Assembly (NCBI GenBank): GCA_009929265.1
Contig: SAAU01000006.1
Coordinates: forward strand, 1 to 64,000
Reading direction: 5' to 3'
Source: Alphaproteobacteria bacterium
GTDB lineage: Bacteria > Pseudomonadota > Alphaproteobacteria > CASFRQ01 > SAAU01
Length of the DNA: 64,000 nt
In this document: positions 1 to 64,000 of the stretch, piece after piece
Layout of the letters: each line of letters begins with the position of its first letter
Numbering within the stretch: the stretch's first letter is position 1
Translations under genes and position numbers: made by a program
The notes under the pieces: model-generated
Databases searched by the model: none
Seen by the model: only the letters and a program-made list of their open reading frames with translations
Told to the model about the DNA's origin: nothing

Positions 1-220
1 TCCCCTATTTAAGTTAGCCCCTTTTAATCCTTTTTACATAAAAGCTTGTAGAATTACTGTTCCTATGAATGATAGCTAAAAACTTCTAAAATCTCCACTT
101 TACCCCCCCTATAAAATTTTACCTTAAGACTTTTTTCTGTTAAAAGAGCTGGCAATTTTTTCTCGCAAAAAACTTTTCCTTTTTTTAAATAAGGGCGTTA
201 TTTTTTTAATTAAATAATAA
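1..220. other. AT-rich intergenic sequence, no gene seen
   Basis: I see no open frame with a ribosome site and no RNA gene here. The stretch is rich in T and A runs and ends just before the promoter of the first gene. The end of an upstream gene may lie outside the window. Confidence 0.5.
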
Positions 221-248
221 TTGACAAAAATAAAAGAAGGGCTATATT
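221..248 (+). promoter_or_regulatory. Sigma-70-type promoter for the gene at 297
   Basis: TTGACA at 221-226 and TATATT at 243-248 are 16 nt apart. The expected start of transcription is near 255, giving a leader of about 40 nt that ends in the ribosome site GAAGG before the ATG at 297. Confidence 0.7.
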
Positions 249-296
249 CTTGTAAATAGGTAAATTTTTAAAAAGTTAAAACAAAAGAAGGTGTAA

Positions 297-770
297 ATGT
301 CAAGAATCGAAGTTCATGGAGTAAAAGACATCGAAAGCAACCCTTATGTAGAAAAATTCTGTAGGGCTCTGTTAGATGGAAAAGAAGAAGATCTTTTGCT
401 TTTATCAAAAGACATAAAAGAACATCCTGAAGTGAAAAAGGTGATTTTTGTTTACTATTCAAATGAACAGGAATTTAGATGTCTCGTCCCTTTAATTGCC
501 GAGGCTGTCCATATCGGAGATGTCAATATTGTTAAAAATCTTATTAAAAAGGGTTTTTCTTTGGATCCAGAAGTAAAATATGAAAAAATTGAATTTGATT
601 CAAAAAAAGATGGCTTTTTTTGGAGAGAAACCTCTTCTATTTCAACACTAGAATTAGCTAAAAATAAAATCAAGATGACTGATTTGATTGTAAAATATTT
701 AAATAAACAAAAATCTTTAAAGAAACTGCACCTTTTGTTTCTCCATCAGAATCGAGGAAGATCTTTTTAA
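297..770 (+). CDS. Hypothetical protein, ankyrin-like segment
   Basis: A 157-residue soluble protein that I cannot assign to a named family. Residues about 65-85 (EAVHIGDVNIVKNLIKKGF) read like one ankyrin helix pair, and a second helical part with ELAKNK follows about residue 120, so a degenerate ankyrin-like fold is possible. There is no signal peptide or membrane segment. The ATG has a GAAGG ribosome site and a good promoter upstream. Its stop codon shares bases with the next start (770), so the two genes are translationally coupled and probably act together. Function is unknown. Confidence 0.6.
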   Translation: MSRIEVHGVKDIESNPYVEKFCRALLDGKEEDLLLLSKDIKEHPEVKKVIFVYYSNEQEFRCLVPLIAEAVHIGDVNIVKNLIKKGFSLDPEVKYEKIEFDSKKDGFFWRETSSISTLELAKNKIKMTDLIVKYLNKQKSLKKLHLLFLHQNRGRSF

Positions 771-1927
771 TGGAAGATAAATCTCAAAAAATTTGGAATA
801 AGACTTTGGATGAACTTGGATTCCAATCTGAGTTAAAAAAGAATGCTTTTTATCGCGTTATCAGATTTTTGATTTTTAGAGACGCAAAAGAAAACAAGTC
901 CAATCCTTTTTTGAAAGAAGTTTCCTCCGTTGGAGAGGCGAGAATCCTGCTAGAGGACTTTTTACAAGAAGCGTTTCATCGTAGATGGAATCTTGAACGG
1001 ACAGATATGAGGCTTAATGAAATTTTTTCAGAAAATATTGTTAATGAAATGAGGGAAGTTTTTCAAGATCTTGGAATGGTAGATCCGATAGAGCCTTCTT
1101 ATAAAAAATATGATGTCGTCCTTATTTTAGGTGCAGTTCAAGGCTGTATGGAAGATAGATTAGAATCCTTTTTAGATAAATCGAAACTCAAAAAAACACG
1201 GAAATTTCAATTAAAATCTGGCGTCAGCACGCAAGCTTTAGTCGGACTTGGTTCTCAAAGAATGTTGTGGCCTTTAATTGAAAAACAAGGGGAATTTCGC
1301 GCGAAAGAACCTCTTTTATTGGATATTTTAGCTGAACGTCTTGGAAATTCTTTAAAGCAAGAAATTTCTGCCAAAGATGTTTTTAATAAGTGTGTTGAAA
1401 TTGCTAAAACTATTCCAAAAGAAGAAAGAACAGTTGTCAGTATTACAGATAAAGTGTCAAAGGATTCTTTTTTTAAAACGGTTAAATGGCCAACAGAAGC
1501 TGAGGCTCTTTCTTTTTGCCTAAAAACACATCCACTTTTGCGAACGGAAAAGGTTTATGTTGTAGATACACCTAATATTAGGTTGAAAGACGGAACGTAT
1601 CGTCGTGCAAATACAATAGATACCTATCGCGAGTTTATGAAGGAATATCCTGAGGTTTTTAATAAAAAATCAAAAATTTTGCTAGTTTCAGAGCAGCCTT
1701 ATTCTCTCAGTCAATTAGAGGGCGCAAAATTTTGTTTCCCTGAAAATATAGAGGTGGATGTTTTGGCGGAAGGTTCGGAAAATAAAGGAACCCTTGCTTC
1801 AAAAAATAAAGAGCTTGAGCTTTTAACGGATTCGTTTATAGGCTTAATTCATATTAAAAATCAAAATCAATTTGAAGAGAAAAAACGGAATTTAGCTCTT
1901 TTTCAAAAGCATTTTGAAAGAGGATAA
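770..1927 (+). CDS. Hypothetical protein, possibly DUF218 (YdcF/SanA)-like
   Basis: A 385-residue protein without signal peptide or membrane segment. A strand-like motif VVLILGAVQGCMEDRL near residue 125 and a later ILLVSEQPYSLSQLEGA near residue 305 resemble in order and spacing the two conserved blocks of DUF218 (YdcF/SanA-type) proteins, where an N-terminal 'VLGGG...RL' strand is followed by a 'TSxxHxxRA' block. The match is by eye and weak; the protein is longer than typical DUF218 proteins. Its start overlaps the preceding stop, so both genes form one operon that ends before the rimP promoter. A different Rossmann-like fold is equally possible. Confidence 0.5.
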   Translation: MEDKSQKIWNKTLDELGFQSELKKNAFYRVIRFLIFRDAKENKSNPFLKEVSSVGEARILLEDFLQEAFHRRWNLERTDMRLNEIFSENIVNEMREVFQDLGMVDPIEPSYKKYDVVLILGAVQGCMEDRLESFLDKSKLKKTRKFQLKSGVSTQALVGLGSQRMLWPLIEKQGEFRAKEPLLLDILAERLGNSLKQEISAKDVFNKCVEIAKTIPKEERTVVSITDKVSKDSFFKTVKWPTEAEALSFCLKTHPLLRTEKVYVVDTPNIRLKDGTYRRANTIDTYREFMKEYPEVFNKKSKILLVSEQPYSLSQLEGAKFCFPENIEVDVLAEGSENKGTLASKNKELELLTDSFIGLIHIKNQNQFEEKKRNLALFQKHFERG

Positions 1928-1948
1928 AAATCTTGTTAAAAAAAGGGC

Positions 1949-1977
1949 TTGCAAAAGAAATGAAAAGAAGATATAAA
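1949..1977 (+). promoter_or_regulatory. Promoter of the rimP-nusA-infB operon
   Basis: TTGCAA at 1949-1954 and TATAAA at 1972-1977 with the ideal 17-nt spacing. Transcription should start near 1984, leaving a leader of about 80 nt before rimP that contains a terminator-like hairpin. Confidence 0.75.
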
Positions 1978-2012
1978 GAATTCATATTCTTATAGCTCAA
2001 TAGAGAAATAGG

Positions 2013-2040
2013 GGTGGGGCTTTTCGTCCCGCCTTTTTTT
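2013..2040 (+). terminator. Terminator hairpin in the rimP leader (putative attenuator)
   Basis: GGTGGGGC (2013-2020) pairs over 8 bp with GTCCCGCC (2026-2033) around the loop TTTTC, followed at once by seven T. It lies between a strong promoter and the rimP start, only about 30 nt into the transcript, so it would stop most transcripts before the operon unless read through. A terminator-linked leader upstream of rimP is known from enterobacteria; NusA, encoded by the second gene, acts at such hairpins, so feedback control is a reasonable inference. Alternatively it ends transcription from the genes at 297-1927. Confidence 0.75.
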
Positions 2041-2063
2041 ATAACCAAAAATTAGGATAAAAA

Positions 2064-2555
2064 ATGGGAATTACAGAACAAATAGAACAAATAATTACAC
2101 CGTCTTTGGAAAGTATGGGATATGAGGTTGTTCGTGTTTTATTTCACGACGCAGAAGGAAATAGAACGCTTCAAATTATGGTAGAACGCCTAGATGAAAA
2201 ACCAATGCAAGTTGATAACTGTGCTGAGGCGAGTGGGGTTGTTTCTGCCCTTTTAGATGTGGAAGATCCCATTGAAGGTCGCTATCATTTAGAGGTTTCT
2301 TCTGCTGGAATTGACAGACCTTTAATTAAGATTAAAGACTTTATTCGTTTTACTGGATATGACGTTAAAATCGAAACCAAAACTCTTTTAAACAACAGAA
2401 AACGATTTAAAGGAAAAATACTAAAGGCTGATGAAAAAACAAATCAAATTGTTTTGGAAGAAGCCACAGGGGAAATCTCCCTTGCTTTTGATGATATTTC
2501 AAAGGCAAAATTAATTTTAACAGATGCTCTTTTAGCATTACATCAACAAAAATAA
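2064..2555 (+). CDS. rimP: Ribosome maturation factor RimP
   Basis: A 163-residue protein of the RimP (DUF150) family, needed for assembly of the 30S ribosomal subunit. The family pattern is visible: an N-terminal alpha/beta domain with SLESMGYEVVRV, the segment VDNCAEASGVVSALLD, and the hallmark YHLEVSSAGIDRPL near residue 75, then a C-terminal SH3-like barrel (residues about 90-160). It is first in the long operon that continues with nusA 11 nt downstream, the standard order in proteobacteria. The start is supported by AGGAT upstream of the ATG. The leader hairpin probably controls it. Confidence 0.95.
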   Translation: MGITEQIEQIITPSLESMGYEVVRVLFHDAEGNRTLQIMVERLDEKPMQVDNCAEASGVVSALLDVEDPIEGRYHLEVSSAGIDRPLIKIKDFIRFTGYDVKIETKTLLNNRKRFKGKILKADEKTNQIVLEEATGEISLAFDDISKAKLILTDALLALHQQK

Positions 2556-2566
2556 AGGAAGAAAAA

Positions 2567-4078
2567 ATGGGATTAACAGCTACTCTGCCTCGTCCAGAAC
2601 TTCTCCAAATTGCTGAAGTTGTGGCGCGTGAAAAAGGAATTGAAAAAGACGACGTTTTAACAGCAATGGAACAAGCAATTCAAAGAGCGGGTCGTTCTAA
2701 ATACGGAACCGAATATGATATTCGGGCAACAATTGATAGAAAAACAGGGGAAATTTCCTTGGCGCGTTATGTCGAAATTGTTGATGAAGTTGAAAATGAA
2801 TCTATTCAAATTTCTTTAGCTGATGCAAGAAAAGATAATTCTTTTGCAAAGTTAGGAGATTTTATTATTGATCCCCTTCCTCCAATTGAATTTGGACGTA
2901 TTGCAGCCCAAATTGCAAAGCAGGTGATTGTTCAAAAAATTAGAGATTCTGAAAGAGAACATCAATTTGAAGATTATAAAGATAAAGTAGGCCAAATTGT
3001 TAACGGAATTGTTAAACGGGTTGAAATGGGAAATGTTGTTGTTGATCTTGGAAAAGCAGAAGCAATTTTAAGACGCGATGAGATGATTCCTCGGGAAACT
3101 TTTAGAGTAGGGGATAGAGTGCGGGCTTATCTTTTGGATGTTCGCCAAGAAAGTAGAGGCCCTCAAATATTTTTAACACGATCCCACCCACAATTTTTGG
3201 CAAAACTCTTCACACAAGAAGTTCCTGAAATTTATGACGGGATTATTGAAATTAAAAATGTAGTTAGAGATGCCGGATCCCGTTCTAAAATTGCTGTTAT
3301 TTCAAAAGATAATACAATTGATCCAAGAGGCGCTTGTATCGGGCTTCGTGGGGTTCGAGTTCAAGCGATTGTTGCTGAATTACAAGGGGAAAAAATTGAT
3401 ATTGTTCAATGGTCTCCAGATGTAGCGACATTTATTGTCAATGCCTTGTATCCAACTGAGGTGACAAAAATTGTTTTGGATGAAGAAACAAATAACGCTG
3501 AAGTGATTGTGCCAGATGAAGAACTTTCTCAAGCCATTGGGCGTCGGGGACAAAATGTTCGTTTGGTTTCTCAATTAACTGGCTGGCATATCGACATTAT
3601 GAATGAAAAAGAAGAGGTAGAACAACGTCAAATTGAAACCAAAGAAAAGGTAGATTTATTTATTAAAGCTTTGGACGTTGATGATATGATTGCTCATCTT
3701 TTGGTTCAAGAAGGCTTCTCAACACTTCAAGAAATTGCCTATGTGGAAAAAGATGAACTTCTTTCTATTGAAGGGTTTGATGAGGGAATTGTTGAAGAAC
3801 TTCAAAAACGGGCAGAAAATTATTTGGTTAAAAAAGACGAAGAAAATGAAAAGAAAATCAAGGAATTTGACCTAAAAGATGATTTGAAATCTTTTGAAGA
3901 TTTGACACAAGATCAACTTGTTCTTTTAGGCGAAAAAGGAATTAAAACTTTGGATGATTTTGCAGATCTTTCTTCAGAAGAATTGATTGAAATTTTTGGG
4001 GAAGATTTTCCAGAAGATGAAGCCAATATTTTAATCATGAAAGCAAGGGAGCATTGGTTTGAAGACGAAAACGTCTAA
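2567..4078 (+). CDS. nusA: Transcription termination/antitermination protein NusA
   Basis: A 503-residue NusA that binds RNA polymerase and nascent RNA and tunes pausing, termination and antitermination. Domains in order: the N-terminal polymerase-binding domain (about 1-130), an S1 domain (about 135-200), two KH domains including GACIGLRGVRVQAI near residue 255 and AIGRRGQNVRLVSQ near 325, and a C-terminal acidic region with two helix-hairpin-helix repeats (about 365-500). Length and layout match the alphaproteobacterial form. It follows rimP by 11 nt and overlaps the next gene by 20 nt. It may feed back on the leader terminator at 2013. Confidence 0.97.
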   Translation: MGLTATLPRPELLQIAEVVAREKGIEKDDVLTAMEQAIQRAGRSKYGTEYDIRATIDRKTGEISLARYVEIVDEVENESIQISLADARKDNSFAKLGDFIIDPLPPIEFGRIAAQIAKQVIVQKIRDSEREHQFEDYKDKVGQIVNGIVKRVEMGNVVVDLGKAEAILRRDEMIPRETFRVGDRVRAYLLDVRQESRGPQIFLTRSHPQFLAKLFTQEVPEIYDGIIEIKNVVRDAGSRSKIAVISKDNTIDPRGACIGLRGVRVQAIVAELQGEKIDIVQWSPDVATFIVNALYPTEVTKIVLDEETNNAEVIVPDEELSQAIGRRGQNVRLVSQLTGWHIDIMNEKEEVEQRQIETKEKVDLFIKALDVDDMIAHLLVQEGFSTLQEIAYVEKDELLSIEGFDEGIVEELQKRAENYLVKKDEENEKKIKEFDLKDDLKSFEDLTQDQLVLLGEKGIKTLDDFADLSSEELIEIFGEDFPEDEANILIMKAREHWFEDENV

Positions 4079-4682
4079 AACAAAAACAGATTTAAAAGAT
4101 AATTTAAGGACCTGTTTGATAACGCGAAAAGCTCTTCCAAAAGAAGAGCTCCTTCGGTTTGTTATCTCTGATGAAGGGGACCTTGTTTTTGATTTGGAAA
4201 ATAAATTGCCAGGAAGAGGATTTTGGCTGCTTGCTGATAAAAAAGTCCTCCAAGAAGCTCTTTTGAAAAAACCTTTTCACACGCCTAAACTTAAAATTGA
4301 AGAAGGTTTTGAAAAGAAGGTTGAAGAACGTTTACTTAAACGGATTTTGTCTTTTATTGGGCTGGCTAAAAAATCTGGCGTTTTAATTGCAGGGTTTGAT
4401 TCAGTAAAAATCAATCTTATCAAAGAAAAACTTCAAATTTTATTTTTAGCGTCAGATGGAGCGGAAAATGGGCAAGAAAAGGTTAACGCTGTTTTGGAAA
4501 AAATGGTGAAAAAACCTTTGATATGTTCTGACTTTTCATCTAAAGAGCTGGCTTTTTCTCTGAATCGTGATAAAGTCGTTTATATGGGTGTGACAGAGTC
4601 GGCTTTTGCCGATTCTTTTGAAAAAGAATTAAATAGATATCATGCGTTCCTTTGTTCGGAACATTTAACGAGAGGCTTATAG
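4059..4682 (+). CDS. YlxR/DUF448 domain fused to an L7Ae-like RNA-binding domain
   Basis: A 207-residue RNA-binding protein. Residues about 12-80 are the YlxR (DUF448) domain with the signature RTCLITRKALPKEELLRFV and GRGFWL; residues about 95-190 resemble the L7Ae/L30e kink-turn-binding fold, with IGLAKKSGVLIAGFDSVK. The two-domain fusion is the usual alphaproteobacterial version of what are separate ylxR and ylxQ genes in Firmicutes. The start is a TTG inside the end of nusA, 20 nt before the nusA stop, with AAGGGAG (4045-4051) as ribosome site; no ATG gives a full YlxR domain. It sits between nusA and infB as expected. Confidence 0.9.
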   Translation: MKTKTSKTKTDLKDNLRTCLITRKALPKEELLRFVISDEGDLVFDLENKLPGRGFWLLADKKVLQEALLKKPFHTPKLKIEEGFEKKVEERLLKRILSFIGLAKKSGVLIAGFDSVKINLIKEKLQILFLASDGAENGQEKVNAVLEKMVKKPLICSDFSSKELAFSLNRDKVVYMGVTESAFADSFEKELNRYHAFLCSEHLTRGL

Positions 4683-4685
4683 GAT

Positions 4686-7148
4686 ATGACAGAAGAGATT
4701 AAAAAGAAAAAACCTTCAACATTGACACTTGGATTACATAAAGCAACAGAGGGATCTGTAAAAAATACTTCTGGAGCTTCTCGATCGAATGGTATTCGTG
4801 TCGAAGTTCGTAAAAAACGCTTTGTGACAAGGCCTTCCGTTCGAAAAGTTGATTTGATTGATGGGGAAAAAGCAAATAGATTGAAGGTTTTAAAAGCAGC
4901 TTTAAAGGCTGATGAAGAAGCCAAAGAGCTTCAAAAGAAAGAAGCTGAAACTTTGAAAAAACAGCAAGAAGCTTTGGCAAAAGAAGCCGAAGCTCAAAAA
5001 GAGAATTTAGTTCAAGAAGAAATCGAAAATTTCAAAGAAGTTTCTTTGAAAGAGGATGTAAAAGAGGACGTAAAAGAAGAGATTCCCTCTAAAAAAGAAG
5101 CTCCTCCAAAAGAGAAAAAATTTGAAAATGAAGAAGAAAAAACATCTTCTTGGAAAACAGTAAAACATAAAACTCATCCAGAAAGCACTGAAGAATTGGC
5201 AACACCACGTCGGAAAAAGGATTCCGAATATCGTCGTCAAAATTCTAGAATTGATGTGTTTAATTTGGACGAAGATGGCGAAGAAATTGGACGTCGTCGT
5301 CGGTCTTTGGCTTCCATCAAACGGGCGAGAGAAAAAGAAAGATTGAAACATGCTGAAAGTTTGAAAACAGCTGAAAAAATATCAAGAGAAGTGACGATTC
5401 CAGAAACGATTACAGTTCAAGAATTGGCAAATCGTATGGCTGAACGTGGCGTTGATGTTGTTAAGGTTTTAATGAAGCTTGGGATGATGGTGACGATTAC
5501 ACAAACCATTGATGCCGATACAGCAGAATTGGTTGTCAGCGAATTTGGACATAAAACTCATAGAGTTGCTGATGCTGATATTGAAGACGGTCTTAAAGGT
5601 CAAGACGATGATCCAAGCTCTTTGATTCCACGTTCTCCTGTTGTGACAGTTATGGGGCACGTTGATCACGGAAAAACATCTTTATTAGATGCTTTGCGTT
5701 CAACCCATGTTGTTGAAGGGGAAGCTGGCGGAATTACGCAGCACATTGGGGCTTATCAAGTTCAAATGAAAACAGGACAAAAAGTCACCTTTATTGACAC
5801 CCCGGGACATGCTGCTTTTACAGAAATGCGGGCACGTGGGGCCTCTGTGACGGACGTTGTGATTTTGGTTGTGGCAGCAAATGATGGGGTGATGCCTCAA
5901 ACAATTGAAGCTATCCACCATGCGCAAGCCGCGGGTGTTCCTATTGTCGTTGCCATTAACAAAATGGATTTACCAGGGGCTGATCCTAACAGAGTTCGAA
6001 CAGATCTTCTTCAACATAACGTGATTGTTGAACAAATGGGGGGAGATGTTCTTTCCGTTGAAGTTTCTGCCAAAAAGAGAACAAACCTTGAAAAATTGAT
6101 TGAAGCTGTTTTGCTTCAAGCTGAAGTTTTGGATTTAAAAGCTAATCCAAATAGATTGGCTCAAGGGGTTGTGATTGAAGCTCGAATGGAAAAAGGGCGT
6201 GGACCTGTTGCAACAGTTTTGGTTCAACGCGGGACATTAAAAATGGGTGATGTTTTTGTTGCCGGTGCTGAATTTGGTCGGGTGCGTTCTGCTTTTGATG
6301 ACAAAGGTCAAAAGGTTGAAAGTGCGGGGCCTGCTGTTCCAGTTGAGGTCATTGGACTTCAAGGGGTTCCTTCTGCTGGAGATGATTTTATTGTTGTTGA
6401 AGAAGAAAATAAAGCGCGTGAAATTGCAAATTACAGAACAAGAAAAGCACGTGAAATTCTTCAAGTGAAGAGTAAATCTGGCACGTTAATGGAACAAATG
6501 GCAGCCCAAATTAAAGCAGGTAAAATGAAAGAAGTTCCTGTTGTCATTAAGGCTGATGTTCAAGGATCTGTAGAAGCTTTAGTCGGAACCTTAAACAAAA
6601 TTGCAAATGATGAAGTTCGGGTTCATGTTTTACATGCTGCTGTGGGCGGAATTAACGAATCTGATGTCACTTTAGCACGGGCGTCCAAGGCAACTGTCAT
6701 TGGATTTAATGTTCGGGCCAATCCACAGGCAAGAGAGCTTGCACGCAGAGACGGTGTTGATTTAAGATACTACTCCATTATTTATGATGTGGTTGATGAA
6801 ATGAAAAAGGCCGTTGAAGGGCTTTTGACTCCAGAATTGAAAGAGAAAATTTTGGGCTATGCTGAAGTGCGTCAAGTTTTCAACATCACAAAGGTTGGAA
6901 AAATTGCTGGATGTATGGTGACAGAAAAACTTATCAAACGTTCGGCAAAAGCAAGATTGTTGCGGGATAACGTGGTTATCTTTGATGGAAATTTGTCAGA
7001 ATTGAAACGTTTTAAGGATGATGTTCGTGAGGTTAAAGAAGGCTTTGATTGCGGAATTAGTTTTGAAAAATATGACGATATTAAAGTCGGGGATCAAATC
7101 GAATGTTATGAAGTTGAAGAAATTAAAGCAGAATTAAAGTTGGGTTAA
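4686..7148 (+). CDS. infB: Translation initiation factor IF-2
   Basis: An 820-residue IF-2, the GTPase that brings initiator tRNA to the ribosome and promotes subunit joining. The N-terminal 230 residues are a charged Lys/Glu-rich coiled coil typical of alphaproteobacteria, then an IF2-N module ([12 protein letters not shown]). The G domain has GHVDHGKT (about 324-331), DTPGH (about 372) and NKMD (about 425); domains II, III and the C-terminal tRNA-binding domain follow. The ATG comes 3 nt after the ylxR stop. No internal break is seen. Confidence 0.98.
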
Positions 7149-7151
7149 AAG

Positions 7152-7547
7152 ATGAAAAACTTAAAAAGAATGCCTTCGGAAAGACAACTTCGTGTTTCGG
7201 AAGAAATTAGACGGACTTTAGCTCAAACTTTTACTTTTGAAGATTTTTATTCTATCGGATTGGAACGGGGATTTCTTATGGTTACGGAAGTTCAGATTTC
7301 CCCTGACTTTTCCTATTCGACCGTTTTTATACGAGCGATTGGAAATAAAGATTCTGAAGAGCTTTGTGTTTTATTAAATAAATACAAAGGGTTGTTTCGC
7401 AAGATTTTATCTTCAAAGTTAAAATTAAGAGTGACGCCTGATTTAATTTTCAAAGTGGACGAAAGTTTTGATGAAGCTCAAAAAATTGAAGATATTTTGC
7501 ACTCTGATCATGTGAAGCAAGATTTGAATAAAAAGGATACTCAATGA
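7152..7547 (+). CDS. rbfA: 30S ribosome-binding factor RbfA
   Basis: A 131-residue RbfA, a cold-shock-related factor that binds immature 30S subunits and helps finish 16S rRNA 5' end processing. The family pattern is clear: RQLRVSEEIRRTLA at residues about 10-23, then EVQISPDFSYSTVFIRAIG (about 46-64) and the C-terminal KVDESFDEAQKIEDIL. It has the small KH-like fold size. It starts 3 nt after infB and overlaps truB by 4 nt (ATGA), so the three are translationally coupled. Confidence 0.95.
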   Translation: MKNLKRMPSERQLRVSEEIRRTLAQTFTFEDFYSIGLERGFLMVTEVQISPDFSYSTVFIRAIGNKDSEELCVLLNKYKGLFRKILSSKLKLRVTPDLIFKVDESFDEAQKIEDILHSDHVKQDLNKKDTQ

Positions 7548-8452
7548 GCGAAAAGAAGGCTCTCCCTTCTTCGGATATAAACGGTTGGCTTATTTTAGAT
7601 AAACCTTATCAAATGAGCTCTGCTCGTGCAGTTGCGATTGTCAAAAGGCTTTTAGGGGTTTCTAAAATTGGACATGCAGGAACATTAGATCCTTTGGCAA
7701 CAGGGGTTTTACCTTTGGCGATTGGAAAAGCAACCCGAACGATTGCCTTTACCATGGATGGGCAAAAGGAATATGAATTTGAAATTACCTTTGGTCAATC
7801 CCGCACAACGGATGATTTAGAAGGCGACGTTTTAGAGGAAAGTTCCTTTTTACCAACAAAAGAGGATATTGAAAAAGTCCTTCCTTTTTTTCAAGGGAAA
7901 ATTAAACAACGTCCGCCTATTTTTTCTGCTTTAAAGGTAGAAGGAAAAAGGGCGTATGATTTGGCCCGAAAAGGAAAAGAGGTTGATCTTCTTTCTCGCG
8001 AAATTGAAATTTTTGATTTAACCCTTTTAGCGCAAACTGAAACAAATAAATTTTCCTTTAAAACGACATGTTCTAAAGGAACGTATGTGCGCGCTCTTGC
8101 AAGGGATATTGCCGAAAAAGTAGGATCAAAAGGATTTGTTTCTGCTCTTCGGCGGACAAAATGCCACACTTTTTCGATTCAAGATGCGATTTTACTGGAA
8201 TTTCTTGAACAAAAGGTGCATAATAACAACTGCTTAGATTTAATTCTCCCAGTCCGAACGGCGCTGACCGACATCTTGGAGCTCGCTTTGACGGAAACGG
8301 AATTAAATGAATTGTCTTTTGGAAGGGCTTTTCCTTCCCGATTCCAAAATTTGGAAGAAGGAAAGGTTTATCAAGCCACATTTAACGGACAGTTAATAGC
8401 ACTTGTCACCCAAAAGGAAGATATGATTCTTCCCTATAAGGTGTTTATTTAA
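7544..8452 (+). CDS. truB: tRNA pseudouridine(55) synthase TruB
   Basis: A 302-residue TruB that makes pseudouridine 55 in the T-loop of tRNAs. The catalytic motif [11 protein letters not shown] is present with Asp49 as nucleophile; GWLILDKP at the N-terminus and the C-terminal motif [14 protein letters not shown] (about 175-190) are also family hallmarks. A small PUA-like tail follows. It overlaps rbfA by 4 nt and precedes rpsO by 28 nt, which is the common proteobacterial order. Confidence 0.97.
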
Positions 8453-8480
8453 TATTTTAGTTTTTTTTAAGGAGAAAACG

Positions 8481-8750
8481 ATGTCGATTACAAACGAAAG
8501 AAAACAAGAACTTATCAAAGAATTTGCCACTAAAGAAGGTGACACAGGTTCTGCAGAAGTTCAAATTGCAGTTTTATCTGAAAGAATTGGAAACTTAACT
8601 GAGCACTTAAAGTCTCATAAAAAAGATTTCTCTTCAAGAAGAGGTTTACTTGCAATGGTTAGCAGCCGTCGGAAGCTTCTTGACTATGTCAAGGCTAAAG
8701 AGGTTGGTCGTTATGAAAAACTTATCGAACGCTTAGGTTTACGTAAGTAA
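8481..8750 (+). CDS. rpsO: 30S ribosomal protein S15
   Basis: An 89-residue S15, a primary binder of 16S rRNA in the 30S platform. The sequence has the family blocks [17 protein letters not shown] and [24 protein letters not shown], and ends in GLRK. Length is exactly typical. A strong AAGGAG site precedes the ATG. It is followed by a GC-rich hairpin before pnp, as in the classic rpsO-pnp arrangement. Confidence 0.98.
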
Positions 8751-8756
8751 TATTAA

Positions 8757-8784
8757 GAGGGGGGCTTATAAGTGAGCCCCTCCT
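8757..8784 (+). terminator. rpsO-pnp intergenic hairpin
   Basis: GAGGGGGGCT (8757-8766) pairs with AGCCCCTC (8775-8782), with two extra G in one arm. Only a short TTT follows, so it may be a weak terminator or an RNA-processing and stability hairpin. In enterobacteria a terminator and RNase III site occupy this place. Confidence 0.55.
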
Positions 8785-8844
8785 TTGATTGATGTTTTGT
8801 AGGTTGGATGTAGGTAGTAATTATTTTAGAAAGGTAAAAAAAAC

Positions 8845-10980
8845 ATGACAATGTTTAATGTTTTTAGAAAAGAAATAGAATGGGGAGGACGTCCCCTCAT
8901 TATTGAAACAGGGAAGATGGGACGTCAAGCCGATGCCTCTGTTATTGTTCGTTACGGCGAAACAAGCGTTCATTGTGCCGTTTGTGCGGCGAAAAAAGAA
9001 CCTGATGCGTTTACAGACTTTTTTCCACTCACGGTAAATTATATTGAAAAAACATATGCGGCAGGGAAAATTCCTGGCGGATTTATGAAAAGAGAAGGCA
9101 GACCTTCAGAAAAAGAAACTTTGGTTTCAAGATTGATTGATCGTCCGATTCGTCCTCTTTTTGCAAAAGGATTTAAAAACGAAACACAAGTTGTTTGCAC
9201 GCTTTTAAGTCACGATTTAAAAAATGAATCAGATATTGTTGCCATGATTGCAACATCAGCTGCTTTGACCTTATCAGGGCTTCCTTTCTTAGGGCCTATC
9301 GGGGCAGCTCGTGTTGGATATATTGATGGACAATATGTCTTAAACCCAACACTTGATGTGATGGATAAAAGTCAATTAGACTTGGTTGTTGCAGGAACAA
9401 CAGAAGGCGTTTTGATGGTTGAATCTGAAGCTAATGAGCTTTCAGAAGACGTGATGTTGGGCTCTGTTGCTTTTGGGCACAAAGCATTCCAAAGCGTTAT
9501 TCAAGCTATTATTTCTTTAGCAGAAGAATGTGCAAAAGAACCTTGGAAAATGACTTCAGAACCAGAAATTTATCAAGTTGTTCGCGACAGAATTCAAACA
9601 GAATTAGGTGACGAAATTGCTACGGCTTTCCATATTCGTGAAAAATTGGAAAGACAAAATAAGCTAGAAGAGCTTAAAGAAAAAGCGGTTGCTTTATTTG
9701 AAGAAAATGAAGAAGCTTTAGCTTGCGTTGATAAAATGTTCCATGAAGCCGAATATCACACAATGAGAGACGCTGTTTTATCAACAGGTGTTCGGATTGA
9801 TGGTCGGGATACAAAAACGGTGCGTCCGATTGAATGTGAAGTCGGCGTTCTTCCAAAAGTTCATGGATCTGCTTTGTTCACACGTGGGGAAACTCAAGCT
9901 TTGGTTGTTTCTACTTTAGGAACAGGCGATGACGAACAAATCATTGACGCCATTGAAGGCAATTATCGTCGTAAATTTATGTTGCATTACAACTTCCCTG
10001 CTTATTCTGTAGGTGAAGTTAAGAGAATGGGCTCTCCAGGACGTCGTGAAATTGGTCACGGAAAATTGGCATGGAGAGCTGTTCATCCAATGCTTCCTTC
10101 TTTTGAACAATTCCCTTATACGATTCGGGTTGTTTCAGAAATTATGGAATCCAATGGATCTTCTTCTATGGCAACAGTTTGTGGGGCAACGCTTTCCATG
10201 ATGGATGCTGGGATCCCAATGAAAAAACCTGTTGCAGGGATTGCAATGGGTTTAATTAAGGAAGACGATAGATACTCCATCTTGACAGATATTATGGGAG
10301 ATGAAGATCATCTTGGGGATATGGACTTTAAGGTTGCAGGAACCAAAGATGGGATTACCGCTTTACAAATGGATATCAAAATTACTTCTATCACAGAAGG
10401 GATTATGAAAGAAGCCTTGGCTCAAGCACATGAAGGGCGTTTATTCATCTTAGGCAAAATGACAGAAGTTTTAGCCGAACCTAGAGCTGAAGTTAGCCCG
10501 AATGCTCCTCGCATTTTCTCTATGACAATCAAGAAAGATAAAATCCGTGACGTTATTGGAACAGGCGGAAAAGTCATTCGTGAAATCACAGAAAAAACAG
10601 GATGTAAATTGGACATTGATGACGACGGAACTTTAAGAATTGCCGCCGTTGATGGGGACTGTATGCAAAAAGCCATCGACTGGGTTAAGAGCATTGTAGA
10701 TGACCCAGAACCAGGCCATATTTACACAGGTAAAGTTGTTAAAATTATGGATTTTGGCGCTTTTGTAAACTTCTGTGGGGCACAAGATGGGTTAGTTCAT
10801 ATTTCTGAATTAGCTCCTCATAGAGTTGAAAAAGTGACAGATTTTGTCAAAGAAGGCGACGAAGTGAAAGTTAAATTCATGGGTTCTGATAACCGTGGAA
10901 AAATGAAACTTTCTATGAAACGCGTTGACCAAACAACAGGCGAAGATTTGGAAGCTGGACAGGAAACTGTAGAAGCTTAA
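8845..10980 (+). CDS. pnp: Polyribonucleotide nucleotidyltransferase (PNPase)
   Basis: A 711-residue PNPase, the phosphate-dependent 3'-5' exoribonuclease of mRNA decay and a degradosome component. Two RNase PH domains (about 10-220 and 315-550) with the helical linker between them, a KH domain (about 560-620, with [12 protein letters not shown]) and a C-terminal S1 domain (about 625-695) are all present. RDGRPSE-type active-site context is seen in [11 protein letters not shown] near residue 92. The ATG at 8845 is followed two codons later by another ATG; either could be used. A terminator follows at 11003. Confidence 0.97.
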
Positions 10981-11002
10981 AAGTCGAACGCTTAACTAAA
11001 AG

Positions 11003-11032
11003 AAACCCGTTTTGAAAAAAGCGGGTTTTTTT
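11003..11032 (+). terminator. Rho-independent terminator after pnp
   Basis: AAACCCG (11003-11009) pairs with CGGGTTT (11022-11028), followed by a T-run to 11032. It ends the rimP-pnp operon. Confidence 0.85.
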
Positions 11033-11077
11033 ATGAGAAAAAAGACAGATGTGAAAAAAAGGAGGCTTTTAAAAAAG

Positions 11078-11099
11078 TTGACAGGACCTAATTTTAGGT
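11078..11099 (+). promoter_or_regulatory. -35-like TTGACA followed by a palindromic operator candidate
   Basis: TTGACA at 11078-11083 is followed after 2 nt by ACCTAA-TT-TTAGGT (11086-11099), an exact inverted repeat with a 2-nt centre. A clear -10 box at normal spacing is not obvious (TATTTG at 11099 or TTTGAT at 11101 are possible). The palindrome would sit between the promoter boxes, where a repressor dimer could block RNA polymerase, controlling the small secreted-protein gene at 11139. Confidence 0.45.
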
Positions 11100-11138
11100 A
11101 TTTGATTATAAAAGATATTTTAACATAAAGGGGGAAAT

Positions 11139-11378
11139 ATGGGAAAAATATTCTTTGTTTTATTTCTTTTACTTTTGTTGTTTCCAATAAAAGCTTCTCC
11201 TGAAATATCTGATGCAGAAGCTGAAAGACGGATTCAAGCTTCTATCCGAAATTACAGCGGAAATTTTCCGTGTCCCTATAGCAGAGACCGACGTGGACAT
11301 CGTTATGGCAGGCGCAGTGCGTATTCACGACCAGGTGGATATGCGCCTCTTTGCTATAAATCAGATATCAAAGAATAA
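11139..11378 (+). CDS. Small secreted protein with a GRRSAYSRPGG motif
   Basis: A 79-residue protein. Residues 1-20 form a clear signal peptide (Lys, then a Leu/Phe-rich core, cleavage likely after KAS). The mature part is about 59 residues, polar and Arg/Tyr/Gly-rich, ending in FPCPYSRDRRGHRYGRRSA and a following SRPGGYAPLCY, with two cysteines that could form one disulfide. I recall similar short exported proteins with this 'CPY...GRRSAYxRPGG' block in other proteobacteria, but no function. The ribosome site GGGGG lies just upstream and a palindrome covers the promoter region, so it is probably regulated on its own. Confidence 0.75.
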   Translation: MGKIFFVLFLLLLLFPIKASPEISDAEAERRIQASIRNYSGNFPCPYSRDRRGHRYGRRSAYSRPGGYAPLCYKSDIKE

Positions 11379-11406
11379 TAGTTTAAAAGAATGATTTTTA
11401 AAAAAG

Positions 11407-11435
11407 TTGATTTTTTAAAAAAATGAACGTATATT
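11407..11435 (+). promoter_or_regulatory. Promoter of the tmRNA gene
   Basis: TTGATT at 11407-11412 and TATATT at 11430-11435, spaced 17 nt. The predicted start near 11442 fits the 5' end of the permuted tmRNA precursor. Confidence 0.75.
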
Positions 11436-11441
11436 AAAGAT

Positions 11442-11749
11442 GCTTTAGCAATAAAGCTATGATACTAAATGAGAAGCGAAATAGATGTGATGGACTCGGG
11501 GGGCAGAACCCGACACCTCCACCAAAAACTTAAGTTAAGGGGGTGAGATAGGATTGACATGCATGATAAAGGTTTCCTCTTGTATTCGGCATTGTACCGC
11601 CGTTATCGGGCTGTTTTAATAAATGCAAATGATAATTTTGCTCCAGTTGCTGTAGCTGCTTAGTGTAGCGTGCAACGCTTTAAATTCCTAAGACTTTGAG
11701 CGTTTTAGGTGGGGTCCGGGACACCTAGCAACAGAACGTCCCTTTTTTT
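11442..11749 (+). ncRNA. ssrA: Circularly permuted two-piece tmRNA
   Basis: The gene encodes the tRNA/mRNA-like RNA that rescues stalled ribosomes. It has the permuted layout of alphaproteobacteria: the acceptor piece comes first and ends in an encoded CCA at 11522-11524; after a short loop that is cut out, the coding piece starts with GGGGGTG at 11539-11545. GGGGGTG pairs over 7 bp (one G-U) with CACCTCC just before the A-CCA end, closing the tRNA-like acceptor stem. The proteolysis tag reads ANDNFAPVAVAA from 11625 to a TAG at 11661-11663. The coding piece ends near a hairpin (GGGAC 11718-11722 with GTCCC 11738-11742) and a T-run. Exact mature ends are inferred. Confidence 0.93.
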
Positions 11750-11768
11750 ATAAGGATTTGACGGAAAA

Positions 11769-12209
11769 ATGCTAAACTATACACAGCTCATACAAGAGGC
11801 TTTTCGAGGCGTTGTTCAAAAGGCGCTTTTATTTGTAAAAGAAAATGGACTGGATGAAGATCAAGCTCTTTATTTTTCATTCAAAACAGATAAGGTCATA
11901 TTGCCTGATTTTTTAAGAAAAACCTATCCATCAGAAATGACGATTGTTCTTGAAAATCAATATCGAAATTTAGAAGTTTCTGAAGATGAATTTTCTGTGG
12001 ATTTAAGCTTTTCGCAAAGATTTTATACGTTAAAAATTCCGTTTTCCTCTTTGATTTTCTTTTCTGATACGGGAGCGGAGGTTTCTTTTGAGTTTAAAGA
12101 ACTTCCTCAAGAAAACAAGGCTCCTTCCTTAGAAACAAATAAAGAAAAAAAACCCCCTCAAAAAGCCGAATTGATTGACCTTAAAACCTTAAGAGGGAAA
12201 AAAAGTTGA
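11769..12209 (+). CDS. sspB: SspB-family ClpXP adaptor
   Basis: A 146-residue alphaproteobacterial SspB, the adaptor that tethers tmRNA-tagged proteins to the ClpXP protease. The family's substrate-binding region is visible: MTIVLENQYRNLEVSEDEFS near residue 57, and LSFSQRFYTLKIPFSSLIFF (about 79-98), with a disordered tail after residue 115 that ends in the ClpX-contacting DLKTLRGKK. The gene starts 20 nt after the tmRNA terminator, so adaptor and tag RNA are neighbours. The next gene overlaps its stop codon. Confidence 0.9.
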   Translation: MLNYTQLIQEAFRGVVQKALLFVKENGLDEDQALYFSFKTDKVILPDFLRKTYPSEMTIVLENQYRNLEVSEDEFSVDLSFSQRFYTLKIPFSSLIFFSDTGAEVSFEFKELPQENKAPSLETNKEKKPPQKAELIDLKTLRGKKS

Positions 12210-12439
12210 AAAAGCATTCCATTCGTTTGTTCGGGCACGCCACCTCTTTTTCCTTGGAAGAGCCTTTTTTCAAAGAAGTAAAGGCGTTGGCTAAAGAGCA
12301 AGGCCTTTCCCTTCAAAAACTGATTGAACAGATTGATGAAAGACGCGGATATTACCCTTTGTCAGAGGCGTTAAGGCTGTTTGTTCTAGAGGCTTTTCAG
12401 AAGAAAATTTCTAAATTAGAATCTAAAATGGGTCACTAA
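12206..12439 (+). CDS. Ribbon-helix-helix domain protein
   Basis: A 77-residue protein of the RHH_4-type ribbon-helix-helix family that is common in alphaproteobacteria. The pattern SIRLFGHATSFSLEEPFF, then GLSLQKLIEQIDERR and SEALRLFVLEAF, gives a strand, two helices and a C-terminal helix. Such proteins are presumed dimeric DNA binders; targets are unknown. Translation starts at a TTG (12206) overlapping the sspB stop, with AGAGGG at 12192 as ribosome site. Its 3' end overlaps the convergent uppP gene by 24 nt. Confidence 0.8.
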   Translation: MKKHSIRLFGHATSFSLEEPFFKEVKALAKEQGLSLQKLIEQIDERRGYYPLSEALRLFVLEAFQKKISKLESKMGH

Positions 12440-13222
12440 AGCGTAGATGAGAAAAATTCCTAACCCTATGCGGTAAAGAACAAAGGGCGTGAAGGAAAAT
12501 CGTTTAAGGGCCTTCATCAAAACCGAAATTGAAATAAGGGCAAAGATAAAAGTCATACTCACCCCCAAAAATAAGGGGAGGGGCTTTAAAAGCGAGCCTT
12601 GTGAAATAATCGGTAAATTCATAAAATCATAAAGAGCTAATACGCCACTTCCCAAAATAACAGGGATGGAAAGCAGCATGGAAAATTCCGCTGCGGCTTC
12701 TCTTTTAATGCCTAAAAAGCGGGCACTTGTCATCGTGACACCGGATCGGCTTGTCCCAGGGATAAAGGCCAAAACCTGCGTAAGGCCGATGAAAAGGGCG
12801 TCTTTTTTTGTGATGTCATTGATTCCTTTTTTTGCATTTCCAATTTTATCGCCGAGGTAAAGGAGGCCTCCAAACAGGATGGAGGTTATCGCAATCAAAG
12901 TTATATTTCGAATTAAATCTTCCAAAGAAGAATAGAAAAATCCACCAATGAAAACCGCAGGAAGCGTTGCGATAAATAGGTTGATGAATAAGGATTTGTC
13001 TCCCCCTTTTTTGATTAAATTTTTTAAGATTCGCCAAAGAGTGGGAAAGAAATAACACACAACAGCGCCAAGGGTTCCGACATGCAGGGCAATATCAAAA
13101 GCAAGGCCTTCATCAGGGAAAGAAGTCAGTTTTGAAAGCAATATGAGGTGCGCAGAAGAACTTATCGGAAGAAATTCGGTAATCCCTTGAATAAGGCTGA
13201 GTAAAAAAAGATGTAAAAACAT
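12416..13222 (-). CDS. uppP: Undecaprenyl-diphosphatase UppP (BacA)
   Basis: A 268-residue integral membrane phosphatase that recycles undecaprenyl pyrophosphate to the monophosphate carrier used for peptidoglycan. The two active-site motifs are intact: GITEFLPISSSAH at residues 13-25 and PGTSRSG at 155-161. Seven or eight hydrophobic segments span the protein. It is transcribed away from comEC and converges on the RHH gene, overlapping it at the 3' end. Confidence 0.96.
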   Translation of the reverse strand: MFLHLFLLSLIQGITEFLPISSSAHLILLSKLTSFPDEGLAFDIALHVGTLGAVVCYFFPTLWRILKNLIKKGGDKSLFINLFIATLPAVFIGGFFYSSLEDLIRNITLIAITSILFGGLLYLGDKIGNAKKGINDITKKDALFIGLTQVLAFIPGTSRSGVTMTSARFLGIKREAAAEFSMLLSIPVILGSGVLALYDFMNLPIISQGSLLKPLPLFLGVSMTFIFALISISVLMKALKRFSFTPFVLYRIGLGIFLIYALVTHFRF

Positions 13223-13289
13223 TTAAAATCCTTGTTAAAATCTGTATACTCTATACATACCCTCTCAATGAAAAAAAGAAAAGAATAAA

Positions 13290-15299
13290 ATGACAAGATG
13301 GCTTTTGAAATGCGCTTCCTTTTTTAAAAAAATAAAGCAAGAAATTGAAGAAGATACCCTGCCGTTTATTTCTGTTTTTTTTGCGGCCGGCATTTTAACG
13401 TATTTAAAGGGACTTTCTAAAGAACCTAACTTTTTAGGGGTGTTTTTTCTCTGTTTACTTCTTTTTATAGGGATTTTTATCTTTAAGAAGGGGCGGGTTT
13501 TATTTTTGTTTGCCTTCTTCTTTTTCCTTGGAATTTTTTTCACAATGCAAAGAGCTCTTTTAAAAGGTGTTCCTCCTGTAAATGAGGGGTATCGGATTGT
13601 TTCTTTGACGGGGAGGATTGAGGAAATTTCCCTTCAACCCTATCAGAAAGTGGAGATTCTTTTATCTCAAAAAAATGAAAGAATACGCCTCAGTTTTTCC
13701 TATAAAAAGGCCCCAAAAAAGAGCATAAAAAAAGGAAAAAGAAAAATCTTTCAACGGCTTTCTAAAAAGCAAGTAAACGCCTTAAAGGAAGGTCAAATCA
13801 TTACGTGTCGAGCACGGATAAAACCTCTTTACGTGTCTTCTTTTTATGAAAATTCTCTTTTTTCTTTTTTTGAAGGGGTTTCAAAAGAGGCTTCTTTGGT
13901 TGAAGGATTTAAGGTTTTAGAAACGTCAAAAGAAAACGTGTTTTCCATGGCCCCTTTGCGATTCTATGTGCTCAATAAGTTTAATCGGTTTTTATCTAAA
14001 GGCACTTTCCCCATTGCAACAGCGTTAATTTTGGGGGAGCAATCCTTCATTCCAAGAGAGATATATCAAACGTATCGCGACTCTGGGGTTGCGCATATTT
14101 TGGCCGTTTCAGGGTTTCATATGTCTTTTGTGGCAGGGTTTGTCTTTTTATTTCTAAGAGGGTTTTTAGCGCTTTTTCCTGTCGTGTGCCTTTATGTAAA
14201 CACAAAGAAAATCGCCCTTTTGGGCTCTTTTTTAGCCGCCCTTTTCTATCTGTTATTATCGGGAATGAACATTCCGGCTATGCGATCGTTTATTATGCTT
14301 TCAACCTTTATGATTGCCGCCTTTTTCAATCGCAAAGCTTTTTCGATTCGAAATGTGATGATAGCGGCTTTTATTCTTTTATGGATATCGCCAGAAAGCC
14401 TTTTAAAAGCCTCTTTTCAATTTTCATTTGCCGCCGTTTTGTTTTTAATTGCGGGGATGAATTGGGCCCTTAAAAAAGGGGTATTTAAAAGACGTAAATC
14501 TTTTTTAGGAAAATTCTATAATGCGTTTTTAGCCCTTGTTTTAACGCAGATTTTTGCAGGAATTTTTACGTTGCCGTATGTTATAACCTATTTTAATGAA
14601 GTGCCGTTTTATGGGCTTTTGGGCAATTTAACCTTAACCTTGGGGGTCAGTTTCTTTGTCCTTCCGCTTTTGTTTTTATCTCTTTTGCCCTTTCCATTTG
14701 GTCTTGAAAAATGGATTTTCTTTATGACTGAAAAAGGAATTGCTCTTTTAAATCAGGGGGCAATGGGGATATCCCTTCTTCCTTCTGCAACAAAATATTT
14801 TCCGCCCTTTTCAACAGAACATTTGATTTGTTATACGATTGGGGGGCTTCTTTTTTGCCTGTTAAAATCAAAGAAAGTGGGGCTTTTTTTGATGGGGATC
14901 GCCCTTATTTATCCCTTTTCAAAAGAGCAAACGTTGGCCTATGTGTCAAAGGATTTGTGGATGGTTCAAAAGGGGGAAAAGCTCTTTATCTCCTCTTTTC
15001 AAAAAGAGCCAAGACGGCGCGATTTTTGGCAAGATAAAAAAGGGGGTGCGTCCTTTTTGCTTTTGACAGAAAAGAAGGTTTCTCTTCAAGGGGTAAGCCT
15101 TGCTTTTTCAAAAGATTTTTGCGCTAAAGCGGATGTTGTTTTTGCCCTTGATTCGAATCAAAGGTGTGCAAAAGGCGTTTCTTTTTCAAAGAAAGATTTT
15201 GAAAAAACACCTCAAAAAGAAGTGCGCTTTTGCCCTGAAACAAAAGAAGTGCGCGTTCTTCCAACGGAAGGGAAAAATCGACTTTGGGATGTTTATTAA
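13290..15299 (+). CDS. comEC: ComEC/Rec2-family DNA-uptake channel protein
   Basis: A 669-residue membrane protein of the ComEC/Rec2 family, the inner-membrane channel for single-stranded DNA in natural transformation. There are two or three N-terminal membrane helices and a DUF4131-like soluble domain (about 95-210), then the competence domain with the motif GVAHILAVSGFHMSFVAG near residue 265 and many membrane helices up to about 555. The last 110 residues are soluble. I do not see the HxHxDH motif of the C-terminal beta-lactamase-like domain present in some longer ComEC proteins, so nuclease activity is not indicated. Other competence genes are not in the window. Confidence 0.9.
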   Translation: MTRWLLKCASFFKKIKQEIEEDTLPFISVFFAAGILTYLKGLSKEPNFLGVFFLCLLLFIGIFIFKKGRVLFLFAFFFFLGIFFTMQRALLKGVPPVNEGYRIVSLTGRIEEISLQPYQKVEILLSQKNERIRLSFSYKKAPKKSIKKGKRKIFQRLSKKQVNALKEGQIITCRARIKPLYVSSFYENSLFSFFEGVSKEASLVEGFKVLETSKENVFSMAPLRFYVLNKFNRFLSKGTFPIATALILGEQSFIPREIYQTYRDSGVAHILAVSGFHMSFVAGFVFLFLRGFLALFPVVCLYVNTKKIALLGSFLAALFYLLLSGMNIPAMRSFIMLSTFMIAAFFNRKAFSIRNVMIAAFILLWISPESLLKASFQFSFAAVLFLIAGMNWALKKGVFKRRKSFLGKFYNAFLALVLTQIFAGIFTLPYVITYFNEVPFYGLLGNLTLTLGVSFFVLPLLFLSLLPFPFGLEKWIFFMTEKGIALLNQGAMGISLLPSATKYFPPFSTEHLICYTIGGLLFCLLKSKKVGLFLMGIALIYPFSKEQTLAYVSKDLWMVQKGEKLFISSFQKEPRRRDFWQDKKGGASFLLLTEKKVSLQGVSLAFSKDFCAKADVVFALDSNQRCAKGVSFSKKDFEKTPQKEVRFCPETKEVRVLPTEGKNRLWDVY

Positions 15300-15303
15300 C
15301 CTT

Positions 15304-15332
15304 TTGACTTTATTGTAAAAATTTGATATTCT
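15304..15332 (+). promoter_or_regulatory. Promoter of the small gene at 15355
   Basis: TTGACT at 15304-15309 and TATTCT at 15327-15332, spaced 17 nt. It lies just behind the comEC stop and gives a leader of about 15 nt to the ATG at 15355. Confidence 0.7.
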
Positions 15333-15354
15333 ATCCTTATGAGAGGAGAGAGAA

Positions 15355-15516
15355 ATGTCAAAAGAAATTTTGAATGCTTCTTTGAAAAGAAAAGAGATTT
15401 GCTATAAGACGAATTATGGCGGAACGGTCGTTTGTTCGCTTGATTCGATTCGTTCTCATGGAATATATACCGTGGAAAACGGACGAGTCGTTCTTTCCAA
15501 AAAGAAAACGCGCTGA
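15355..15516 (+). CDS. Small hypothetical protein, 53 residues
   Basis: An open frame of 53 codons starting MSKEILNASLKRKEICY and ending SKKKTR. It is basic, has no signal peptide or membrane segment, and contains a probable beta-hairpin (YGGTVV...GIYTVENGRVVL). I do not recognise the family. The case for a real gene is its complete expression unit: a 17-nt-spaced promoter at 15304, a purine-rich ribosome site GAGGAGAGAG right before the ATG, and a hairpin terminator after the stop. Confidence 0.65.
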   Translation: MSKEILNASLKRKEICYKTNYGGTVVCSLDSIRSHGIYTVENGRVVLSKKKTR

Positions 15517-15531
15517 AAAAAATTAAAAAGA

Positions 15532-15570
15532 AAACCTGCTCAAAAATCGGCAGGTTTAAAATGCTTTTTT
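15532..15570. terminator. Bidirectional terminator between the 15355 gene and bamE
   Basis: AAACCTGC (15532-15539) pairs with GCAGGTTT (15550-15557). T-rich tracts follow on the plus strand (to 15570) and on the minus strand (A-runs at 15517-15534), so it can end both converging transcripts. Confidence 0.75.
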
Positions 15571-15581
15571 AAAAAATTCCC

Positions 15582-16004
15582 CTACATCGGACGCGCTCTA
15601 TATTTCCCAAAATGTTTTAAGAAAAAGTCCCATTTGCCAATCGGTTTTTTAAGGGCAGGCGTTTTATCTGTGTCTAACGCAATGACATTCCCCTCTTTTA
15701 AGGAAAATTTGTGAACCTCTTCAACTTTTTCTTTGGCATCAAAAGCAATATAAAGCCCTTTTCTTTCAACGACTTCTGGTCTAAAAAAGGCTTTTTTAAC
15801 ACACTTTGTTTGAAGATAAACATACGCTCTTTGCCCGAAGATCGTATTAAAAGAAGGCGATCCCAAAGTTTGTTCGACAAACGCTTTACTTTGTTCTGTT
15901 TTTATTAAAGCAATTTTTTCGTCAAAAGGCATATCTCCATGGACAGAGGTCGTCCCTGCACAAGATGATAAAAATAAGCACGCGATTAGAAAATAAAACT
16001 TCAT
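15582..16004 (-). CDS. bamE: Outer membrane assembly lipoprotein BamE (SmpA/OmlA family)
   Basis: A 140-residue lipoprotein. The signal peptide ends in the lipobox LSSC with Cys15 as lipidation site. The SmpA/OmlA domain is recognised by the pattern KIALIKTEQSKAFVEQTLGSPS (broken here into helix and turn) followed by a QRAYVYLQT strand. BamE is an accessory part of the BAM complex that folds beta-barrel proteins into the outer membrane, acting on its inner leaflet. It is divergent from yceD, the arrangement seen in other alphaproteobacteria. Confidence 0.85.
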   Translation of the reverse strand: MKFYFLIACLFLSSCAGTTSVHGDMPFDEKIALIKTEQSKAFVEQTLGSPSFNTIFGQRAYVYLQTKCVKKAFFRPEVVERKGLYIAFDAKEKVEEVHKFSLKEGNVIALDTDKTPALKKPIGKWDFFLKHFGKYRARPM

Positions 16005-16074
16005 AAAACACCTTTTTTTTGATATATGAGAACTAAACTATAGCGAATAAAAACAAAAAAAGGAAGAAGTTATT

Positions 16075-16569
16075 ATGAAAAAATCCGAATTTTATCGTCC
16101 GATTTCTTTGAAAGATATCTCAAGCAAACCGTATTCTTTTACGGCAGATGACAAAGAATGTGCCCTTATTTCCAAAAGAATGGGGGTCAAGGTTTTGTCT
16201 TTTGAAACCTCTGGGAGGATTTATAAAAAGGAACCTCTTAGAGTCGAAGGAAAGGCTCTTGCCAAAGTCGAGCAAATTTCTGTGATTTCGCTTGAGCCCT
16301 TTACACAAACCATTGAAAGCAAGGTTGAGGGGCTTTTTTCCAAAGACGCCAAAGAAGAAGAGCAAACGTGCGCTCTTGATATGGAAACGATAGAAGAAGA
16401 TTTTATTGAGCCTATTTTCAATAACGAAATTGATGTGGGCGAATTGGCTTTACAATGTTTGGCCCTTGATATTCCGCTTTATCCGAAAAAAGAGGGGGAG
16501 GTCTTTGATGAAAAAGAGGAGTTTAAAAAAGCTTCCCCTTTTGATGTCTTAAAAAAATTGAAAAATTAA
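16075..16569 (+). CDS. yceD: YceD family protein (DUF177)
   Basis: A 164-residue YceD (DUF177) protein. The alphaproteobacterial form is recognised by an N-terminal PISLKDI-like start, the central VISLEPFTQTIESKVEGLF (about 64-82) and the C-terminal DVGELALQCLALDIPLYPK (about 123-141). The protein is thought to act in 23S rRNA or large-subunit metabolism, and in other bacteria its gene precedes rpmF or plsX. Neither follows here. A ribosome site AGGAAG precedes the ATG. The palindrome AAAAGAGCTCTTTTT at 16608-16622 may end the transcript. Confidence 0.85.
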   Translation: MKKSEFYRPISLKDISSKPYSFTADDKECALISKRMGVKVLSFETSGRIYKKEPLRVEGKALAKVEQISVISLEPFTQTIESKVEGLFSKDAKEEEQTCALDMETIEEDFIEPIFNNEIDVGELALQCLALDIPLYPKKEGEVFDEKEEFKKASPFDVLKKLKN

Positions 16570-16723
16570 ACTCTTTTTATCTAAAAAAAGAACAAATTAT
16601 AGAAAATAAAAGAGCTCTTTTTCATTTTGTTCGATTTTTTGATTTTTAAAGGCTTTTTTATTGATTTTCTGTATAAAAGAACCTATCTTTTAAAAGGGAA
16701 ATGTTGAAGTTAAGGAGGTTTCC

Positions 16724-17539
16724 ATGGTTCAAAGTCCAGAAGAGATTTTTTCTCAAGAAGAAATAGATGCTTTAAAGAAATATAAAAAGCAACTTATGTT
16801 GAGGCGGCGTCAAGAAGAATTTGGCTCTCAAGAAAGACAAAATTTGACCGCCGAAATTGTTCAAGTTCAAGAAAAGGTTGATGAAAAGGAAGATGTTAAT
16901 TTTTCCTCAATCGAAGGACGAACTTCGGGATATACTGAAATGTTTACCGCAACATCTTCTACACGATTTAATGATTATATTGCCGATGGGGACATCAATA
17001 CGCAAGAGTTGTCTTCCTTAAATCAGCACTATGATACAGTTGTTCGGGAATATTCGATTGCCTCTGACTTTTTGCATTATGTGTCAAATTTGGGGCCAAA
17101 ATATGATCACTTGAAAGATTCGGCAAAGGCTTTGTGTGCGCGGTTAAAATACTGTGTTCAACAGGCTCGTATGGTTGCCAAATGGGGTCGGACAATCTAC
17201 TACGATCAAACAGGGGAACTTGCTGAAGTGGCTAAGAAAAAAGAAGAACGCAAGAAACAAGAAGCCGAACGGGAAGTTAAGGTTCCTGTCACAGCTTTGG
17301 GCCTTGCAGGGGCAGAGCTTCTTCGCAAAACGCTTCATGAAAATTCGGAGACATTAGAGGTTAAAAATCTTCCAAGAGAGCAAGTTGAAAAAATTGTGGC
17401 TTCTATGTCTTTAGACGAACGGGAAACCTCTTTTTCTGAGATGACACAAATGATTATGGATGTCTATTCTCACGATGAAAATGTGGCCGTTAAAAATAGA
17501 ATTGCGCGTTTTAACGATTTTGAGCTTCAAAGAGAATAA
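16724..17539 (+). CDS. Hypothetical protein, coiled-coil rich
   Basis: A 271-residue soluble, charged protein that I do not recognise. Residues 10-60 are Glu/Lys/Gln-rich and helical, the middle (about 60-150) is polar, and a Lys/Glu stretch (KKKEERKKQEAERE, about 171-184) is a probable coiled coil; the C-terminal part looks helical. No catalytic motif is visible. A canonical AAGGAGG site stands 5 nt before the ATG at 16724, so expression is likely strong. It precedes the rpmH promoter and is probably lineage-specific. Confidence 0.65.
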   Translation: MVQSPEEIFSQEEIDALKKYKKQLMLRRRQEEFGSQERQNLTAEIVQVQEKVDEKEDVNFSSIEGRTSGYTEMFTATSSTRFNDYIADGDINTQELSSLNQHYDTVVREYSIASDFLHYVSNLGPKYDHLKDSAKALCARLKYCVQQARMVAKWGRTIYYDQTGELAEVAKKKEERKKQEAEREVKVPVTALGLAGAELLRKTLHENSETLEVKNLPREQVEKIVASMSLDERETSFSEMTQMIMDVYSHDENVAVKNRIARFNDFELQRE

Positions 17540-17555
17540 TTTTTGAAAAGAGATG

Positions 17556-17584
17556 TTGACTTTTTTCTCAAAAGACGTTATAAA
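17556..17584 (+). promoter_or_regulatory. Promoter of the rpmH-rnpA-yidD-yidC operon
   Basis: TTGACT at 17556-17561 and TATAAA at 17579-17584 with 17-nt spacing, about 38 nt before the rpmH start. Both boxes are near consensus, as expected for a ribosomal protein gene. Confidence 0.8.
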
Positions 17585-17628
17585 GACGCTTCGAAAAAAG
17601 TAATTTAAGGAATAAATGGAGGTTCGCC

Positions 17629-17763
17629 ATGAAGCGCACATATCAACCAAGTAAGCTTGTTAGAGCTCGTCGTCATGGATTCAGAAGTCGTATGGCAACT
17701 TTAGGCGGTCGTAAGGTTTTGAGTTCTCGTCGTGCAAAAGGACGTAAAGTCCTCAGTGCTTAA
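17629..17763 (+). CDS. rpmH: 50S ribosomal protein L34
   Basis: A 44-residue L34, the small basic protein of the large subunit. The frame reads [18 protein letters not shown] and then the family block [11 protein letters not shown] and [17 protein letters not shown] site precedes the ATG. It is first in the conserved rpmH-rnpA-yidD-yidC cluster; its stop is 3 nt before rnpA. Confidence 0.98.
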
Positions 17764-17766
17764 GTC

Positions 17767-18228
17767 ATGAAAATGACATATCAACGGTTAAAAAAACGTA
17801 GGCAATTTGTTTTGCTATCAAAGCTCGGGAGTAGATTTATTACGCCGAGCTTTATTATGCTATGTTTAAAACAAACAAGGCAATTTTCAAAACTTCAACC
17901 GAAGACGGATTCTCCTCGAATCGGTTTTACGGTGACAAAGAGGTTGGGAAAAGCTGTTGATAGAAATTTTATTAAAAGAAGATTGCGTGCCGCGAGTGCC
18001 GAAACGCTGAATGAGTTTGCTCAAAGAGGATATGACTATGTCGTGATTGCAAGAAAAGACGCCACTTTAAGAAAATTCACAGATTTAGTTGATGATTTTA
18101 GACGCTCTTTTAAATTCTTTTCTTACACGGAAAAAGAACAAGAAGAAGGCCTGTCAGATAAGCAACTCAATGAACTCATCTCCAAAAAAACAAAAAAGAA
18201 ATCTTCAAAAGAAAAGGCTTTTTCTTAA
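17767..18228 (+). CDS. rnpA: Ribonuclease P protein component
   Basis: A 153-residue RnpA, the protein subunit of RNase P that helps the catalytic RNA cut 5' leaders from pre-tRNAs. The RNR signature region [17 protein letters not shown] (about 59-75) is intact, and the N-terminal [13 protein letters not shown] is typical. The Lys-rich tail after residue 130 is longer than in enterobacteria. It follows rpmH by 3 nt. I see no rnpB RNA gene in the window. Confidence 0.95.
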
Positions 18229-18238
18229 GGGGAAAAAT

Positions 18239-18466
18239 ATGCTAAAGTCTTTTTGCGTGATGCTTATTACTCTTTATCAAAAAACTTTTTCAAGGTTTCA
18301 TCAAAGATGCAGGTTTTATCCAACTTGCTCAGAGTATACAAAGCAAGCCATCCAAATCCATGGCGTATTTTATGGGATTTATTTGGGGATTTTGAGAATA
18401 TTAAAATGTCATCCCTTTCATGAAGGGGGATTTGACCCTGTGCCGCCGCTTAAAAAAAGGAAATAA
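18239..18466 (+). CDS. yidD: Membrane protein insertion efficiency factor YidD
   Basis: A 75-residue YidD. The open frame extends further 5', but the ATG at 18239, 10 nt behind the rnpA stop and preceded by AAGGGG, gives the family's normal length and start ([18 protein letters not shown]). The hallmark [15 protein letters not shown] and [12 protein letters not shown] are present with the conserved cysteines. The protein is an amphipathic, membrane-associated helper of the YidC insertase encoded next. Confidence 0.93.
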
Positions 18467-18467
18467 A

Positions 18468-20123
18468 ATGCAAGAAAACGAAAAAATTGAACAAAAAAAT
18501 ATCTTTATTGCACTCATTCTATCGGTTCTTTTGGTTTCAACGGTTAATCATTTCTTTGGTGTTTTGCCAAACTCAGAAGGGCAAAAACAAGAGGTCTCTG
18601 TCTTAGATAAAAAAGATGTAAAAGTCTTAGATAAAGCAAAAGTGGCAACGATTCCTCAAAAAGAAAAGAAGGGACAGGATGTTCCTTTCGAAAACAAAGT
18701 GGTTAAGGGCTCTTTAAATACAAAAGGGGCTGCGTTTAATCAGTTGGATTTAAAGGCCTATCAACAAAAAGTGAAAAAGGGTAGTCCTGCGGTTCGTTTG
18801 TTAAATAAAAAATCCTATTTTTCAACGTTAGGCTATGTCTTGGATGGCAAAAAAGTCGTTTCAAAAGATTCTGTTTGGAGCGTTGAAAAGGGAAACCTTT
18901 CCGCATCTTCGCCATTGGTTTTAAGCTTGACGACAAAAGAAGGCCTTGTTGTTAAAAGGGTTATCACATTGGATGACAAATATATGTTCACGATTTCTGA
19001 TGTGGTTCAAAATACGTCCCTTAAAAATGTAGAGGTCAAAACTTTTGGCCAAATCACACGTTCCAATGTTCAAAACTTGTCTCGTTCTCCGGTTCATCAG
19101 GGCTTTATTGCCGTCTTAGATAATGCGTTGAAAGAGGTAAAGTATCCTTCTGTTGAGGAGGAAAAAGAAACCTATTCATCAAAGGACGGGTGGCTTGGGA
19201 TTTCAGATAAATATTGGTTGACGGCCTTTATATATAATCAAGGGGCTTTCAAGACAGAATTTTCCTATGATAAAGAGCAAAAAGCTTATGATGCAACGTT
19301 TTCCTCTGACTCTGTGGTGCTTCAACCTGATGAGATTAAAACATTCAAAACTCATTTCTTTGCAGGGCCAAAAGAGATTGATTTGTTAACGTATTATCAA
19401 AAAACCTTTGGGGTGGAACGCTTTGATTTGGGGATTGATTTTGGCTGGTATTACTTTATTACAAAGCCTTTCCTCTTTACGCTGGAGTGGATTTATCGCT
19501 TTGTCGGAAATATGGGAATTTCAATTTTAATTTTTGCTTTTTTGATTCGCCTTTTGATGTTCCCAGTGGCGTCAAAGTCTTTTGAAAGTATGGCAAAGAT
19601 GAAGAAGCTTCAACCTAAGATTAAAGCCCTTCAAACGCGCTATAAAGATGATAAAATGCGCCTTAATCAAGAAATGATGCTTTTATATCAGAAAGAAAAA
19701 GTAAATCCGGCGTCAGGATGTCTTCCGATGTTGATTCAAATTCCGATTTTCTTTTCTTTATATAAAGTGCTGAGTGTTTCAATTCAAATGCGTCATGCAA
19801 AATTCTTTGGCTGGATTAAGGATTTGTCCGCTCCAGATATGAGCTCTGTCTTTACCTTTGGCGGGCTTGTGCCTTGGCCAGTTCCTGCCTTTTTGGATAT
19901 TGGGGTGTGGCCGTTATTGATGGGCTTGACGATGCTTTTCCAACAAAAACTCAATCCGTCTTCTCCCAATAAAGATCAGGCTGCGGTTTTGAAATGGATG
20001 CCGATTTTGTTTATGTTTATGTTTGGCAGAATGGCCTCAGGGCTTGTCATTTATTGGACGTGGAGCAATTTATTATCAATCCTACAACAAAGCTATATCA
20101 TGAAAAAATACGGGGAAAAGTAA
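18468..20123 (+). CDS. yidC: Membrane protein insertase YidC
   Basis: A 551-residue YidC (Oxa1 family) that inserts and folds inner-membrane proteins, alone or with SecYEG. An N-terminal membrane anchor (about 12-32) is followed by a large periplasmic beta domain (about 55-320) and the conserved five-helix core from about 330, with GNMGISILIFAFLIRLLMFP and the cytoplasmic helical hairpin KMKKLQPKIKALQTRYKDD. The open frame begins upstream at 18420, but the ATG at 18468, one nt past the yidD stop with AAAGGAAA before it, is the proper start. engB follows without a gap. Confidence 0.96.
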   Translation: MQENEKIEQKNIFIALILSVLLVSTVNHFFGVLPNSEGQKQEVSVLDKKDVKVLDKAKVATIPQKEKKGQDVPFENKVVKGSLNTKGAAFNQLDLKAYQQKVKKGSPAVRLLNKKSYFSTLGYVLDGKKVVSKDSVWSVEKGNLSASSPLVLSLTTKEGLVVKRVITLDDKYMFTISDVVQNTSLKNVEVKTFGQITRSNVQNLSRSPVHQGFIAVLDNALKEVKYPSVEEEKETYSSKDGWLGISDKYWLTAFIYNQGAFKTEFSYDKEQKAYDATFSSDSVVLQPDEIKTFKTHFFAGPKEIDLLTYYQKTFGVERFDLGIDFGWYYFITKPFLFTLEWIYRFVGNMGISILIFAFLIRLLMFPVASKSFESMAKMKKLQPKIKALQTRYKDDKMRLNQEMMLLYQKEKVNPASGCLPMLIQIPIFFSLYKVLSVSIQMRHAKFFGWIKDLSAPDMSSVFTFGGLVPWPVPAFLDIGVWPLLMGLTMLFQQKLNPSSPNKDQAAVLKWMPILFMFMFGRMASGLVIYWTWSNLLSILQQSYIMKKYGEK

Positions 20124-20753
20124 ATGGTAGATGTCACAAACGCGCAAGTAAAAACTCTTTTTTCAGCAGAATGCACCTTTGTTAAAGGGGTTGTTGATGT
20201 GGAAGGGTTCCCAAAACCCTTCTTAAATGAAGTGGCTTTTATTGGGCGATCCAATGTTGGAAAATCCTCCCTTATCAATGCGTTGGTAGGTAAAAGAGGC
20301 CTTGCGAGAACCTCAAATACGCCGGGCAGAACGCAGGAAATTAACTTTTTTAATTTAGGGGAAAAGATTTTACTTGTGGATTTACCAGGGTATGGCTATG
20401 CGAAAGCCCCTCAAAAAAAAGTAGGGGAGTGGAATGCTTTTATCTTTGCGTATTTGAAAGGGCGGGTGCCGTTAAGGCGAGCCTTCCTCCTTATCGACTC
20501 TAGACATGGGGTTTTGAAAAAGGACGAGGAAGCCATGGACGTTCTTGATAAATCAGCCGTCCCCTATCAAATGATTTTAACAAAAGTAGATAAAATTAAA
20601 GAAAGTCATTTGGCAAAAATAAGGGTCTCTGTTGAAGCCTTAAAATCAAAGCATCCCGCCCTTTTTCCAGAAATCTTGGCCACAAGCTCTGAAAAGAAGA
20701 TTGGGCTAGAGGATGTCCGCCGCGAAATAGCCTTTTTATCAAAGTTAAAGTAA
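20124..20753 (+). CDS. engB: Ribosome biogenesis GTPase EngB (YihA/YsxC)
   Basis: A 209-residue TRAFAC GTPase needed for assembly of the 50S subunit and for division. Walker A is GRSNVGKSS (41-49); DLPGYGYA is the G3 region near residue 89, and TKVDK the G4 motif near residue 153. The start codon follows the yidC stop directly. Gene order yidC-engB is common in alphaproteobacteria. Confidence 0.95.
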   Translation: MVDVTNAQVKTLFSAECTFVKGVVDVEGFPKPFLNEVAFIGRSNVGKSSLINALVGKRGLARTSNTPGRTQEINFFNLGEKILLVDLPGYGYAKAPQKKVGEWNAFIFAYLKGRVPLRRAFLLIDSRHGVLKKDEEAMDVLDKSAVPYQMILTKVDKIKESHLAKIRVSVEALKSKHPALFPEILATSSEKKIGLEDVRREIAFLSKLK

Positions 20754-20756
20754 AAT

Positions 20757-20785
20757 TTGACAAAATAGTTTTTTAAGCGTAAAAT
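20757..20785 (+). promoter_or_regulatory. Promoter of the HD-domain gene
   Basis: TTGACA at 20757-20762 and TAAAAT at 20780-20785, spaced 17 nt, 36 nt before the ATG at 20822. Confidence 0.75.
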
Positions 20786-20821
20786 ATTTCTAGTTTTTTC
20801 ACATAACTTACGGAGAGAAAG

Positions 20822-21796
20822 ATGAAAAAAGGAAGCTATTTTATTGAATTGGCTAAGATTTTTAAAATCCAAGAGATTTATAGTGGGGCCTATAAAGAAA
20901 TGAATAAAGAGTGGTTATGGGCCAAATATTTTCATACTTTGAAAGTGGTTGAAACCGGTCTTGATATCATTTCTGAAACAGATAATTTTAAGGATGTTTC
21001 CGAAAAAGAATATGAAGCCATGACAAATGCACTTCTCATGCACGATTTTGCCCGCTCTCATGAAAAAAGGGAAGACGGAACAATCGCTTTTAAGTTCCAT
21101 GGCGCAGAAGGGATGCAAATGGCGAAAGAGTCTTATGATATTCATGACCCTCTTGTTTTGGCTCCAATTCTTATCCATGATCAAATGACACGAAACTTTA
21201 TCGACTTAGGTGATGAGGATTTGAAAAAAGACCCTCAATACACTGTGTTGCGTCCAGAGCTTCAAAAAAGCATTTGGGAAGTTCGGGCGTCTTATCAAGC
21301 CCTTTCTCCAAAAGATAAAAAAAGAGTGGATGACACCTGTGCTTTAGTTAAAGATGCAGATACTTTGGGAAATATGAAGGATTACGAAATTATGTTCCCG
21401 TTGACAAAAGAGCCAAAAACGCCGGAAATTTCTCCAAAAGTTTGGGACGCTGTGCGCAGTGGGGAATATGTGAATTATGGCGAGATAAAATCTTTGCCAG
21501 ATAGAGCGTTGGCTTATTTTGCTTGGGCCTTTAAGTTTTCTTTCTCTTCAACGATTCGTGTGGCCATGGAAAAAGACTTGTTTAATAAGATGAAAAATCA
21601 TGTTGTCAAAGAAGTGCGCGAAGCTCAAAAAGAGATACCTCAACTTGATGAAAAGTTGGAAAAATTGGAAGGCAGCTTTGATTCCATTATTCATTCAATT
21701 GAAAAGAAAAAAGAGCTTTTGGAAAGAAAAGAGGAAAAAGCCCCTAAAGAGGTCAATCTTCTTGATGTTAAATTAAAAGAAAGAGCAGGACGATAA
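20822..21796 (+). CDS. HD-domain phosphohydrolase-like protein
   Basis: A 324-residue protein with the HD superfamily metal motif: His38, His74-Asp75 (in LLMHDFARSHE), and a downstream ALVKDADTLGN Asp near residue 178. Between them stands ILIHDQM near residue 118, which could add a histidine ligand. HD proteins hydrolyse phosphomonoesters or phosphodiesters of nucleotides; the substrate cannot be told here. Residues about 260-324 are a Lys/Glu-rich coiled coil. It has its own promoter and a GGAGAGAAAG ribosome site. Confidence 0.75.
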   Translation: MKKGSYFIELAKIFKIQEIYSGAYKEMNKEWLWAKYFHTLKVVETGLDIISETDNFKDVSEKEYEAMTNALLMHDFARSHEKREDGTIAFKFHGAEGMQMAKESYDIHDPLVLAPILIHDQMTRNFIDLGDEDLKKDPQYTVLRPELQKSIWEVRASYQALSPKDKKRVDDTCALVKDADTLGNMKDYEIMFPLTKEPKTPEISPKVWDAVRSGEYVNYGEIKSLPDRALAYFAWAFKFSFSSTIRVAMEKDLFNKMKNHVVKEVREAQKEIPQLDEKLEKLEGSFDSIIHSIEKKKELLERKEEKAPKEVNLLDVKLKERAGR

Positions 21797-21851
21797 TTCG
21801 AATGGGGGCTTCTTTTTTTGAAAGAAAAAGTAAAAAAAGCAAAAAAAGGGG

Positions 21852-21879
21852 TTGATTTTTTCTTAGAGTTTGATATAAG
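21852..21879 (+). promoter_or_regulatory. Promoter of the tRNA-Arg/tRNA-Gln pair
   Basis: TTGATT at 21852-21857 and TATAAG at 21874-21879, spaced 16 nt, 13 nt before the tRNA-Arg 5' end. Confidence 0.65.
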
Positions 21880-21892
21880 AACACTACCGCTA

Positions 21893-21969
21893 GCGCTTGT
21901 AGCTCAGCTGGATAGAGTGTCGCCCTCCGAAGGCGAAGGTCGTGAGTTCGAATCTCGCCAAGCGCACCA
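21893..21969 (+). tRNA. tRNA-Arg (anticodon CCG)
   Basis: A 77-nt cloverleaf with encoded CCA. The acceptor stem GCGCTTG pairs with CAAGCGC; the anticodon loop CTCCGAA gives CCG, reading CGG codons; the T-arm contains GAGTTCGAATCTC. Confidence 0.95.
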
Positions 21970-21996
21970 AAAGCTGAGAAACTAAAGTGGTAGAAA

Positions 21997-22071
21997 TGGG
22001 ACGTCGCCAAGTGGTAAGGCAACGGGTTTTGATCTCGTCATTCGTTGGTTCGAATCCAGCCGTCCCAGCCA
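21997..22071 (+). tRNA. tRNA-Gln (anticodon TTG)
   Basis: A 75-nt cloverleaf with encoded CCA. TGGGACG pairs with CGTCCCA; the loop TTTTGAT gives anticodon TTG; the T-arm carries GGTTCGAATCC. It is 27 nt behind tRNA-Arg and shares its promoter and terminator. Confidence 0.95.
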
Positions 22072-22080
22072 ATATAAAAA

Positions 22081-22109
22081 GACTGTTGATTATTCAACAG
22101 CCTTTTTTT
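22081..22109 (+). terminator. Terminator after the tRNA pair
   Basis: CTGTTGA (22083-22089) pairs with TCAACAG (22094-22100), followed by CC and seven T. Confidence 0.9.
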
Positions 22110-22172
22110 ATGCTTGAATAAAAAAGCTTAAAAAAGTATTCTTTTCTAAAATATAACTTTAATGAGAGAATT

Positions 22173-22296
22173 ATGAAAAATATTGGGTGCTTTTGGAGGT
22201 ATGTTATCTCTTCCTTATGTTAAAAATGATAAACATAATTATAAAATTATTGAAGATCTTATGAATAAAGTTGAGGAAATACAAGAAATAAAATAA
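22173..22296 (+). pseudogene. Short frameshifted coding remnant
   Basis: An ATG at 22173 behind GAGAG opens MKNIG, but that frame stops 16 codons on. One base later another frame reads GAFGGMLSLPYVKNDKHN and continues to a TAA at 22294-22296, ending MNKVEEIQEIK. Joining the two would give about 40 residues. It may be the decayed tail of a longer gene or chance; I cannot identify it. Confidence 0.3.
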
Positions 22297-22308
22297 AGGA
22301 GAAAAGCG

Positions 22309-22677
22309 ATGTTGAGACGTATTTGTATAATTGGGGTGTTGGGATGTCTTTTAGGGGCATGTTCTTTCCTTAATTTTTCGGACGAGTATATTCAAGTCGC
22401 AACTTCTGAAGACGATGCTAAAATCTATATCAACTCAGTTTATGAAGGGCAGGGCTCGGCTAATGTTAAAGTCGTTCGGGATGAAGATGTGTCTATTCTT
22501 GTCAAGAAAAAAGGATTTCGTCCAGAGACAAGAGAGATTTCAAGGAAATTAAGCTCTGTTGGTTTTGTGGATCTTTTAGGGGGTGCGATTATCGTGCTTC
22601 CTCTTTTCGGGTTGCTTTCTTCTGGCGCATGGGAACCAGAACAAAATAATATTTCAATTATTTTAGAGAAGGAATAG
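22309..22677 (+). CDS. PEGA-like lipoprotein
   Basis: A 122-residue lipoprotein with lipobox LGAC (Cys18). The mature part looks like a PEGA-type beta sandwich: VATSEDDAKIYINSVYEGQG is the usual strand-turn with the 'Y(I/V)NG...G' pattern, followed by KKKGFRPETREI. A hydrophobic stretch (about 85-103) near the C-terminus could be a membrane segment. It is probably anchored in the outer membrane or periplasmic face of the inner one; function unknown. AAGGAGAAAA precedes the ATG. Confidence 0.7.
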   Translation: MLRRICIIGVLGCLLGACSFLNFSDEYIQVATSEDDAKIYINSVYEGQGSANVKVVRDEDVSILVKKKGFRPETREISRKLSSVGFVDLLGGAIIVLPLFGLLSSGAWEPEQNNISIILEKE

Positions 22678-22696
22678 CGGGCTTTCTAAATATTTT

Positions 22697-23260
22697 CTAA
22701 ACGAGGGGATAGCCGTATTTATTTTCTTTGATATCGCCCTTAAAGCAAGGGAGGATAAATTTCCAAACAAGGGTTAAAACAAAGAAAAGTCCGAAGCCAA
22801 TTTTTAAGAAGAAAACAAAATTTTCCTCTCCTTGAAAAATAGGAAAGGACGCAATAAAAGCTATAAAGTAAAGAAATGGCAAAAACGCAAACCAAGCATT
22901 CTTTCCTAAATCATGATAGCGCCTGACATAAACCCCAAGCGCTGGTAAAAGGCTGAATAAGACGAAAAGCCCCGAAAAGAAGGGAGGAATATAAAGAAGT
23001 CCTTCAATCATGCCGAGCCCCATATAAATAATAAAATAAATAAGGGCAAAAGACCAATATTCCATACGTGGCGCCCGTCCTTTAAAAGAGAGATACTTTG
23101 ACGTCATACATTCTTTATATTTCAAAAAGATTTTTTTAAAAAAAGATTTTGCTGAATATTTTTCCAAGATAATATCTTTTTGTTTTTGAAATTCGTCACT
23201 GGTTAAAATTCCCTTAGACTCAAGTGTTGCCAGTTTTTCAAGATCATCAAATTTTGACAT
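22697..23260 (-). CDS. SHOCT plus DUF805 membrane protein
   Basis: A 187-residue protein. Residues 1-30 (DLEKLATLESKGILTSDEFQ) are a SHOCT module, a short helical domain often found at protein ends. Residues about 60-180 are DUF805, with SFKGRAPRMEYWSF before the first membrane helix, RRYHDLGKNAWF in a loop, and four membrane helices. DUF805 proteins are inner-membrane proteins of unknown role. It faces away from the XRE gene and converges on the PEGA lipoprotein. Confidence 0.8.
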   Translation of the reverse strand: MSKFDDLEKLATLESKGILTSDEFQKQKDIILEKYSAKSFFKKIFLKYKECMTSKYLSFKGRAPRMEYWSFALIYFIIYMGLGMIEGLLYIPPFFSGLFVLFSLLPALGVYVRRYHDLGKNAWFAFLPFLYFIAFIASFPIFQGEENFVFFLKIGFGLFFVLTLVWKFILPCFKGDIKENKYGYPLV

Positions 23261-23337
23261 AACTCTCTCCCTTTTTGTTAGATACTTTTACAGTTTAGGA
23301 CAAAAATAGCCTGTTGTAAATTATAAAATAATTGGGA

Positions 23338-23577
23338 TTATTTTTCGCCTTGAGCTTTTTGGATGATTTCTTTTAGATCCACCTCAAGACAAGAGGCTAT
23401 CATTAAAAGGGTGCGCAGCGTTGGAGAGTTTTTCTTTTTCGCCAAAAGTGTAATTGCTGTTCGGCTGAGCCCCGTTTCTTTGGAAATTTGGAGCTTTGTT
23501 ATTTTTTGCGAAATTCTCTTTTCTTCAAGAATTTCAACAACTTTTTCTACGATATGTTCTGCGTCTTTTCTTTTCAT
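23338..23577 (-). CDS. XRE-type helix-turn-helix regulator
   Basis: A 79-residue DNA-binding protein. Residues about 28-75 form a five-helix XRE/Cro fold with KLQISKETGLSRTAITLLA as helices 2-3 and NSPTLRTLLMIASCLEVDL as helices 4-5. There is no second domain. A minus-strand promoter (23617-23644) overlaps a plus-strand promoter (23595-23624), so the regulator may control itself and the divergent transcript. Confidence 0.8.
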   Translation of the reverse strand: MKRKDAEHIVEKVVEILEEKRISQKITKLQISKETGLSRTAITLLAKKKNSPTLRTLLMIASCLEVDLKEIIQKAQGEK

Positions 23578-23594
23578 AAAAATAAGAATATCGG

Positions 23595-23624
23595 TTGACA
23601 GATTTATTTAAATGTAATTATAAA
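23595..23624 (+). promoter_or_regulatory. Plus-strand promoter without a downstream gene
   Basis: TTGACA at 23595-23600 and TATAAA at 23619-23624, spaced 18 nt. It overlaps the XRE promoter on the other strand. No coding frame follows on the plus strand before the hairpin at 23685. Confidence 0.6.
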
Positions 23625-23644
23625 TTCATTTTAAGAGATGTAAA
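23617..23644 (-). promoter_or_regulatory. Promoter of the XRE gene
   Basis: On the minus strand TTTACA (complement of 23639-23644) and TATAAT (complement of 23617-23622) are 16 nt apart, 40 nt before the XRE start codon. Confidence 0.6.
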
Positions 23645-23716
23645 GGATAAAAACCGATAGTAAAATAAATCTTTGAAAAGGCATAAAAAAACCACCCATT
23701 TGAAAGGTGGTTTTTA
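23631..23716 (+). ncRNA. Candidate small RNA
   Basis: Between the promoter at 23595 and the hairpin with T5 at 23687-23715 lies about 85 nt without a coding frame (its only ATG is followed directly by TAA). Promoter plus terminator plus no ORF suggests a small RNA, possibly tied to the divergent XRE regulator. This is inference only. Confidence 0.35.
23685..23715. terminator. Bidirectional terminator beside tRNA-Glu
   Basis: AAAACCACC (23688-23696) pairs with GGTGGTTTT (23706-23714). T-runs follow on both strands: five T on the plus strand and six or seven on the minus strand behind tRNA-Glu. Confidence 0.85.
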
Positions 23717-23717
23717 T

Positions 23718-23793
23718 TGGCGACCCTAGTGGGAGTCGAACCCGCGTTACCGCCGTGAAAGGGCGATGTCCTAGGCCTCTAGACGATAGGGTC
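23718..23793 (-). tRNA. tRNA-Glu (anticodon TTC)
   Basis: A 76-nt cloverleaf on the minus strand with encoded CCA. Acceptor GACCCTA pairs with TAGGGTC; the loop CTTTCAC gives anticodon TTC; the T-arm has GGTTCGACTCC. Confidence 0.95.
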
Positions 23794-23812
23794 TCAAAAG
23801 TCTGTGTGCTAA

Positions 23813-23841
23813 CTTATACTGAAAAGCGGATTAGATTGCAA
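23813..23841 (-). promoter_or_regulatory. Promoter of tRNA-Glu
   Basis: On the minus strand TTGCAA (23836-23841) and TATAAG (complement of 23813-23818) are 17 nt apart, about 20 nt before the tRNA 5' end. It overlaps the recJ 3' region boundary. Confidence 0.7.
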
Positions 23842-23854
23842 GCTTTTTTTTCAA

Positions 23855-25606
23855 TTATTCTGATATTTTTGCATCTTTTATTAAAAATTGAATAGTTTCC
23901 GTCCCTTTCCAAACATTTTTCTTCAAATGTCCTGCTATATCTAGGAGGAAATTGGCCTTGTTTTCCATAAGATTTTTCCCTAAAGGTGTGCCTTCTGCCC
24001 GAAAAGCAATTGCCGGAAGATAACCGCCATTATTCCCAATCAATCCGCAGCGAATATGCCCGTTTTTCAAAACGCAGGCATTTTTGATGGTGACACTTTT
24101 TAGGATGAAATAAGGCTCTGGATTGCCTTCCCCAAAAGGTTCTAAATATTCCAATTCTTTAACCAAAGAGAGCGTAGCGCCCTTTACATTCAAAATATTG
24201 TCGTAAACAAGTTCCGTGACGGATGGGGCTTTTTCGAATTTTTGAAGATAATCGTTTAAGAACGTCCTAAATTCGGGGAGTTTTTCTTCCTTTAAGGAAA
24301 AGCCCGCTGCCATAGGGTGTCCGCCCCCGCGAGTTAAGATGCCTCGTTCTAAGGCCGTCATAATGGTTTCGCCAATATCCACTCCAGCAATAGAGCGGGA
24401 AGAACCTTTACATTCCCCTTCATCAATACTGACCACAAAAACAGGAAGGCTATAGCGTTCCTTTAAGCGTCCAGCTAAAATCCCAATGACGCCTTGGTGC
24501 CAGCCTTTTTGTGCCAAAAGCAAGAAGGACGGATTTTCTTTCAGTTGCTCTTCGGCTTGATTAAGGGCTTCATTCATAGAAAAAGCTTCTAGATTTTTTC
24601 GCTCTACATTATGTTCTTTTAAATGTTCAATGACTTGTTCGGCCGAAACAGTGTCTTTTGAAGAAAGCAGATTCATGGCCAAACTTGATTTCCCAACACG
24701 ACCGCCTGCGTTTAAAAGAGGGCCAAAAATATATCCCAAATGATACGAGGAAAGAGGTGGGGTAATGTCAAAAGTATCAATGAGCGAGGCAATACCAATA
24801 TTTTCACGCCGCTCCATTTGTTGGAGGCCTTTTTTCACATAGAGGCGGTTCACCCCTTCAAGTTTAACCACATCGCAGATAGTTCCAAGGGCAACAAGAT
24901 CCAAATACCGCCGTAAATCAGGCGCCTTTTTGTCTTTATAAAACCCTTGTTCTTTTAATAAGCGATTAACTTCCACAACAAACAAAAAACAGACTCCACA
25001 GGCGGCCATAAACCGACACGGATGCGTGACATCTTCGTCTAAACGCTTTGGGTTGACAACGGCATAAGCCTCTGGCAAATGAAGATCTGGTTCATGATGA
25101 TCAATGACGATAATATCAAGTCCAAGTTCTTTTCCTTTTGAAATCGGATCAAAAGACGTTGTGCCGCAATCAACCGTTAAGACCAGTTTTACCCCTTCTT
25201 TTTGAAAACGCTTCATTTCTGCGGCATTCGGGCCATAGCCGTCTTCACGTTCTGGGATAAAGGTTAAAACCTTAATACCAAGCTCTTCTAAAAAAAGCTT
25301 AATGATAGAAGTTGAGGTCGCTCCATCGACATCATAATCGCCCATAATCCCAACAATATCATTGTCTTTAATGGCCTCAATAATGCGACAAGCTGCTTTC
25401 TTCATATCCGTCAAAGTTTCAGGATCTGGAAGATTTTTTTGTAAAGACGGAGTTATAAATTCTGGAATTTTTTCAACAGCAATTTTTCTTGAGGCCAAAA
25501 TGCGCGCCATTAAATCAGAATAATCATAGCGCCCCATAATAAAATTAACTGTTTTTTCATCAGCTTCGCGTAAAATCCATTTTAACCCAGAACAAGAAAG
25601 TGTCAT
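23855..25606 (-). CDS. recJ: Single-stranded-DNA exonuclease RecJ
   Basis: A 583-residue RecJ, the 5'-3' single-strand exonuclease of recombination and mismatch repair. The DHH phosphoesterase motifs are intact: MGDYDVDGA with Asp90/Asp92/Asp94, VDCGTT near 145, and DHHE with Asp169-His170-His171; the DHHA1 motif GGGHPMAAG lies near residue 435, and an OB-fold follows. It starts 3 nt after the OmpA-like lipoprotein stop, so both are in one minus-strand operon. Confidence 0.95.
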   Translation of the reverse strand: MTLSCSGLKWILREADEKTVNFIMGRYDYSDLMARILASRKIAVEKIPEFITPSLQKNLPDPETLTDMKKAACRIIEAIKDNDIVGIMGDYDVDGATSTSIIKLFLEELGIKVLTFIPEREDGYGPNAAEMKRFQKEGVKLVLTVDCGTTSFDPISKGKELGLDIIVIDHHEPDLHLPEAYAVVNPKRLDEDVTHPCRFMAACGVCFLFVVEVNRLLKEQGFYKDKKAPDLRRYLDLVALGTICDVVKLEGVNRLYVKKGLQQMERRENIGIASLIDTFDITPPLSSYHLGYIFGPLLNAGGRVGKSSLAMNLLSSKDTVSAEQVIEHLKEHNVERKNLEAFSMNEALNQAEEQLKENPSFLLLAQKGWHQGVIGILAGRLKERYSLPVFVVSIDEGECKGSSRSIAGVDIGETIMTALERGILTRGGGHPMAAGFSLKEEKLPEFRTFLNDYLQKFEKAPSVTELVYDNILNVKGATLSLVKELEYLEPFGEGNPEPYFILKSVTIKNACVLKNGHIRCGLIGNNGGYLPAIAFRAEGTPLGKNLMENKANFLLDIAGHLKKNVWKGTETIQFLIKDAKISE

Positions 25607-25609
25607 GGG

Positions 25610-26374
25610 CTAAAAATCCAAAATAATTCTGGTGAATCTGGAATTTAATGTGCCGGTCTTTTTTTGGACCTTTGAATAAATAAGGATGTCCTTTTCATTA
25701 ACCCCTAAATCAATCAAAACTCGAGCAACTTTTTCGGCCCGTCTTAAGGCCAAATAAAGGTTCATTTTTTGGGTTTCTAAAGAGTCTTTATCCAAGCAAG
25801 AAGCAAATCCATAAACCCGAATTTTGCGGGCCCCTAAGCGGAACATTTGCGCCACATTTTTTAAGGTTTGAATATCTTGTGCGCGTAAATTTGATTCGTA
25901 AAGCTTATAGCCGATTTCTGCCCCAATAAAAGAATCGCTCATTTCTTCTTTAGGGGAAGATTCCATTGAATCTAAAGCCAAAAGAGTGTTTTCTTTAGGA
26001 GTGATTTTCTCCTCTGCTGAAGGCATATAAATATATTTTGGAGGCGGTAAAAATGTTTTGCTTTCCGTTTCAATGAGGGAGCCGTCAACGTCTGCCCCAA
26101 TTGATTTTTCGGTTTGTTTATCAATAAGCCCGTAATCATTTTCGTCTTTTAAAGAGCCTTCCTCTTTCAAAATAACATGGCGGATAACTTTTTCGGTGAT
26201 GGTCACTGTTTTATCGTTATCCTCTAAAACCGTTTGATTGATTTTGTTGGTGACAATCCCTTCTGAAATTCCTTTTTCAACAGGGGAGGTGTCAGGCGTT
26301 ATTTGAACGTTTTTCGTTTGAGAACAAGCGCCCAAAAATCCCACTAAAAAAGCCAAAGTCAATAATCTTTTCAT
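25610..26374 (-). CDS. OmpA-family lipoprotein
   Basis: A 254-residue lipoprotein, lipobox LGAC with Cys17. Residues 20-150 are polar and low in structure. Residues about 160-254 resemble the OmpA C-terminal peptidoglycan-binding domain: KIRVYGFASC then NLYLALRRAEKVARVLIDLG, matching the helix in which OmpA proteins have 'NxxLSxxRAxxV', though the usual Asp/Arg ligands are partly changed. It could tether the outer membrane to peptidoglycan. It is directly upstream of recJ, with AAGGAG before its ATG. Confidence 0.75.
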   Translation of the reverse strand: MKRLLTLAFLVGFLGACSQTKNVQITPDTSPVEKGISEGIVTNKINQTVLEDNDKTVTITEKVIRHVILKEEGSLKDENDYGLIDKQTEKSIGADVDGSLIETESKTFLPPPKYIYMPSAEEKITPKENTLLALDSMESSPKEEMSDSFIGAEIGYKLYESNLRAQDIQTLKNVAQMFRLGARKIRVYGFASCLDKDSLETQKMNLYLALRRAEKVARVLIDLGVNEKDILIYSKVQKKTGTLNSRFTRIILDF

Positions 26375-26439
26375 AAAAGTCTCCTTTTTCTAAGATTTAC
26401 TTTGGCTTATTTTCATGAAAACTTCAAGAGAAAAAAAGT

Positions 26440-26910
26440 TTAATCTCTGATAACTTTTGAAAATTTATCTAAAAGCGCATTGACCATTTTTACTTCTGAT
26501 CCCTCATAAAAGCTGTGCGTGATATCTGTATATTCGTTGATAATGATTGGCGCATCTAAAGAAGGTTGAACAAAAAATTCGGATAAAGCAATTTGTAAAA
26601 TACTTTTAAGGAGCACTTCCATTTTATCAAAATCCCATTCTTCGGAGAGAGCCGCTTTAATCATATTTTCCAAATCGTCTTTTTTATCTAAAGCCGTTTC
26701 GATAAGTTTGCTCATCAAAGCATCGTCTCTTTTATCCAAATCAACAGCAGTTTCAAAGTTTCCTGTTTCTTCAAGAAGAGTTTTTCCCATGCCTTCTGCC
26801 ACAAATTTTGTAATCAGCGCCTCTTTTGTCATGGGAGTAAAAGCGTTCATATAAAGGCATTGAATAGCCCCTAATCGAGCATTTGTATATTTTTGGGTCG
26901 TATTTTTCAT
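26440..26910 (-). CDS. nusB: Transcription antitermination factor NusB
   Basis: A 156-residue all-helical NusB that with NusE (S10) binds boxA of rRNA leaders and keeps polymerase processive. KYTNARLGAIQCLYMNAF at the N-terminus and IINEYTDITHSFYEGSEVKMVNALLD near the C-terminus (two helices) are the family blocks. The frame is open further 5', but the ATG at 26910 overlaps the nrdR stop in an ATGA and gives the family start, so I chose it. It is last in the rpiB-glyA-nrdR-nusB operon. Confidence 0.93.
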   Translation of the reverse strand: MKNTTQKYTNARLGAIQCLYMNAFTPMTKEALITKFVAEGMGKTLLEETGNFETAVDLDKRDDALMSKLIETALDKKDDLENMIKAALSEEWDFDKMEVLLKSILQIALSEFFVQPSLDAPIIINEYTDITHSFYEGSEVKMVNALLDKFSKVIRD

Positions 26911-27437
26911 TTTTGTATTCTTTCTTTCTTCTCTTCTGTCAAATCCAATTCGGGTTCCACTTCTTGAGAGAATTCTTTTTTCTCTTTCCATTTAATAAGA
27001 TGGGAAAGGAATCCTTGAAAATCATTCATTTGTTCAAAATTTTTGTAAACAGAGGCATAGCGGATATAGGCAATAATGTCAAGCTCTAAAAGGCTATCCA
27101 TGACAAGATCGCCAAGCTTAAAAGACGGAAAAGAAGTTTCCCCGGAAAGTTCTAATTGGCGTTGAATGCCAGAGACAATGCGTTCTAAGCGTTCCTCTTC
27201 AAACGGGCGTTTATGTAGTGCAATTTTTAAGGACCGTTTCATTTTTTCTCTGTCAAAAGGCTCTTCTGTACCGTCTTTTTTAACGACAAGCATATCTTTT
27301 AAGATAATCCGTTCAGCCGTTGAAAAACGAGATCCACATTCAGGGCACAGGCGGCGCCGTCTTATCAAGGTGCCATCTTCAGAGGTTCTTGAATCTTTAA
27401 CTTGAGTTTCTTCAAATCCGCAAAAAGGACATTTCAT
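26907..27437 (-). CDS. nrdR: Transcriptional repressor NrdR
   Basis: A 176-residue NrdR that senses ATP/dATP and represses ribonucleotide reductase genes. The zinc ribbon uses Cys3, Cys6, Cys31 and Cys34, followed by the ATP-cone domain (about 48-140) with VVKKDGTEEPFDREKM. The charged tail of about 30 residues is longer than usual. NrdR boxes in the window were not found. It sits 15 nt downstream of glyA. Confidence 0.96.
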   Translation of the reverse strand: MKCPFCGFEETQVKDSRTSEDGTLIRRRRLCPECGSRFSTAERIILKDMLVVKKDGTEEPFDREKMKRSLKIALHKRPFEEERLERIVSGIQRQLELSGETSFPSFKLGDLVMDSLLELDIIAYIRYASVYKNFEQMNDFQGFLSHLIKWKEKKEFSQEVEPELDLTEEKKERIQK

Positions 27438-27452
27438 AAAGATTTCCTTGGG

Positions 27453-28763
27453 TTAAAGGTAAAGGTCAGAAGCATAGATAGGGAATTTTTCACATAAGTC
27501 TAATGCTTTTGTCTTTACAATGGTTTCAATAACAGTATTTTCTTCCCCAACTTCTTCCAACCCTTCTAACACATCGGCAATCATATGGGCCAGCATTTCA
27601 AATTCATTTGTGCCAAACCCGCGTGTTGTCATGGCAGGGGATCCAATGCGTAAGCCCGATGTAATCGTTGGCTTTTGTTCATCAAAAGGAACCGCATTTT
27701 TGTTACAGGTGATGTGTGCCCGATGAAGGGAGTTTGCTGCCATTTTTCCTGTCAAATGGTGGCTTCTTAAATCTAACAATAAAAGGTGGGAATCTGTTCC
27801 GTTTGAAACAAGGTCAATGCCTCGCTCTAAAAAGACTTTTTCCATCGCTTTTGCATTTTCAAGGATTTGTTTGGCATAGTTTTTAAAAGAAGGATCCAAG
27901 GCCTCTTTCAAAGCGACAGCTTTTGCTGCAATGACATGAATAAGCGGGCCCCCTTGAAGACCAGGGAAGATAGCAGAGTTTATTTTTTTGCCAAGATCTT
28001 CTCTGTTGGAAAGGATAATGCCCCCACGTGGACCTCTTAATGTTTTGTGGGTTGTCGTTGTGACGATGTCTGCAAATTCCAAAGGATTGGGGTAAACGCC
28101 CCCGGCAACAAGACCGGCAAAATGTGCCATATCAACCATAAGATACGCCCCGATTTCATCTGCAATTTCACGGAATTTCTTAAAGTCAATAATGCGGGCA
28201 TATGCGGATCCCCCTGCAATAATCATTTTTGGATGATGTTTTTGGGCCAAATCCCTTACTTCATCATAATCAATCAGGCCAGTTTCTTTATCCACACCAT
28301 AGGAAAGGGCGTTGAAATATTTTCCACTGATGGAAACCTTTGCCCCATGGGTGAGATGTCCGCCTGTATCAAGGCTCATCCCTAAAAAGGTATCTCCAGG
28401 CCTCAAAAGGGCAAGATAAACAGCTTCGTTAGCGCTTGACCCAGAATGGGGTTGAACGTTGACGTAGGCGGCGTTAAAAAGCGCTTTAGCCCTATCAATA
28501 GCTAGTTGTTCAACTTCATCTGCAAATTCACAGCCGTGATAATATCTTTTACCAGGATATCCTTCTGCATATTTGTTTGTGAAGATAGATCCCTGGGCAT
28601 CTAATACAGCTTTTGAAACAAGGTTTTCGGAGGCAATCAATTCAATATAAGATTGCTCTCTCAAAAGTTCTTTTTGAAGGGCAGAAAAAACCGCTTCATC
28701 TTTTTGAAGTCCCTTTTTAAAAAAATCTTTAGAGACATGATACGTTTGACAAGAACACGTCAT
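27453..28763 (-). CDS. glyA: Serine hydroxymethyltransferase
   Basis: A 436-residue PLP enzyme that converts serine and tetrahydrofolate to glycine and 5,10-methylene-tetrahydrofolate. [18 protein letters not shown] near residue 65 and the PLP lysine in [13 protein letters not shown] near residue 240 are intact. AAGGAGAAAAG precedes the ATG. The order rpiB-glyA-nrdR is conserved in alphaproteobacteria. Confidence 0.97.
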
Positions 28764-28811
28764 TGGGCTTTTCTCCTTCTTAAAAAGTGTGATAATTTTA
28801 TAGGCTTAGGA

Positions 28812-29255
28812 CTAACACATTTTTGAAAGTTTTTCAACTCGTTTTGTGTGATGGCCCCCTAAAAATTCTGTTTCAAGGAAAAGCGTAAGGCATTCTTTTG
28901 CAACTTCGATTCCCGTTGTGCGTCCGCCCAAGATAAGGACGTTTGCGTCATTATGCTCTCTGGCCATTCTTGCGGTATAGGCGTCATGCACCAAAGCCCC
29001 CCGAATGAAAGGATAGCGATTGACCGAAATGCTCATCCCGATTCCTGTGCCGCAAATAAGCAGACCTCTTAAGGCTTTTCCCTCTTTAATAAAATTTGCA
29101 AGCGCGCCTGCTTTATCAGGATAATCTGCTTTTTCCCCTTCATTTGAGCCCAAATCCGTGACCTCATATCCTGTTTCTTCTAAAAGAGAAATAAGCTCTT
29201 TTTTAAGCGCATACCCCCCGTGATCAGAGGCGACAACAATTCTTTTATCTTGCAT
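28812..29255 (-). CDS. rpiB: Ribose 5-phosphate isomerase B
   Basis: A 147-residue RpiB (LacAB/RpiB family) interconverting ribose 5-phosphate and ribulose 5-phosphate. ASDHGGY with His12 and the catalytic Cys68 in LLICGTGIGMSISVNR are present. It is first in the minus-strand operon and divergent from ruvX; 48 nt separate it from glyA. Confidence 0.95.
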   Translation of the reverse strand: MQDKRIVVASDHGGYALKKELISLLEETGYEVTDLGSNEGEKADYPDKAGALANFIKEGKALRGLLICGTGIGMSISVNRYPFIRGALVHDAYTARMAREHNDANVLILGGRTTGIEVAKECLTLFLETEFLGGHHTKRVEKLSKMC

Positions 29256-29307
29256 TTTTCTATAAATCCTTTACAACTATGAACTCTAAGTAAAGGGTAG
29301 TGAACTT

Positions 29308-29766
29308 ATGGATAAAATACAAGATATTTCTGCGATTGATTTTAAAAAAAGCCTTCCTTCAACAGGGGCTTTATTGGGGATAGATTATGGCGATGTTAGA
29401 ATTGGAGTCGCCCTTTCAGACATTTCAAGAATGATTGCCTCTCCCTTTAAAACGCTTGCGCATGTGTCCGAATTTGCCCCTTTAATTCAAGAAAATAAAA
29501 TCGTTGGCTTTGTGATTGGGTTGCCAAAACAAATGGATGGCACCGAAGGACAGCAAGCTCTTAAAACAAGGGCTTTTGCCAAAAAAATGGGGGAAGTTTA
29601 TGGGTTGCCCGTTCTTTTTTGGGATGAGCGGTTTTCCTCCTCTTGTGCAGAGCAAATTTTTAACGCCACAGGGATTTCTCATAAAAAGCAAAAAAAAGTT
29701 ATAGATAAAACAGCAGCTTGTTATATTTTGCAAGGAGCTCTTGATTTAATGAAAAATTTTAGTTAA
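29308..29766 (+). CDS. ruvX: Holliday junction resolvase-like protein RuvX (YqgF)
   Basis: A 152-residue YqgF/RuvX RNase H-fold protein, implicated in 16S rRNA 5' maturation and related to Holliday junction resolvases. LLGIDYGDVRIGVALSD is the first strand pair with the catalytic Asp, then VIGLPKQMDGTEGQQA and FWDERFSS, and DKTAACYILQ at the end carries the last acidic residue. It is divergent from rpiB. Confidence 0.93.
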   Translation: MDKIQDISAIDFKKSLPSTGALLGIDYGDVRIGVALSDISRMIASPFKTLAHVSEFAPLIQENKIVGFVIGLPKQMDGTEGQQALKTRAFAKKMGEVYGLPVLFWDERFSSSCAEQIFNATGISHKKQKKVIDKTAACYILQGALDLMKNFS

Positions 29767-29803
29767 TTCTATAAGAAAATGAAGAATAAAAAAAAGAGGA
29801 AAT

Positions 29804-30727
29804 ATGCAAATTTTATTGATATGTGATAACTCGTCTAGCAAAAAACAAAGTGAGCTCATTCCTTTGATTGTCTCTCGATTAAGTGAAAAAGGGCATGATG
29901 TGCGCTTGTCTTTAAAGGAAAATGGAAAAGCTGTTTTTGAGGAAATGGAGGCACTTAAAAAAGTAAGCTTAGTTGCTGTTGCAGGGAATGATGAAACGTT
30001 AAACGAAGCGGTCAATGGGTTGATGATAAATAAGCAGAAAGACAAAATTTCTGTTGTTTTTATTCCGACAGGGGAAAATAACTTTTTGGCTCCTGAATTT
30101 GGGATAAACTCTTTGGAAGATGCTCTTTTTGCCATTGAAAAAAAGCAAGCCTGTCTTTTTAGCCCAACGAAACTTGTCTCGCCTTTCGAATCACATTATT
30201 TTTCTGACTTCTTGTGCGTTGGATTGGCCGGCCTTATTCATTATGTTTCAACAAAAAAGTTGGATAAAAAGGGATTCTTTTTCTATCTTTTAAAGCGAAT
30301 TTTTAAAAACCCGCCGTTCTTTGAAATCTCTGTGGATGGGATTTCTTATAATGCCGAAATGGTTGTGATTGAAACAGGGAAGAAAAGTATCCTTCCTCAA
30401 AGCTTAAAGCCCAAGGCAGAAAGTGAACGATTTACTCTTCCGTTAGAAGAACAAAAGCAAAAGCCGTTTTCTCTTTTTATCTATGAAAAGGAATCTTGGA
30501 TGCAGATGTATAAAAATCTGTTTAAGATTTGCTTTAAGCCCGACACGCCTTTAGAAAATACAGTTGAAATTAAGGGGAGCGTCGTGGAGATTAAAGAGCT
30601 TGTCTTTAAGGATGATAAAAAAACGTTTTCAATCGAAAGCGATGGGAAGAGGATTCCAACAAGCTCTTTAAAACTAATGCCAACAAAAGAGTCGATTAAA
30701 GTGCTCTGTTGCCTTCGAGAGGACTAA
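29804..30727 (+). CDS. Diacylglycerol-kinase-like protein with degenerate catalytic motifs
   Basis: A 307-residue protein with the two-domain layout of YegS/DgkB lipid kinases: a Rossmann-like nucleotide domain (about 1-130) and a beta-sandwich domain (about 135-300). The family's GGDGTLNEVVNGL motif appears as GNDETLNEAVNGL near residue 66, and the PxGTxNDFA motif as PTGENNFLA near residue 88. Loss of two glycines in the nucleotide loop makes kinase activity doubtful; it could bind lipid or nucleotide without catalysis. GAGGAAAT precedes the ATG, 37 nt after ruvX. Confidence 0.75.
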   Translation: MQILLICDNSSSKKQSELIPLIVSRLSEKGHDVRLSLKENGKAVFEEMEALKKVSLVAVAGNDETLNEAVNGLMINKQKDKISVVFIPTGENNFLAPEFGINSLEDALFAIEKKQACLFSPTKLVSPFESHYFSDFLCVGLAGLIHYVSTKKLDKKGFFFYLLKRIFKNPPFFEISVDGISYNAEMVVIETGKKSILPQSLKPKAESERFTLPLEEQKQKPFSLFIYEKESWMQMYKNLFKICFKPDTPLENTVEIKGSVVEIKELVFKDDKKTFSIESDGKRIPTSSLKLMPTKESIKVLCCLRED

Positions 30728-30761
30728 AATAAAAGAGCAAAAGACGACGCATTGCATAAAA

Positions 30762-31100
30762 TTAAGGTGCCCGTTTGTCTTTTGAATCGAAAATAACGAT
30801 TTCCCCTTTTTCCGTCATATTCAAGTTTTTTTTATTGAGCTCTTCTAATAGATCTAAATCTAAATGTTCAGAAGAAAGTCGTTTATTGAGCGTTTCAATC
30901 TTTTGCTTTTTTTCCATCAAGATTTTTTCCAACTTTTCGCTATTATAAATGCTTCTTTTTAATGAAAAATAGGCAAAAAGTCCCCGCTTTCCTTCAATCG
31001 CGTGATAAATAAAATAAATTGAAATTAAAAGCTCGATAACAGGGAATAGAATGGAATGAACCCTTCTTTTAAAACGGAAAAATGAAAATTGAATAGGCAA
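30762..31100 (-). CDS. ftsB: Cell division protein FtsB/DivIC family
   Basis: A 112-residue bitopic protein. A basic N-terminus is followed by one membrane helix (about 15-34), the conserved GKRGLFAYFSL segment and a coiled coil with ILMEKKQKIETLNKRLSSE, ending in a short domain with LNMTEKGEIVIF. This is the FtsB/DivIC pattern of the FtsQLB divisome complex. Its neighbours here are not the usual eno or pdhA, so the call rests on the protein. It lies 28 nt downstream of the diguanylate cyclase on the same strand. Confidence 0.8.
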   Translation of the reverse strand: MPIQFSFFRFKRRVHSILFPVIELLISIYFIYHAIEGKRGLFAYFSLKRSIYNSEKLEKILMEKKQKIETLNKRLSSEHLDLDLLEELNKKNLNMTEKGEIVIFDSKDKRAP

Positions 31101-31128
31101 AATAACTCCTTAAAATTCAAAACAAAAG

Positions 31129-32856
31129 TTAAGATTCTTTTTTATCTTTTTCTTCTAAATAAGCAGATTTAAGCGTTTTAGAAAGGTTTAGAATTTTTGG
31201 TTTATTCATGGAGGAAAGCAGCGTATTGATTTCTTCCATCGTTTCTTCAACCACATTATCAATAGCCTGCGAAATAACTTCTTTTTCATTTGAGGAGGAC
31301 GTTGACTCTAAAATCGTGCTGCCCGACAGGGTGATTTTATCTTTGCCTTCTTTCTTGGAGGCGTAAAGAGCTTCATCGGCAAGCTTCATTGTTTTTTCCA
31401 AATCATTCATGGAAGAAGAAAGGGAAATCCCAATACTGATCTTAACAGGAAGAGACGTGCCTTCTTTCGTTGTTAAATCTAGTAAAGAAACAGCCTCTTG
31501 CAGACGTTTGGCAATAAGAATAGCTTTTTTTGCATCTGTATTATGTAAAACAAGGGCAAATTCATCTCCCCCCACACGTCCCAAAATATCAGAGGAGCGG
31601 ATAATTTTTTTCCAACAAATTCCAATGGATTTAAGAACCATATCTCCTGCCCCATGGCCATAGGTATCATTGATATTTTTAAAATCATCCACATCTATCA
31701 TCAGGAAGGCAAAAGGGGTATGATAACGCCAAAATCTGGAAACTTCCTTTTCGGCTAAAGTCATAAATTGGCGTCGATTATAGCAAGTCGTTAAGGCGTC
31801 TTCGGTCGCTTGTTCAAAGAGAAGTTCCTCTTTTTGCTTTTGCTCTGTAATGTCTTGAAAAGCAATAAACAAAGAGATTTCATTTTCAAAATCAATAATT
31901 CTGGCAGACAGTTCAAGCGTTTTTGTGTTTTTGGATGATTTTTTAAGCTGAACTTCATAATGCCGCACAAAAGGGGTTTTATCTAATTTTTCTAAAATTT
32001 TACGGCGGATAGATTCATCTTGAAAGCAATCATAGAGACTGTAATTTCCTTTTAAATCAAACTTAAAAAAGTCGGCCGCTTCCTCCTCATTGATTAAAAG
32101 GATTTTATTGTCCTTTAATCTTGAAATAAAGGTCGGAAAAGGGGCTGATTGTAAAATTAAGCGCAAACGAGATTTGTTTGAAAACGCATCATATTCCAAA
32201 AGCTCAAACTGTTGTTGAATGACCAAGGTTGAGGTGTAAAAGATACAAAATAAAAGGAAGGAATAAAGGGTCACTTCCAGTCCCCAGTTAAACTCTTGCC
32301 CCCAAGGAAGGACTTTGAAAAAATGCCAAAAAGAAAGCGTTAAAAAGCCAATAAACATCCATTTTAAGGAGCTGGTTTTATGCAGATAAGTTTCTTTGAA
32401 ATAACAAAGCGCCAAAACCAAGGAAGAAAGGCAAAGGATTAAAGACGGCAGAACCATTTTAAGGGCGTTATGGGATCCGACAATCATAACATAGATAACA
32501 AAGAGGATGGCCCCTGTGGAAATATAGGGCATCAATTTTTTGCTAACATAAGGAATTCGCGCAATTTGAAGCCCGGCCAAAATCATAAAAATGGCAGCAG
32601 AGGTTTGAAAGGCAATAAAAATCAAAGCCAAAAAGAAGGAAGGTAAACTTTCCCCAATAAAGAAATACCAAAAAAGGGCGACCGCATTCTTAATGGCCAG
32701 TAAAAAGAAGGCATAGGATAAGGTCATTGTGCCTTCTGCTGCCAAAGAAAAATGCCGCAGATATTTTAGGGAATAAATTAACAGTAAAGATCCAATAAGT
32801 TCTGGTGAAAAATAAGTGATAAGATCTAAAAAATTATCAAAACCTGGGAGAAACAT
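31129..32856 (-). CDS. Membrane diguanylate cyclase (7TM-PAS-GGDEF)
   Basis: A 575-residue protein that makes cyclic-di-GMP. Residues 1-210 contain about seven hydrophobic segments; about 230-350 is a PAS-like sensor ending in DITEQKQKE; about 360-520 is the GGDEF domain. The catalytic motif GGDEF is intact near residue 430, and RSSD five residues before it forms the inhibitory I-site, so feedback by product is expected. Residues after 525 are a helical tail. The frame opens at 32898, but the ATG at 32856 has GAGGG just upstream and is the better start. Confidence 0.88.
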   Translation of the reverse strand: MFLPGFDNFLDLITYFSPELIGSLLLIYSLKYLRHFSLAAEGTMTLSYAFFLLAIKNAVALFWYFFIGESLPSFFLALIFIAFQTSAAIFMILAGLQIARIPYVSKKLMPYISTGAILFVIYVMIVGSHNALKMVLPSLILCLSSLVLALCYFKETYLHKTSSLKWMFIGFLTLSFWHFFKVLPWGQEFNWGLEVTLYSFLLFCIFYTSTLVIQQQFELLEYDAFSNKSRLRLILQSAPFPTFISRLKDNKILLINEEEAADFFKFDLKGNYSLYDCFQDESIRRKILEKLDKTPFVRHYEVQLKKSSKNTKTLELSARIIDFENEISLFIAFQDITEQKQKEELLFEQATEDALTTCYNRRQFMTLAEKEVSRFWRYHTPFAFLMIDVDDFKNINDTYGHGAGDMVLKSIGICWKKIIRSSDILGRVGGDEFALVLHNTDAKKAILIAKRLQEAVSLLDLTTKEGTSLPVKISIGISLSSSMNDLEKTMKLADEALYASKKEGKDKITLSGSTILESTSSSNEKEVISQAIDNVVEETMEEINTLLSSMNKPKILNLSKTLKSAYLEEKDKKES

Positions 32857-32881
32857 TGAAACCCTCTTTATATATAAAATG

Positions 32882-32899
32882 AATGAGCTCTTTCTCATT
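32882..32899. repeat. Inverted repeat upstream of the diguanylate cyclase gene
   Basis: AATGAG (32882-32887) and CTCATT (32894-32899) form a perfect inverted repeat with a 6-nt spacer, 26-43 nt before the cyclase start codon. It could be an operator or the base of a leader hairpin. Confidence 0.4.
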
Positions 32900-32956
32900 T
32901 AATACTGTATTTTCCCCTTAAAAGAAAGCTTTTTTATAAAAAAAATCATAAAGACA

Positions 32957-32987
32957 CTTGAAAATAAAAGCGCTTCCTCTTATATAA
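32957..32987 (+). promoter_or_regulatory. Heat-shock (RpoH-type) promoter of dnaK
   Basis: CTTGAAA at 32957-32963 and CTTATATAA at 32979-32987, with 18 nt between CTTG and the -10 element. This matches the alphaproteobacterial sigma-32 pattern (CTTG, 17-18 nt, CYTATNT) and not the TTGACA/TATAAT boxes found elsewhere in the window. It lies 30 nt before the dnaK ATG. Confidence 0.75.
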
Positions 32988-33016
32988 CTAGAAAGTTTAC
33001 AAATAAGGAGACAAAA

Positions 33017-34933
33017 ATGAGTAAAGTTATTGGTATTGATCTTGGGACGACAAATTCTTGTATGGCCGTTATGGACGGAAAAGACATCAAGGTTTTGGAA
33101 AATGCAGAAGGCGCGCGGACAACCCCTTCCATGGTTGCGTTTTCACAAAATAAAGAGAAGTTGGTCGGAAGTCCTGCAAAGCGTCAAGCCGTCACAAATC
33201 CAGAAGGAACATTGTTTGCAATTAAACGTCTTATCGGGCGTAGATATTCTGATAAGGTTGTTAATCAAGACAAAACCCTTGTTCCTTATAAAATTGTGGA
33301 AGGGGATAATAAAGACGCTTGGGTTGAAGTGCGTGGGGAAAAATATGCCCCATCTCAAGTTTCCGCCTATATTCTTCAAAAATTAAAAGAAGATGCCGAA
33401 GCTTATCTCGGCGAACCTGTGACGCAAGCTGTTATTACGGTACCTGCTTACTTTGACGATTCTCAACGTCAAGCAACAAAAGATGCTGGAAAAATCGCAG
33501 GGTTGGAAGTGTTAAGAATTATCAACGAACCAACGGCTGCTGCATTGGCCTATGGCTTGGATAAAAAAGAAACAGGAACCATCGTTGTTTATGATTTAGG
33601 GGGCGGCACTTTTGATGTTTCTGTCTTGGAAATTGGCGATGGTGTTTTTGAAGTTAAATCCACAAATGGGGATACCTTCCTTGGTGGGGAAGATTTTGAT
33701 GTTCGGATTATTGATTATTTGGCCGAGGAATTCAAAAAAGACAACGGCATTGATTTAAGAAATGATAAACTTGCCCTTCAACGGTTAAAGGAAGCTGCTG
33801 AAAAGGCAAAAATCGAACTTTCAAGCACAATGCAAACAGACATTAACTTGCCTTTCATTACGGCTGATGCCACTGGGCCAAAACATTTGAATATGACTTT
33901 GACGCGGGCAAAATTGGAAAGCTTGGTTGCGGATCTATTGGAAAGAACAAAAACACCAATGGAAAAAGCTTTGAAAGACGCAGGGGTTTCTGCTAAAGAA
34001 ATTGACGAAGTTATCTTGGTGGGTGGAATGACTCGTATGCCAAAAGTTCAAGAGTTGGTTAAAGCCTACTTTGGAAAAGAACCTCATAAAGGGGTAAATC
34101 CTGATGAAGTTGTGGCCTCTGGGGCTGCTATTCAAGGGGGCGTGCTTAAAGGAGACGTTAAAGATGTTCTTCTTTTGGATGTGACCCCACTTTCTTTGGG
34201 AATTGAAACATTAGGTGGTGTCTTTACACGGTTAATTGATAGAAACACAACAATCCCTACAAGAAAGAGCCAAGTTTTCTCAACAGCAGAAGATGGACAA
34301 ACGGCTGTGACAATTCGTGTTTTCCAAGGGGAGCGTGAAATGACGGCTGACAACAAACTTTTAGGTCAATTTGACTTGATTGGAATTCCATCAGCTCCTC
34401 GCGGAATGCCTCAAATTGAAGTGACATTTGATATTGATGCCAACGGAATTGTAAATGTTTCTGCAAAGGATAAAGCCACAAATAAAGAGCAAACGATTCG
34501 AATCCAAGCCTCTGGGGGACTTTCTGATGCTGACATTGACTCAATGGTCAAAGAAGCTGAAAAACACCAAGACGAAGATAAGAAACGTAAAGAGCTTATT
34601 GAAGCTAAAAATAAAGCCGATAACCTTGTCTACACTTCTGAAAAGAACTTGAAAGACTTGGGCGATAAGGTGGCTCCTGCCGATAAGGAAGCTGTTGAAA
34701 AAGCCTCAGCAGAAGTTAAAGAAGCCTTAAAGACGGAAGATGTGGAGAAAATCAATGCGGCAACAGAAGCTTTGATGCAAGTTTCCATGAAGCTCGGAGA
34801 GGCCTTATATAAAGCCCAAGCAGAACAACAGCCAAACCCTGAAGCTGGGGCAGAGCAAGCTTCTTCATCCGAAGAGAAAAAAGACGAAAAAGAAGATGTC
34901 GTCGATGCCGATTTTGAAGAAGTTAAAAAGTAA
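33017..34933 (+). CDS. dnaK: Molecular chaperone DnaK (Hsp70)
   Basis: A 638-residue Hsp70. The ATPase domain starts with [15 protein letters not shown] and has [16 protein letters not shown] near residue 195; the substrate-binding domain includes the [17 protein letters not shown] linker region near residue 390; the C-terminal lid ends in the acidic VVDADFEEV tail, used by co-chaperones. AAGGAG precedes the ATG. dnaJ follows 6 nt later, and both are under the heat-shock promoter. Confidence 0.98.
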
Positions 34934-34939
34934 TTCGTA

Positions 34940-36094
34940 ATGGAAAAAAAAGACTTTTACGAACAACTGAATGTCGATAGGGGGGCCTCGCTTGACGAAA
35001 TCAAGCGAGCCTATCGCGTTTTAGCAAAGAAATATCATCCCGATATGAACCCTGGCGATAAAGAAGCGGAAATTCATTTTAGGGAGGTTTCTGAAGCCTA
35101 CGAAATCTTAAAAGATTCTGAAAAACGGGCTGCCTATGATCAATATGGTTTTCGCGCTTTTGAGCAAAATAGCAGTGGCTTTGGCTCAGGATTTGGGGGC
35201 TTTGGCGCTGGCGGATTTAATTCCAGCAGCTTTGCTGATTTGTTTGAAGAAATGTTCTCAGGCTTTGGCGGCGGGGCAAGTTCAAGAGGGTCCTCTCGTC
35301 CTAGTCGAGGCAGTGATATTCGTTATGATCTTGAAATCTCTTTATTAGAGGCTTTTCAAGGGGTCAAAAAAACAATCGAAATTACCGTTCAAGAAGTCTG
35401 TAAAACCTGTAAAGGCAAGGGCGGCAAAAACGTCAAAACCTGTTCAACGTGTGGGGGCTCTGGCCGTGTTCGGTATCAACAGGGCTTTTTTATGGTTGAA
35501 AATGAATGCCCAAAATGTCACGGAACAGGGAAAGAAATTAAAGATATTTGCCCAGATTGCCACGGAGCAGGTGTGATTTCCAGAACTAAAAAACTTGAAA
35601 TTAACATCCCAGCGGGGGTCGATACAGGCGTTCGTATGCGTTTAGAGGGGGAGGGTCATGCCGCAGCCTCCACAGGGAAAAAAGGCGACTTATACGTCTT
35701 TATTTCCGTTAAAGAACACAAAATTTTCAAAAGACAACGCGAAAATCTTTATTGTGAAAAGCCTATTTCTATGGCGCTTGCTTCAATGGGGGGTTCTTTC
35801 AAAATGGAAATGCTAGATGGTTCATTTCAGGAAGTTTCGGTCGCCGAAGGAACCTCTTTTGGGGATAAAGTTGTCTTAAAAGGATTAGGAATGCCTATTT
35901 TGCATAGCAAACAAAAGGGAAATTTGTATGTCATTTTGAAGGTTGAAACGCCTCAAAATTTAACAGATGAGCAAAAAGAGCTTTTGGAACGCTTTGCCGA
36001 AATTGAAGCGGAAAAACAAGAAAGCGTTTGGGAAAATATTAAACTTTTCTCAAAGAATTTTGCAAAGAAAGTCAATACAAAGCTAAAGAGCTGA
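34940..36094 (+). CDS. dnaJ: Chaperone protein DnaJ (Hsp40)
   Basis: A 384-residue type I DnaJ that delivers clients to DnaK and stimulates its ATPase. J domain 1-70 with His33-Pro34-Asp35; a Gly/Phe/Ser-rich linker (about 75-120); four CxxCxGxG zinc repeats ([32 protein letters not shown], about 155-215); then the two C-terminal beta domains and the dimerisation end. Its 3' end overlaps the convergent gene by 12 nt. Confidence 0.97.
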
Positions 36095-36475
36095 CGTGTC
36101 TGTATACAAAAAGACCGCATAATATAAAAAGAGCACAACGAAAGCAAAGCTTACCAAGAAAAAGGGCAGGGCTTTGCTTTTTGCTTTTGGAAGGGCGTCC
36201 CGTCTTTTAAGATAGGAAAAGACATTCCAAACGTTGGCTTGAGAGGGCGAGGCCCAAAAGTCATTCAAATACAAAACTTTTGCATCTTTTCGGCAGGTTA
36301 TCAGGCAAAAAAGATAAACAAGAACGGTGTAAAAAATAAATTCGCCGCTTTTTGAGAAGCGAAAAGCATCTTTGAAAAGCGTGCCTAAAATTCCCGCAAT
36401 TAGGATAGAAAATCCCACCCCAATAATCGGCGATAAAACAATCTTCCGCGTTGATAATATCGATACCTCTTTCAT
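36083..36475 (-). CDS. Hypothetical membrane protein
   Basis: A 130-residue protein with about three hydrophobic segments (two in residues 13-65, one near 105-125) separated by a basic loop with [13 protein letters not shown] and [16 protein letters not shown] do not recognise the family. The open frame begins at 36526, but the ATG at 36475 has GGGGAGAGGA directly upstream, so I use it. It is the last gene with core-like composition before the AT-rich accessory region. Confidence 0.55.
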
Positions 36476-36541
36476 TCCTCTCCCCCCTTTTTTTTGTAAT
36501 ATACCCCTTCTTAAAAATAAATTCAAGACAACTCTTTTAAC

Positions 36542-36570
36542 TTGTATTATTTATTTAATTACTTTACATT
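36542..36570 (+). promoter_or_regulatory. Possible promoter of the 36599 gene
   Basis: TTGTAT at 36542-36547 and TACATT at 36565-36570, spaced 17 nt, 28 nt before the ATG. Both boxes deviate from consensus, so this is tentative. Confidence 0.4.
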
Positions 36571-36598
36571 TGTTTGTAATTAAGTAAAGGATATCACG

Positions 36599-36991
36599 AT
36601 GAATAAAAATGAATATAGAGAAATACTTATAAATCTTCATTTAAAAAATCAAGAATTTGTTGATAAAGCAATATTTTCCATATCTTCAATGGCTATTCCA
36701 GTATTAATAAGCTTGTTAGATAAATTAAAATCATCAATATTTGTTGAGTTTTTCTTTTGTGCAACATTGATTTCTTTTATTATTACTGTTGCGATGCATT
36801 TGCATGCGTGTAATCTTTCAAAAGAAGCTTGTAATTTATCTTTAAACGAAGAAAAAAGGGAAAAAGGAAATGAATTGTTTGATAAAGCTGAAAAAGAAGA
36901 TAAAATTAAATTTATAGTATTTTTAATATCTTTAATTTTATTTGTACTTACAATTGTGATTAATTTTTTTGTAGAGGAGAAATTGAAATGA
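36599..36991 (+). CDS. Small three-helix membrane protein
   Basis: A 130-residue protein: a polar N-terminus (about 1-20), two membrane helices (about 24-42 and 48-67), a charged cytoplasmic helix pair (about 72-102, with KEACNLSLNEEKREKG) and a third membrane helix (about 103-124). I recall similar small membrane proteins in mobile islands of many bacteria but no function. Base composition is much more AT-rich than the dnaK region. AAAGGA precedes the ATG. The next small gene overlaps its stop (ATGA), so the two are coupled. Confidence 0.6.
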   Translation: MNKNEYREILINLHLKNQEFVDKAIFSISSMAIPVLISLLDKLKSSIFVEFFFCATLISFIITVAMHLHACNLSKEACNLSLNEEKREKGNELFDKAEKEDKIKFIVFLISLILFVLTIVINFFVEEKLK

Positions 36992-37164
36992 ATAATGAAA
37001 AAAAACAAGTTGAAATGAGTTCAAAAAAAATAGAAAGATCTTTAAATTCTTCAGAACAAACAAGACTTGAAAATTCTTATAATCCTGCAAAAGAAATAAG
37101 GATTGAGAGTTCTTCAGATAAGCCGAAAGAAAACGCAAAATCTTCTACTAAAAAAGAGGATTAA
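36988..37164 (+). CDS. Small charged protein, 58 residues
   Basis: An open frame of 58 codons whose ATG overlaps the stop of the membrane protein gene (ATGA), preceded by GAGGAGA. It is rich in Lys, Glu, Ser and Asn, without hydrophobic core, and probably disordered (ends KSSTKKED). The coupled start and its size argue for a partner of the membrane protein, such as a regulator or antitoxin-like shield, but nothing in the sequence proves this. Confidence 0.5.
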   Translation: MNNEKKQVEMSSKKIERSLNSSEQTRLENSYNPAKEIRIESSSDKPKENAKSSTKKED

Positions 37165-37220
37165 ATAAACAGGATAGAAGTTAAAATTTTTTTAGGTATG
37201 TTTTTTAGTTAGAGAACCGT

Positions 37221-38264
37221 TTATCCTCTAGATTTGGAGGAAAGCAAGGCAAAGTTTATTTTTTCAGCCTCAGGATTCAACGGTTTTAAGTGTTGATCTT
37301 CCCGAATACTATTGATAAGGCCGAGCGGGCTAAAAACATTTGTGTTGACCTTCGTTCCGTTAACATCTATCGAGATTTTCGATTTTGTTTTATTGACTTT
37401 TTCAATAAATCTGTCCATCGTCATGGTTTTATCGGCTTGACAGGCAAGGGCATACATTCCAGCCACCCAAGGAACTCCCCAACTTATCCCCCCATTTCCA
37501 TTTTCATCAAAGGCAAAACCATTATCCCCTTCAAGGTTTGAATAAACTCTATTATTTGTTGGAACAGTCACCATTTTTGACACCCAAGCTTTTGGATTTT
37601 TAGGGTTTTGAATTAAAGCATTTTCAATTTCTTCTTGAGTCTTTTTTCCAAAGGTATAATTTTTAGGATTGTTTCTATCTTTATTTAATTCGCATCTTGC
37701 ATGACACATATCTAAATCAGAATATAGCATAGCAGAGGCCGTTAAAGGAAAGATATCATTATCAATAGCGCGCCTCACAGCTTTATTTATTTCTGTGGCA
37801 TCTCCATCAAGAGGAGCTTTTCCCCAGCCTGAGGAGGCAGAGATAACTCTGATTTTCTCTTGAGGAGGAAGGGTCTTATTTAAATCAATAATTTCATTTA
37901 TCTTTTGAGCAAGTAAAAGCCTAACGCCAAGACCTTTTTCATTCAGTTCTCTTTCCAGAGCAAAATCTTTTCCAAAATAATGAACTTTTGCATCTGGCGC
38001 AACCCCACACGTTTTCCCCGCTAAAAGAGATAAAACCGCAGGTCCATGCATACTTGATTCGTGCGGTCCATCGTAGGAAACAACGCTTTCTCCATATTCT
38101 TCTATGTCTTTATAATTTTCAACCAAACCCTGATCAATTATGGCGACATGAACACCTTTGCCTGTATAGCCCTTTTTGTGAAGGAATCTGATGTTTAACC
38201 CAGGATCTTTTGCGACTTCAATTTCTTTTTCAGTTAACGTATTGATAAAATTATATTTTTCCAT
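37221..38264 (-). CDS. Cytosolic subtilisin-like (S8) serine protease
   Basis: A 347-residue S8 family peptidase. The triad is visible: Asp44 in VHVAIIDQGL, His73 in SSMHGPAVLSLLAG, and Ser261 in GGISWGVPWVAGMYALA. An SASSGWG segment near 145 fits the substrate-binding strand, but the usual Asn of the oxyanion hole (in 'AAGN') is not evident in FPLTASAML. There is no signal peptide or propeptide, so it should act in the cytoplasm. The frame opens at 38291; the ATG at 38264 has AAGGA upstream. It lies 90 nt behind the 946-residue protein gene in a three-gene operon and may be the effector of that system. Confidence 0.85.
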   Translation of the reverse strand: MEKYNFINTLTEKEIEVAKDPGLNIRFLHKKGYTGKGVHVAIIDQGLVENYKDIEEYGESVVSYDGPHESSMHGPAVLSLLAGKTCGVAPDAKVHYFGKDFALERELNEKGLGVRLLLAQKINEIIDLNKTLPPQEKIRVISASSGWGKAPLDGDATEINKAVRRAIDNDIFPLTASAMLYSDLDMCHARCELNKDRNNPKNYTFGKKTQEEIENALIQNPKNPKAWVSKMVTVPTNNRVYSNLEGDNGFAFDENGNGGISWGVPWVAGMYALACQADKTMTMDRFIEKVNKTKSKISIDVNGTKVNTNVFSPLGLINSIREDQHLKPLNPEAEKINFALLSSKSRG

Positions 38265-38353
38265 AGCGCCATTCCTTTTTGATAAAATCAACCTGCGGTT
38301 TTTTGTATAAGCAAAAACATTATACCATAAGTTTTATAAATAACCAGAGGGAA

Positions 38354-41194
38354 TTAGTTTTTCCTATTGATTTTATTATAATATTTTTCAACGAAGTCGT
38401 CTTTTCCGATTGAAGCGATGCGGTTAAAGACCTCTTTCAAAATTTGTTTGTTCTTATCGGATAAGTCATCAGGCTCTTTTGTTATTTTATCAAACAATTT
38501 TTCAAAGTTTTCTGGTCTGAAAGATAAAATTTCTTCATTCATCCCCTCTTTGAAATAACAATCTAGAACTTCGACAACTTTATCTATCCCATTTTTGTTT
38601 TCAAGCTTTGTTAGTAAGCGCGTGGTGATATCTTGATAAGTTGAGGACGGAAGTCCGCTTTTTAAGAGTTGGATAAAAATATTTAAATCCCAATCCTTCT
38701 CCATAAATTGTTCATTTTTTAAAATCCAATAAATAAAATCAAATTCATAACGTTCTTTTTTTAATGAAGTTAACTTCTTTTCGATAACAAATTCAACCAA
38801 TTTCATGGCATTTTTCTTTTTGGCAGTATCGAGCTTTTCTGAATGAAATAAATGTCGCAATACGGAATGAATAGCTGTATCGAATTTATTGTTTTCTAAA
38901 AGATCCTGAACCGTTAAATCGTTATTAAAAAAACTTGGTTTCAAGGGAATATTTCCATTTAAGTAGGAGTAAAAAACTATTTGCGTAAATTTTTCAAAAT
39001 TAAGATTGCATAAATCTTTGTCTGAAGAATCCAAGGCAACGTATTTGAAGTTGTCTTTAGTCTCTAGATAGACAGAATGAAAATAGGGTCTATAATTTAG
39101 ATACGAGGCAAAAACAGAGTAGAATTTTAACCTATCAGATGGGGAATCTCCCTTTGGCAAAAGTTTTTCTTTATTTTTTCGGAACCATTTTAAATTGTAT
39201 TTAATAATCCAAGGAAGCATTATCCCAATAATTGTTCGAAGCATAAGGGATTTATCGTTATCTTGTTCAATTATATTTTGTAGTTTTTGAAGAGTTACGT
39301 CTTTATCCCGACTAAAGTTTTTTGAATAAGAGTCTATGAAAAGGGTTAAATAAGTATTGAAAGCTTGCCCAGAAATAGAATTTATAGCGCTGAGATACGG
39401 GTCAAAATTTGGGGCTGTTTTATCCACATCATCCTTAAAGGAAAATTCTTTTTCCATAAGAGCTGTTAGAATTTCCTTCACTAAAGAAATATGTTTTTCT
39501 TTATCAATAAAGTTAATAAATCGATTGATTGAGAAAAAAACCCAATTCCAATTTTCATCATCTGAAAAGGAGGGTGAATAATCCTTTGCGTTTTCTTTAT
39601 TTAAAAAGTTTTTTGCAAATTCCAAAAGCTTATTTATTTCATCATCTGTCAAAGTCGCTGCTTTTTCATTGCAAAAACCATCTATGATTTTATTTATATA
39701 AACGGGTTTTAATGTCTTAAATCCATCAATAGAATTGAAAAAATCTTCTTTTCTTTCAAGAATAATTTCGACTAAGACATTTGCAGTCCCTTCCATTGTT
39801 GGGGCTTTGTATTCATTTGTATATTCAAAATGGGTTATTTTAGAAAGGATTTCTTTAAACGATAAATTTTCTAAATCTTTTTTTTCAAAAGCTGATTTTG
39901 CAAAATACTCATCTGACCATTCTGTATGAATTAAAAAATCTGGATTTTTAAATGTTTCAATTTCGGGACGGTAAACCTCATCATATTTTGTAGCGTAATA
40001 TGGCGGGAAGTTTTTGCTATTTTCTTTAATACAGTGCAACCATCTTAAAATCCACCAATCTTTGGTTTTTGCATCTGTTGTGTCTTTTTGATAAGTAAGG
40101 ATATAGTCAAATAATTTTTCTTTTTGTCCATCGGAAAGGATATCAAACTTTTTTTGTAAAAGGTTATAATATTCGTTATAAAATAGAGAATTATTCAAGT
40201 TTTCCTTGCTAATTAAATTTTCGGCAATTAACTCTGCGTTATCACTTTGTTGCAACAAAAATAAATCAACTCGTTTGCTTAAGGAAGAAAGTTTCCCATT
40301 TAACCCCATAACATCTTGAATGGTTTTTTCTTTTCTTTTTAAAAGTTTTAAAGACGAATCAATATACATATCTAAAATTAAATTAAATTCTTTATTGCTA
40401 AGATACTTGTTTTGTTCATTGTCTTTTTCCATTGAGCGTCTTGATAAAAAGGAGATGTCTAATTTTTTAATATCTTCATCAGAAAGGGATTGCGCAAAAT
40501 TGTTAATAATGCATTTGGAAAGGTTCCATTTAAACTCAAGTTTTTCAGATTCAATTTTGGATAAAAATTGCTCATAAAGATATTCGTCTAGATAAGATTT
40601 TATAGAGCTAAAGGAATCTTTTTCCTGATATAACTTAAAAAGCTTTACTGCAACCAAAAGGGCTTCATTTTCGTTAGAGTCATTAAGAAGTTTTGGTATG
40701 AAATCTTGTTTTCTATACCAAAGGGAATTATCATAGAATTTTTGATATTTTAAAATATCTTTTAAAAGCTCAAAGACAATGTCTTTATTTGTATCAAAAA
40801 GCAGATTTAAAGCACCTATCATATAATCAATAAAGAGAAAATTAACAGTAGATTCCTTGTTGTTAAGTCCCTTCTTTAAATCTTGAATCCATTTTTGGAT
40901 AAGTTTAATTAAATCAGCATCCTTTTTACCAACAAGTTTGTTTAAATAGATTCCTTCATACCAAGGTTCGTATAAAACCGTCTTGTCATCCCTTTTTTTC
41001 ATAAAAATAGGGGGTGTATCAAATAATTTTTTGGCATTTAACACATCAAATAATTTTACATCAGAGATATGCTCATAAAAGTATTTTTTAAGATATTGAT
41101 TCTGATTGATTGTTTTAAGAATAAGGGATAAATCAATTTTTTTGTTATCTAAAAATTGCTTAAGAATATCTTTGTTTTCAAAATAATTACCCAT
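38354..41194 (-). CDS. Large helical protein of unknown family, 946 residues
   Basis: A very long, Lys/Glu/Leu/Asn-rich and almost wholly helical protein. I see no Walker A or B, no nuclease motif, no signal peptide and no membrane helix. Near the N-terminus, VKLFDVLNAKKLFDTPPIF and then EPWYEGIYLNKLV recall, from memory, the start of helical-repeat arrays in large STAND/NACHT-like defence proteins, but without the NTPase. A sensor or scaffold role for the neighbouring protease is my inference. The ATG at 41194 (AGGATAAATAA before it, one nt after the upstream stop) is preferred over the first in-frame start at 41230. Confidence 0.7.
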   Translation of the reverse strand: MGNYFENKDILKQFLDNKKIDLSLILKTINQNQYLKKYFYEHISDVKLFDVLNAKKLFDTPPIFMKKRDDKTVLYEPWYEGIYLNKLVGKKDADLIKLIQKWIQDLKKGLNNKESTVNFLFIDYMIGALNLLFDTNKDIVFELLKDILKYQKFYDNSLWYRKQDFIPKLLNDSNENEALLVAVKLFKLYQEKDSFSSIKSYLDEYLYEQFLSKIESEKLEFKWNLSKCIINNFAQSLSDEDIKKLDISFLSRRSMEKDNEQNKYLSNKEFNLILDMYIDSSLKLLKRKEKTIQDVMGLNGKLSSLSKRVDLFLLQQSDNAELIAENLISKENLNNSLFYNEYYNLLQKKFDILSDGQKEKLFDYILTYQKDTTDAKTKDWWILRWLHCIKENSKNFPPYYATKYDEVYRPEIETFKNPDFLIHTEWSDEYFAKSAFEKKDLENLSFKEILSKITHFEYTNEYKAPTMEGTANVLVEIILERKEDFFNSIDGFKTLKPVYINKIIDGFCNEKAATLTDDEINKLLEFAKNFLNKENAKDYSPSFSDDENWNWVFFSINRFINFIDKEKHISLVKEILTALMEKEFSFKDDVDKTAPNFDPYLSAINSISGQAFNTYLTLFIDSYSKNFSRDKDVTLQKLQNIIEQDNDKSLMLRTIIGIMLPWIIKYNLKWFRKNKEKLLPKGDSPSDRLKFYSVFASYLNYRPYFHSVYLETKDNFKYVALDSSDKDLCNLNFEKFTQIVFYSYLNGNIPLKPSFFNNDLTVQDLLENNKFDTAIHSVLRHLFHSEKLDTAKKKNAMKLVEFVIEKKLTSLKKERYEFDFIYWILKNEQFMEKDWDLNIFIQLLKSGLPSSTYQDITTRLLTKLENKNGIDKVVEVLDCYFKEGMNEEILSFRPENFEKLFDKITKEPDDLSDKNKQILKEVFNRIASIGKDDFVEKYYNKINRKN

Positions 41195-41195
41195 T

Positions 41196-41693
41196 TTATT
41201 TATCCTGTTCATAATGAGATATAAGCTCATCCATATCGTCTATAAAGTCGTTATAATTTTTAATGTAATCATTTTTGCTTGCTACTTTTCTTAAATCTTC
41301 TCTTGTACGTTTATATCTAGAAGTATCTTCAGGGAGCTTAAAGTTTTTTGAAAAATCCGTTAATCTTTCAGTGTATTTGTTATTATCTGTACATATAGCT
41401 TCACATAGTAATTCGAAATCTGTATCCATATGAAGATTATGAATAGAACAAGAAAGATTAAAAAATTTATTTAATTTTATAATTTTATTTTTGTCATTAT
41501 TAAATTTCTCAAGTCTATCTAATTCTATTTTAAATGAAGAGTTATTATATTCAAGATCTTTATTTTTGTTGGAGGCATTTTTAATCATAAAGCGTATTAA
41601 CAATATTATGATAAGAATTAAACTGAGTATAGTTGCGTAAACAGCCCCTATTTCTCTTATTAGTTTTAATATTTCTTTAGTTAAATCACACAC
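41196..41693 (-). CDS. Single-pass membrane protein, first gene of the protease operon
   Basis: A 165-residue protein: a short N-terminus, one strong membrane helix (about 15-35, ILSLILIIILLIRF), then a long cytoplasmic helical part with basic and acidic residues and two close cysteines (FFNLSCSIHNLHM...LLCEAIC). No family is recognised. An ATG at 41705 lies only 2 nt behind the -10 box, too close to be in the transcript; the GTG at 41693 has GAGG 6 nt upstream and is the better start. Its stop is 1 nt before the 946-residue gene. Confidence 0.6.
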   Translation of the reverse strand: MCDLTKEILKLIREIGAVYATILSLILIIILLIRFMIKNASNKNKDLEYNNSSFKIELDRLEKFNNDKNKIIKLNKFFNLSCSIHNLHMDTDFELLCEAICTDNNKYTERLTDFSKNFKLPEDTSRYKRTREDLRKVASKNDYIKNYNDFIDDMDELISHYEQDK

Positions 41694-41707
41694 AATATAC
41701 CTCATTT

Positions 41708-41736
41708 GATATAACGATTAAGATAATTTACATCAA
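41708..41736 (-). promoter_or_regulatory. Promoter of the membrane protein-helical protein-protease operon
   Basis: On the minus strand TTGATG (complement of 41731-41736) and TATATC (complement of 41708-41713) are 17 nt apart, immediately before the first gene. It also decides the start codon at 41693. Confidence 0.65.
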
Positions 41737-41881
41737 AATAAAGCTATTTAAAATTGAAAAAACGTCAAAAAGCACCCGGTAAAATAAAAAGGGGTTATGG
41801 AACGGTTTTTGGAGGAAATATTTGGCGGTGTACAACCACCTTGTCATCTATAGCATACATAATCACCGGATTCTCGTCAAC

Positions 41882-42085
41882 AAATTCCCTAATAACAGGG
41901 TATTTACAGGGAAATTTGATGTTTTGGAACGCACGGAAACTTTCTAAAACAAAGGAAAATATTATCCTACAGCGCAAAATAAATCCTTACGTCCCTAAAT
42001 TAACAGGGAATTTTATTTCAAGTATCAGGGAAATTATCTTGACTTACACCGAATTAAGAGCGTGTATCAGTGAAAAGAGGGAAAT
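41882..42085. repeat. Cluster of CAGGGAAATT-like repeats
   Basis: Five copies of a short motif on the plus strand: CAGGGTATT (41896), CAGGGAAATTT (41907), CAGGGAATTTT (42004), CAGGGAAATTA (42026) and GAGGGAAAT (42077), plus an inverted copy AATTCCCTA (41883). Two pairs are 11 and 22 nt apart, near whole helical turns. The 430 bp between 41706 and 42135 hold no gene I can support. The block marks the change from AT-rich to more balanced DNA and may be an attachment or recombinase-binding region. Confidence 0.5.
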
Positions 42086-42135
42086 CTACCATGCGCATCC
42101 CACCACCCGAACACCGTTTTAAAAAAGGGAAAAGC

Positions 42136-43623
42136 ATGCCAAGTAAACCGAAAATTTCAAAATCACAATATGTTAAAGGACTACAGTGTCCAAAGGCACT
42201 TTGGTTCTATCGTCATCGCAAGGATTTAAAGCCTCCCATTGATCCTGCCACGCAAGCTCGCTTTGATGCAGGAAACGAGATCGGACAGCTTGCCATGCAG
42301 TATTTTAAAGGTGGCGTAGAAGTAACAGATGCTTATTGGGAGATTGAGAAAGCTGTTGCATCTACTCAGGATTTTATCAAACAAGGTCATGACATTATTT
42401 TTGAGGCAACGGCTATCCATCCATTAGACGGTGGTTATTCACGCATTGATGTCTTGCGTAAAGTCCCAAACAGTGATGAATGGGATCTGATCGAGGTTAA
42501 AAGCTCTACAGGCGTTAAGGATTATCACATCGACGATATGTCCTTTCAATATCATGTCTTCTTTGCCGCAGGCTATAAAATTCGTAAATGCCTGATGATG
42601 GTGATTGATAACACCTATGTACGACAAGGCGACATTGAACCGCAAAAACTCTTCAAACTGGAGGATATTTCAAACGAAGTATTTGCCAAGCAAAGCGATG
42701 TGGATTACTGGGCAACTCAGCTTGGTTATGTTCTTGATCGTAAAGATGAACCGGATATTCAAATTGGCGAAAGATGCTTCAATCCCTTTGAGTGCGAATA
42801 CCGTCATCACTGCTGGAAGCATATTCCAAAATATTCAGTTTTTGATATCTATCAAAAGAAGAAGATGGACGAGATCATCAATCAGATTGGAAGCTATGAC
42901 ATCAATGACATTCCGCCAAACCTCTTCCCTAATGGAGCTAAAGCCATTGATGTTGATTGCTATCAATGCGATAAAGAACATGTTGAGAAAGAGCCGATCC
43001 GTGAGTGGCTATCAGGTCTTGAATATCCGCTTTACTACTTGGATTATGAAACCTTGATGCCTGCCATACCTTTGTTTGATGGTACACGTCCGTTTCAGCA
43101 AGTGCCGTTTCAGTTCTCGCTTCATGTACAGGAAAATCCAAATGCAGAATTGCAGCATTTTGAGTTTATTCATAAAGAACAATCCGATCCACGTGAGGCT
43201 TTTGCCAAAGTATTAGTTGAGCTATGTGGAAAGTCAGGTTCAGTGATTGTTTATAATCAAGGTTTTGAAATGGCACGCAATCGAGAGCTGGCAGAAGACT
43301 TTCCTCAGTATGCAGATGGCCTGTTGGCGATAAATGATCGTGTTGTTGACCTTCTTGAACCATTCAAAAAACGCTGGATTTACAGTCCGAAACAGCAAGG
43401 CTCTGCATCGATTAAATATGTCCTACCGGCTTTTACGGATTTGAAATATGATGATATGAACATTGCCAACGGACAAGAAGCCATGGACGGATACTTCGCC
43501 TTTGCAAAAGGAAACATATCACCGGAGCAGTCGCATATTTTGTGGAAAAATCTATCTGAATACTGTAAGCTCGATACCTATGCAATGGTTGAGCTTTTAG
43601 AAATGCTTAAGAAGCATTGCTAA
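42136..43623 (+). CDS. DUF2779 protein: Cas4-like Fe-S nuclease fused to a DEDD exonuclease
   Basis: A 495-residue protein. The N-terminal half looks like a Cas4/AddB-type PD-(D/E)xK nuclease with an iron-sulfur cluster: Cys18 in LQCPKALW, the acidic GYSRIDVL, the ExK motif LIEVKSSTGVK, and three cysteines in CFNPFECEYRHHCW. The C-terminal half is DUF2779, an RNase H/DnaQ-like fold with YYLDYETLMP, an IVYNQGFE segment and CKLDTYAM. Such proteins should degrade DNA ends or single strands, and occur in mobile islands. The frame opens at 42070 but the ATG at 42136 follows AAAGGGAAAAG and begins the nuclease domain. It is convergent with the VRR-NUC gene, 3' ends overlapping by 17 nt. Confidence 0.85.
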   Translation: MPSKPKISKSQYVKGLQCPKALWFYRHRKDLKPPIDPATQARFDAGNEIGQLAMQYFKGGVEVTDAYWEIEKAVASTQDFIKQGHDIIFEATAIHPLDGGYSRIDVLRKVPNSDEWDLIEVKSSTGVKDYHIDDMSFQYHVFFAAGYKIRKCLMMVIDNTYVRQGDIEPQKLFKLEDISNEVFAKQSDVDYWATQLGYVLDRKDEPDIQIGERCFNPFECEYRHHCWKHIPKYSVFDIYQKKKMDEIINQIGSYDINDIPPNLFPNGAKAIDVDCYQCDKEHVEKEPIREWLSGLEYPLYYLDYETLMPAIPLFDGTRPFQQVPFQFSLHVQENPNAELQHFEFIHKEQSDPREAFAKVLVELCGKSGSVIVYNQGFEMARNRELAEDFPQYADGLLAINDRVVDLLEPFKKRWIYSPKQQGSASIKYVLPAFTDLKYDDMNIANGQEAMDGYFAFAKGNISPEQSHILWKNLSEYCKLDTYAMVELLEMLKKHC

Positions 43624-45375
43624 CTCCTTTAACCCGTACAATCTCAACAGGTATATTTTCATCAACCATCCATGAAAGCCAGTTTATCTGAGATTCTCTA
43701 ACTTGTTCTCGAACCTTCTTGATCTCAATCATTTTTAGTTCGTCATCATTCCAGATGATAAAGTCTGGTACACCAGAGCGATTTTCGTTTGGATTTTGAG
43801 CTATTCTGTAAACGATCTTGGCATAAGTATCAGAGTCAACTCTACGCAAAAATTTCTGTACTATGTCTGTTTTAGCGTATGCCAACATATCTTGATCACC
43901 ATTATAAATAAGCCTTGTCCATGTTCCTTTAGATCTCTTGATTTGTTGGTTTATGAAGTCAGAAAGATTAATCGACCTAATCTGTTCATAACGGCTATCG
44001 ATTTCTTGTTGCCTGTTAAGATAAAAGTCTTCTCCCCTAAAAAGATCATGTGGAATATCCTGCCCTTGTGAAGGGCTCCCATCCCCTCAAACACTTCATC
44101 CCAGAATGTTAGGCAGAACATGGCTTGCCAGAAAGATACTTCTGCTCGCATTACATGCCACCCTTGTTGCTCAGCATGGTCTTTAAAAGCTGACTCGGTT
44201 GAACAAGCTTCACCCTTTGAATCAAGAAACGCCAGTTTTCCCTTTTGCCCAGATTTTGAAATTTCAATTTCTCGGGTTATGGTTTTGTGATCAAATACCT
44301 CCTTTTCTTCTGATTGTTCTACAGATACGTCATCAGTGTATCCAATATGAGCACCAATATTTTCTAGCCATTGAACTTGTTTAGAATTTCCGTCTGCTTC
44401 ATATATTGCACTCAAAACATCATATGAGTTTAGCCTTGGCACCATATAATTCTTAAGTTTCTTAACCCAATCAAAGCTGATTGCTTCAAGTTTTTTCTCT
44501 TTTAGGCCGGGATTATCATAGAAATTCATCTGCTGTTCAGTGGTGAATAGCTCATGATCATGAAAAGATTTTAAGAAGTCTTCATAGAGATCAATGTCCT
44601 TTAGACACCAACTAATAAGCTCATCCTTGTAGGATGGGTTGAATTTATAACGTCGGTCCAAATATTCAATAATGCTTAAAATAATGAAATGCTTATCAGA
44701 AGCTGTTTGTGCAGTATTATATGCTTTAACTTGAGCTTCAAAATTTTCCCGAGCAATATTTTGCGAATTCCACAACTCAAACATACGCTCAATATCAGAT
44801 GTTAATTTCTCAGCATTAGATGAATTCGGAAACGTGTTTTTGAAAGCTATCATCATGGTCAAGAGACCGTTGAAATACTCCTCAGCCTTCCAGTTGGATT
44901 GAAGCTTTTGCAATCCAGCAAAGCTTTTCCACTCATGCTCTGGGTTCTGCAGTTGCAATCGCGCATGTTCGTAAGACAGGTGAATGGCTATGGCCTTTGA
45001 TTTCAGATTATCTCTTTGCTTATAAAAGCGGTTTATTTCTTTTTTAAGCACTGCTTCTAGCTTGGTTAAATCGTCTGGAAGATTAAGGGATTTTACCGAA
45101 TCTTCTATCTCGCTTAAGGGGTGGCCATGATTTTCATGAAATGCAGCTAAAGTTGAAAATGTATCTGTCAGTGCTGTTTCATTGTCTGGTGCAGGCTTGA
45201 ATGACTTTTTAAGAGACTTTAATGAATTCGCTTTTTGCTTTTTTGCTTCTTCCCAACCGCTGTTATCAACATGCACTGAAACTGTCAGAACAGGCTCTTC
45301 TTTTTTACCGTTTTTATTGCCAGAAAAAACTTTATAAAGAAAATAACCTACTACGATTACAATTATGGTTTCCAT
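43607..45375 (-). pseudogene. VRR-NUC domain protein, split by a frameshift
   Basis: Two minus-strand frames make one protein of about 588 residues. The first (start 45375) has an N-terminal membrane helix (about 1-18), a long helical middle and the start of the nuclease domain (EVSFWQAMFCLTFWDEVFEG); it then runs out of frame. The right frame continues one base off with GSPSQGQDIPHDLFRGEDFY and reads without a stop through MLAYAKTDIVQKFL to the VRR-NUC core GVPDFIIWN and MIEIKKVREQ, ending at 43607. The break is best explained by one lost base in the G-run opposite 44083-44086. VRR-NUC is a PD-(D/E)xK nuclease fold used on DNA junctions and in phage defence. The break may be decay, phase variation or a sequencing error. 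Confidence 0.85.
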
Positions 45376-46343
45376 TTATTCACCTCCCCAATCATCTCTT
45401 GATACTTCTGTTTCAAATGATCAGGGGCGATAATTTCAACATCCTTGCCCCACGTAAACAGATGCCAGCACATTTCCATCCAGCCACCTGCTGTAAATGT
45501 CACCAAGAGTGTTCCATCGTCTTGCTCATCAAAGACCTGTGAGGGGTGAAATTGATATTCTTTGGCACGTGGTGCAACATCACTTGAGAACTTCCATACA
45601 ACCTTAAAAGGCTCTTCTTGGAACACACCAAAAGACCGTTCGGCATAATCCTGCAAAGAGAATGAACGCTTGCGAGTGAAAGGCTTATCCGTGATAACAG
45701 CTTCCTGAATATTCGAAAGACTGAACATGCGGAAATCTTTTGCCTTATCGCACCAAGCAATCATGTAATGGCGATTGCCATATAAAAAGCCGTAAGGAGC
45801 AACAACACGTTCTGATGTGTCTTCTTCGTGGATAGGCTCGTAAGTGATTTTGACTTTAAGACAGGCTTTGACGGCGTTGCGAAGTGTATTTAAAACTTCC
45901 CCTTTGATCTTTAGCTTTGGTCCGGGACGCATCGCAAAACCTTCTGCCTCAAGCAAAGCTTCCAGATCTGTTTCCAGCTTAGCTACCTGATCCGCACGCA
46001 CAATGCTTTTGATTTTGATCGCAAGGTTTTCAAGAATATCTGCCGGCTCTTCCAGATTATCACGACGCAAACGCGAAATGGCAGCTTGTAGCTCCGCCAG
46101 CTCATCCGCATCAAACCGCGTGAGTGAGGAAAACTTGCCCGATGGAATACGCCAACGTTTATTCCGCCCTTCCTTGATTTCAATCATCTGAGGCACAAGT
46201 CGCCCGATCACATCACGCATACGCTCAGCCGTACGACGACTGACGTTAAACTCCTCGGCAATGTCTGTTGTTGAAACGCCCTCGGCCGTTGATTGCATCC
46301 AGATCGCAAGTTTTAAAAGATTTTCAGCTTGTTCAAAGCGCAT
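45363..46343 (-). CDS. WYL-domain transcriptional regulator
   Basis: A 326-residue regulator. An N-terminal HTH (about 20-45, STTDIAEEFNVSRRTAERM) is followed by a WYL domain (about 165-225, with APYGFLYGNRHYMIAWCD, where WYL is varied) and a WCX extension (about 240-320). WYL proteins bind nucleic-acid-like ligands and often control defence islands, usually as repressors. It overlaps the start of the VRR-NUC gene by 13 nt and is divergent from the helicase gene; the 184-nt intergene holds direct repeats that could be its operators. Confidence 0.9.
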   Translation of the reverse strand: MRFEQAENLLKLAIWMQSTAEGVSTTDIAEEFNVSRRTAERMRDVIGRLVPQMIEIKEGRNKRWRIPSGKFSSLTRFDADELAELQAAISRLRRDNLEEPADILENLAIKIKSIVRADQVAKLETDLEALLEAEGFAMRPGPKLKIKGEVLNTLRNAVKACLKVKITYEPIHEEDTSERVVAPYGFLYGNRHYMIAWCDKAKDFRMFSLSNIQEAVITDKPFTRKRSFSLQDYAERSFGVFQEEPFKVVWKFSSDVAPRAKEYQFHPSQVFDEQDDGTLLVTFTAGGWMEMCWHLFTWGKDVEIIAPDHLKQKYQEMIGEVNKWKP

Positions 46344-46396
46344 AACCTGTTCTCCATAAATGAGCTGTTTTCTTTATTTTTAAGACAATTAAGGTC

Positions 46397-46424
46397 AAAT
46401 GTCCAGCAAAAAGAGAAAATGTTC
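46397..46424. repeat. Direct repeats between the WYL regulator and the helicase gene
   Basis: AAATGTCC (46397-46404) and AAATGTTC (46417-46424) start exactly 20 nt apart, about two helical turns. They lie between the divergent regulator and helicase promoters and could be the WYL regulator's binding site. Confidence 0.4.
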
Positions 46425-46457
46425 GACCATGGGTGTCGTTTATTAAGTGCTTTTTAC

Positions 46458-46486
46458 TTGTAATTTCTCATATTTTCTTTTATGTT
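46458..46486 (+). promoter_or_regulatory. Promoter of the helicase/Type III R-M operon
   Basis: TTGTAA at 46458-46463 and TATGTT at 46481-46486, spaced 17 nt, 41 nt before the ATG at 46528. Confidence 0.5.
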
Positions 46487-46527
46487 CTTATTTATATGAA
46501 AAAAGCACTATATAAAATCGAGGAAAG

Positions 46528-49500
46528 ATGCTATTAGATAATAAAGGACATGGAAAAGTTATATCCGAGCTTCAAAAGGCGATTCAGCCCAATTCTAAGC
46601 TTGCCGTTCTTTCAGGTCTTTTTTCAATATATGGTTTCTCTGCATTAAAAAAAGAGCTGTCAAACCTTGATGAGTTTCGTTTAATGCTTTCTCGTTGGGA
46701 TGATGAATCTTTAAATACGCTTGCAGGCACACCGCAAGAAACACTGCTAAAAAACAAATTAGATCAAAGCCGTGTCGCAAAAGAGTGTGCAACTTGGCTT
46801 AGAAAAAATGTAATAGCTCGTGCCATGAATGGAAAAATGGCATTTCCACCGCAAAACATGTTCCATATTAAAAACAAGGATAAGTCTTTTGTTGTGCAAG
46901 GTGGATCACATTTTACTGCTACAGGTCTAGGACAGATCAAATCAGATACCTTTGAGATTAATATGGGTATTTCCGATGTTGATACAACAAAACAACTACT
47001 CCAATGGTTTGATACTATTTGGAATGACATTAGGGCCACTCAGGATATCAAGAATGAACTCATGATCCGCCTTAACTACCTAGCAGAGGATAAGCCTGCA
47101 AATTTGGTTTACTTCATCACGCTTTATAACATATTTAAGGATTATTTAGAGGACATTGATGAAGAGAGTATTATTCGTTCTAAGACTGGATTTAAAGAAA
47201 CGCTCGTCTGGAATAAACTCTATAAATTTCAACGTGACGGGGTGCTGGGAGCGATTGATAAGCTGGAAAAGTATAATGGATGCATCATTGCGGATAGCGT
47301 TGGTTTAGGTAAAACCTTTGAAGCCTTAGCTGTAATTAAATATTATGAGCTTCGCAATGACCGTGTTCTTGTTCTTTGCCCTAAAAAGCTTCGTGAAAAT
47401 TGGACAGTTTATACTATTAACGACAAGCGTAATCTTTTATCAGCAGACCGATTTAACTATGATGTTTTAAATCACACGGATTTATCACGCCCAGGAGGAA
47501 AATCAGGTGAGATAAACCTGGAAACACTTAACTGGGGTAATTATGACCTTCTGGTTATTGACGAATCCCACAATTTTCGTAACAGCGGCACTAAGGCTGA
47601 CGGAGCTAACCGATATCAAAAGCTAATGAATCAGGTGATATGTTCTGGAGTTAAAACCAAAGTCCTTATGCTTTCTGCCACCCCTGTAAACAGTCGAATG
47701 AATGATTTAAAGAACCAGGTTTCCTTCATCACAGAAGGACGAGATACTGCATATTCTGATTTTGGTATTAACAGCATTGAAAACACACTAAAGAAAGCTC
47801 AGACGAAATTCAATCAGTGGCTCAAATTGCCAGAAGATAAACGCAAAGCTGAAGCTTTACTGGAAAGTATGAACTTTGATTATTTTAAGTTGCTTGATTT
47901 ATTAACGATTGCGCGCTCCAGAAAACATATTGAAAAATATTACGATATTAATGAAATTGGCAAATTTCCTGATCGTTTAAAGCCAATGAACATAAAAGCT
48001 GATATTGATATCAGTGGACAATTTCCAGCACTTAAAGATGTAAATATGTCGATTAAAAAATTAAATCTAGCTGCTTATGCCCCCCTCGAATATGTTCGCA
48101 TGGATAAAAAGGAAGAATATAGCCGTAAATACGACCAAGAGGTCAAGGGTGGTGCGTCTGTCTTCCGTCAAGTCGACCGTGAACGCAACTTGATTCACTT
48201 GATGAGAATTAATCTGTTAAAACGTATGGAAAGCTCTATCAATTCATTTGGTCAAACGGTTGGTAAAGTACATAATAAAATTCAAACTATTCTTGAGCAG
48301 ATTGATCGACATGAAAACTCAGAATTTGAAGAGTTGAGTATCGAAGATATTCAAATAGATGATCCAATGCTTGAAAAATACCTAATAGGTAATAAAACTA
48401 AAATTCTTATTCAGGATATGGATTTGATGCGTTGGAAACAAGATTTAGAAGATGATCTTGAACTTCTTGCCAAGCTTCAAACAGATACACTAAAAGTAAC
48501 CGCAACAGAGGATGCAAAACTTCTTAAACTTAAAGAGGTTTTGATGAATAAAATTAATAATCCAATTAATATTGGTAACAGAAAAGCTGTTATATTCACT
48601 GCTTTTTCGGATACAGCTGAATATCTTTATGAGAACATTGCAAATTGGGCTTTATCAGAACTCGGCTTGCATTCGTCTTTGGTCACAGGAAGTGGAACGA
48701 ATCAATGTACGATTAAAGGGCTAAACAAAGACCTGAACAATATCCTCACGCATTTTTCACCAATATCAAAAGAGCGGGATAAAATTAGCCCTGATGCCAC
48801 GACGGAGATTGATATTCTCATTGCAACCGATTGTATTTCGGAAGGTCAAAATCTGCAAGACTGCGATATGCTTATTAACTATGATATTCACTGGAATCCG
48901 GTTCGTATTATCCAACGCTTTGGTCGTGTTGATCGTTTAGGATCTCTCAATCAGGCTATCCAGCTTGCCAATTTCTGGCCGAATATGGAGCTGGACGAAT
49001 ATATCAATCTTGAGGCTCGTGTGAGTGGTCGTATGGTATTACTTGATATATCTGCCACCGGTGAGGAAAATGTCATCAATTATGATGAGAAAAAACAAAT
49101 GAACGATTTAGAATATCGTCGTCGCCAGATGAAACAACTTCAAGAATCTGTTGTGGATCTTGAAGATATGGATGGCAGTGTATCGATAACTGATATGACA
49201 CTCAATGATTTTCGTATGGATTTATCAGGCTTTATGAAAGACAATATGGAACAGCTCGAACAATCTCCTTCAGGTTTTTATGCTGTTGTAAGCAAAAGCA
49301 TGGATGAAATTGTTTCAGGCACCATCTTTTGTTTGAAAGATATCCACGGAAAGGTTGAGTTTGATCCCAATTACGCACTTTCTCCTTATTACATGGTGTA
49401 TGTAGCTGAGGATGGCAATATTATATATAACCATCTGCAGAGCAAAAAGAGCCTCGATATCTTCAAGAAACTTTGCTCAATGAATAAAACTATAGATGAA

Positions 49501-49725
49501 TCCGCCATTGCCGGCCTAAATGATACCACCAAGAACGGCAAAGATATGGGGGCATATCAGTTCATGTTGGAAACAGCCATTCAATCCGTTATTGGTAAAA
49601 CAGAGGAAAAAGGTATTGAAAGTCTATTTAGCCGAGGCGGAACATCGCTCACACAAGATCAATTCTCTGGTCTCGAAGATTTCGAAGTTATTAGCTATTT
49701 GATCATTCGGGAGGTGGAAGCATGA
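46528..49725 (+). CDS. PLD-like SNF2/superfamily 2 helicase
   Basis: A 1065-residue protein. Residues about 1-190 look like a phospholipase-D-like domain (KLAVLSGLFSIYGFSALKK); the SF2 motor follows with Walker A ADSVGLGKTFEAL near residue 258, DEAH-type VIDESHNFRN near 345, the SAT motif LSATPVNSR, and the C-terminal lobe with ATDCISEGQNLQDCD and IQRFGRVDRLGS near 770-810. This is the RapA/DrmD-like type found in restriction and DISARM-like islands, where it translocates on DNA. It is the first gene of a five-gene operon; the next gene overlaps its stop by 4 nt. Confidence 0.9.
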   Translation: MLLDNKGHGKVISELQKAIQPNSKLAVLSGLFSIYGFSALKKELSNLDEFRLMLSRWDDESLNTLAGTPQETLLKNKLDQSRVAKECATWLRKNVIARAMNGKMAFPPQNMFHIKNKDKSFVVQGGSHFTATGLGQIKSDTFEINMGISDVDTTKQLLQWFDTIWNDIRATQDIKNELMIRLNYLAEDKPANLVYFITLYNIFKDYLEDIDEESIIRSKTGFKETLVWNKLYKFQRDGVLGAIDKLEKYNGCIIADSVGLGKTFEALAVIKYYELRNDRVLVLCPKKLRENWTVYTINDKRNLLSADRFNYDVLNHTDLSRPGGKSGEINLETLNWGNYDLLVIDESHNFRNSGTKADGANRYQKLMNQVICSGVKTKVLMLSATPVNSRMNDLKNQVSFITEGRDTAYSDFGINSIENTLKKAQTKFNQWLKLPEDKRKAEALLESMNFDYFKLLDLLTIARSRKHIEKYYDINEIGKFPDRLKPMNIKADIDISGQFPALKDVNMSIKKLNLAAYAPLEYVRMDKKEEYSRKYDQEVKGGASVFRQVDRERNLIHLMRINLLKRMESSINSFGQTVGKVHNKIQTILEQIDRHENSEFEELSIEDIQIDDPMLEKYLIGNKTKILIQDMDLMRWKQDLEDDLELLAKLQTDTLKVTATEDAKLLKLKEVLMNKINNPINIGNRKAVIFTAFSDTAEYLYENIANWALSELGLHSSLVTGSGTNQCTIKGLNKDLNNILTHFSPISKERDKISPDATTEIDILIATDCISEGQNLQDCDMLINYDIHWNPVRIIQRFGRVDRLGSLNQAIQLANFWPNMELDEYINLEARVSGRMVLLDISATGEENVINYDEKKQMNDLEYRRRQMKQLQESVVDLEDMDGSVSITDMTLNDFRMDLSGFMKDNMEQLEQSPSGFYAVVSKSMDEIVSGTIFCLKDIHGKVEFDPNYALSPYYMVYVAEDGNIIYNHLQSKKSLDIFKKLCSMNKTIDESAIAGLNDTTKNGKDMGAYQFMLETAIQSVIGKTEEKGIESLFSRGGTSLTQDQFSGLEDFEVISYLIIREVEA

Positions 49726-50474
49726 CACAGATATTCTATGAATATATGAACATTTCTGAAAAATGCTTGCTGAATAAACCTCTTTTCAAGAAGCTTTTCC
49801 AAGAACACGCTGATCTCGATATAACAGACAAAAAAGCCCTGAAGGATGATATTGAGAAGATCCGCTGGGTTTATACGCTTAAACCTGCAACGGTGAATAT
49901 CTCTGCTTATCGTGATGAGGTGCGTGAGTATGACGAAATAGCGGTTATACAAATTGATATTACTAGTGCCAATCGTACCAATCGAATTACAAACTTTGTA
50001 AATAAAGCCATTCCATATCCGATTGTATTGGTTTTTAGCTTTGTGGATACTATTGCCATTAGCGTAGCTGACAAACGGATCAACCAAGCGGACAAATCCA
50101 AATGGGTGGTGGAAGATTCCTGGATGACAGAATGGTTTAACCCATATAAACCAAATGAAGCACAACAAAAGTTTATGCAGGATATGGCACTAAAAAACTT
50201 GTCTTTTGTAAATTTTTACGCATTCTATACAGATATTAAAAACCGTGTGATTGCACTAAATTCTGCCAAACGAAGCGGTAGTTATCAGATCGTATCAGCG
50301 GAAAAAACAAAGAATCGCCGTGAGAGTCTAATAAAAATCACGGAGTTAGAAAGAGAAATTACAGAATTACGTTCTGCTATCAAGACGGAAACACAATTCA
50401 ATAAAAAGCTGGAATTAAATGTTTTAATAAAAGAACGCCAAGATTTTATTAAGCAATTGGAACAAAATTTATAG
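49722..50474 (+). CDS. DUF4391 domain protein
   Basis: A 250-residue protein of the DUF4391 family, which nearly always stands next to helicase and Type III restriction genes. Characteristic features are LLNKPLFKKLF near the N-terminus, IRWVYTLKPATVNISAY, and IPYPIVLVF with an acidic VVEDSWMTEWFNP. The C-terminal third (about 200-250) is a Lys/Glu coiled coil. Its start overlaps the helicase stop (ATGA). The biochemical role is unknown to me; a structural or loading partner of the helicase or methylase is plausible. Confidence 0.8.
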   Translation: MTQIFYEYMNISEKCLLNKPLFKKLFQEHADLDITDKKALKDDIEKIRWVYTLKPATVNISAYRDEVREYDEIAVIQIDITSANRTNRITNFVNKAIPYPIVLVFSFVDTIAISVADKRINQADKSKWVVEDSWMTEWFNPYKPNEAQQKFMQDMALKNLSFVNFYAFYTDIKNRVIALNSAKRSGSYQIVSAEKTKNRRESLIKITELEREITELRSAIKTETQFNKKLELNVLIKERQDFIKQLEQNL

Positions 50475-50486
50475 AAGGAGCAGAAA

Positions 50487-52505
50487 ATGAACGAAATAAA
50501 GAAACTAGACGGCAAGAGCATGGATATTGTGGAACAAAATATTGAACAACTTAAAGAGCTGTTCCCTGAAGTATTCGCAGAAGGAAAAATCAAGTTTAAC
50601 CAGTTGCAGGAATTACTCGGCAATTATGTAGTGGAAGATGAAGATCACTATAACTTTACATGGCATGGCAAGCGCAAGGCGGGTCGTTTGGCACAAACAC
50701 CCAGCACAGGCACACTGCGCCCCGCCAAAGATGAAAGCGTTGATTGGGACACCACAGAGAACTTGTTTATCGAAGGCGATAATTTAGAAGTCCTCAAGCT
50801 CCTCCAAAAATCATATCACCGCAAAGTAAAGATGATTTATATTGACCCGCCATATAACACAGGCAATGATTTTGTTTATTCAGATGATTTTAAAGATGGT
50901 ATAAAGAATTATCTTAAAATGACAGGGCAAGTGGACAGCCAAGGCAAAAAAATGGGAACTAACTCCAGCAGTGCTGGCAGATACCATACTAACTGGCTGA
51001 ATATGATGTATCCGCGTTTAAAGCTGGCGAGAAACCTGATGTGTGATGATGGGGTTATTTTTATTTCTATTGATGACAATGAGTCTGGTAACCTACGAAA
51101 ACTATGTGATGAGGTTTTTGGAGAGGAGAATTTATTAAGAATTCTTTCTGTAGAGCTAACAAAAACACAAGGAATGAAAGTTAAATCTGCACAAGAAGGA
51201 ACAATTGTTAAAAATTATGAACCTGTGTTCTGTTATGCAAAAGACAAGTCTAAACTAAACAAAGTTAGCAGAGTCTTATATGACAAAGGAGAGTTGTTTG
51301 ACACACATTACAATTGCATAATAGAAAATAATAAAAAGGAATCTTTGTGCGATTTTTTGCTTAAAAATAACGATATTAGAGAAGAGTTATATTCTTTAAA
51401 GCTGTTAAAAAATGAAAAGCTACCAATTAAAAATATAGAAAAAGCATTGTATCTATCTGATAAGTTTAAAAAATATATATATGAGGATATTTCGAATATT
51501 ATTTACCAAGAGACTGCTTGTGAAATTTCATTACCTACTGATATAGAGCAAAGTATTGGCTATGGAGATATTGTGGAATATTCAAAATACTTATTAACAA
51601 AGTCTAAAGGAGGTAATATCAGGCAATATATATCATTAGAAAAATCATTAAATACTGATGATACATATAACCCAAGTTTTGGAAGAGTTACGATACGCGG
51701 AGACCTTTGGAAAGGCTTTTATTCTGACATGATGAATGTTGCTAAAGAAGGAGGCGTTGATTTTAAAAATGGTAAAAAACCAGTTAGACTAATACATCAG
51801 CTTGCAAAATGGTTTATTGATAACGATGATATAGTTTTAGATTTTTTTGCAGGTTCAGGTACAACAGCTCAAGCAGTAACATTACTGAACACTAAAGAAA
51901 ATATTAATTCAAGATATATTTTAATTCAACTACCTGAAAAACTGAATGAAAATATTAAAGAACAAAAAGAAAGCTTTAATTTTTGTAAGTCATTAAATTT
52001 ACCAACAAATGTGGCTGAAATATCCAAGGAACGTATTCGCCGTGCTGCCAAGAAAATTCAAGAAGAAAACCCTGATTATAAGGGTGATCTAGGTTTCAAA
52101 GTCTTTAAGCTTGATAGCTCCAACATTAAACGCTGGGAAGCAGATTTTGATACGCTTGAGCAAGACCTTCTCAATGCTGTTGATTATATCAAGCAGGATC
52201 GCTCCAGCGATGATGTGCTTTATGAATTGCTCTTGAAATACGGTCTTGATCTCACTGTTCCAATTGAAACGCGTACCATCGCCGAAAAAACTGTTTATTC
52301 CATCGGTCTAGGCGCTCTGGTTGTGTGCCTAGACAAGGATATCAACATGGATGTGGTAAACGGCATAGGCGCATTGAAAGAAGAACTGAACCCTGAAATT
52401 ATGCGCGTCGTGTTCAAGGATGATGGTTTCAAAGATGATGTGGTCAAAACCAACGCCCTGCAAACGCTCAAGCGTTATGGAATCGAAGATATCAAGAGCT
52501 TATAG
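50487..52505 (+). CDS. mod: Type III restriction-modification methyltransferase (Mod)
   Basis: A 672-residue beta-class N6-adenine methyltransferase. The catalytic motif DPPYNTGND begins at residue 120, and the SAM-binding motif LDFFAGSGTTAQAV lies near residue 450, in the order of the beta class. Between them (about 215-440) is the target recognition domain, which is far more AT-rich than the flanks and was probably exchanged. The C-terminal part (about 510-672) contacts Res. GGAG precedes the ATG, and Res follows after 10 nt. Methylation would protect the host's own sites. Confidence 0.93.
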   Translation: MNEIKKLDGKSMDIVEQNIEQLKELFPEVFAEGKIKFNQLQELLGNYVVEDEDHYNFTWHGKRKAGRLAQTPSTGTLRPAKDESVDWDTTENLFIEGDNLEVLKLLQKSYHRKVKMIYIDPPYNTGNDFVYSDDFKDGIKNYLKMTGQVDSQGKKMGTNSSSAGRYHTNWLNMMYPRLKLARNLMCDDGVIFISIDDNESGNLRKLCDEVFGEENLLRILSVELTKTQGMKVKSAQEGTIVKNYEPVFCYAKDKSKLNKVSRVLYDKGELFDTHYNCIIENNKKESLCDFLLKNNDIREELYSLKLLKNEKLPIKNIEKALYLSDKFKKYIYEDISNIIYQETACEISLPTDIEQSIGYGDIVEYSKYLLTKSKGGNIRQYISLEKSLNTDDTYNPSFGRVTIRGDLWKGFYSDMMNVAKEGGVDFKNGKKPVRLIHQLAKWFIDNDDIVLDFFAGSGTTAQAVTLLNTKENINSRYILIQLPEKLNENIKEQKESFNFCKSLNLPTNVAEISKERIRRAAKKIQEENPDYKGDLGFKVFKLDSSNIKRWEADFDTLEQDLLNAVDYIKQDRSSDDVLYELLLKYGLDLTVPIETRTIAEKTVYSIGLGALVVCLDKDINMDVVNGIGALKEELNPEIMRVVFKDDGFKDDVVKTNALQTLKRYGIEDIKSL

Positions 52506-52515
52506 GAGGTGATAT

Positions 52516-55485
52516 ATGATGAAAATTAAATTTGATCCAAATCAGAATCACCAACGTCGTGCTTGGGAATCTGTCATTGATATATTTGAAGGGCAAGAGT
52601 TGAATAAAACAACATTCTCTATGCCCTCACTTGCATCAAATGAATTTGAAGCGATTTTAATGAATCAAACGGACAAAGGTTTCGGTAACCGCTTACGTCT
52701 ATTGGATGAAGAAATACAGGACAATGTCCGCAAAATTCAGCTCAACAATGGATTGAAGCAAACAAAAGAATTAAAAAGCCGTGACTTTACGATTGAAATG
52801 GAGACCGGAACAGGTAAAACTTATGTTTATCTCCGATCCGTCTTTGAGATGAACAAAAAGTACGGTTTCACAAAATTCATCATTGTTGTGCCAAGCATTG
52901 CCATTAAAGAAGGTGTTTATAAATCTCTCCAGATGACTGATACACACTTCCGTGAACAATACGATAATGTGCCGTTTGATTATTTTGTATATGATTCTAG
53001 TCGGCTAGAACAAGTCCGCAGTTTTGCCACGAATGATTATATACAGATCATGGTAATCAATATTGATGCGTTCCGCAAAAGCTTCACTGATCCAGCAAAA
53101 GAAACCAGTGCTAATATTATTCATCGTTGGAATGATAAAATGCAGGGTATACCGATTGACTTTATTCAATCCACCAACCCGATTGTAATTATAGATGAGC
53201 CACAAAGTGTCGACACCACCGCCAAATCATCAGAGGCCATTAAGTCCCTCAATCCCCTATGTACCTTCCGATATTCAGCTACGCATGTTGAGAAGCATAA
53301 TATGCTTTATAAGCTTGATTCCATTGATGCCTATAAGCAAAAACTTGTGAAACAGATAGAGGTTGCCTCTATTCAGGTGAGAGATGGTCACAACAAAGCT
53401 TATATCAAGCTATTAGCCGTAGATAACAAAAACGGTCACCGTGCCAAAATTGAAATTGATATACAGCAAAAAGGTAATGTCAAACGTACCGAGAAATGGG
53501 TTAAACAAGGTGATGACTTGCTGAGTATTTCTGGAGGACGCTCTATCTATGACGGATATGTACTCAATGATATTTACTGCGAAGAAGGCAATGAATATGT
53601 AGACTTCACCAGCAAGCCAGATATTATTCGCCTACACCATGCCATTGGCGAAGTGAATGAGGATGAATATAAACGTCTGCAAATCCGCAAAACCATTGAA
53701 GAGCATTTGGACAAAGAGCTGAAACTCACACCTATGGGTATTAAGGTTTTAAGTCTCTTCTTTATTGATAAAGTAGCGAATTACCGAGACTATGATGCAC
53801 CGGATCAAAAAGGCAAATACGCTATCATGTTTGAGGAAGAATATGCAAAGGCAATCAAAAAACCAAAGTATAATACTCTCTTCAAGGATATGGATACATC
53901 AAGCCTGCCGGAAATCGTTCACAACGGATATTTTTCTGGTGACAAGACAGGTTTTAAAGATACTAGCGGTACAACAAAGGCTGATGAAGATACATATAGC
54001 TTGATTATGAAGGACAAGGAAAAACTACTTAGCTTTGATTCCAAGCTAAAGTTTATCTTTTCTCACTCTGCTCTGAAAGAAGGCTGGGATAATCCAAATG
54101 TATTTCAAATCTGTACATTGAATGAAACAAAATCAACGATCAAGAAACGCCAAGAAATAGGACGTGGGTTGCGTATATCCGTCAATCAAGACGGAGAACG
54201 TGTTCACGGGTTTGATGTCAATACGCTTACTGTCATGGCGAATGAATCCTATGAAGATTTTGTTGAAGGCTTGCAGAAAGAAATTGAAAAAGAGGAAGGC
54301 ATTAAGTTTGGCATTATTGAAGACCACAGCTTTGCAAATATCGTTATTGAAAAAGAAAATGGCGAGCAAGCCTTTTTGGGTGCTGAGGCTTCGGAAATAA
54401 TTTGGAAGAACTTGCTGGAAAGTAAGTATATTGACGATCGAGGCAGAGTAACTGATGAGCTTAAGAAAGCCTTAAAGGAAGACAAAGTTAAACTTCCAGA
54501 GCAATTTGAAGAACATCGTGAAGATATAACAGCTACTCTTAAAAAGGTTGCCGGAGGTCTAAATATTAAAAATAACGATGATAAACGGACAGTACGTTTA
54601 AATAAAGCCGTGTTTGATAGTCCCGAGTTTAAGGAACTATGGGATCGCATTAAATACAAAACAGTCTACAATGTGGACTTTGATCCTGAGGAGCTTATTA
54701 CAAAATGTGCAGAAAGCATTCAAAAGAATTTGATCGTTGGAAAAACAAAATTTAATTACACTCGTGCAAAAACTGAAATTGGTAAAGCTGGTGTTACTAT
54801 TACGGATAGCCAAGAAAGCACTCATTTGTATGATGTGCGTGATTATCAAATACCAGATATTTTAAGCTACCTACAAAATGAAACAAACCTGAAACGAAAG
54901 TCTATTCTCGATATCTTGATTAAGAGTGGTCGCCTGAACGACTTTAAGAATAACCCTCAAAAATTCATTGATGAGGCGAAAGAAGTTATTAAGCGTGAAA
55001 TGCGTCGCTTTATCGTAGATGGCATTAAATACCACAAAATTGGTGACGAACATTTTTACGCACAAGAGCTTTTTGAAAGCGAGGAGCTGATTGGATATTT
55101 AAACAAAAATATGATCGAAGCTGAAAAATCTGCTTATGACCATGTTGTTTATGATTCAGATATCGAATCCGGTCTTGCTCAATCCTTTGAAAAGAATGAT
55201 GAAGTTAAAGTTTACGCTAAGCTACCAGGTTGGTTTAAGATTGAAACTCCCCTTGGATCATACAATCCTGACTGGGCAGTGTTATTTGAACTTGATGGTC
55301 AAGAAAAGTTGTATTTCGTGGTTGAAAGCAAAGGTACTATTTTTGAAGATATGTTACGTGACGTAGAACAAGCTAAAATTCATTGCGGACATGAACATTT
55401 CAAAGCCCTTGGTGAAGAGACAAACTACATTGTGGCTAGTAATTACGAAACGTTTGTGGATAAAGCCACATCTGGAGTTAAATAA
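52516..55485 (+). CDS. res: Type III restriction endonuclease subunit (Res)
   Basis: A 989-residue Res. Walker A METGTGKT is at about 95-102, the DEAD-like box VIIDEPQSVD near 225, and the C-terminal motor motif LKEGWDNPN and RQEIGRGLRI near 525-550. The nuclease is at the C-terminus: YNPDWAVLFE and VVESKG (about 916-940) form the PD-(D/E)xK site. Res works with Mod: it slides from unmethylated sites with ATP and cuts DNA. The start has AGGAGGTGAT, a full complement of the 16S tail; ATG at 52516 or 52519. Confidence 0.93.
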   Translation: MMKIKFDPNQNHQRRAWESVIDIFEGQELNKTTFSMPSLASNEFEAILMNQTDKGFGNRLRLLDEEIQDNVRKIQLNNGLKQTKELKSRDFTIEMETGTGKTYVYLRSVFEMNKKYGFTKFIIVVPSIAIKEGVYKSLQMTDTHFREQYDNVPFDYFVYDSSRLEQVRSFATNDYIQIMVINIDAFRKSFTDPAKETSANIIHRWNDKMQGIPIDFIQSTNPIVIIDEPQSVDTTAKSSEAIKSLNPLCTFRYSATHVEKHNMLYKLDSIDAYKQKLVKQIEVASIQVRDGHNKAYIKLLAVDNKNGHRAKIEIDIQQKGNVKRTEKWVKQGDDLLSISGGRSIYDGYVLNDIYCEEGNEYVDFTSKPDIIRLHHAIGEVNEDEYKRLQIRKTIEEHLDKELKLTPMGIKVLSLFFIDKVANYRDYDAPDQKGKYAIMFEEEYAKAIKKPKYNTLFKDMDTSSLPEIVHNGYFSGDKTGFKDTSGTTKADEDTYSLIMKDKEKLLSFDSKLKFIFSHSALKEGWDNPNVFQICTLNETKSTIKKRQEIGRGLRISVNQDGERVHGFDVNTLTVMANESYEDFVEGLQKEIEKEEGIKFGIIEDHSFANIVIEKENGEQAFLGAEASEIIWKNLLESKYIDDRGRVTDELKKALKEDKVKLPEQFEEHREDITATLKKVAGGLNIKNNDDKRTVRLNKAVFDSPEFKELWDRIKYKTVYNVDFDPEELITKCAESIQKNLIVGKTKFNYTRAKTEIGKAGVTITDSQESTHLYDVRDYQIPDILSYLQNETNLKRKSILDILIKSGRLNDFKNNPQKFIDEAKEVIKREMRRFIVDGIKYHKIGDEHFYAQELFESEELIGYLNKNMIEAEKSAYDHVVYDSDIESGLAQSFEKNDEVKVYAKLPGWFKIETPLGSYNPDWAVLFELDGQEKLYFVVESKGTIFEDMLRDVEQAKIHCGHEHFKALGEETNYIVASNYETFVDKATSGVK

Positions 55486-55486
55486 A

Positions 55487-57640
55487 ATGGAAAAGTTGAA
55501 AATAAATCTGGAATATTGTTATGGTATAAAAAAACTTGAACAAGAATTTGTCTTTAGCAACAGAACATTTGCAATTTATGCTCCAAATGGTGTTATGAAA
55601 ACATCTTTTGCAAAAACATTCAATGATTATTCTAAGGGCGATTTAACAAAAGATTTAGCTTTTCCAGATAGGAAAACTGTAAGAAAAATTAGTGCAGATG
55701 ACAACGACGTTAAGCCTGAAAATATTTTTGTAATAGAACCATATGATGCTGATTATAAATCAGAAAAAATATCAACACTACTTGCAAACAAAGATCTTAA
55801 ACAAAAATATGAAAATGCTCATCGAGAGATTGATAAAGCCAAGGATGACTTATTCAAAGAGTTAAGATTACTATCTGGATTTAAAAAGGATAACATAGAG
55901 AAAGAAATATCATTAGCCTTTAATGGAGACTTTTTTAATATTTTAATTGATTTAGATAGCGAAGTTGAAAAAGGTATTGCCTCATCACTTAGTAAAATAA
56001 AATATCAATCTATCTTTGATCCAAAAGTTGTCGAATTTTTAAATACATCAACATTTAAAAAAGACATACAAAAATATATTGAAAAATATGATGAGCTAAT
56101 TGAAAAATCTCCTTATCTTAATAAGGATTTTAAATTTCATAACGCCGAAATAATTCAACAAAATTTAGCAGATAATAAATTTTTTAAAGGTGGTCATTCT
56201 ATCAATATTTGCAATGGGGCAAAAGAAACAAAATATAATAATGATAAAGATATAATTGACTTATTTGAAAAAGAAAAGAATAAAATATTTAACGATGCGG
56301 AGTTAGAAAAGATTTTTACTGATATTGGCAAAAAGCTCTCTAACGAAAAACTTCGCTCATTTAGAGAATACCTTTTGGATAATAAAGAAATTTTACAAGA
56401 ACTTTCCGATTTAGATAAACTAAAAAAGGATTTATGGAAAGCTTACTTTGTAGAGCAGAAAAAAGCTTACAAAGATTTAGTTGAAAAATATAAATCAGGG
56501 CAAATAAAAATAAAAGAACTAATAGAAGAAGCAAAAAACGAAAAAACTGATTGGGAAGAGGTTATAAGAATTTTTAATACAAGATTTTCGCACTTACCGT
56601 TCCACTTAAACATTAAAAACAAAGAAGATGTTATATTAAAGAATGATGTTGAAACTATTGAATTTATATTTAGAGACTTAGATGGTGAGAAATTATTTGA
56701 AAAGAAAGAAGATCTTCTGAGTATATTAAGCACTGGAGAGCAAAGAGCATTATACATTTTAAATATTATTTTTGAAGTAGAGGCGCGCAAAAAAGAAGTT
56801 TCTGAAACATTATTTATTATTGATGATATAGCCGACTCTTTTGACTATAAAAACAAATATGCCATTATTGAATATCTGAAATATATGTCTGAGATAGATA
56901 ATTTTTATATGATGATTCTATCCCATAATTTTGATTTTTTTAGAACCATCCAAAGCAGAAGGGTTTCAACTTATAAACAAAGTTTAATAGCCCTGAAAAA
57001 TACTTCTGGCATTAAATTAGAACCGATTAAATATCTTAAAAATCCTTTCATTAATAATTGGAAGTCGGATTTAAACGACAATAAGAAATTAATAGCCTCA
57101 ATTCCATTTATAAGAAATATTATTGAATATACACAGGGGATGGATAATGATAATTATAGATTATTGACCTCTGTATTACATTACAAAGACAACACAAATA
57201 CTTTAATCTTGAAGAATATAAAGGAAACATTCGAAAGCAACATTCAAGGAATCAATTTCCCAAATAATAACAATAAAAAAGTTATAGATTTAATTTTTGA
57301 AACTGCAGATGAATGTTTAATTGCGGATGAAGGTATTAATCTAGAAAATAAAATTGTTTTATCTATTGCAATTAGGTTAAAAGCTGAGAAATTCATGTCA
57401 GAAAAAATTACAGATAATGTATTTTTATCTAAACTCGGAACTAAGCAAAATTGGAAGCTTCTTAAAAAATATGAAGAAGAATACAATAACGAAAAAAGCC
57501 ATATAGAAATTTTAAAGAGAGTAAATTTAATTACTCCTGAAAATATTCATGTCAATTCGTTTATGTATGAACCTATTTTAGATATGGGAGATGGTGAACT
57601 AAGAGAACTTTATAAATTAGTGAAGTCTGATTTAAATTAA
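55487..57640 (+). CDS. ABC-like AAA ATPase, PrrC/RloC-like (AAA_13 type)
   Basis: A 717-residue ATPase. The P-loop is YAPNGVMKTSF (Lys38), the ABC signature LSTGEQRAL near 413, Walker B LFIIDDIADSFD near 441 and the switch His in LSHNFDFF near 478; a coiled coil fills the middle. This layout is that of AAA_13 proteins such as the anticodon nucleases PrrC and RloC that guard R-M systems. The C-terminal 200 residues carry ITPENIHVNSFMYEPILDMG; I cannot confirm a nuclease triad. The frame opens at 55391 within Res, but the ATG at 55487, 1 nt after the Res stop, gives the proper start. Its sequence is more AT-rich than mod/res flanks. Confidence 0.8.
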   Translation: MEKLKINLEYCYGIKKLEQEFVFSNRTFAIYAPNGVMKTSFAKTFNDYSKGDLTKDLAFPDRKTVRKISADDNDVKPENIFVIEPYDADYKSEKISTLLANKDLKQKYENAHREIDKAKDDLFKELRLLSGFKKDNIEKEISLAFNGDFFNILIDLDSEVEKGIASSLSKIKYQSIFDPKVVEFLNTSTFKKDIQKYIEKYDELIEKSPYLNKDFKFHNAEIIQQNLADNKFFKGGHSINICNGAKETKYNNDKDIIDLFEKEKNKIFNDAELEKIFTDIGKKLSNEKLRSFREYLLDNKEILQELSDLDKLKKDLWKAYFVEQKKAYKDLVEKYKSGQIKIKELIEEAKNEKTDWEEVIRIFNTRFSHLPFHLNIKNKEDVILKNDVETIEFIFRDLDGEKLFEKKEDLLSILSTGEQRALYILNIIFEVEARKKEVSETLFIIDDIADSFDYKNKYAIIEYLKYMSEIDNFYMMILSHNFDFFRTIQSRRVSTYKQSLIALKNTSGIKLEPIKYLKNPFINNWKSDLNDNKKLIASIPFIRNIIEYTQGMDNDNYRLLTSVLHYKDNTNTLILKNIKETFESNIQGINFPNNNNKKVIDLIFETADECLIADEGINLENKIVLSIAIRLKAEKFMSEKITDNVFLSKLGTKQNWKLLKKYEEEYNNEKSHIEILKRVNLITPENIHVNSFMYEPILDMGDGELRELYKLVKSDLN

Positions 57641-57645
57641 ATATT

Positions 57646-57861
57646 TCACTCTCCACACCTCTCTTCCCATTCCTGATTATAGTCGTCGATCTGACGGATG
57701 GTTTCCATGGAGAGTTTATTGTCTAGCTCATCTTCTGTGACCGTGATTGGCTTTGCCCAGAGGCAGAAGTTATCGACGGGTGTATTTACGCATGCGCTTA
57801 ATGACAGTATCATCAGTATCATTGCGACGCTTTGAACGCCTTTTTTGAGTTTTAAGGGCAT
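57646..57861 (-). CDS. Rz1-like outer-membrane spanin lipoprotein
   Basis: A 71-residue lipoprotein: basic N-terminus, hydrophobic core and lipobox LSAC (Cys24), followed by a short acidic mature part. It overlaps the Rz-like gene by 92 nt in another frame, the nested architecture unique to spanin pairs. It would join the outer membrane to the Rz protein and fuse the envelope at the end of lysis. It ends 5 nt from the convergent ATPase gene. Confidence 0.75.
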   Translation of the reverse strand: MPLKLKKGVQSVAMILMILSLSACVNTPVDNFCLWAKPITVTEDELDNKLSMETIRQIDDYNQEWEERCGE

Positions 57862-57985
57862 CGTCTACTCCTTTTTTAAGTTGCTTGTGTTGCTCACTAC
57901 TTTTACCTTTGAAGTATCCAAAGATAAAAACTGCGGAGAGCAGCCCAACAGCCACTCCCGCCTTGATTAAAAGCCCTTCGATCAT
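57770..57985 (-). CDS. Rz-like inner-membrane spanin
   Basis: A 71-residue protein with an N-terminal membrane helix (about 6-25) and a basic, Lys/Arg/Asp-rich tail predicted to reach into the periplasm. It is short for an Rz, and the coiled coil is brief. Its start overlaps the holin-like stop (ATGA) and its 3' end is shared with Rz1. The call rests mainly on position and nesting. Confidence 0.65.
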   Translation of the reverse strand: MIEGLLIKAGVAVGLLSAVFIFGYFKGKSSEQHKQLKKGVDDALKTQKRRSKRRNDTDDTVIKRMRKYTRR

Positions 57986-58221
57986 TTCTTCTCCTTGCTT
58001 TGAATTCCTTTTTCAAAAACACCGATCCCAAGAAGTCCGCCACCGGAGATTAAAAACATGTTAATAATTCCAAGCGCGGTTGCAGCATCGGCTGCACCCT
58101 TTGATAAGCTGTAAATGAATAAAACGATTGAGAATAAAATCCCAATCCCGAGAACGATTGAACCCCAAAGACGTTTTGAGGATTTGTTGCCATTGGCATC
58201 TTCTAAAAAACTGTTTGTCAT
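57982..58221 (-). CDS. Holin-like membrane protein
   Basis: A 79-residue protein with two membrane helices (about 21-41 and 48-69) separated by a short loop, a polar N-terminus and a Lys-rich C-terminus. Size, topology and place between endolysin and spanins suggest a holin that opens the inner membrane. No specific holin family is recognised. Confidence 0.6.
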   Translation of the reverse strand: MTNSFLEDANGNKSSKRLWGSIVLGIGILFSIVLFIYSLSKGAADAATALGIINMFLISGGGLLGIGVFEKGIQSKEKK

Positions 58222-58223
58222 AG

Positions 58224-58619
58224 TTAAACTCCTTTCAATTCAAAATGTGGTAAGTCAAAAAATGTTTGATCATGTAGATCGTTATCGCCGTCCCAGTCAG
58301 CTCCGCATCGAATTTCAATACCCAGCTGATCCGCAACGCCTTTCACGTATCCGACAAAATGATAAAAACGGATGCGGTCATTCCAGTTAATCGGATATGG
58401 AGCTACATCCACTGCAATGGACGGGTTTTCATTGTGCTTACTGAAGCCTGCACGAAGCTTGGATTTACCTTGATAATAAAGCTCTTCTTGGCGTTCATTT
58501 GATCGATGACCTTCCAAAATGGTGCAGTCATATTTCTTGATGACTTCGTTAAAAAGTCTCTGCAAATCGGCATGACAAGTCGCCAGCCGTTCCGCAGAAC
58601 GGTTGCTAAATTGTGGCAT
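58224..58619 (-). CDS. M15-family endolysin (peptidoglycan peptidase)
   Basis: A 131-residue zinc peptidase of the M15 (VanY/T5-lysin-like) family that cuts the peptide stems of peptidoglycan. Zinc ligands are His62 and Asp71 in SKHNENPSIAVDV and His125 in FFDLPHFEL, with Asp122 as likely catalytic base. LEGHRSNERQEELY is the typical N-terminal block. There is no signal peptide, so export relies on the holin. GGAGAAT precedes the ATG. Confidence 0.88.
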   Translation of the reverse strand: MPQFSNRSAERLATCHADLQRLFNEVIKKYDCTILEGHRSNERQEELYYQGKSKLRAGFSKHNENPSIAVDVAPYPINWNDRIRFYHFVGYVKGVADQLGIEIRCGADWDGDNDLHDQTFFDLPHFELKGV

Positions 58620-58629
58620 ATTATTCTCC

Positions 58630-58929
58630 TTATTTTATGTTAAGATGATTCCCCATAAGGGAAATAAAACCAGCCGTGATAAGTGTTAAAATACCCACCA
58701 CAAACCATTTTACGAAAACGTTAAAGGCATCCTTTTTTGCAATACGCAAAGCCTTTAAAAAATCTCGTAAATCTCTGATATCCAAACCTGCTTGTTCATC
58801 GTCCAAACCAACTCTTTTTAGAGCTTTTCCGGCACCACGTCTTGAGGCCTCCTCAATTAGATCTTCAAACTCTTTTAAGGGCATTACGATGAGATCGCCT
58901 TCGGATGTTTTTTTTACTTTAGGGGACAT
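58630..58929 (-). CDS. Small phage membrane protein (DUF6127-like)
   Basis: A 99-residue protein with a charged N-terminal part, FEDLIEEASRRGAGKALKRVG, and one C-terminal membrane helix (about 70-90). It resembles small DUF6127-type proteins often placed beside phage lysis genes; the match is from memory. It could modulate lysis or anchor the lysin. Confidence 0.55.
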   Translation of the reverse strand: MSPKVKKTSEGDLIVMPLKEFEDLIEEASRRGAGKALKRVGLDDEQAGLDIRDLRDFLKALRIAKKDAFNVFVKWFVVGILTLITAGFISLMGNHLNIK

Positions 58930-58940
58930 AATTTAACTCC

Positions 58941-59936
58941 TTATTTGACAGGTTTTTCGCAAGTTAACTGGCTGGTGTACCCCTCACTTGCAAATTGATG
59001 AGATACAGAAACAGCAATCCATTCGCCGTTAACTTTCTTGCTTAAGTTGTTTACAAATACGCGAGCCTCAGCACAAATCGTCGGATCACCCACAATGGTT
59101 AAATCCAATTTTTCTGTACCGTTTAATACTTCTTCAAGTTTTGCCTCAACTGCTTTTAAGGCTCTATCCCTAGTGGCGTATGTATGACGCATTGAAAAAG
59201 CAGGCTCATCACTTCCTACTTCAACCTTTTCTTCTTTTCCCGTTTTGAAATTATGCCACTTAGCAATGACTTTTCCGTATTTTCCACGCTCAGCCAATAC
59301 AAAAGAGAACGTTGAAACATTCTCTGGTTCCAACTTCACGATAGGCATAGAAGCTCCACTTAAAGTGGTTGCTCTTTTGCGTCTTGAAAAGATCAGAAAA
59401 CCGCCAGCAGGTTTTACAAAAGCTCCGAAGTCTTGAGCCAGTCTTTGTAGAAAAGCAATGTCGCTTTCATCAGTTTGATCCATGTGGCCAAGATAGATTT
59501 TATCAAAGACTGCATCGATTAAAGCATCATCAAAAGCATGCTCCTTAGCTATTTTCTTGATCACACCAATCAAAGTATGATCATGCCAAGACCTTGATTT
59601 TGGGGCGGTCATGGCACTAAAGGTTTCTTTCATTTTTGTGTTGGAAGCTTTGGCAGTAATTCGCATCTGCCTTGGCATGCCTGAACACTCGACCTCATCA
59701 ACAACATAAAGCCCCATTTTGTAAAGCCCTGTGTCTTCGTAACCGATTGAGATTTCAAGCTCGGCCCCTCGAGGTGGTGTTTCCAGTTTATCATCACGAT
59801 CATCAAGCAGGATTTCTGCTTTATCTGAAACAAGACCTGTCTCATCAGTAATGCTGATTGAAACCAGTCTTGTGCTTAATATGTCTGTGACGTCGGCTTT
59901 GTCAGCAAGTATCTTAAAAATAGGCCTCATGACCAC
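58941..59936 (-). CDS. Phage late control D protein (P2 gpD-like tail protein)
   Basis: A 331-residue homologue of P2 gpD, a tail component that joins tube and baseplate hub. RLVSISITDETGLVSDKAEI near the N-terminus, GLYVVDEVECSG, and LAQDFGAFVKPAGGFLIF near residue 160 match the family, with a C-terminal domain ending QLTCEKPVK. Length is slightly below P2 gpD. It overlaps gpX by 10 nt. Confidence 0.88.
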   Translation of the reverse strand: MVMRPIFKILADKADVTDILSTRLVSISITDETGLVSDKAEILLDDRDDKLETPPRGAELEISIGYEDTGLYKMGLYVVDEVECSGMPRQMRITAKASNTKMKETFSAMTAPKSRSWHDHTLIGVIKKIAKEHAFDDALIDAVFDKIYLGHMDQTDESDIAFLQRLAQDFGAFVKPAGGFLIFSRRKRATTLSGASMPIVKLEPENVSTFSFVLAERGKYGKVIAKWHNFKTGKEEKVEVGSDEPAFSMRHTYATRDRALKAVEAKLEEVLNGTEKLDLTIVGDPTICAEARVFVNNLSKKVNGEWIAVSVSHQFASEGYTSQLTCEKPVK

Positions 59937-60133
59937 AACCTCACAGTTTCTTTGTTCTTTTGAGTGTTTATTTCAGGTAGGACGATCTCAATCCCCGCAA
60001 TCAAAACAGCATCGTAGTTTTCAAGATGACGATTATTCTCCAAGACTTTTTCAACAGTGCCGTTTGTGTGACCGTAGTGCTTCCAACAGATGTAATCCAA
60101 TGTTTCCCCGTCTTTAGTCTTGTAAACAATCAT
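59927..60133 (-). CDS. Phage tail protein X (LysM-like)
   Basis: A 68-residue gpX-like tail protein. It has a LysM-type fold: YKTKDGETLDYICWKHYG, a turn, then LENYDAVLIAGIEIVLPE. In P2-like phages gpX is needed for tail completion. It overlaps gpU by 4 nt upstream and gpD downstream. Confidence 0.85.
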   Translation of the reverse strand: MIVYKTKDGETLDYICWKHYGHTNGTVEKVLENNRHLENYDAVLIAGIEIVLPEINTQKNKETVRLWS

Positions 60134-60633
60134 GAGCTACCCACCACGTTTTTAATAATTCCTTTAATCCCGCGTTCTTTATCCTCACCATATTTTTTCA
60201 AAGTCATTGTAAATTCTATCTTGCGAGGCGACCCGTCCTTTAAAAAGACAGATTGATTTTCCGAGACAGAAGCAATGCACCACTTCCCGAAAGCAAAACC
60301 GTTCCCTGAAATAAGCATGAGAGGTGTGCCAAGACCAGCCTCGGCACGCATCAAGGTCACTTGACGCAATCCGCCTTTAAATTGCGGATAGATCACACCT
60401 TCAAGCTCTATCGTTTCCAAGCCTTTACCTGTAAACTGCAAGGCAGGCTCAGCACCGATACGGCCTACTTCCTGCCACTTGTATTCCGTTTGTCTTTTCA
60501 GGCTTTGGTATGAAGCATTGGACACACAAAACCGATACACACCAAGGATCATCATCATATTGACCCCAAGCATGGAATTCAGATTCAGTTTTCCGCCGAA
60601 AGACTTTGTTAAATCACCAAATGAACTAATCAT
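60130..60633 (-). CDS. Phage tail protein U (P2 gpU-like)
   Basis: A 167-residue gpU-like protein that caps the tail tube. The family block KWQEVGRIGAEPALQFTG, then LETIELEGVIYPQFKGG and RKIEFTMTLKKYG, is clear. It overlaps the tape measure stop by 8 nt. The order U-X-D after the tape measure is that of P2-like phages. Confidence 0.88.
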   Translation of the reverse strand: MISSFGDLTKSFGGKLNLNSMLGVNMMMILGVYRFCVSNASYQSLKRQTEYKWQEVGRIGAEPALQFTGKGLETIELEGVIYPQFKGGLRQVTLMRAEAGLGTPLMLISGNGFAFGKWCIASVSENQSVFLKDGSPRKIEFTMTLKKYGEDKERGIKGIIKNVVGSS

Positions 60634-61978
60634 AATTTACTGCTCTCTTTCTTGAATTTGCTTCACGCATGGCTTCCTTTAAAGCAATCTTAACCTGCTG
60701 TGCGATCTTTTTTTCACTCATGCCTTCGCTTGCGTTAATAGTAATCGGAGCTTCAACTGTAATGTTTGTGTTGCCCCCGACATAACTCCCTTGAGACGTT
60801 GGTAAAGTCGTGATATTAGGAGCTTCAACTTCATTAAAGTCGGCTTCCATGTCCTTTGCAACTCTGCCGATTTCAGGCGGTTTATTATCATTGGCGGGTT
60901 TCGGCTTTTCGTTTTCCTCATCTTCATCATCTCCAAATGCCCAGTTCCAAGCCTTACCGACCCAACTATCACTGATCCATTCTTTAACACCCTTGAAGAT
61001 ATTCTTTGCCTTTTCCCAAAGCGTTCCGACCCAGCCGAACACATTCTTAAAGACGGCGATTACAGGAGAGAACAGTTTCCCGAAGAACTTGGAAATCGGC
61101 TTCCAGTAATAGATAATCAGCCCAGCACCTGCGGCAATCGCCCCGATAATCAACCCAACCGGAGACATCAAAAAAGCAAGGTTCATTCCTTTAACCGCAG
61201 TAATCACAGCAGGAATGGCACCTGCAGCAACACTCCATAAGCCTTTACCAAATGAAAGAAGACTTGTCAGAATTCCGCCAAAACGAACACCTGCGATAGT
61301 AACTTTCATCAAGGTTAAAGCGGTTCTAAAGCCGATAACTGCTGCCTTTGCAGATAAGAAACCGCCTTTGATGAATGTCCATGTATACCCCATACCAATG
61401 GCAGCAATTTTGAAACTGATTAATCCTGCAACGGCAAGTCCGATTACTTTTGTTGCAAATGGAAATTTATCAGCCATGGCACTAATCCAGCTTGCTACTT
61501 CCGCAGCACCAAGAGCGATATCTCTAAAGGCAGGCAAAAGAACGCTACCAATAGATATTCCAACGCTTTCCATTGCTGATCCGAACTGTTTAAAAGCTCC
61601 GATCGTTGTGTTCTTTAAGCGGTCAGCCATTTCTTTGGCCGCACCGTCGGCGTTCTTTACCTTATCGTAAACCTCATCTAGACGACCTGTTTCAATGCTT
61701 TTTAGAATTGCCAAAGCACCGGAGACAGCACGTGTGCCGAAAATATCTTTAATTGTAGAGAGCCTTTCTTGATCATTAGCATCTTTTAAGGCAATGGACA
61801 TATCTTTAAGGATGTCCACCATGGAGCGCATTTTACCGCCCTTAAATATTTCAACACCCATACCAGAAAGGCGTTTTTGTGCCAGTAAAGCTTCCTTAGC
61901 AACATCTGGCATTTCATCAGCAGATATGCCCATTTCTTCACGCATGTTGCCCAAGGCTTTAGCGCCAGCTTTTGCAGG
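60626..61978 (-). pseudogene. Tail tape measure protein, N-terminus missing
   Basis: About 450 residues of a P2/TP901-like tape measure protein. The remaining part begins in the conserved KAGAKALGNMREEMG segment, which lies inside such proteins; no proper start codon or ribosome site precedes it and the frame is stopped a few codons beyond the junction. Hydrophobic Ala/Gly/Phe segments (about 165-290) are the typical membrane-like core. The missing N-terminal part was removed by the join to the terminase fragment near 61978. An internal TTG at 61954 could still start translation. Confidence 0.8.
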
Positions 61979-61979
61979 T

Positions 61980-62438
61980 GTTATTTTGGGCGTAGGACAA
62001 GACCGAATTTATATGATTGACTGTATTAGATTTAGGGCGGAGTTTCCGGAATTGGTAAAGCGGGTCATAGATATAAATCAGCAGATGAAAGATAGATATA
62101 AGACCACAGTAACAACCCTGATTGAAGATGCATCTGCCGGCACACAGGTCATTCAATACGTGAAAAATGACAGAATTTTCACACCGATAGCGATTAAACC
62201 AACTCAAGATAAAAAGGTCCGCCTAGAGGGCGTATCCGCATATATTAAAGATGGAACCGTTGTTTTTCCGAATATAAAAGGCCCTTGGTGGGATGATTTT
62301 ATAGAAGAGCTCACAACGTTCCCAAATTCCACCTTCAGTGACCAGTGCGATGCCTTTAGTCAAGGGCTTGAGTATGCCGTAACCAGACTCAAAAAGCCCC
62401 AAGTTACTGTTAGAGTCCTTACTTATGGCGGGTATTAG
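61980..62438 (+). pseudogene. Terminase large subunit, C-terminal fragment
   Basis: The last 152 codons of a TerL: VILGVGQDRIYMIDCIRF opens the nuclease domain, TTLIEDASAGTQVIQYV carries the conserved Glu-Asp and FSDQCDAFSQGLEYA the final Asp of the RNase H-like site. The ATPase half is missing, and the fragment joins directly to the truncated tape measure gene running the other way. The open frame continues 5' to 61794, but that part is antisense to the tape measure gene. Confidence 0.85.
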
Positions 62439-62520
62439 AGAAATAACTGTTTTTTACCCACTATTCAAGTTGACTTCACCTCCTTTGTAAGCGTTCATGT
62501 GCTTGCGAAAGGAGTGAAAT

Positions 62521-62979
62521 ATGGCTATACAAAAATATAAGAAAAAACTGCCAAAATCGCTGGATGAGGTCAAACGGATGAATAAGGAAGAACTACAGGA
62601 ATTATGGAATTGTTATTTCTCGAGCGGTGTGCCACTAGCAAAACCGCTCTGGTATAAAATAATGTGTGATAAGACAGGGCTGGCGATAGAGCAAAGGCAT
62701 ATCACGCGACTTAATGTTTATGCAAAAAATCCAGATGAATGCGTCGCAAAATCCTATAAACATAAATATCATCTGAAACCCGGCTCGCAAATTGAAAAGA
62801 CGTTTAAAGGCAAACAACACGTGGTACAAGTGTGTCCGGATGGGCGATTTTATTACAATAATGAACATTATAAAACACTGTCAGCGATTGCTCTTGTGAT
62901 TTGCGGACATAAGGTCTCCGGCAATGATTTTTTTGGATTGAATAATAAAAATGGGGGTCTAGTTCATGGTCAAAATTAA
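62521..62979 (+). CDS. DUF2924 protein, partner of the serine recombinase
   Basis: A 152-residue DUF2924 protein. The conserved C-terminal block is visible as KTFKGKQHVVQVCPDGRF, NNEHYKTLSAIALVICGHK and NDFFGL. In alphaproteobacteria this gene almost always stands just upstream of a large serine recombinase, as here, where the two overlap by 14 nt. It is thought to help or regulate the recombinase. AAAGGAGTGAAAT precedes the ATG. Confidence 0.9.
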   Translation: MAIQKYKKKLPKSLDEVKRMNKEELQELWNCYFSSGVPLAKPLWYKIMCDKTGLAIEQRHITRLNVYAKNPDECVAKSYKHKYHLKPGSQIEKTFKGKQHVVQVCPDGRFYYNNEHYKTLSAIALVICGHKVSGNDFFGLNNKNGGLVHGQN

Positions 62980-64000
62980 CTGCGCGGTGTATGTTAGGAA
63001 ATCAACCGAAAAAGGGCTGGAGTTGGAGTTCAACAGTCTCCACAATCAGGAAGAAGCCTGTCGTAACTATATCTTATCTCAAGCATTCAATAACTGGGAA
63101 TATTATAAAACCTATACGGATGGTGGCATATCTGGCGGCACAACCGATCGCCCAGCCTTGCAAGAAATGATACGCGACATCAAAGCCGGCAAAATCCAAA
63201 CGGTTGTCGTTTATAAAGTCGACCGCCTGTCGCGCTCAATCATGGATTTTCACAACATGATGACTGAGTTTGATAAGCATAGTTGTAACTTCGTATCCAT
63301 TACGCAAGCCTTTGATACATCGACTTCCATGGGCAAACTGACACTGAATATGTTGTTGTCATTCGCCCAATTCGAGCGGGAAGTGTCCTCCGAGCGTGTG
63401 CGTGATAAACTCCACGCGCAGAAATCAAAAGGACTGTGGACAGGCGGTATACCGAAGCTCGGCTATGATATCAAAGACAAGAAGCTTGTAATAAACAAGG
63501 CAGAAGCCGAGGAAGTTAAAGAAATTTTTGAAAAATATATAGAATTACCGTCTGTTCTGGAGTTAATGTTTTATCTCCGCGATAAAGGCATTACGCATAA
63601 GAAGTGGAAAACAGCGGATGACAAAGAGCGAGGTGGCGCTCCCATCGGCTCGTCGGCACTCAGCAGGTTACTTCGAGAAAAGGTTTATGCCGGATATATC
63701 GAAAACAAAAGAACCAAAGAAGCGTTTAAAGGTCAACATAAACCTATTATTTCAAAAGAGCTGTTTGATTCTGTTCAAGAAAAATTGGCAAATAACTATA
63801 AACGTGGCGATGTCCCGTATCGTCAAAAAACATATTTACTCCACAACAAAATCACCGACGCTGCCGGGAATGTCTTTACCAATCAAAAAAGTTCAAAAAA
63901 TCAGAAACAAAAATATCGGTATTATAAACTGAAAGGTTTTTATCTTCCCGCCGGTGACCTGGAAAAGATAACCTGCGAAACCGTAAAGGCGTTTTTAGAT
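62966..64000 (+). CDS. Large serine recombinase, cut by the window end
   Basis: The first 345 codons of a phage-type serine integrase. The resolvase domain (about 1-150) has YVRKST with Arg11 and the catalytic Ser13, VVVYKVDRLSRS, and MLLSFAQFEREVSSERVRDK; the recombinase domain follows (about 165-270), and the beginning of the next domain reads KYRYYKLKGFYLP. The usual CxxC zinc ribbon of large serine recombinases is absent (LLHNKITDAAGNVF in its place), as in the alphaproteobacterial subfamily paired with DUF2924. The frame is open to the last base. It probably moves the accessory element to its left or right. Confidence 0.92.
   Translation, partial: MVKINCAVYVRKSTEKGLELEFNSLHNQEEACRNYILSQAFNNWEYYKTYTDGGISGGTTDRPALQEMIRDIKAGKIQTVVVYKVDRLSRSIMDFHNMMTEFDKHSCNFVSITQAFDTSTSMGKLTLNMLLSFAQFEREVSSERVRDKLHAQKSKGLWTGGIPKLGYDIKDKKLVINKAEAEEVKEIFEKYIELPSVLELMFYLRDKGITHKKWKTADDKERGGAPIGSSALSRLLREKVYAGYIENKRTKEAFKGQHKPIISKELFDSVQEKLANNYKRGDVPYRQKTYLLHNKITDAAGNVFTNQKSSKNQKQKYRYYKLKGFYLPAGDLEKITCETVKAFLD

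Follow-up and report, generated by a model that had tools for sequence, protein, structure and literature searches.

Introduction

The textbook example of a protein guarding restriction is PrrC, which belongs with type Ic systems. Genes for RloC are found, in some cases, at type I or type III restriction-modification (R-M) loci (PMC2610378). Similarly, auxiliary genes lying within the core operons of BREX and BREX-related systems have been interpreted as backup effectors (PMC12839542). We found no direct precedent in the literature for such cargo in type III R-M, and no description of a linkage between R-M genes and PDC-S46, which PADLOC lists merely as a candidate phage defence gene. Here we describe a 64,000-nucleotide stretch of an alphaproteobacterial contig (the window), which carries a type III restriction operon of a widespread kind. 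The operon includes a second defence gene that can be exchanged, in this case one encoding a PDC-S46 ATPase.

Organization of the locus

The genes described in the initial annotation are real, with some corrections to the calls (Table 1). Their number is eight, as annotated, if an interrupted VRR-NUC gene is counted once, but they form two blocks rather than three. The right block consists of five genes on the forward strand, a compact core of SNF2 helicase, DUF4391, Mod and Res (46528-55485) and then the ATPase, with junctions of -4, +12, +10 and +1 bp, the DUF4391 start overlapping the helicase stop. Profile matches and these junctions uphold the proposal that a type III Mod/Res pair shares one operon with a helicase and DUF4391 and is followed by an ATPase. 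Scans for sigma-70 promoters and terminators gave chance-level results only.

The left block comprises the DUF2779, VRR-NUC and WYL genes. The DUF2779 reading frame opens at a GTG at 42070, and its RNase_H_2 match lies below the cut-off. The VRR-NUC frame, of 93 aa, is a second reading frame already open within the adjoining 474-aa one, and because it is open upstream into the latter the two look like a single interrupted gene, of which the short frame would be the broken C-terminus. A small stand-alone VRR-NUC protein was thus dropped as a candidate: the WYL and VRR-NUC genes are both on the reverse strand, divergent from the operon as annotated, but no separate VRR-NUC protein is left. The 474-aa frame matched no family in profile searches and no relative in the plasmid search. 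The WYL protein aligns over residues 1-317 with DriD (8tp8_A, E 1.3e-56), an ssDNA-sensing activator (PMC11804915). Beside 34 compared operon loci, homologues of DUF2779 and of the VRR-NUC/474-aa protein were absent, and a WYL gene was present at one only, on plasmid L139. The other nuclease genes close by seem to be neighbours with no relation to the operon.

Table 1. Features of the locus, in window coordinates.
Feature	Position	Strand	Evidence
DUF2779 protein, RecB-like nuclease and RNase-H-like domain; neighbour, convergent	42136..43623	+	Pfam E 1.4e-45
VRR-NUC, apparent C-terminal piece of interrupted gene; neighbour	43607..43888	-	Pfam VRR_NUC E 1.9e-13
N-terminal ORF, 474 aa, of probably frame-interrupted gene; neighbour	43951..45375	-	3' region shared with open VRR-NUC frame
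DriD-like HTH-WYL regulator, 326 aa, divergent from operon; neighbour, possible regulator	45363..46343	-	Pfam WYL and WCX
SNF2-family helicase, core gene 1, 1065 aa, N-terminal PLD-like domain degenerate	46528..49725	+	PADLOC C3a139
DUF4391 protein, core gene 2, 250 aa	49722..50474	+	Pfam PF14335 E 7.2e-63
Slot 1 (DUF4391/Mod), empty here, filled in relatives	50475..50486	+	gaps in 13/45 loci
Predicted type III Mod N6 methyltransferase, core gene 3, 672 aa	50487..52505	+	PADLOC MTase_III E 3e-194
Central part of mod; target recognition domain (probable)	51134..52006	+	blastn break against G050, G1046
Slot 2 (Mod/Res), empty here, filled in relatives	52506..52515	+	gaps in 16/40 loci
Predicted type III Res helicase-endonuclease, core gene 4, 989 aa	52516..55485	+	PADLOC REase_III 1127 bits
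PDC-S46 ABC-type ATPase, slot 3, 717 aa, candidate backup effector	55487..57640	+	PDC-S46 E 4.6e-257
All-alpha C-terminal domain of PDC-S46, probable effector	57020..57637	+	model, pLDDT 90.4

A type III restriction core with exchangeable slots

Mod and Res are a predicted type III R-M pair. Mod is kin to EcoP15I Mod (4zcf_A) and carries DPPY ahead of FxGSG, the motif order of type III enzymes (DPPY before FxGxG), while Res, adjoining mod, combines SF2 helicase motifs with a C-terminal PD-(D/E)XK endonuclease and matches RE_endonuc (Pfam, E 4.3e-34) and EcoP15I Res (4zcf_C, E 6e-67); its motifs METGTGKT, DEPQ and P-D...E-x-K are at least 95% conserved. The centre of mod, a probable target recognition domain, is unalignable as DNA among close relatives, blastn matches to G050 and G1046 both ending at 51133 and restarting at 52006/52007.

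The helicase had been annotated as a DrmD-like PLD-SNF2 protein. Its SNF2 part stands: across 58 sequences, conservation reaches at least 95% in the Walker A/DEAH motifs and in those of the C-terminal helicase. The HKD motif of the PLD half, by contrast, shows no conservation among them, and this half is degenerate. The similarity to DrmD is genuine (E 4e-39), but the score of 162.9 bits falls far below the DrmD cut-off of 610, and C3a139 ('HKD+Snf2', E 9.7e-127) is the better PADLOC match. Otherwise, PADLOC, proposed as a check in the initial annotation, recovered MTase_III, REase_III and a whole-length PDC-S46. DUF4391 adjoins the helicase at 48 of 49 measured loci. It had no relative in the PDB search, and we found no literature on its function.

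The four-gene core is found in Pseudomonadota, Bacteroidota, Enterococcus and E. coli plasmids and one archaeal plasmid, in agreement with the earlier suggestion of a recurring set. Relatives of the SNF2 protein were present in 21 of 399 Pseudomonadota, 8 of 385 members of the window's class, 18 of 248 Bacteroidota and 107 plasmid records, and DUF4391, Mod and Res were also present at most SNF2 loci that could be followed.

Scoring any gap of more than 400 bp as an insert, we found inserts between SNF2 and DUF4391 at a single locus of 49, but between DUF4391 and Mod at 13 of 45 and between Mod and Res at 16 of 40. The core has two internal slots and a third downstream of Res, which take GmrSD, Gabija, DRT3, Schlafen, Fic, AbiH, RloC or PDC-S46. 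Slot 1, for instance, holds Abi_C in G050, AbiH/DUF4917 in G1046 and PDC-S46 in L058 and L142. In a hand-made table, 28 of 35 operons had an extra ORF, and 22 a recognised defence-type family (GmrSD, GajAB, DRT3, Schlafen, Fic/PDC-M59A, Abi_C, AbiH, YhcG or RloC). Between close relatives (73-86% DNA identity), homology ends at gene boundaries and the slot occupants vary.

The PDC-S46 ATPase

The downstream slot of the window is occupied by PDC-S46. Because the PADLOC match (profile 1-717 of 719) covers residues 33-746 of a longer ORF, the start was moved to 55487, 1 bp past the res stop, giving 717 aa and not 749. The PrrC-like and AAA_13 labels of the initial annotation were not retained at face value: Pfam AAA_13 gave no match at E 0.01, and the CxxC zinc hook, present in RloC controls, is absent in 58 of 59 relatives. 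The AlphaFold model (pLDDT 89.5) presents a Rad50/SMC-like head, and its best full-length structural matches are SMC and Rad50 heads; PDB sequence searches, with the single sequence or a profile, returned nothing useful. Walker, signature and C-terminal residues are invariant in the 59 sequences, with an unusual Walker A, PNGxMK[TS]S. By hhalign, an RloC profile matches PDC-S46 with 98.3% probability, chiefly across the ATPase part, and the C-terminal domain alone finds no match (0.8%).

This C-terminal domain carries R543-x3-E547, H565, R630-x3-E634 and H688, invariant in 59 of 59 sequences, and has no counterpart in Rad50/SMC structures. The model suggests, weakly, a HEPN-like fold: among the Foldseek hits listed, those with a probability of at least 0.1 (2q00, 1wwp, 6m6u and 6m6w) are all HEPN/HepT, the best having a non-significant E of 0.9. 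No invariant R precedes an invariant H by 4-6 residues in the 59 sequences, as the HEPN Rx4-6H motif would have it, a motif that varies in some HEPN families (PMC3710099).

The two invariant R-x3-E pairs may also be set against published triads. PrrC has Arg-x3-Glu-x31-His, and here the His follows at x17 (H565) or x53 (H688), so that R543-E547-H565 is a possible PrrC triad with the wrong spacing. R630-x3-E634-x53-H688 is nearer to RloC, lying one residue past its published range (Arg-x3-Glu-x36-52-His). Both are candidates only.

Association with restriction genes across genomes

Five loci (the window, L058, L084, L142 and L233) have PDC-S46 directly behind or inside the SNF2-DUF4391-Mod-Res operon, and a sixth, L042, has it after Mod-x-Res; in L058 and L142 it sits between DUF4391 and Mod, and in the four others directly after Res. 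The changes forced by the starred tree branches imply that PDC-S46 and type III R-M joined independently at least four times. Cores and ATPases have separate histories, since the window and L233 share 65% identity in the ATPase and only 37% in Res, whereas the window and L084 share 41% and 62%. The naive chance expectation is 0.02 loci; given that islands gather many defence genes together, however, adjacency counts for less than this figure implies.

The genes immediately 5' of PDC-S46 are often R-M genes (ResIII, Methylase_S, HSDR, Mrr, DpnII, methylases). Elsewhere it follows type I (HsdR/HsdS), II and IV genes, including DpnII, Mrr and methylase genes, and in G050 it is found about 440 bp behind HsdMSR. 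It usually occurs without type III R-M (27 plasmid records) and is therefore an optional, exchangeable part. Furthermore, about half of the loci, 45 of 89, have no close co-directional upstream gene; the ATPase can therefore function where no R-M genes accompany it.

Possible role of the ATPase

Our preferred reading, held with somewhat better than even confidence, is that PDC-S46 serves type III restriction as an exchangeable backup, probably of the abortive kind. The analysis shows which genes are present, that the core is conserved and its slots change occupants, that PDC-S46 and R-M genes were joined repeatedly and independently, and that the ATPase has an ABC head and, towards its C-terminus, R, E and H residues that do not vary. 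The operon would provide first-line restriction and tends to carry exchangeable second-line genes in fixed slots, the downstream one here holding PDC-S46, in which an ABC ATPase resembling SMC/Rad50 is joined to a helical C-terminal domain. Its head would most likely sense infection or a disturbed restriction complex, upon which the C-terminal domain would be released as an RNase halting translation in the manner of PrrC and RloC. We infer the defence function and the RNase activity, and likewise the trigger and a contact, if there is one, with Mod-Res. The RloC profile match over the ATPase part speaks for this reading; the lack of such a match for the C-terminal domain, the non-significant HEPN-like hits, the missing strict HEPN motif and the many ATPase loci with no close upstream gene speak against it. 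The initial idea that the ATPase backs up blocked type III restriction is partly supported by the repeated operon association, but the gene is optional and mostly found apart from type III R-M.

Passive clustering in defence islands, PDC-S46 being self-sufficient and sharing just a promoter with the operon, without functional contact, is a less probable but serious competitor. The very diverse slot partners fit such co-transcription, as do the absence of R-M from most of 12 inspected plasmid loci and the many loci with no close upstream gene, but the positions inside the operon and directly after Res, reached through several independent joinings, argue against it.

Slightly more doubtful is an extension of the backup reading, according to which PDC-S46 would be a new family of R-M guard RNases, kept silent by several types of restriction complex, here type III, and freed upon phage inhibition, the SNF2-DUF4391 type III operon being a general docking platform whose slots take unrelated guards. 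It is improbable that the ATPase is instead a DNA-acting Rad50/SMC-like partner helping the SNF2 helicase and Res to cleave DNA: the SMC and Rad50 matches and the lack of a significant RNase fold match would suit it, but the conserved C-terminal domain is unmatched in such structures and the helicase is missing beside PDC-S46 in most genomes. Finally, a single layered system of eight genes that takes in DUF2779, VRR-NUC and WYL, as initially proposed, is very improbable, because the left block is not conserved with the operon, its VRR-NUC gene is frame-broken and its 474-aa protein lacks a plasmid relative, even if the genes are physically close and type III restriction is known to have BrxR-family WYL proteins in its vicinity (PMC9122601).

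The little-studied PDC-S46 is joined to restriction systems again and again, and its probable role is to abort infection once restriction has failed. If true, a second ABC-ATPase family would be placed on type I, II, III and IV restriction genes, making the guarding of restriction a general, testable strategy. The SNF2-DUF4391-Mod-Res operon with its fixed slots is also a search handle, uncharacterised genes in its slots being good candidates for new abortive-infection genes, and it makes the role of DUF4391 a well-posed question.

Comparison with known systems

The locus resembles DISARM by its DrmD-like helicase alone, which scores below cut-off; no other Drm protein, DrmA, DrmB and DrmC included, was present among the operon proteins save for cross-matches of the helicase. 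With BREX and BREX-related systems it shares the kinds of cargo inside core operons (GmrSD, OLD/TOPRIM, Schlafen, HNH), but its core consists of a type III Mod-Res pair, SNF2 and DUF4391; PglZ, BrxC and DUF3780 (the last by Pfam scan) were absent from the operon proteins, and the active HKD nuclease of BREX-related type 2 (HKD with Swi2/Snf2) is not conserved here.

RloC has a homologous ABC part, and a CxxC-bearing AAA_13/RloC relative occupies the same slot in L166; a search of viral contigs for RloC gave one locus. PDC-S46 differs in its missing hook, its Walker A and a C-terminal domain unalignable by profile. From EcoprrI-PrrC it departs by its type III instead of type Ic context, its length (717 aa versus 341-416), its triad spacing and its frequent occurrence alone, although the G050 relative sits behind HsdMSR; read from sequence, tRNA cleavage is a candidate activity only. 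Like PrrC, it is nevertheless an ABC ATPase with a C-terminal R-x3-E and H, encoded with an R-M operon and possibly forming its second line.

Gene content of the window

The window belongs to a 1.24 Mb genome assembled as 87 contigs. ARAGORN flags the tmRNA gene as permuted, which points to an alphaproteobacterial host. The genes named in the initial annotation are present as ORFs at the positions it gave, and Pfam, PADLOC and NCBIfam profiles recovered DUF2779, VRR-NUC, WYL, SNF2 helicase, DUF4391, type III Mod and Res, and the ATPase, which is covered over its whole length by PDC-S46, a PADLOC candidate phage defence family. The ATPase starts 1 base past the res stop; a longer ORF was a mechanical extension. 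Since the VRR-NUC frame is already open within the adjoining 474-aa ORF, both ORFs most likely belong to a single gene whose frame a sequencing error or mutation has interrupted. The helicase N-terminus holds one half of a PLD repeat, with no conservation of the HKD residues over 58 sequences. Nearly the entire WYL protein matches structures of DriD, the ssDNA-responsive activator of Caulobacter (E 1.3e-56; 8TP8 is identified as DriD by PMC11804915).

The operon is bordered on its right by a prophage or prophage remnant. Further left, three ORFs in DNA of very low GC (27-33%) are possibly another small defence locus, the 958-aa protein having a weak whole-length Dsr1 match (E 1.5e-13).

Positions of the features discussed, in the window and in two compared loci
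Feature	Location	Positions	Strand
S8 subtilase-like gene, 958-aa protein, 169-aa ORF	window	37221-41705	-
VRR-NUC and 474-aa ORFs	window	43607-45375	-
SNF2 helicase-DUF4391-Mod-Res core	window	46528-55485	+
Centre of mod	window	51134-52006	+
ATPase (PDC-S46), 717 aa	window	55487-57640	+
Phage tail genes (GPD baseplate hub, tape-measure-like), terminase RNaseH-like ORF	window	57646-62440	
HsdM-HsdS-HsdR and PDC-S46	G050 (L161)	8629-18178	
R-M operon and Tn7-like genes	Acinetobacter gerneri plasmid (L134)	6244-23459	

A four-gene core with slots

In the right block, the SNF2 helicase, DUF4391, Mod and Res genes form a core that recurs across loci and has slots. SNF2 and DUF4391 stand next to each other almost always, a gap above 400 bp separating them in 1 of 49 loci; such gaps occur at DUF4391-Mod in 13 of 45 loci and at Mod-Res in 16 of 40, two loci with ambiguous Mod fragments (L216 and L218) being counted in both. 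Extra co-directional ORFs stand in these slots or just behind res in 28 of 35 operons (hand-made table), and by our own count from the family results 22 of the 35 carry a recognised defence-type family there. The cargo includes GmrSD type IV enzymes, Gabija GajAB, DRT3 reverse transcriptases, Schlafen-AlbA, Fic with PDC-M59A, Abi_C, AbiH/DUF4917, YhcG/DUF1016, AAA_21 with DUF4276, and an AAA_13 protein with a CxxC hook, a RloC relative. The same core is found on a Methanomethylovorans archaeal plasmid, with an unnamed gene between DUF4391 and Mod. Between Mod and Res of four loci (L143, L145, L160 and L207), a PDC-M59A protein is paired with a Fic/Doc protein of 146-151 aa, probably as a two-gene module. 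On the mobilizable A. gerneri plasmid, the R-M operon lies downstream of Tn7-like genes (TnsA-like, TniB, TniQ).

Exchange is seen between the window and two close relatives, its class-mate G050 and G1046, whose cores share 73-86% DNA identity with homology breaking off at gene ends. The window has both internal slots empty and PDC-S46 downstream of res; G050 carries Abi_C, PDC-M59A with Fic and a DRT3 reverse transcriptase pair; G1046 has AbiH/DUF4917 between DUF4391 and Mod. The centre of mod is not alignable among these close relatives and probably represents a swapped target recognition domain.

The initial annotation had suggested that all eight genes may form one layered system. About 60 loci around helicase relatives (plasmids, Pseudomonadota, the window's class, Bacteroidota and the class of L058) were compared with all window genes. 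A first set of 34 loci had no homologue of DUF2779 or of the 474-aa/VRR-NUC protein nearby, and a homologue of WYL in L139 only; the eight-gene system is therefore not supported, nor is the left block (DUF2779, VRR-NUC, WYL) as part of the recurring operon.

PDC-S46 and restriction genes

PDC-S46 is linked to restriction, yet not tied to type III. Among 80 genome loci, the full core stands beside it in two (L058 and L084) and Mod-x-Res in a third (L042); operon-first sampling added L142 as a further type III locus and a viral-contig scan added L233, with full core. The naive chance expectation for the core, 0.02 of 80 loci, ignores the clustering of defence genes and is thus read only as enrichment. 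PDC-S46 also occurs on 27 plasmid records, and the 12 plasmid loci inspected were mostly without type III R-M. Type III-linked members require at least four changes on a 61-sequence tree, forced by supported branches, and core and ATPase similarity do not run in parallel: the window shares 65% (ATPase) and 37% (Res) with L233, and 41% and 62% with L084.

Many of the close upstream neighbours (n = 43, a scan that also took in three Hsd genes of G050) belong to R-M systems, with three type III Res, HsdR, several HsdS, Mrr-like, DpnII and methylases among them. PDC-S46 of G050 lies about 440 bp downstream of a complete type I operon, a PrrC-like arrangement, and this set shares its contig with a SNF2-DUF4391-Mod-Res operon. 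As the viral contig L233 carries the complete operon with PDC-S46, phages may be carriers of the set, or L233 may hold a host piece.

Structure and likely mechanism of the ATPase

The AlphaFold model of the ATPase (pLDDT 89.5) has a Rad50/SMC-like ABC head by structure comparison, and the family has an unusual Walker A, PNGxMK[TS]S. A profile of nine RloC sequences, which themselves show the published triad R-x3-E...H and zinc hook, matches PDC-S46 with 98.3% probability, mainly over the ATPase. The C-terminal domain, folded separately (pLDDT 90.4), had no significant structural match in Foldseek; the non-significant hits listed at probability of at least 0.1 (2q00, 1wwp, 6m6u and 6m6w) are HEPN/HepT, the first two HEPN according to PMC3710099. 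Residues R543-x3-E547, H565, R630-x3-E634 and H688 are invariant in 59/59 PDC-S46 sequences. Together, these residues, the RloC-like ATPase and the HEPN/HepT hits fit, though they do not prove, a metal-independent RNase like PrrC or RloC. Given this fit, we propose that type III restriction by the core would form a first line and the exchangeable abortive ATPase a second, with inhibited restriction, DNA damage or a dNTP change as candidate triggers.

Relation to known systems

The operon type is real and conserved, and its ATPase is a recurrent, exchangeable part; reading the whole island as layered is not supported. Among the open-access papers searched, we found none on the function of DUF4391, the four-gene core with slots or the linkage of PDC-S46 to R-M. 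The general principle is already known: PrrC guarding EcoprrI serves as the model (PMC2610378, PMC12707154), RloC has been noted at loci of type I or III in 8 of 72 cases (PMC2610378), and BREX and related systems are reported to house backup effectors of the kinds seen here within their operons (PMC12839542).
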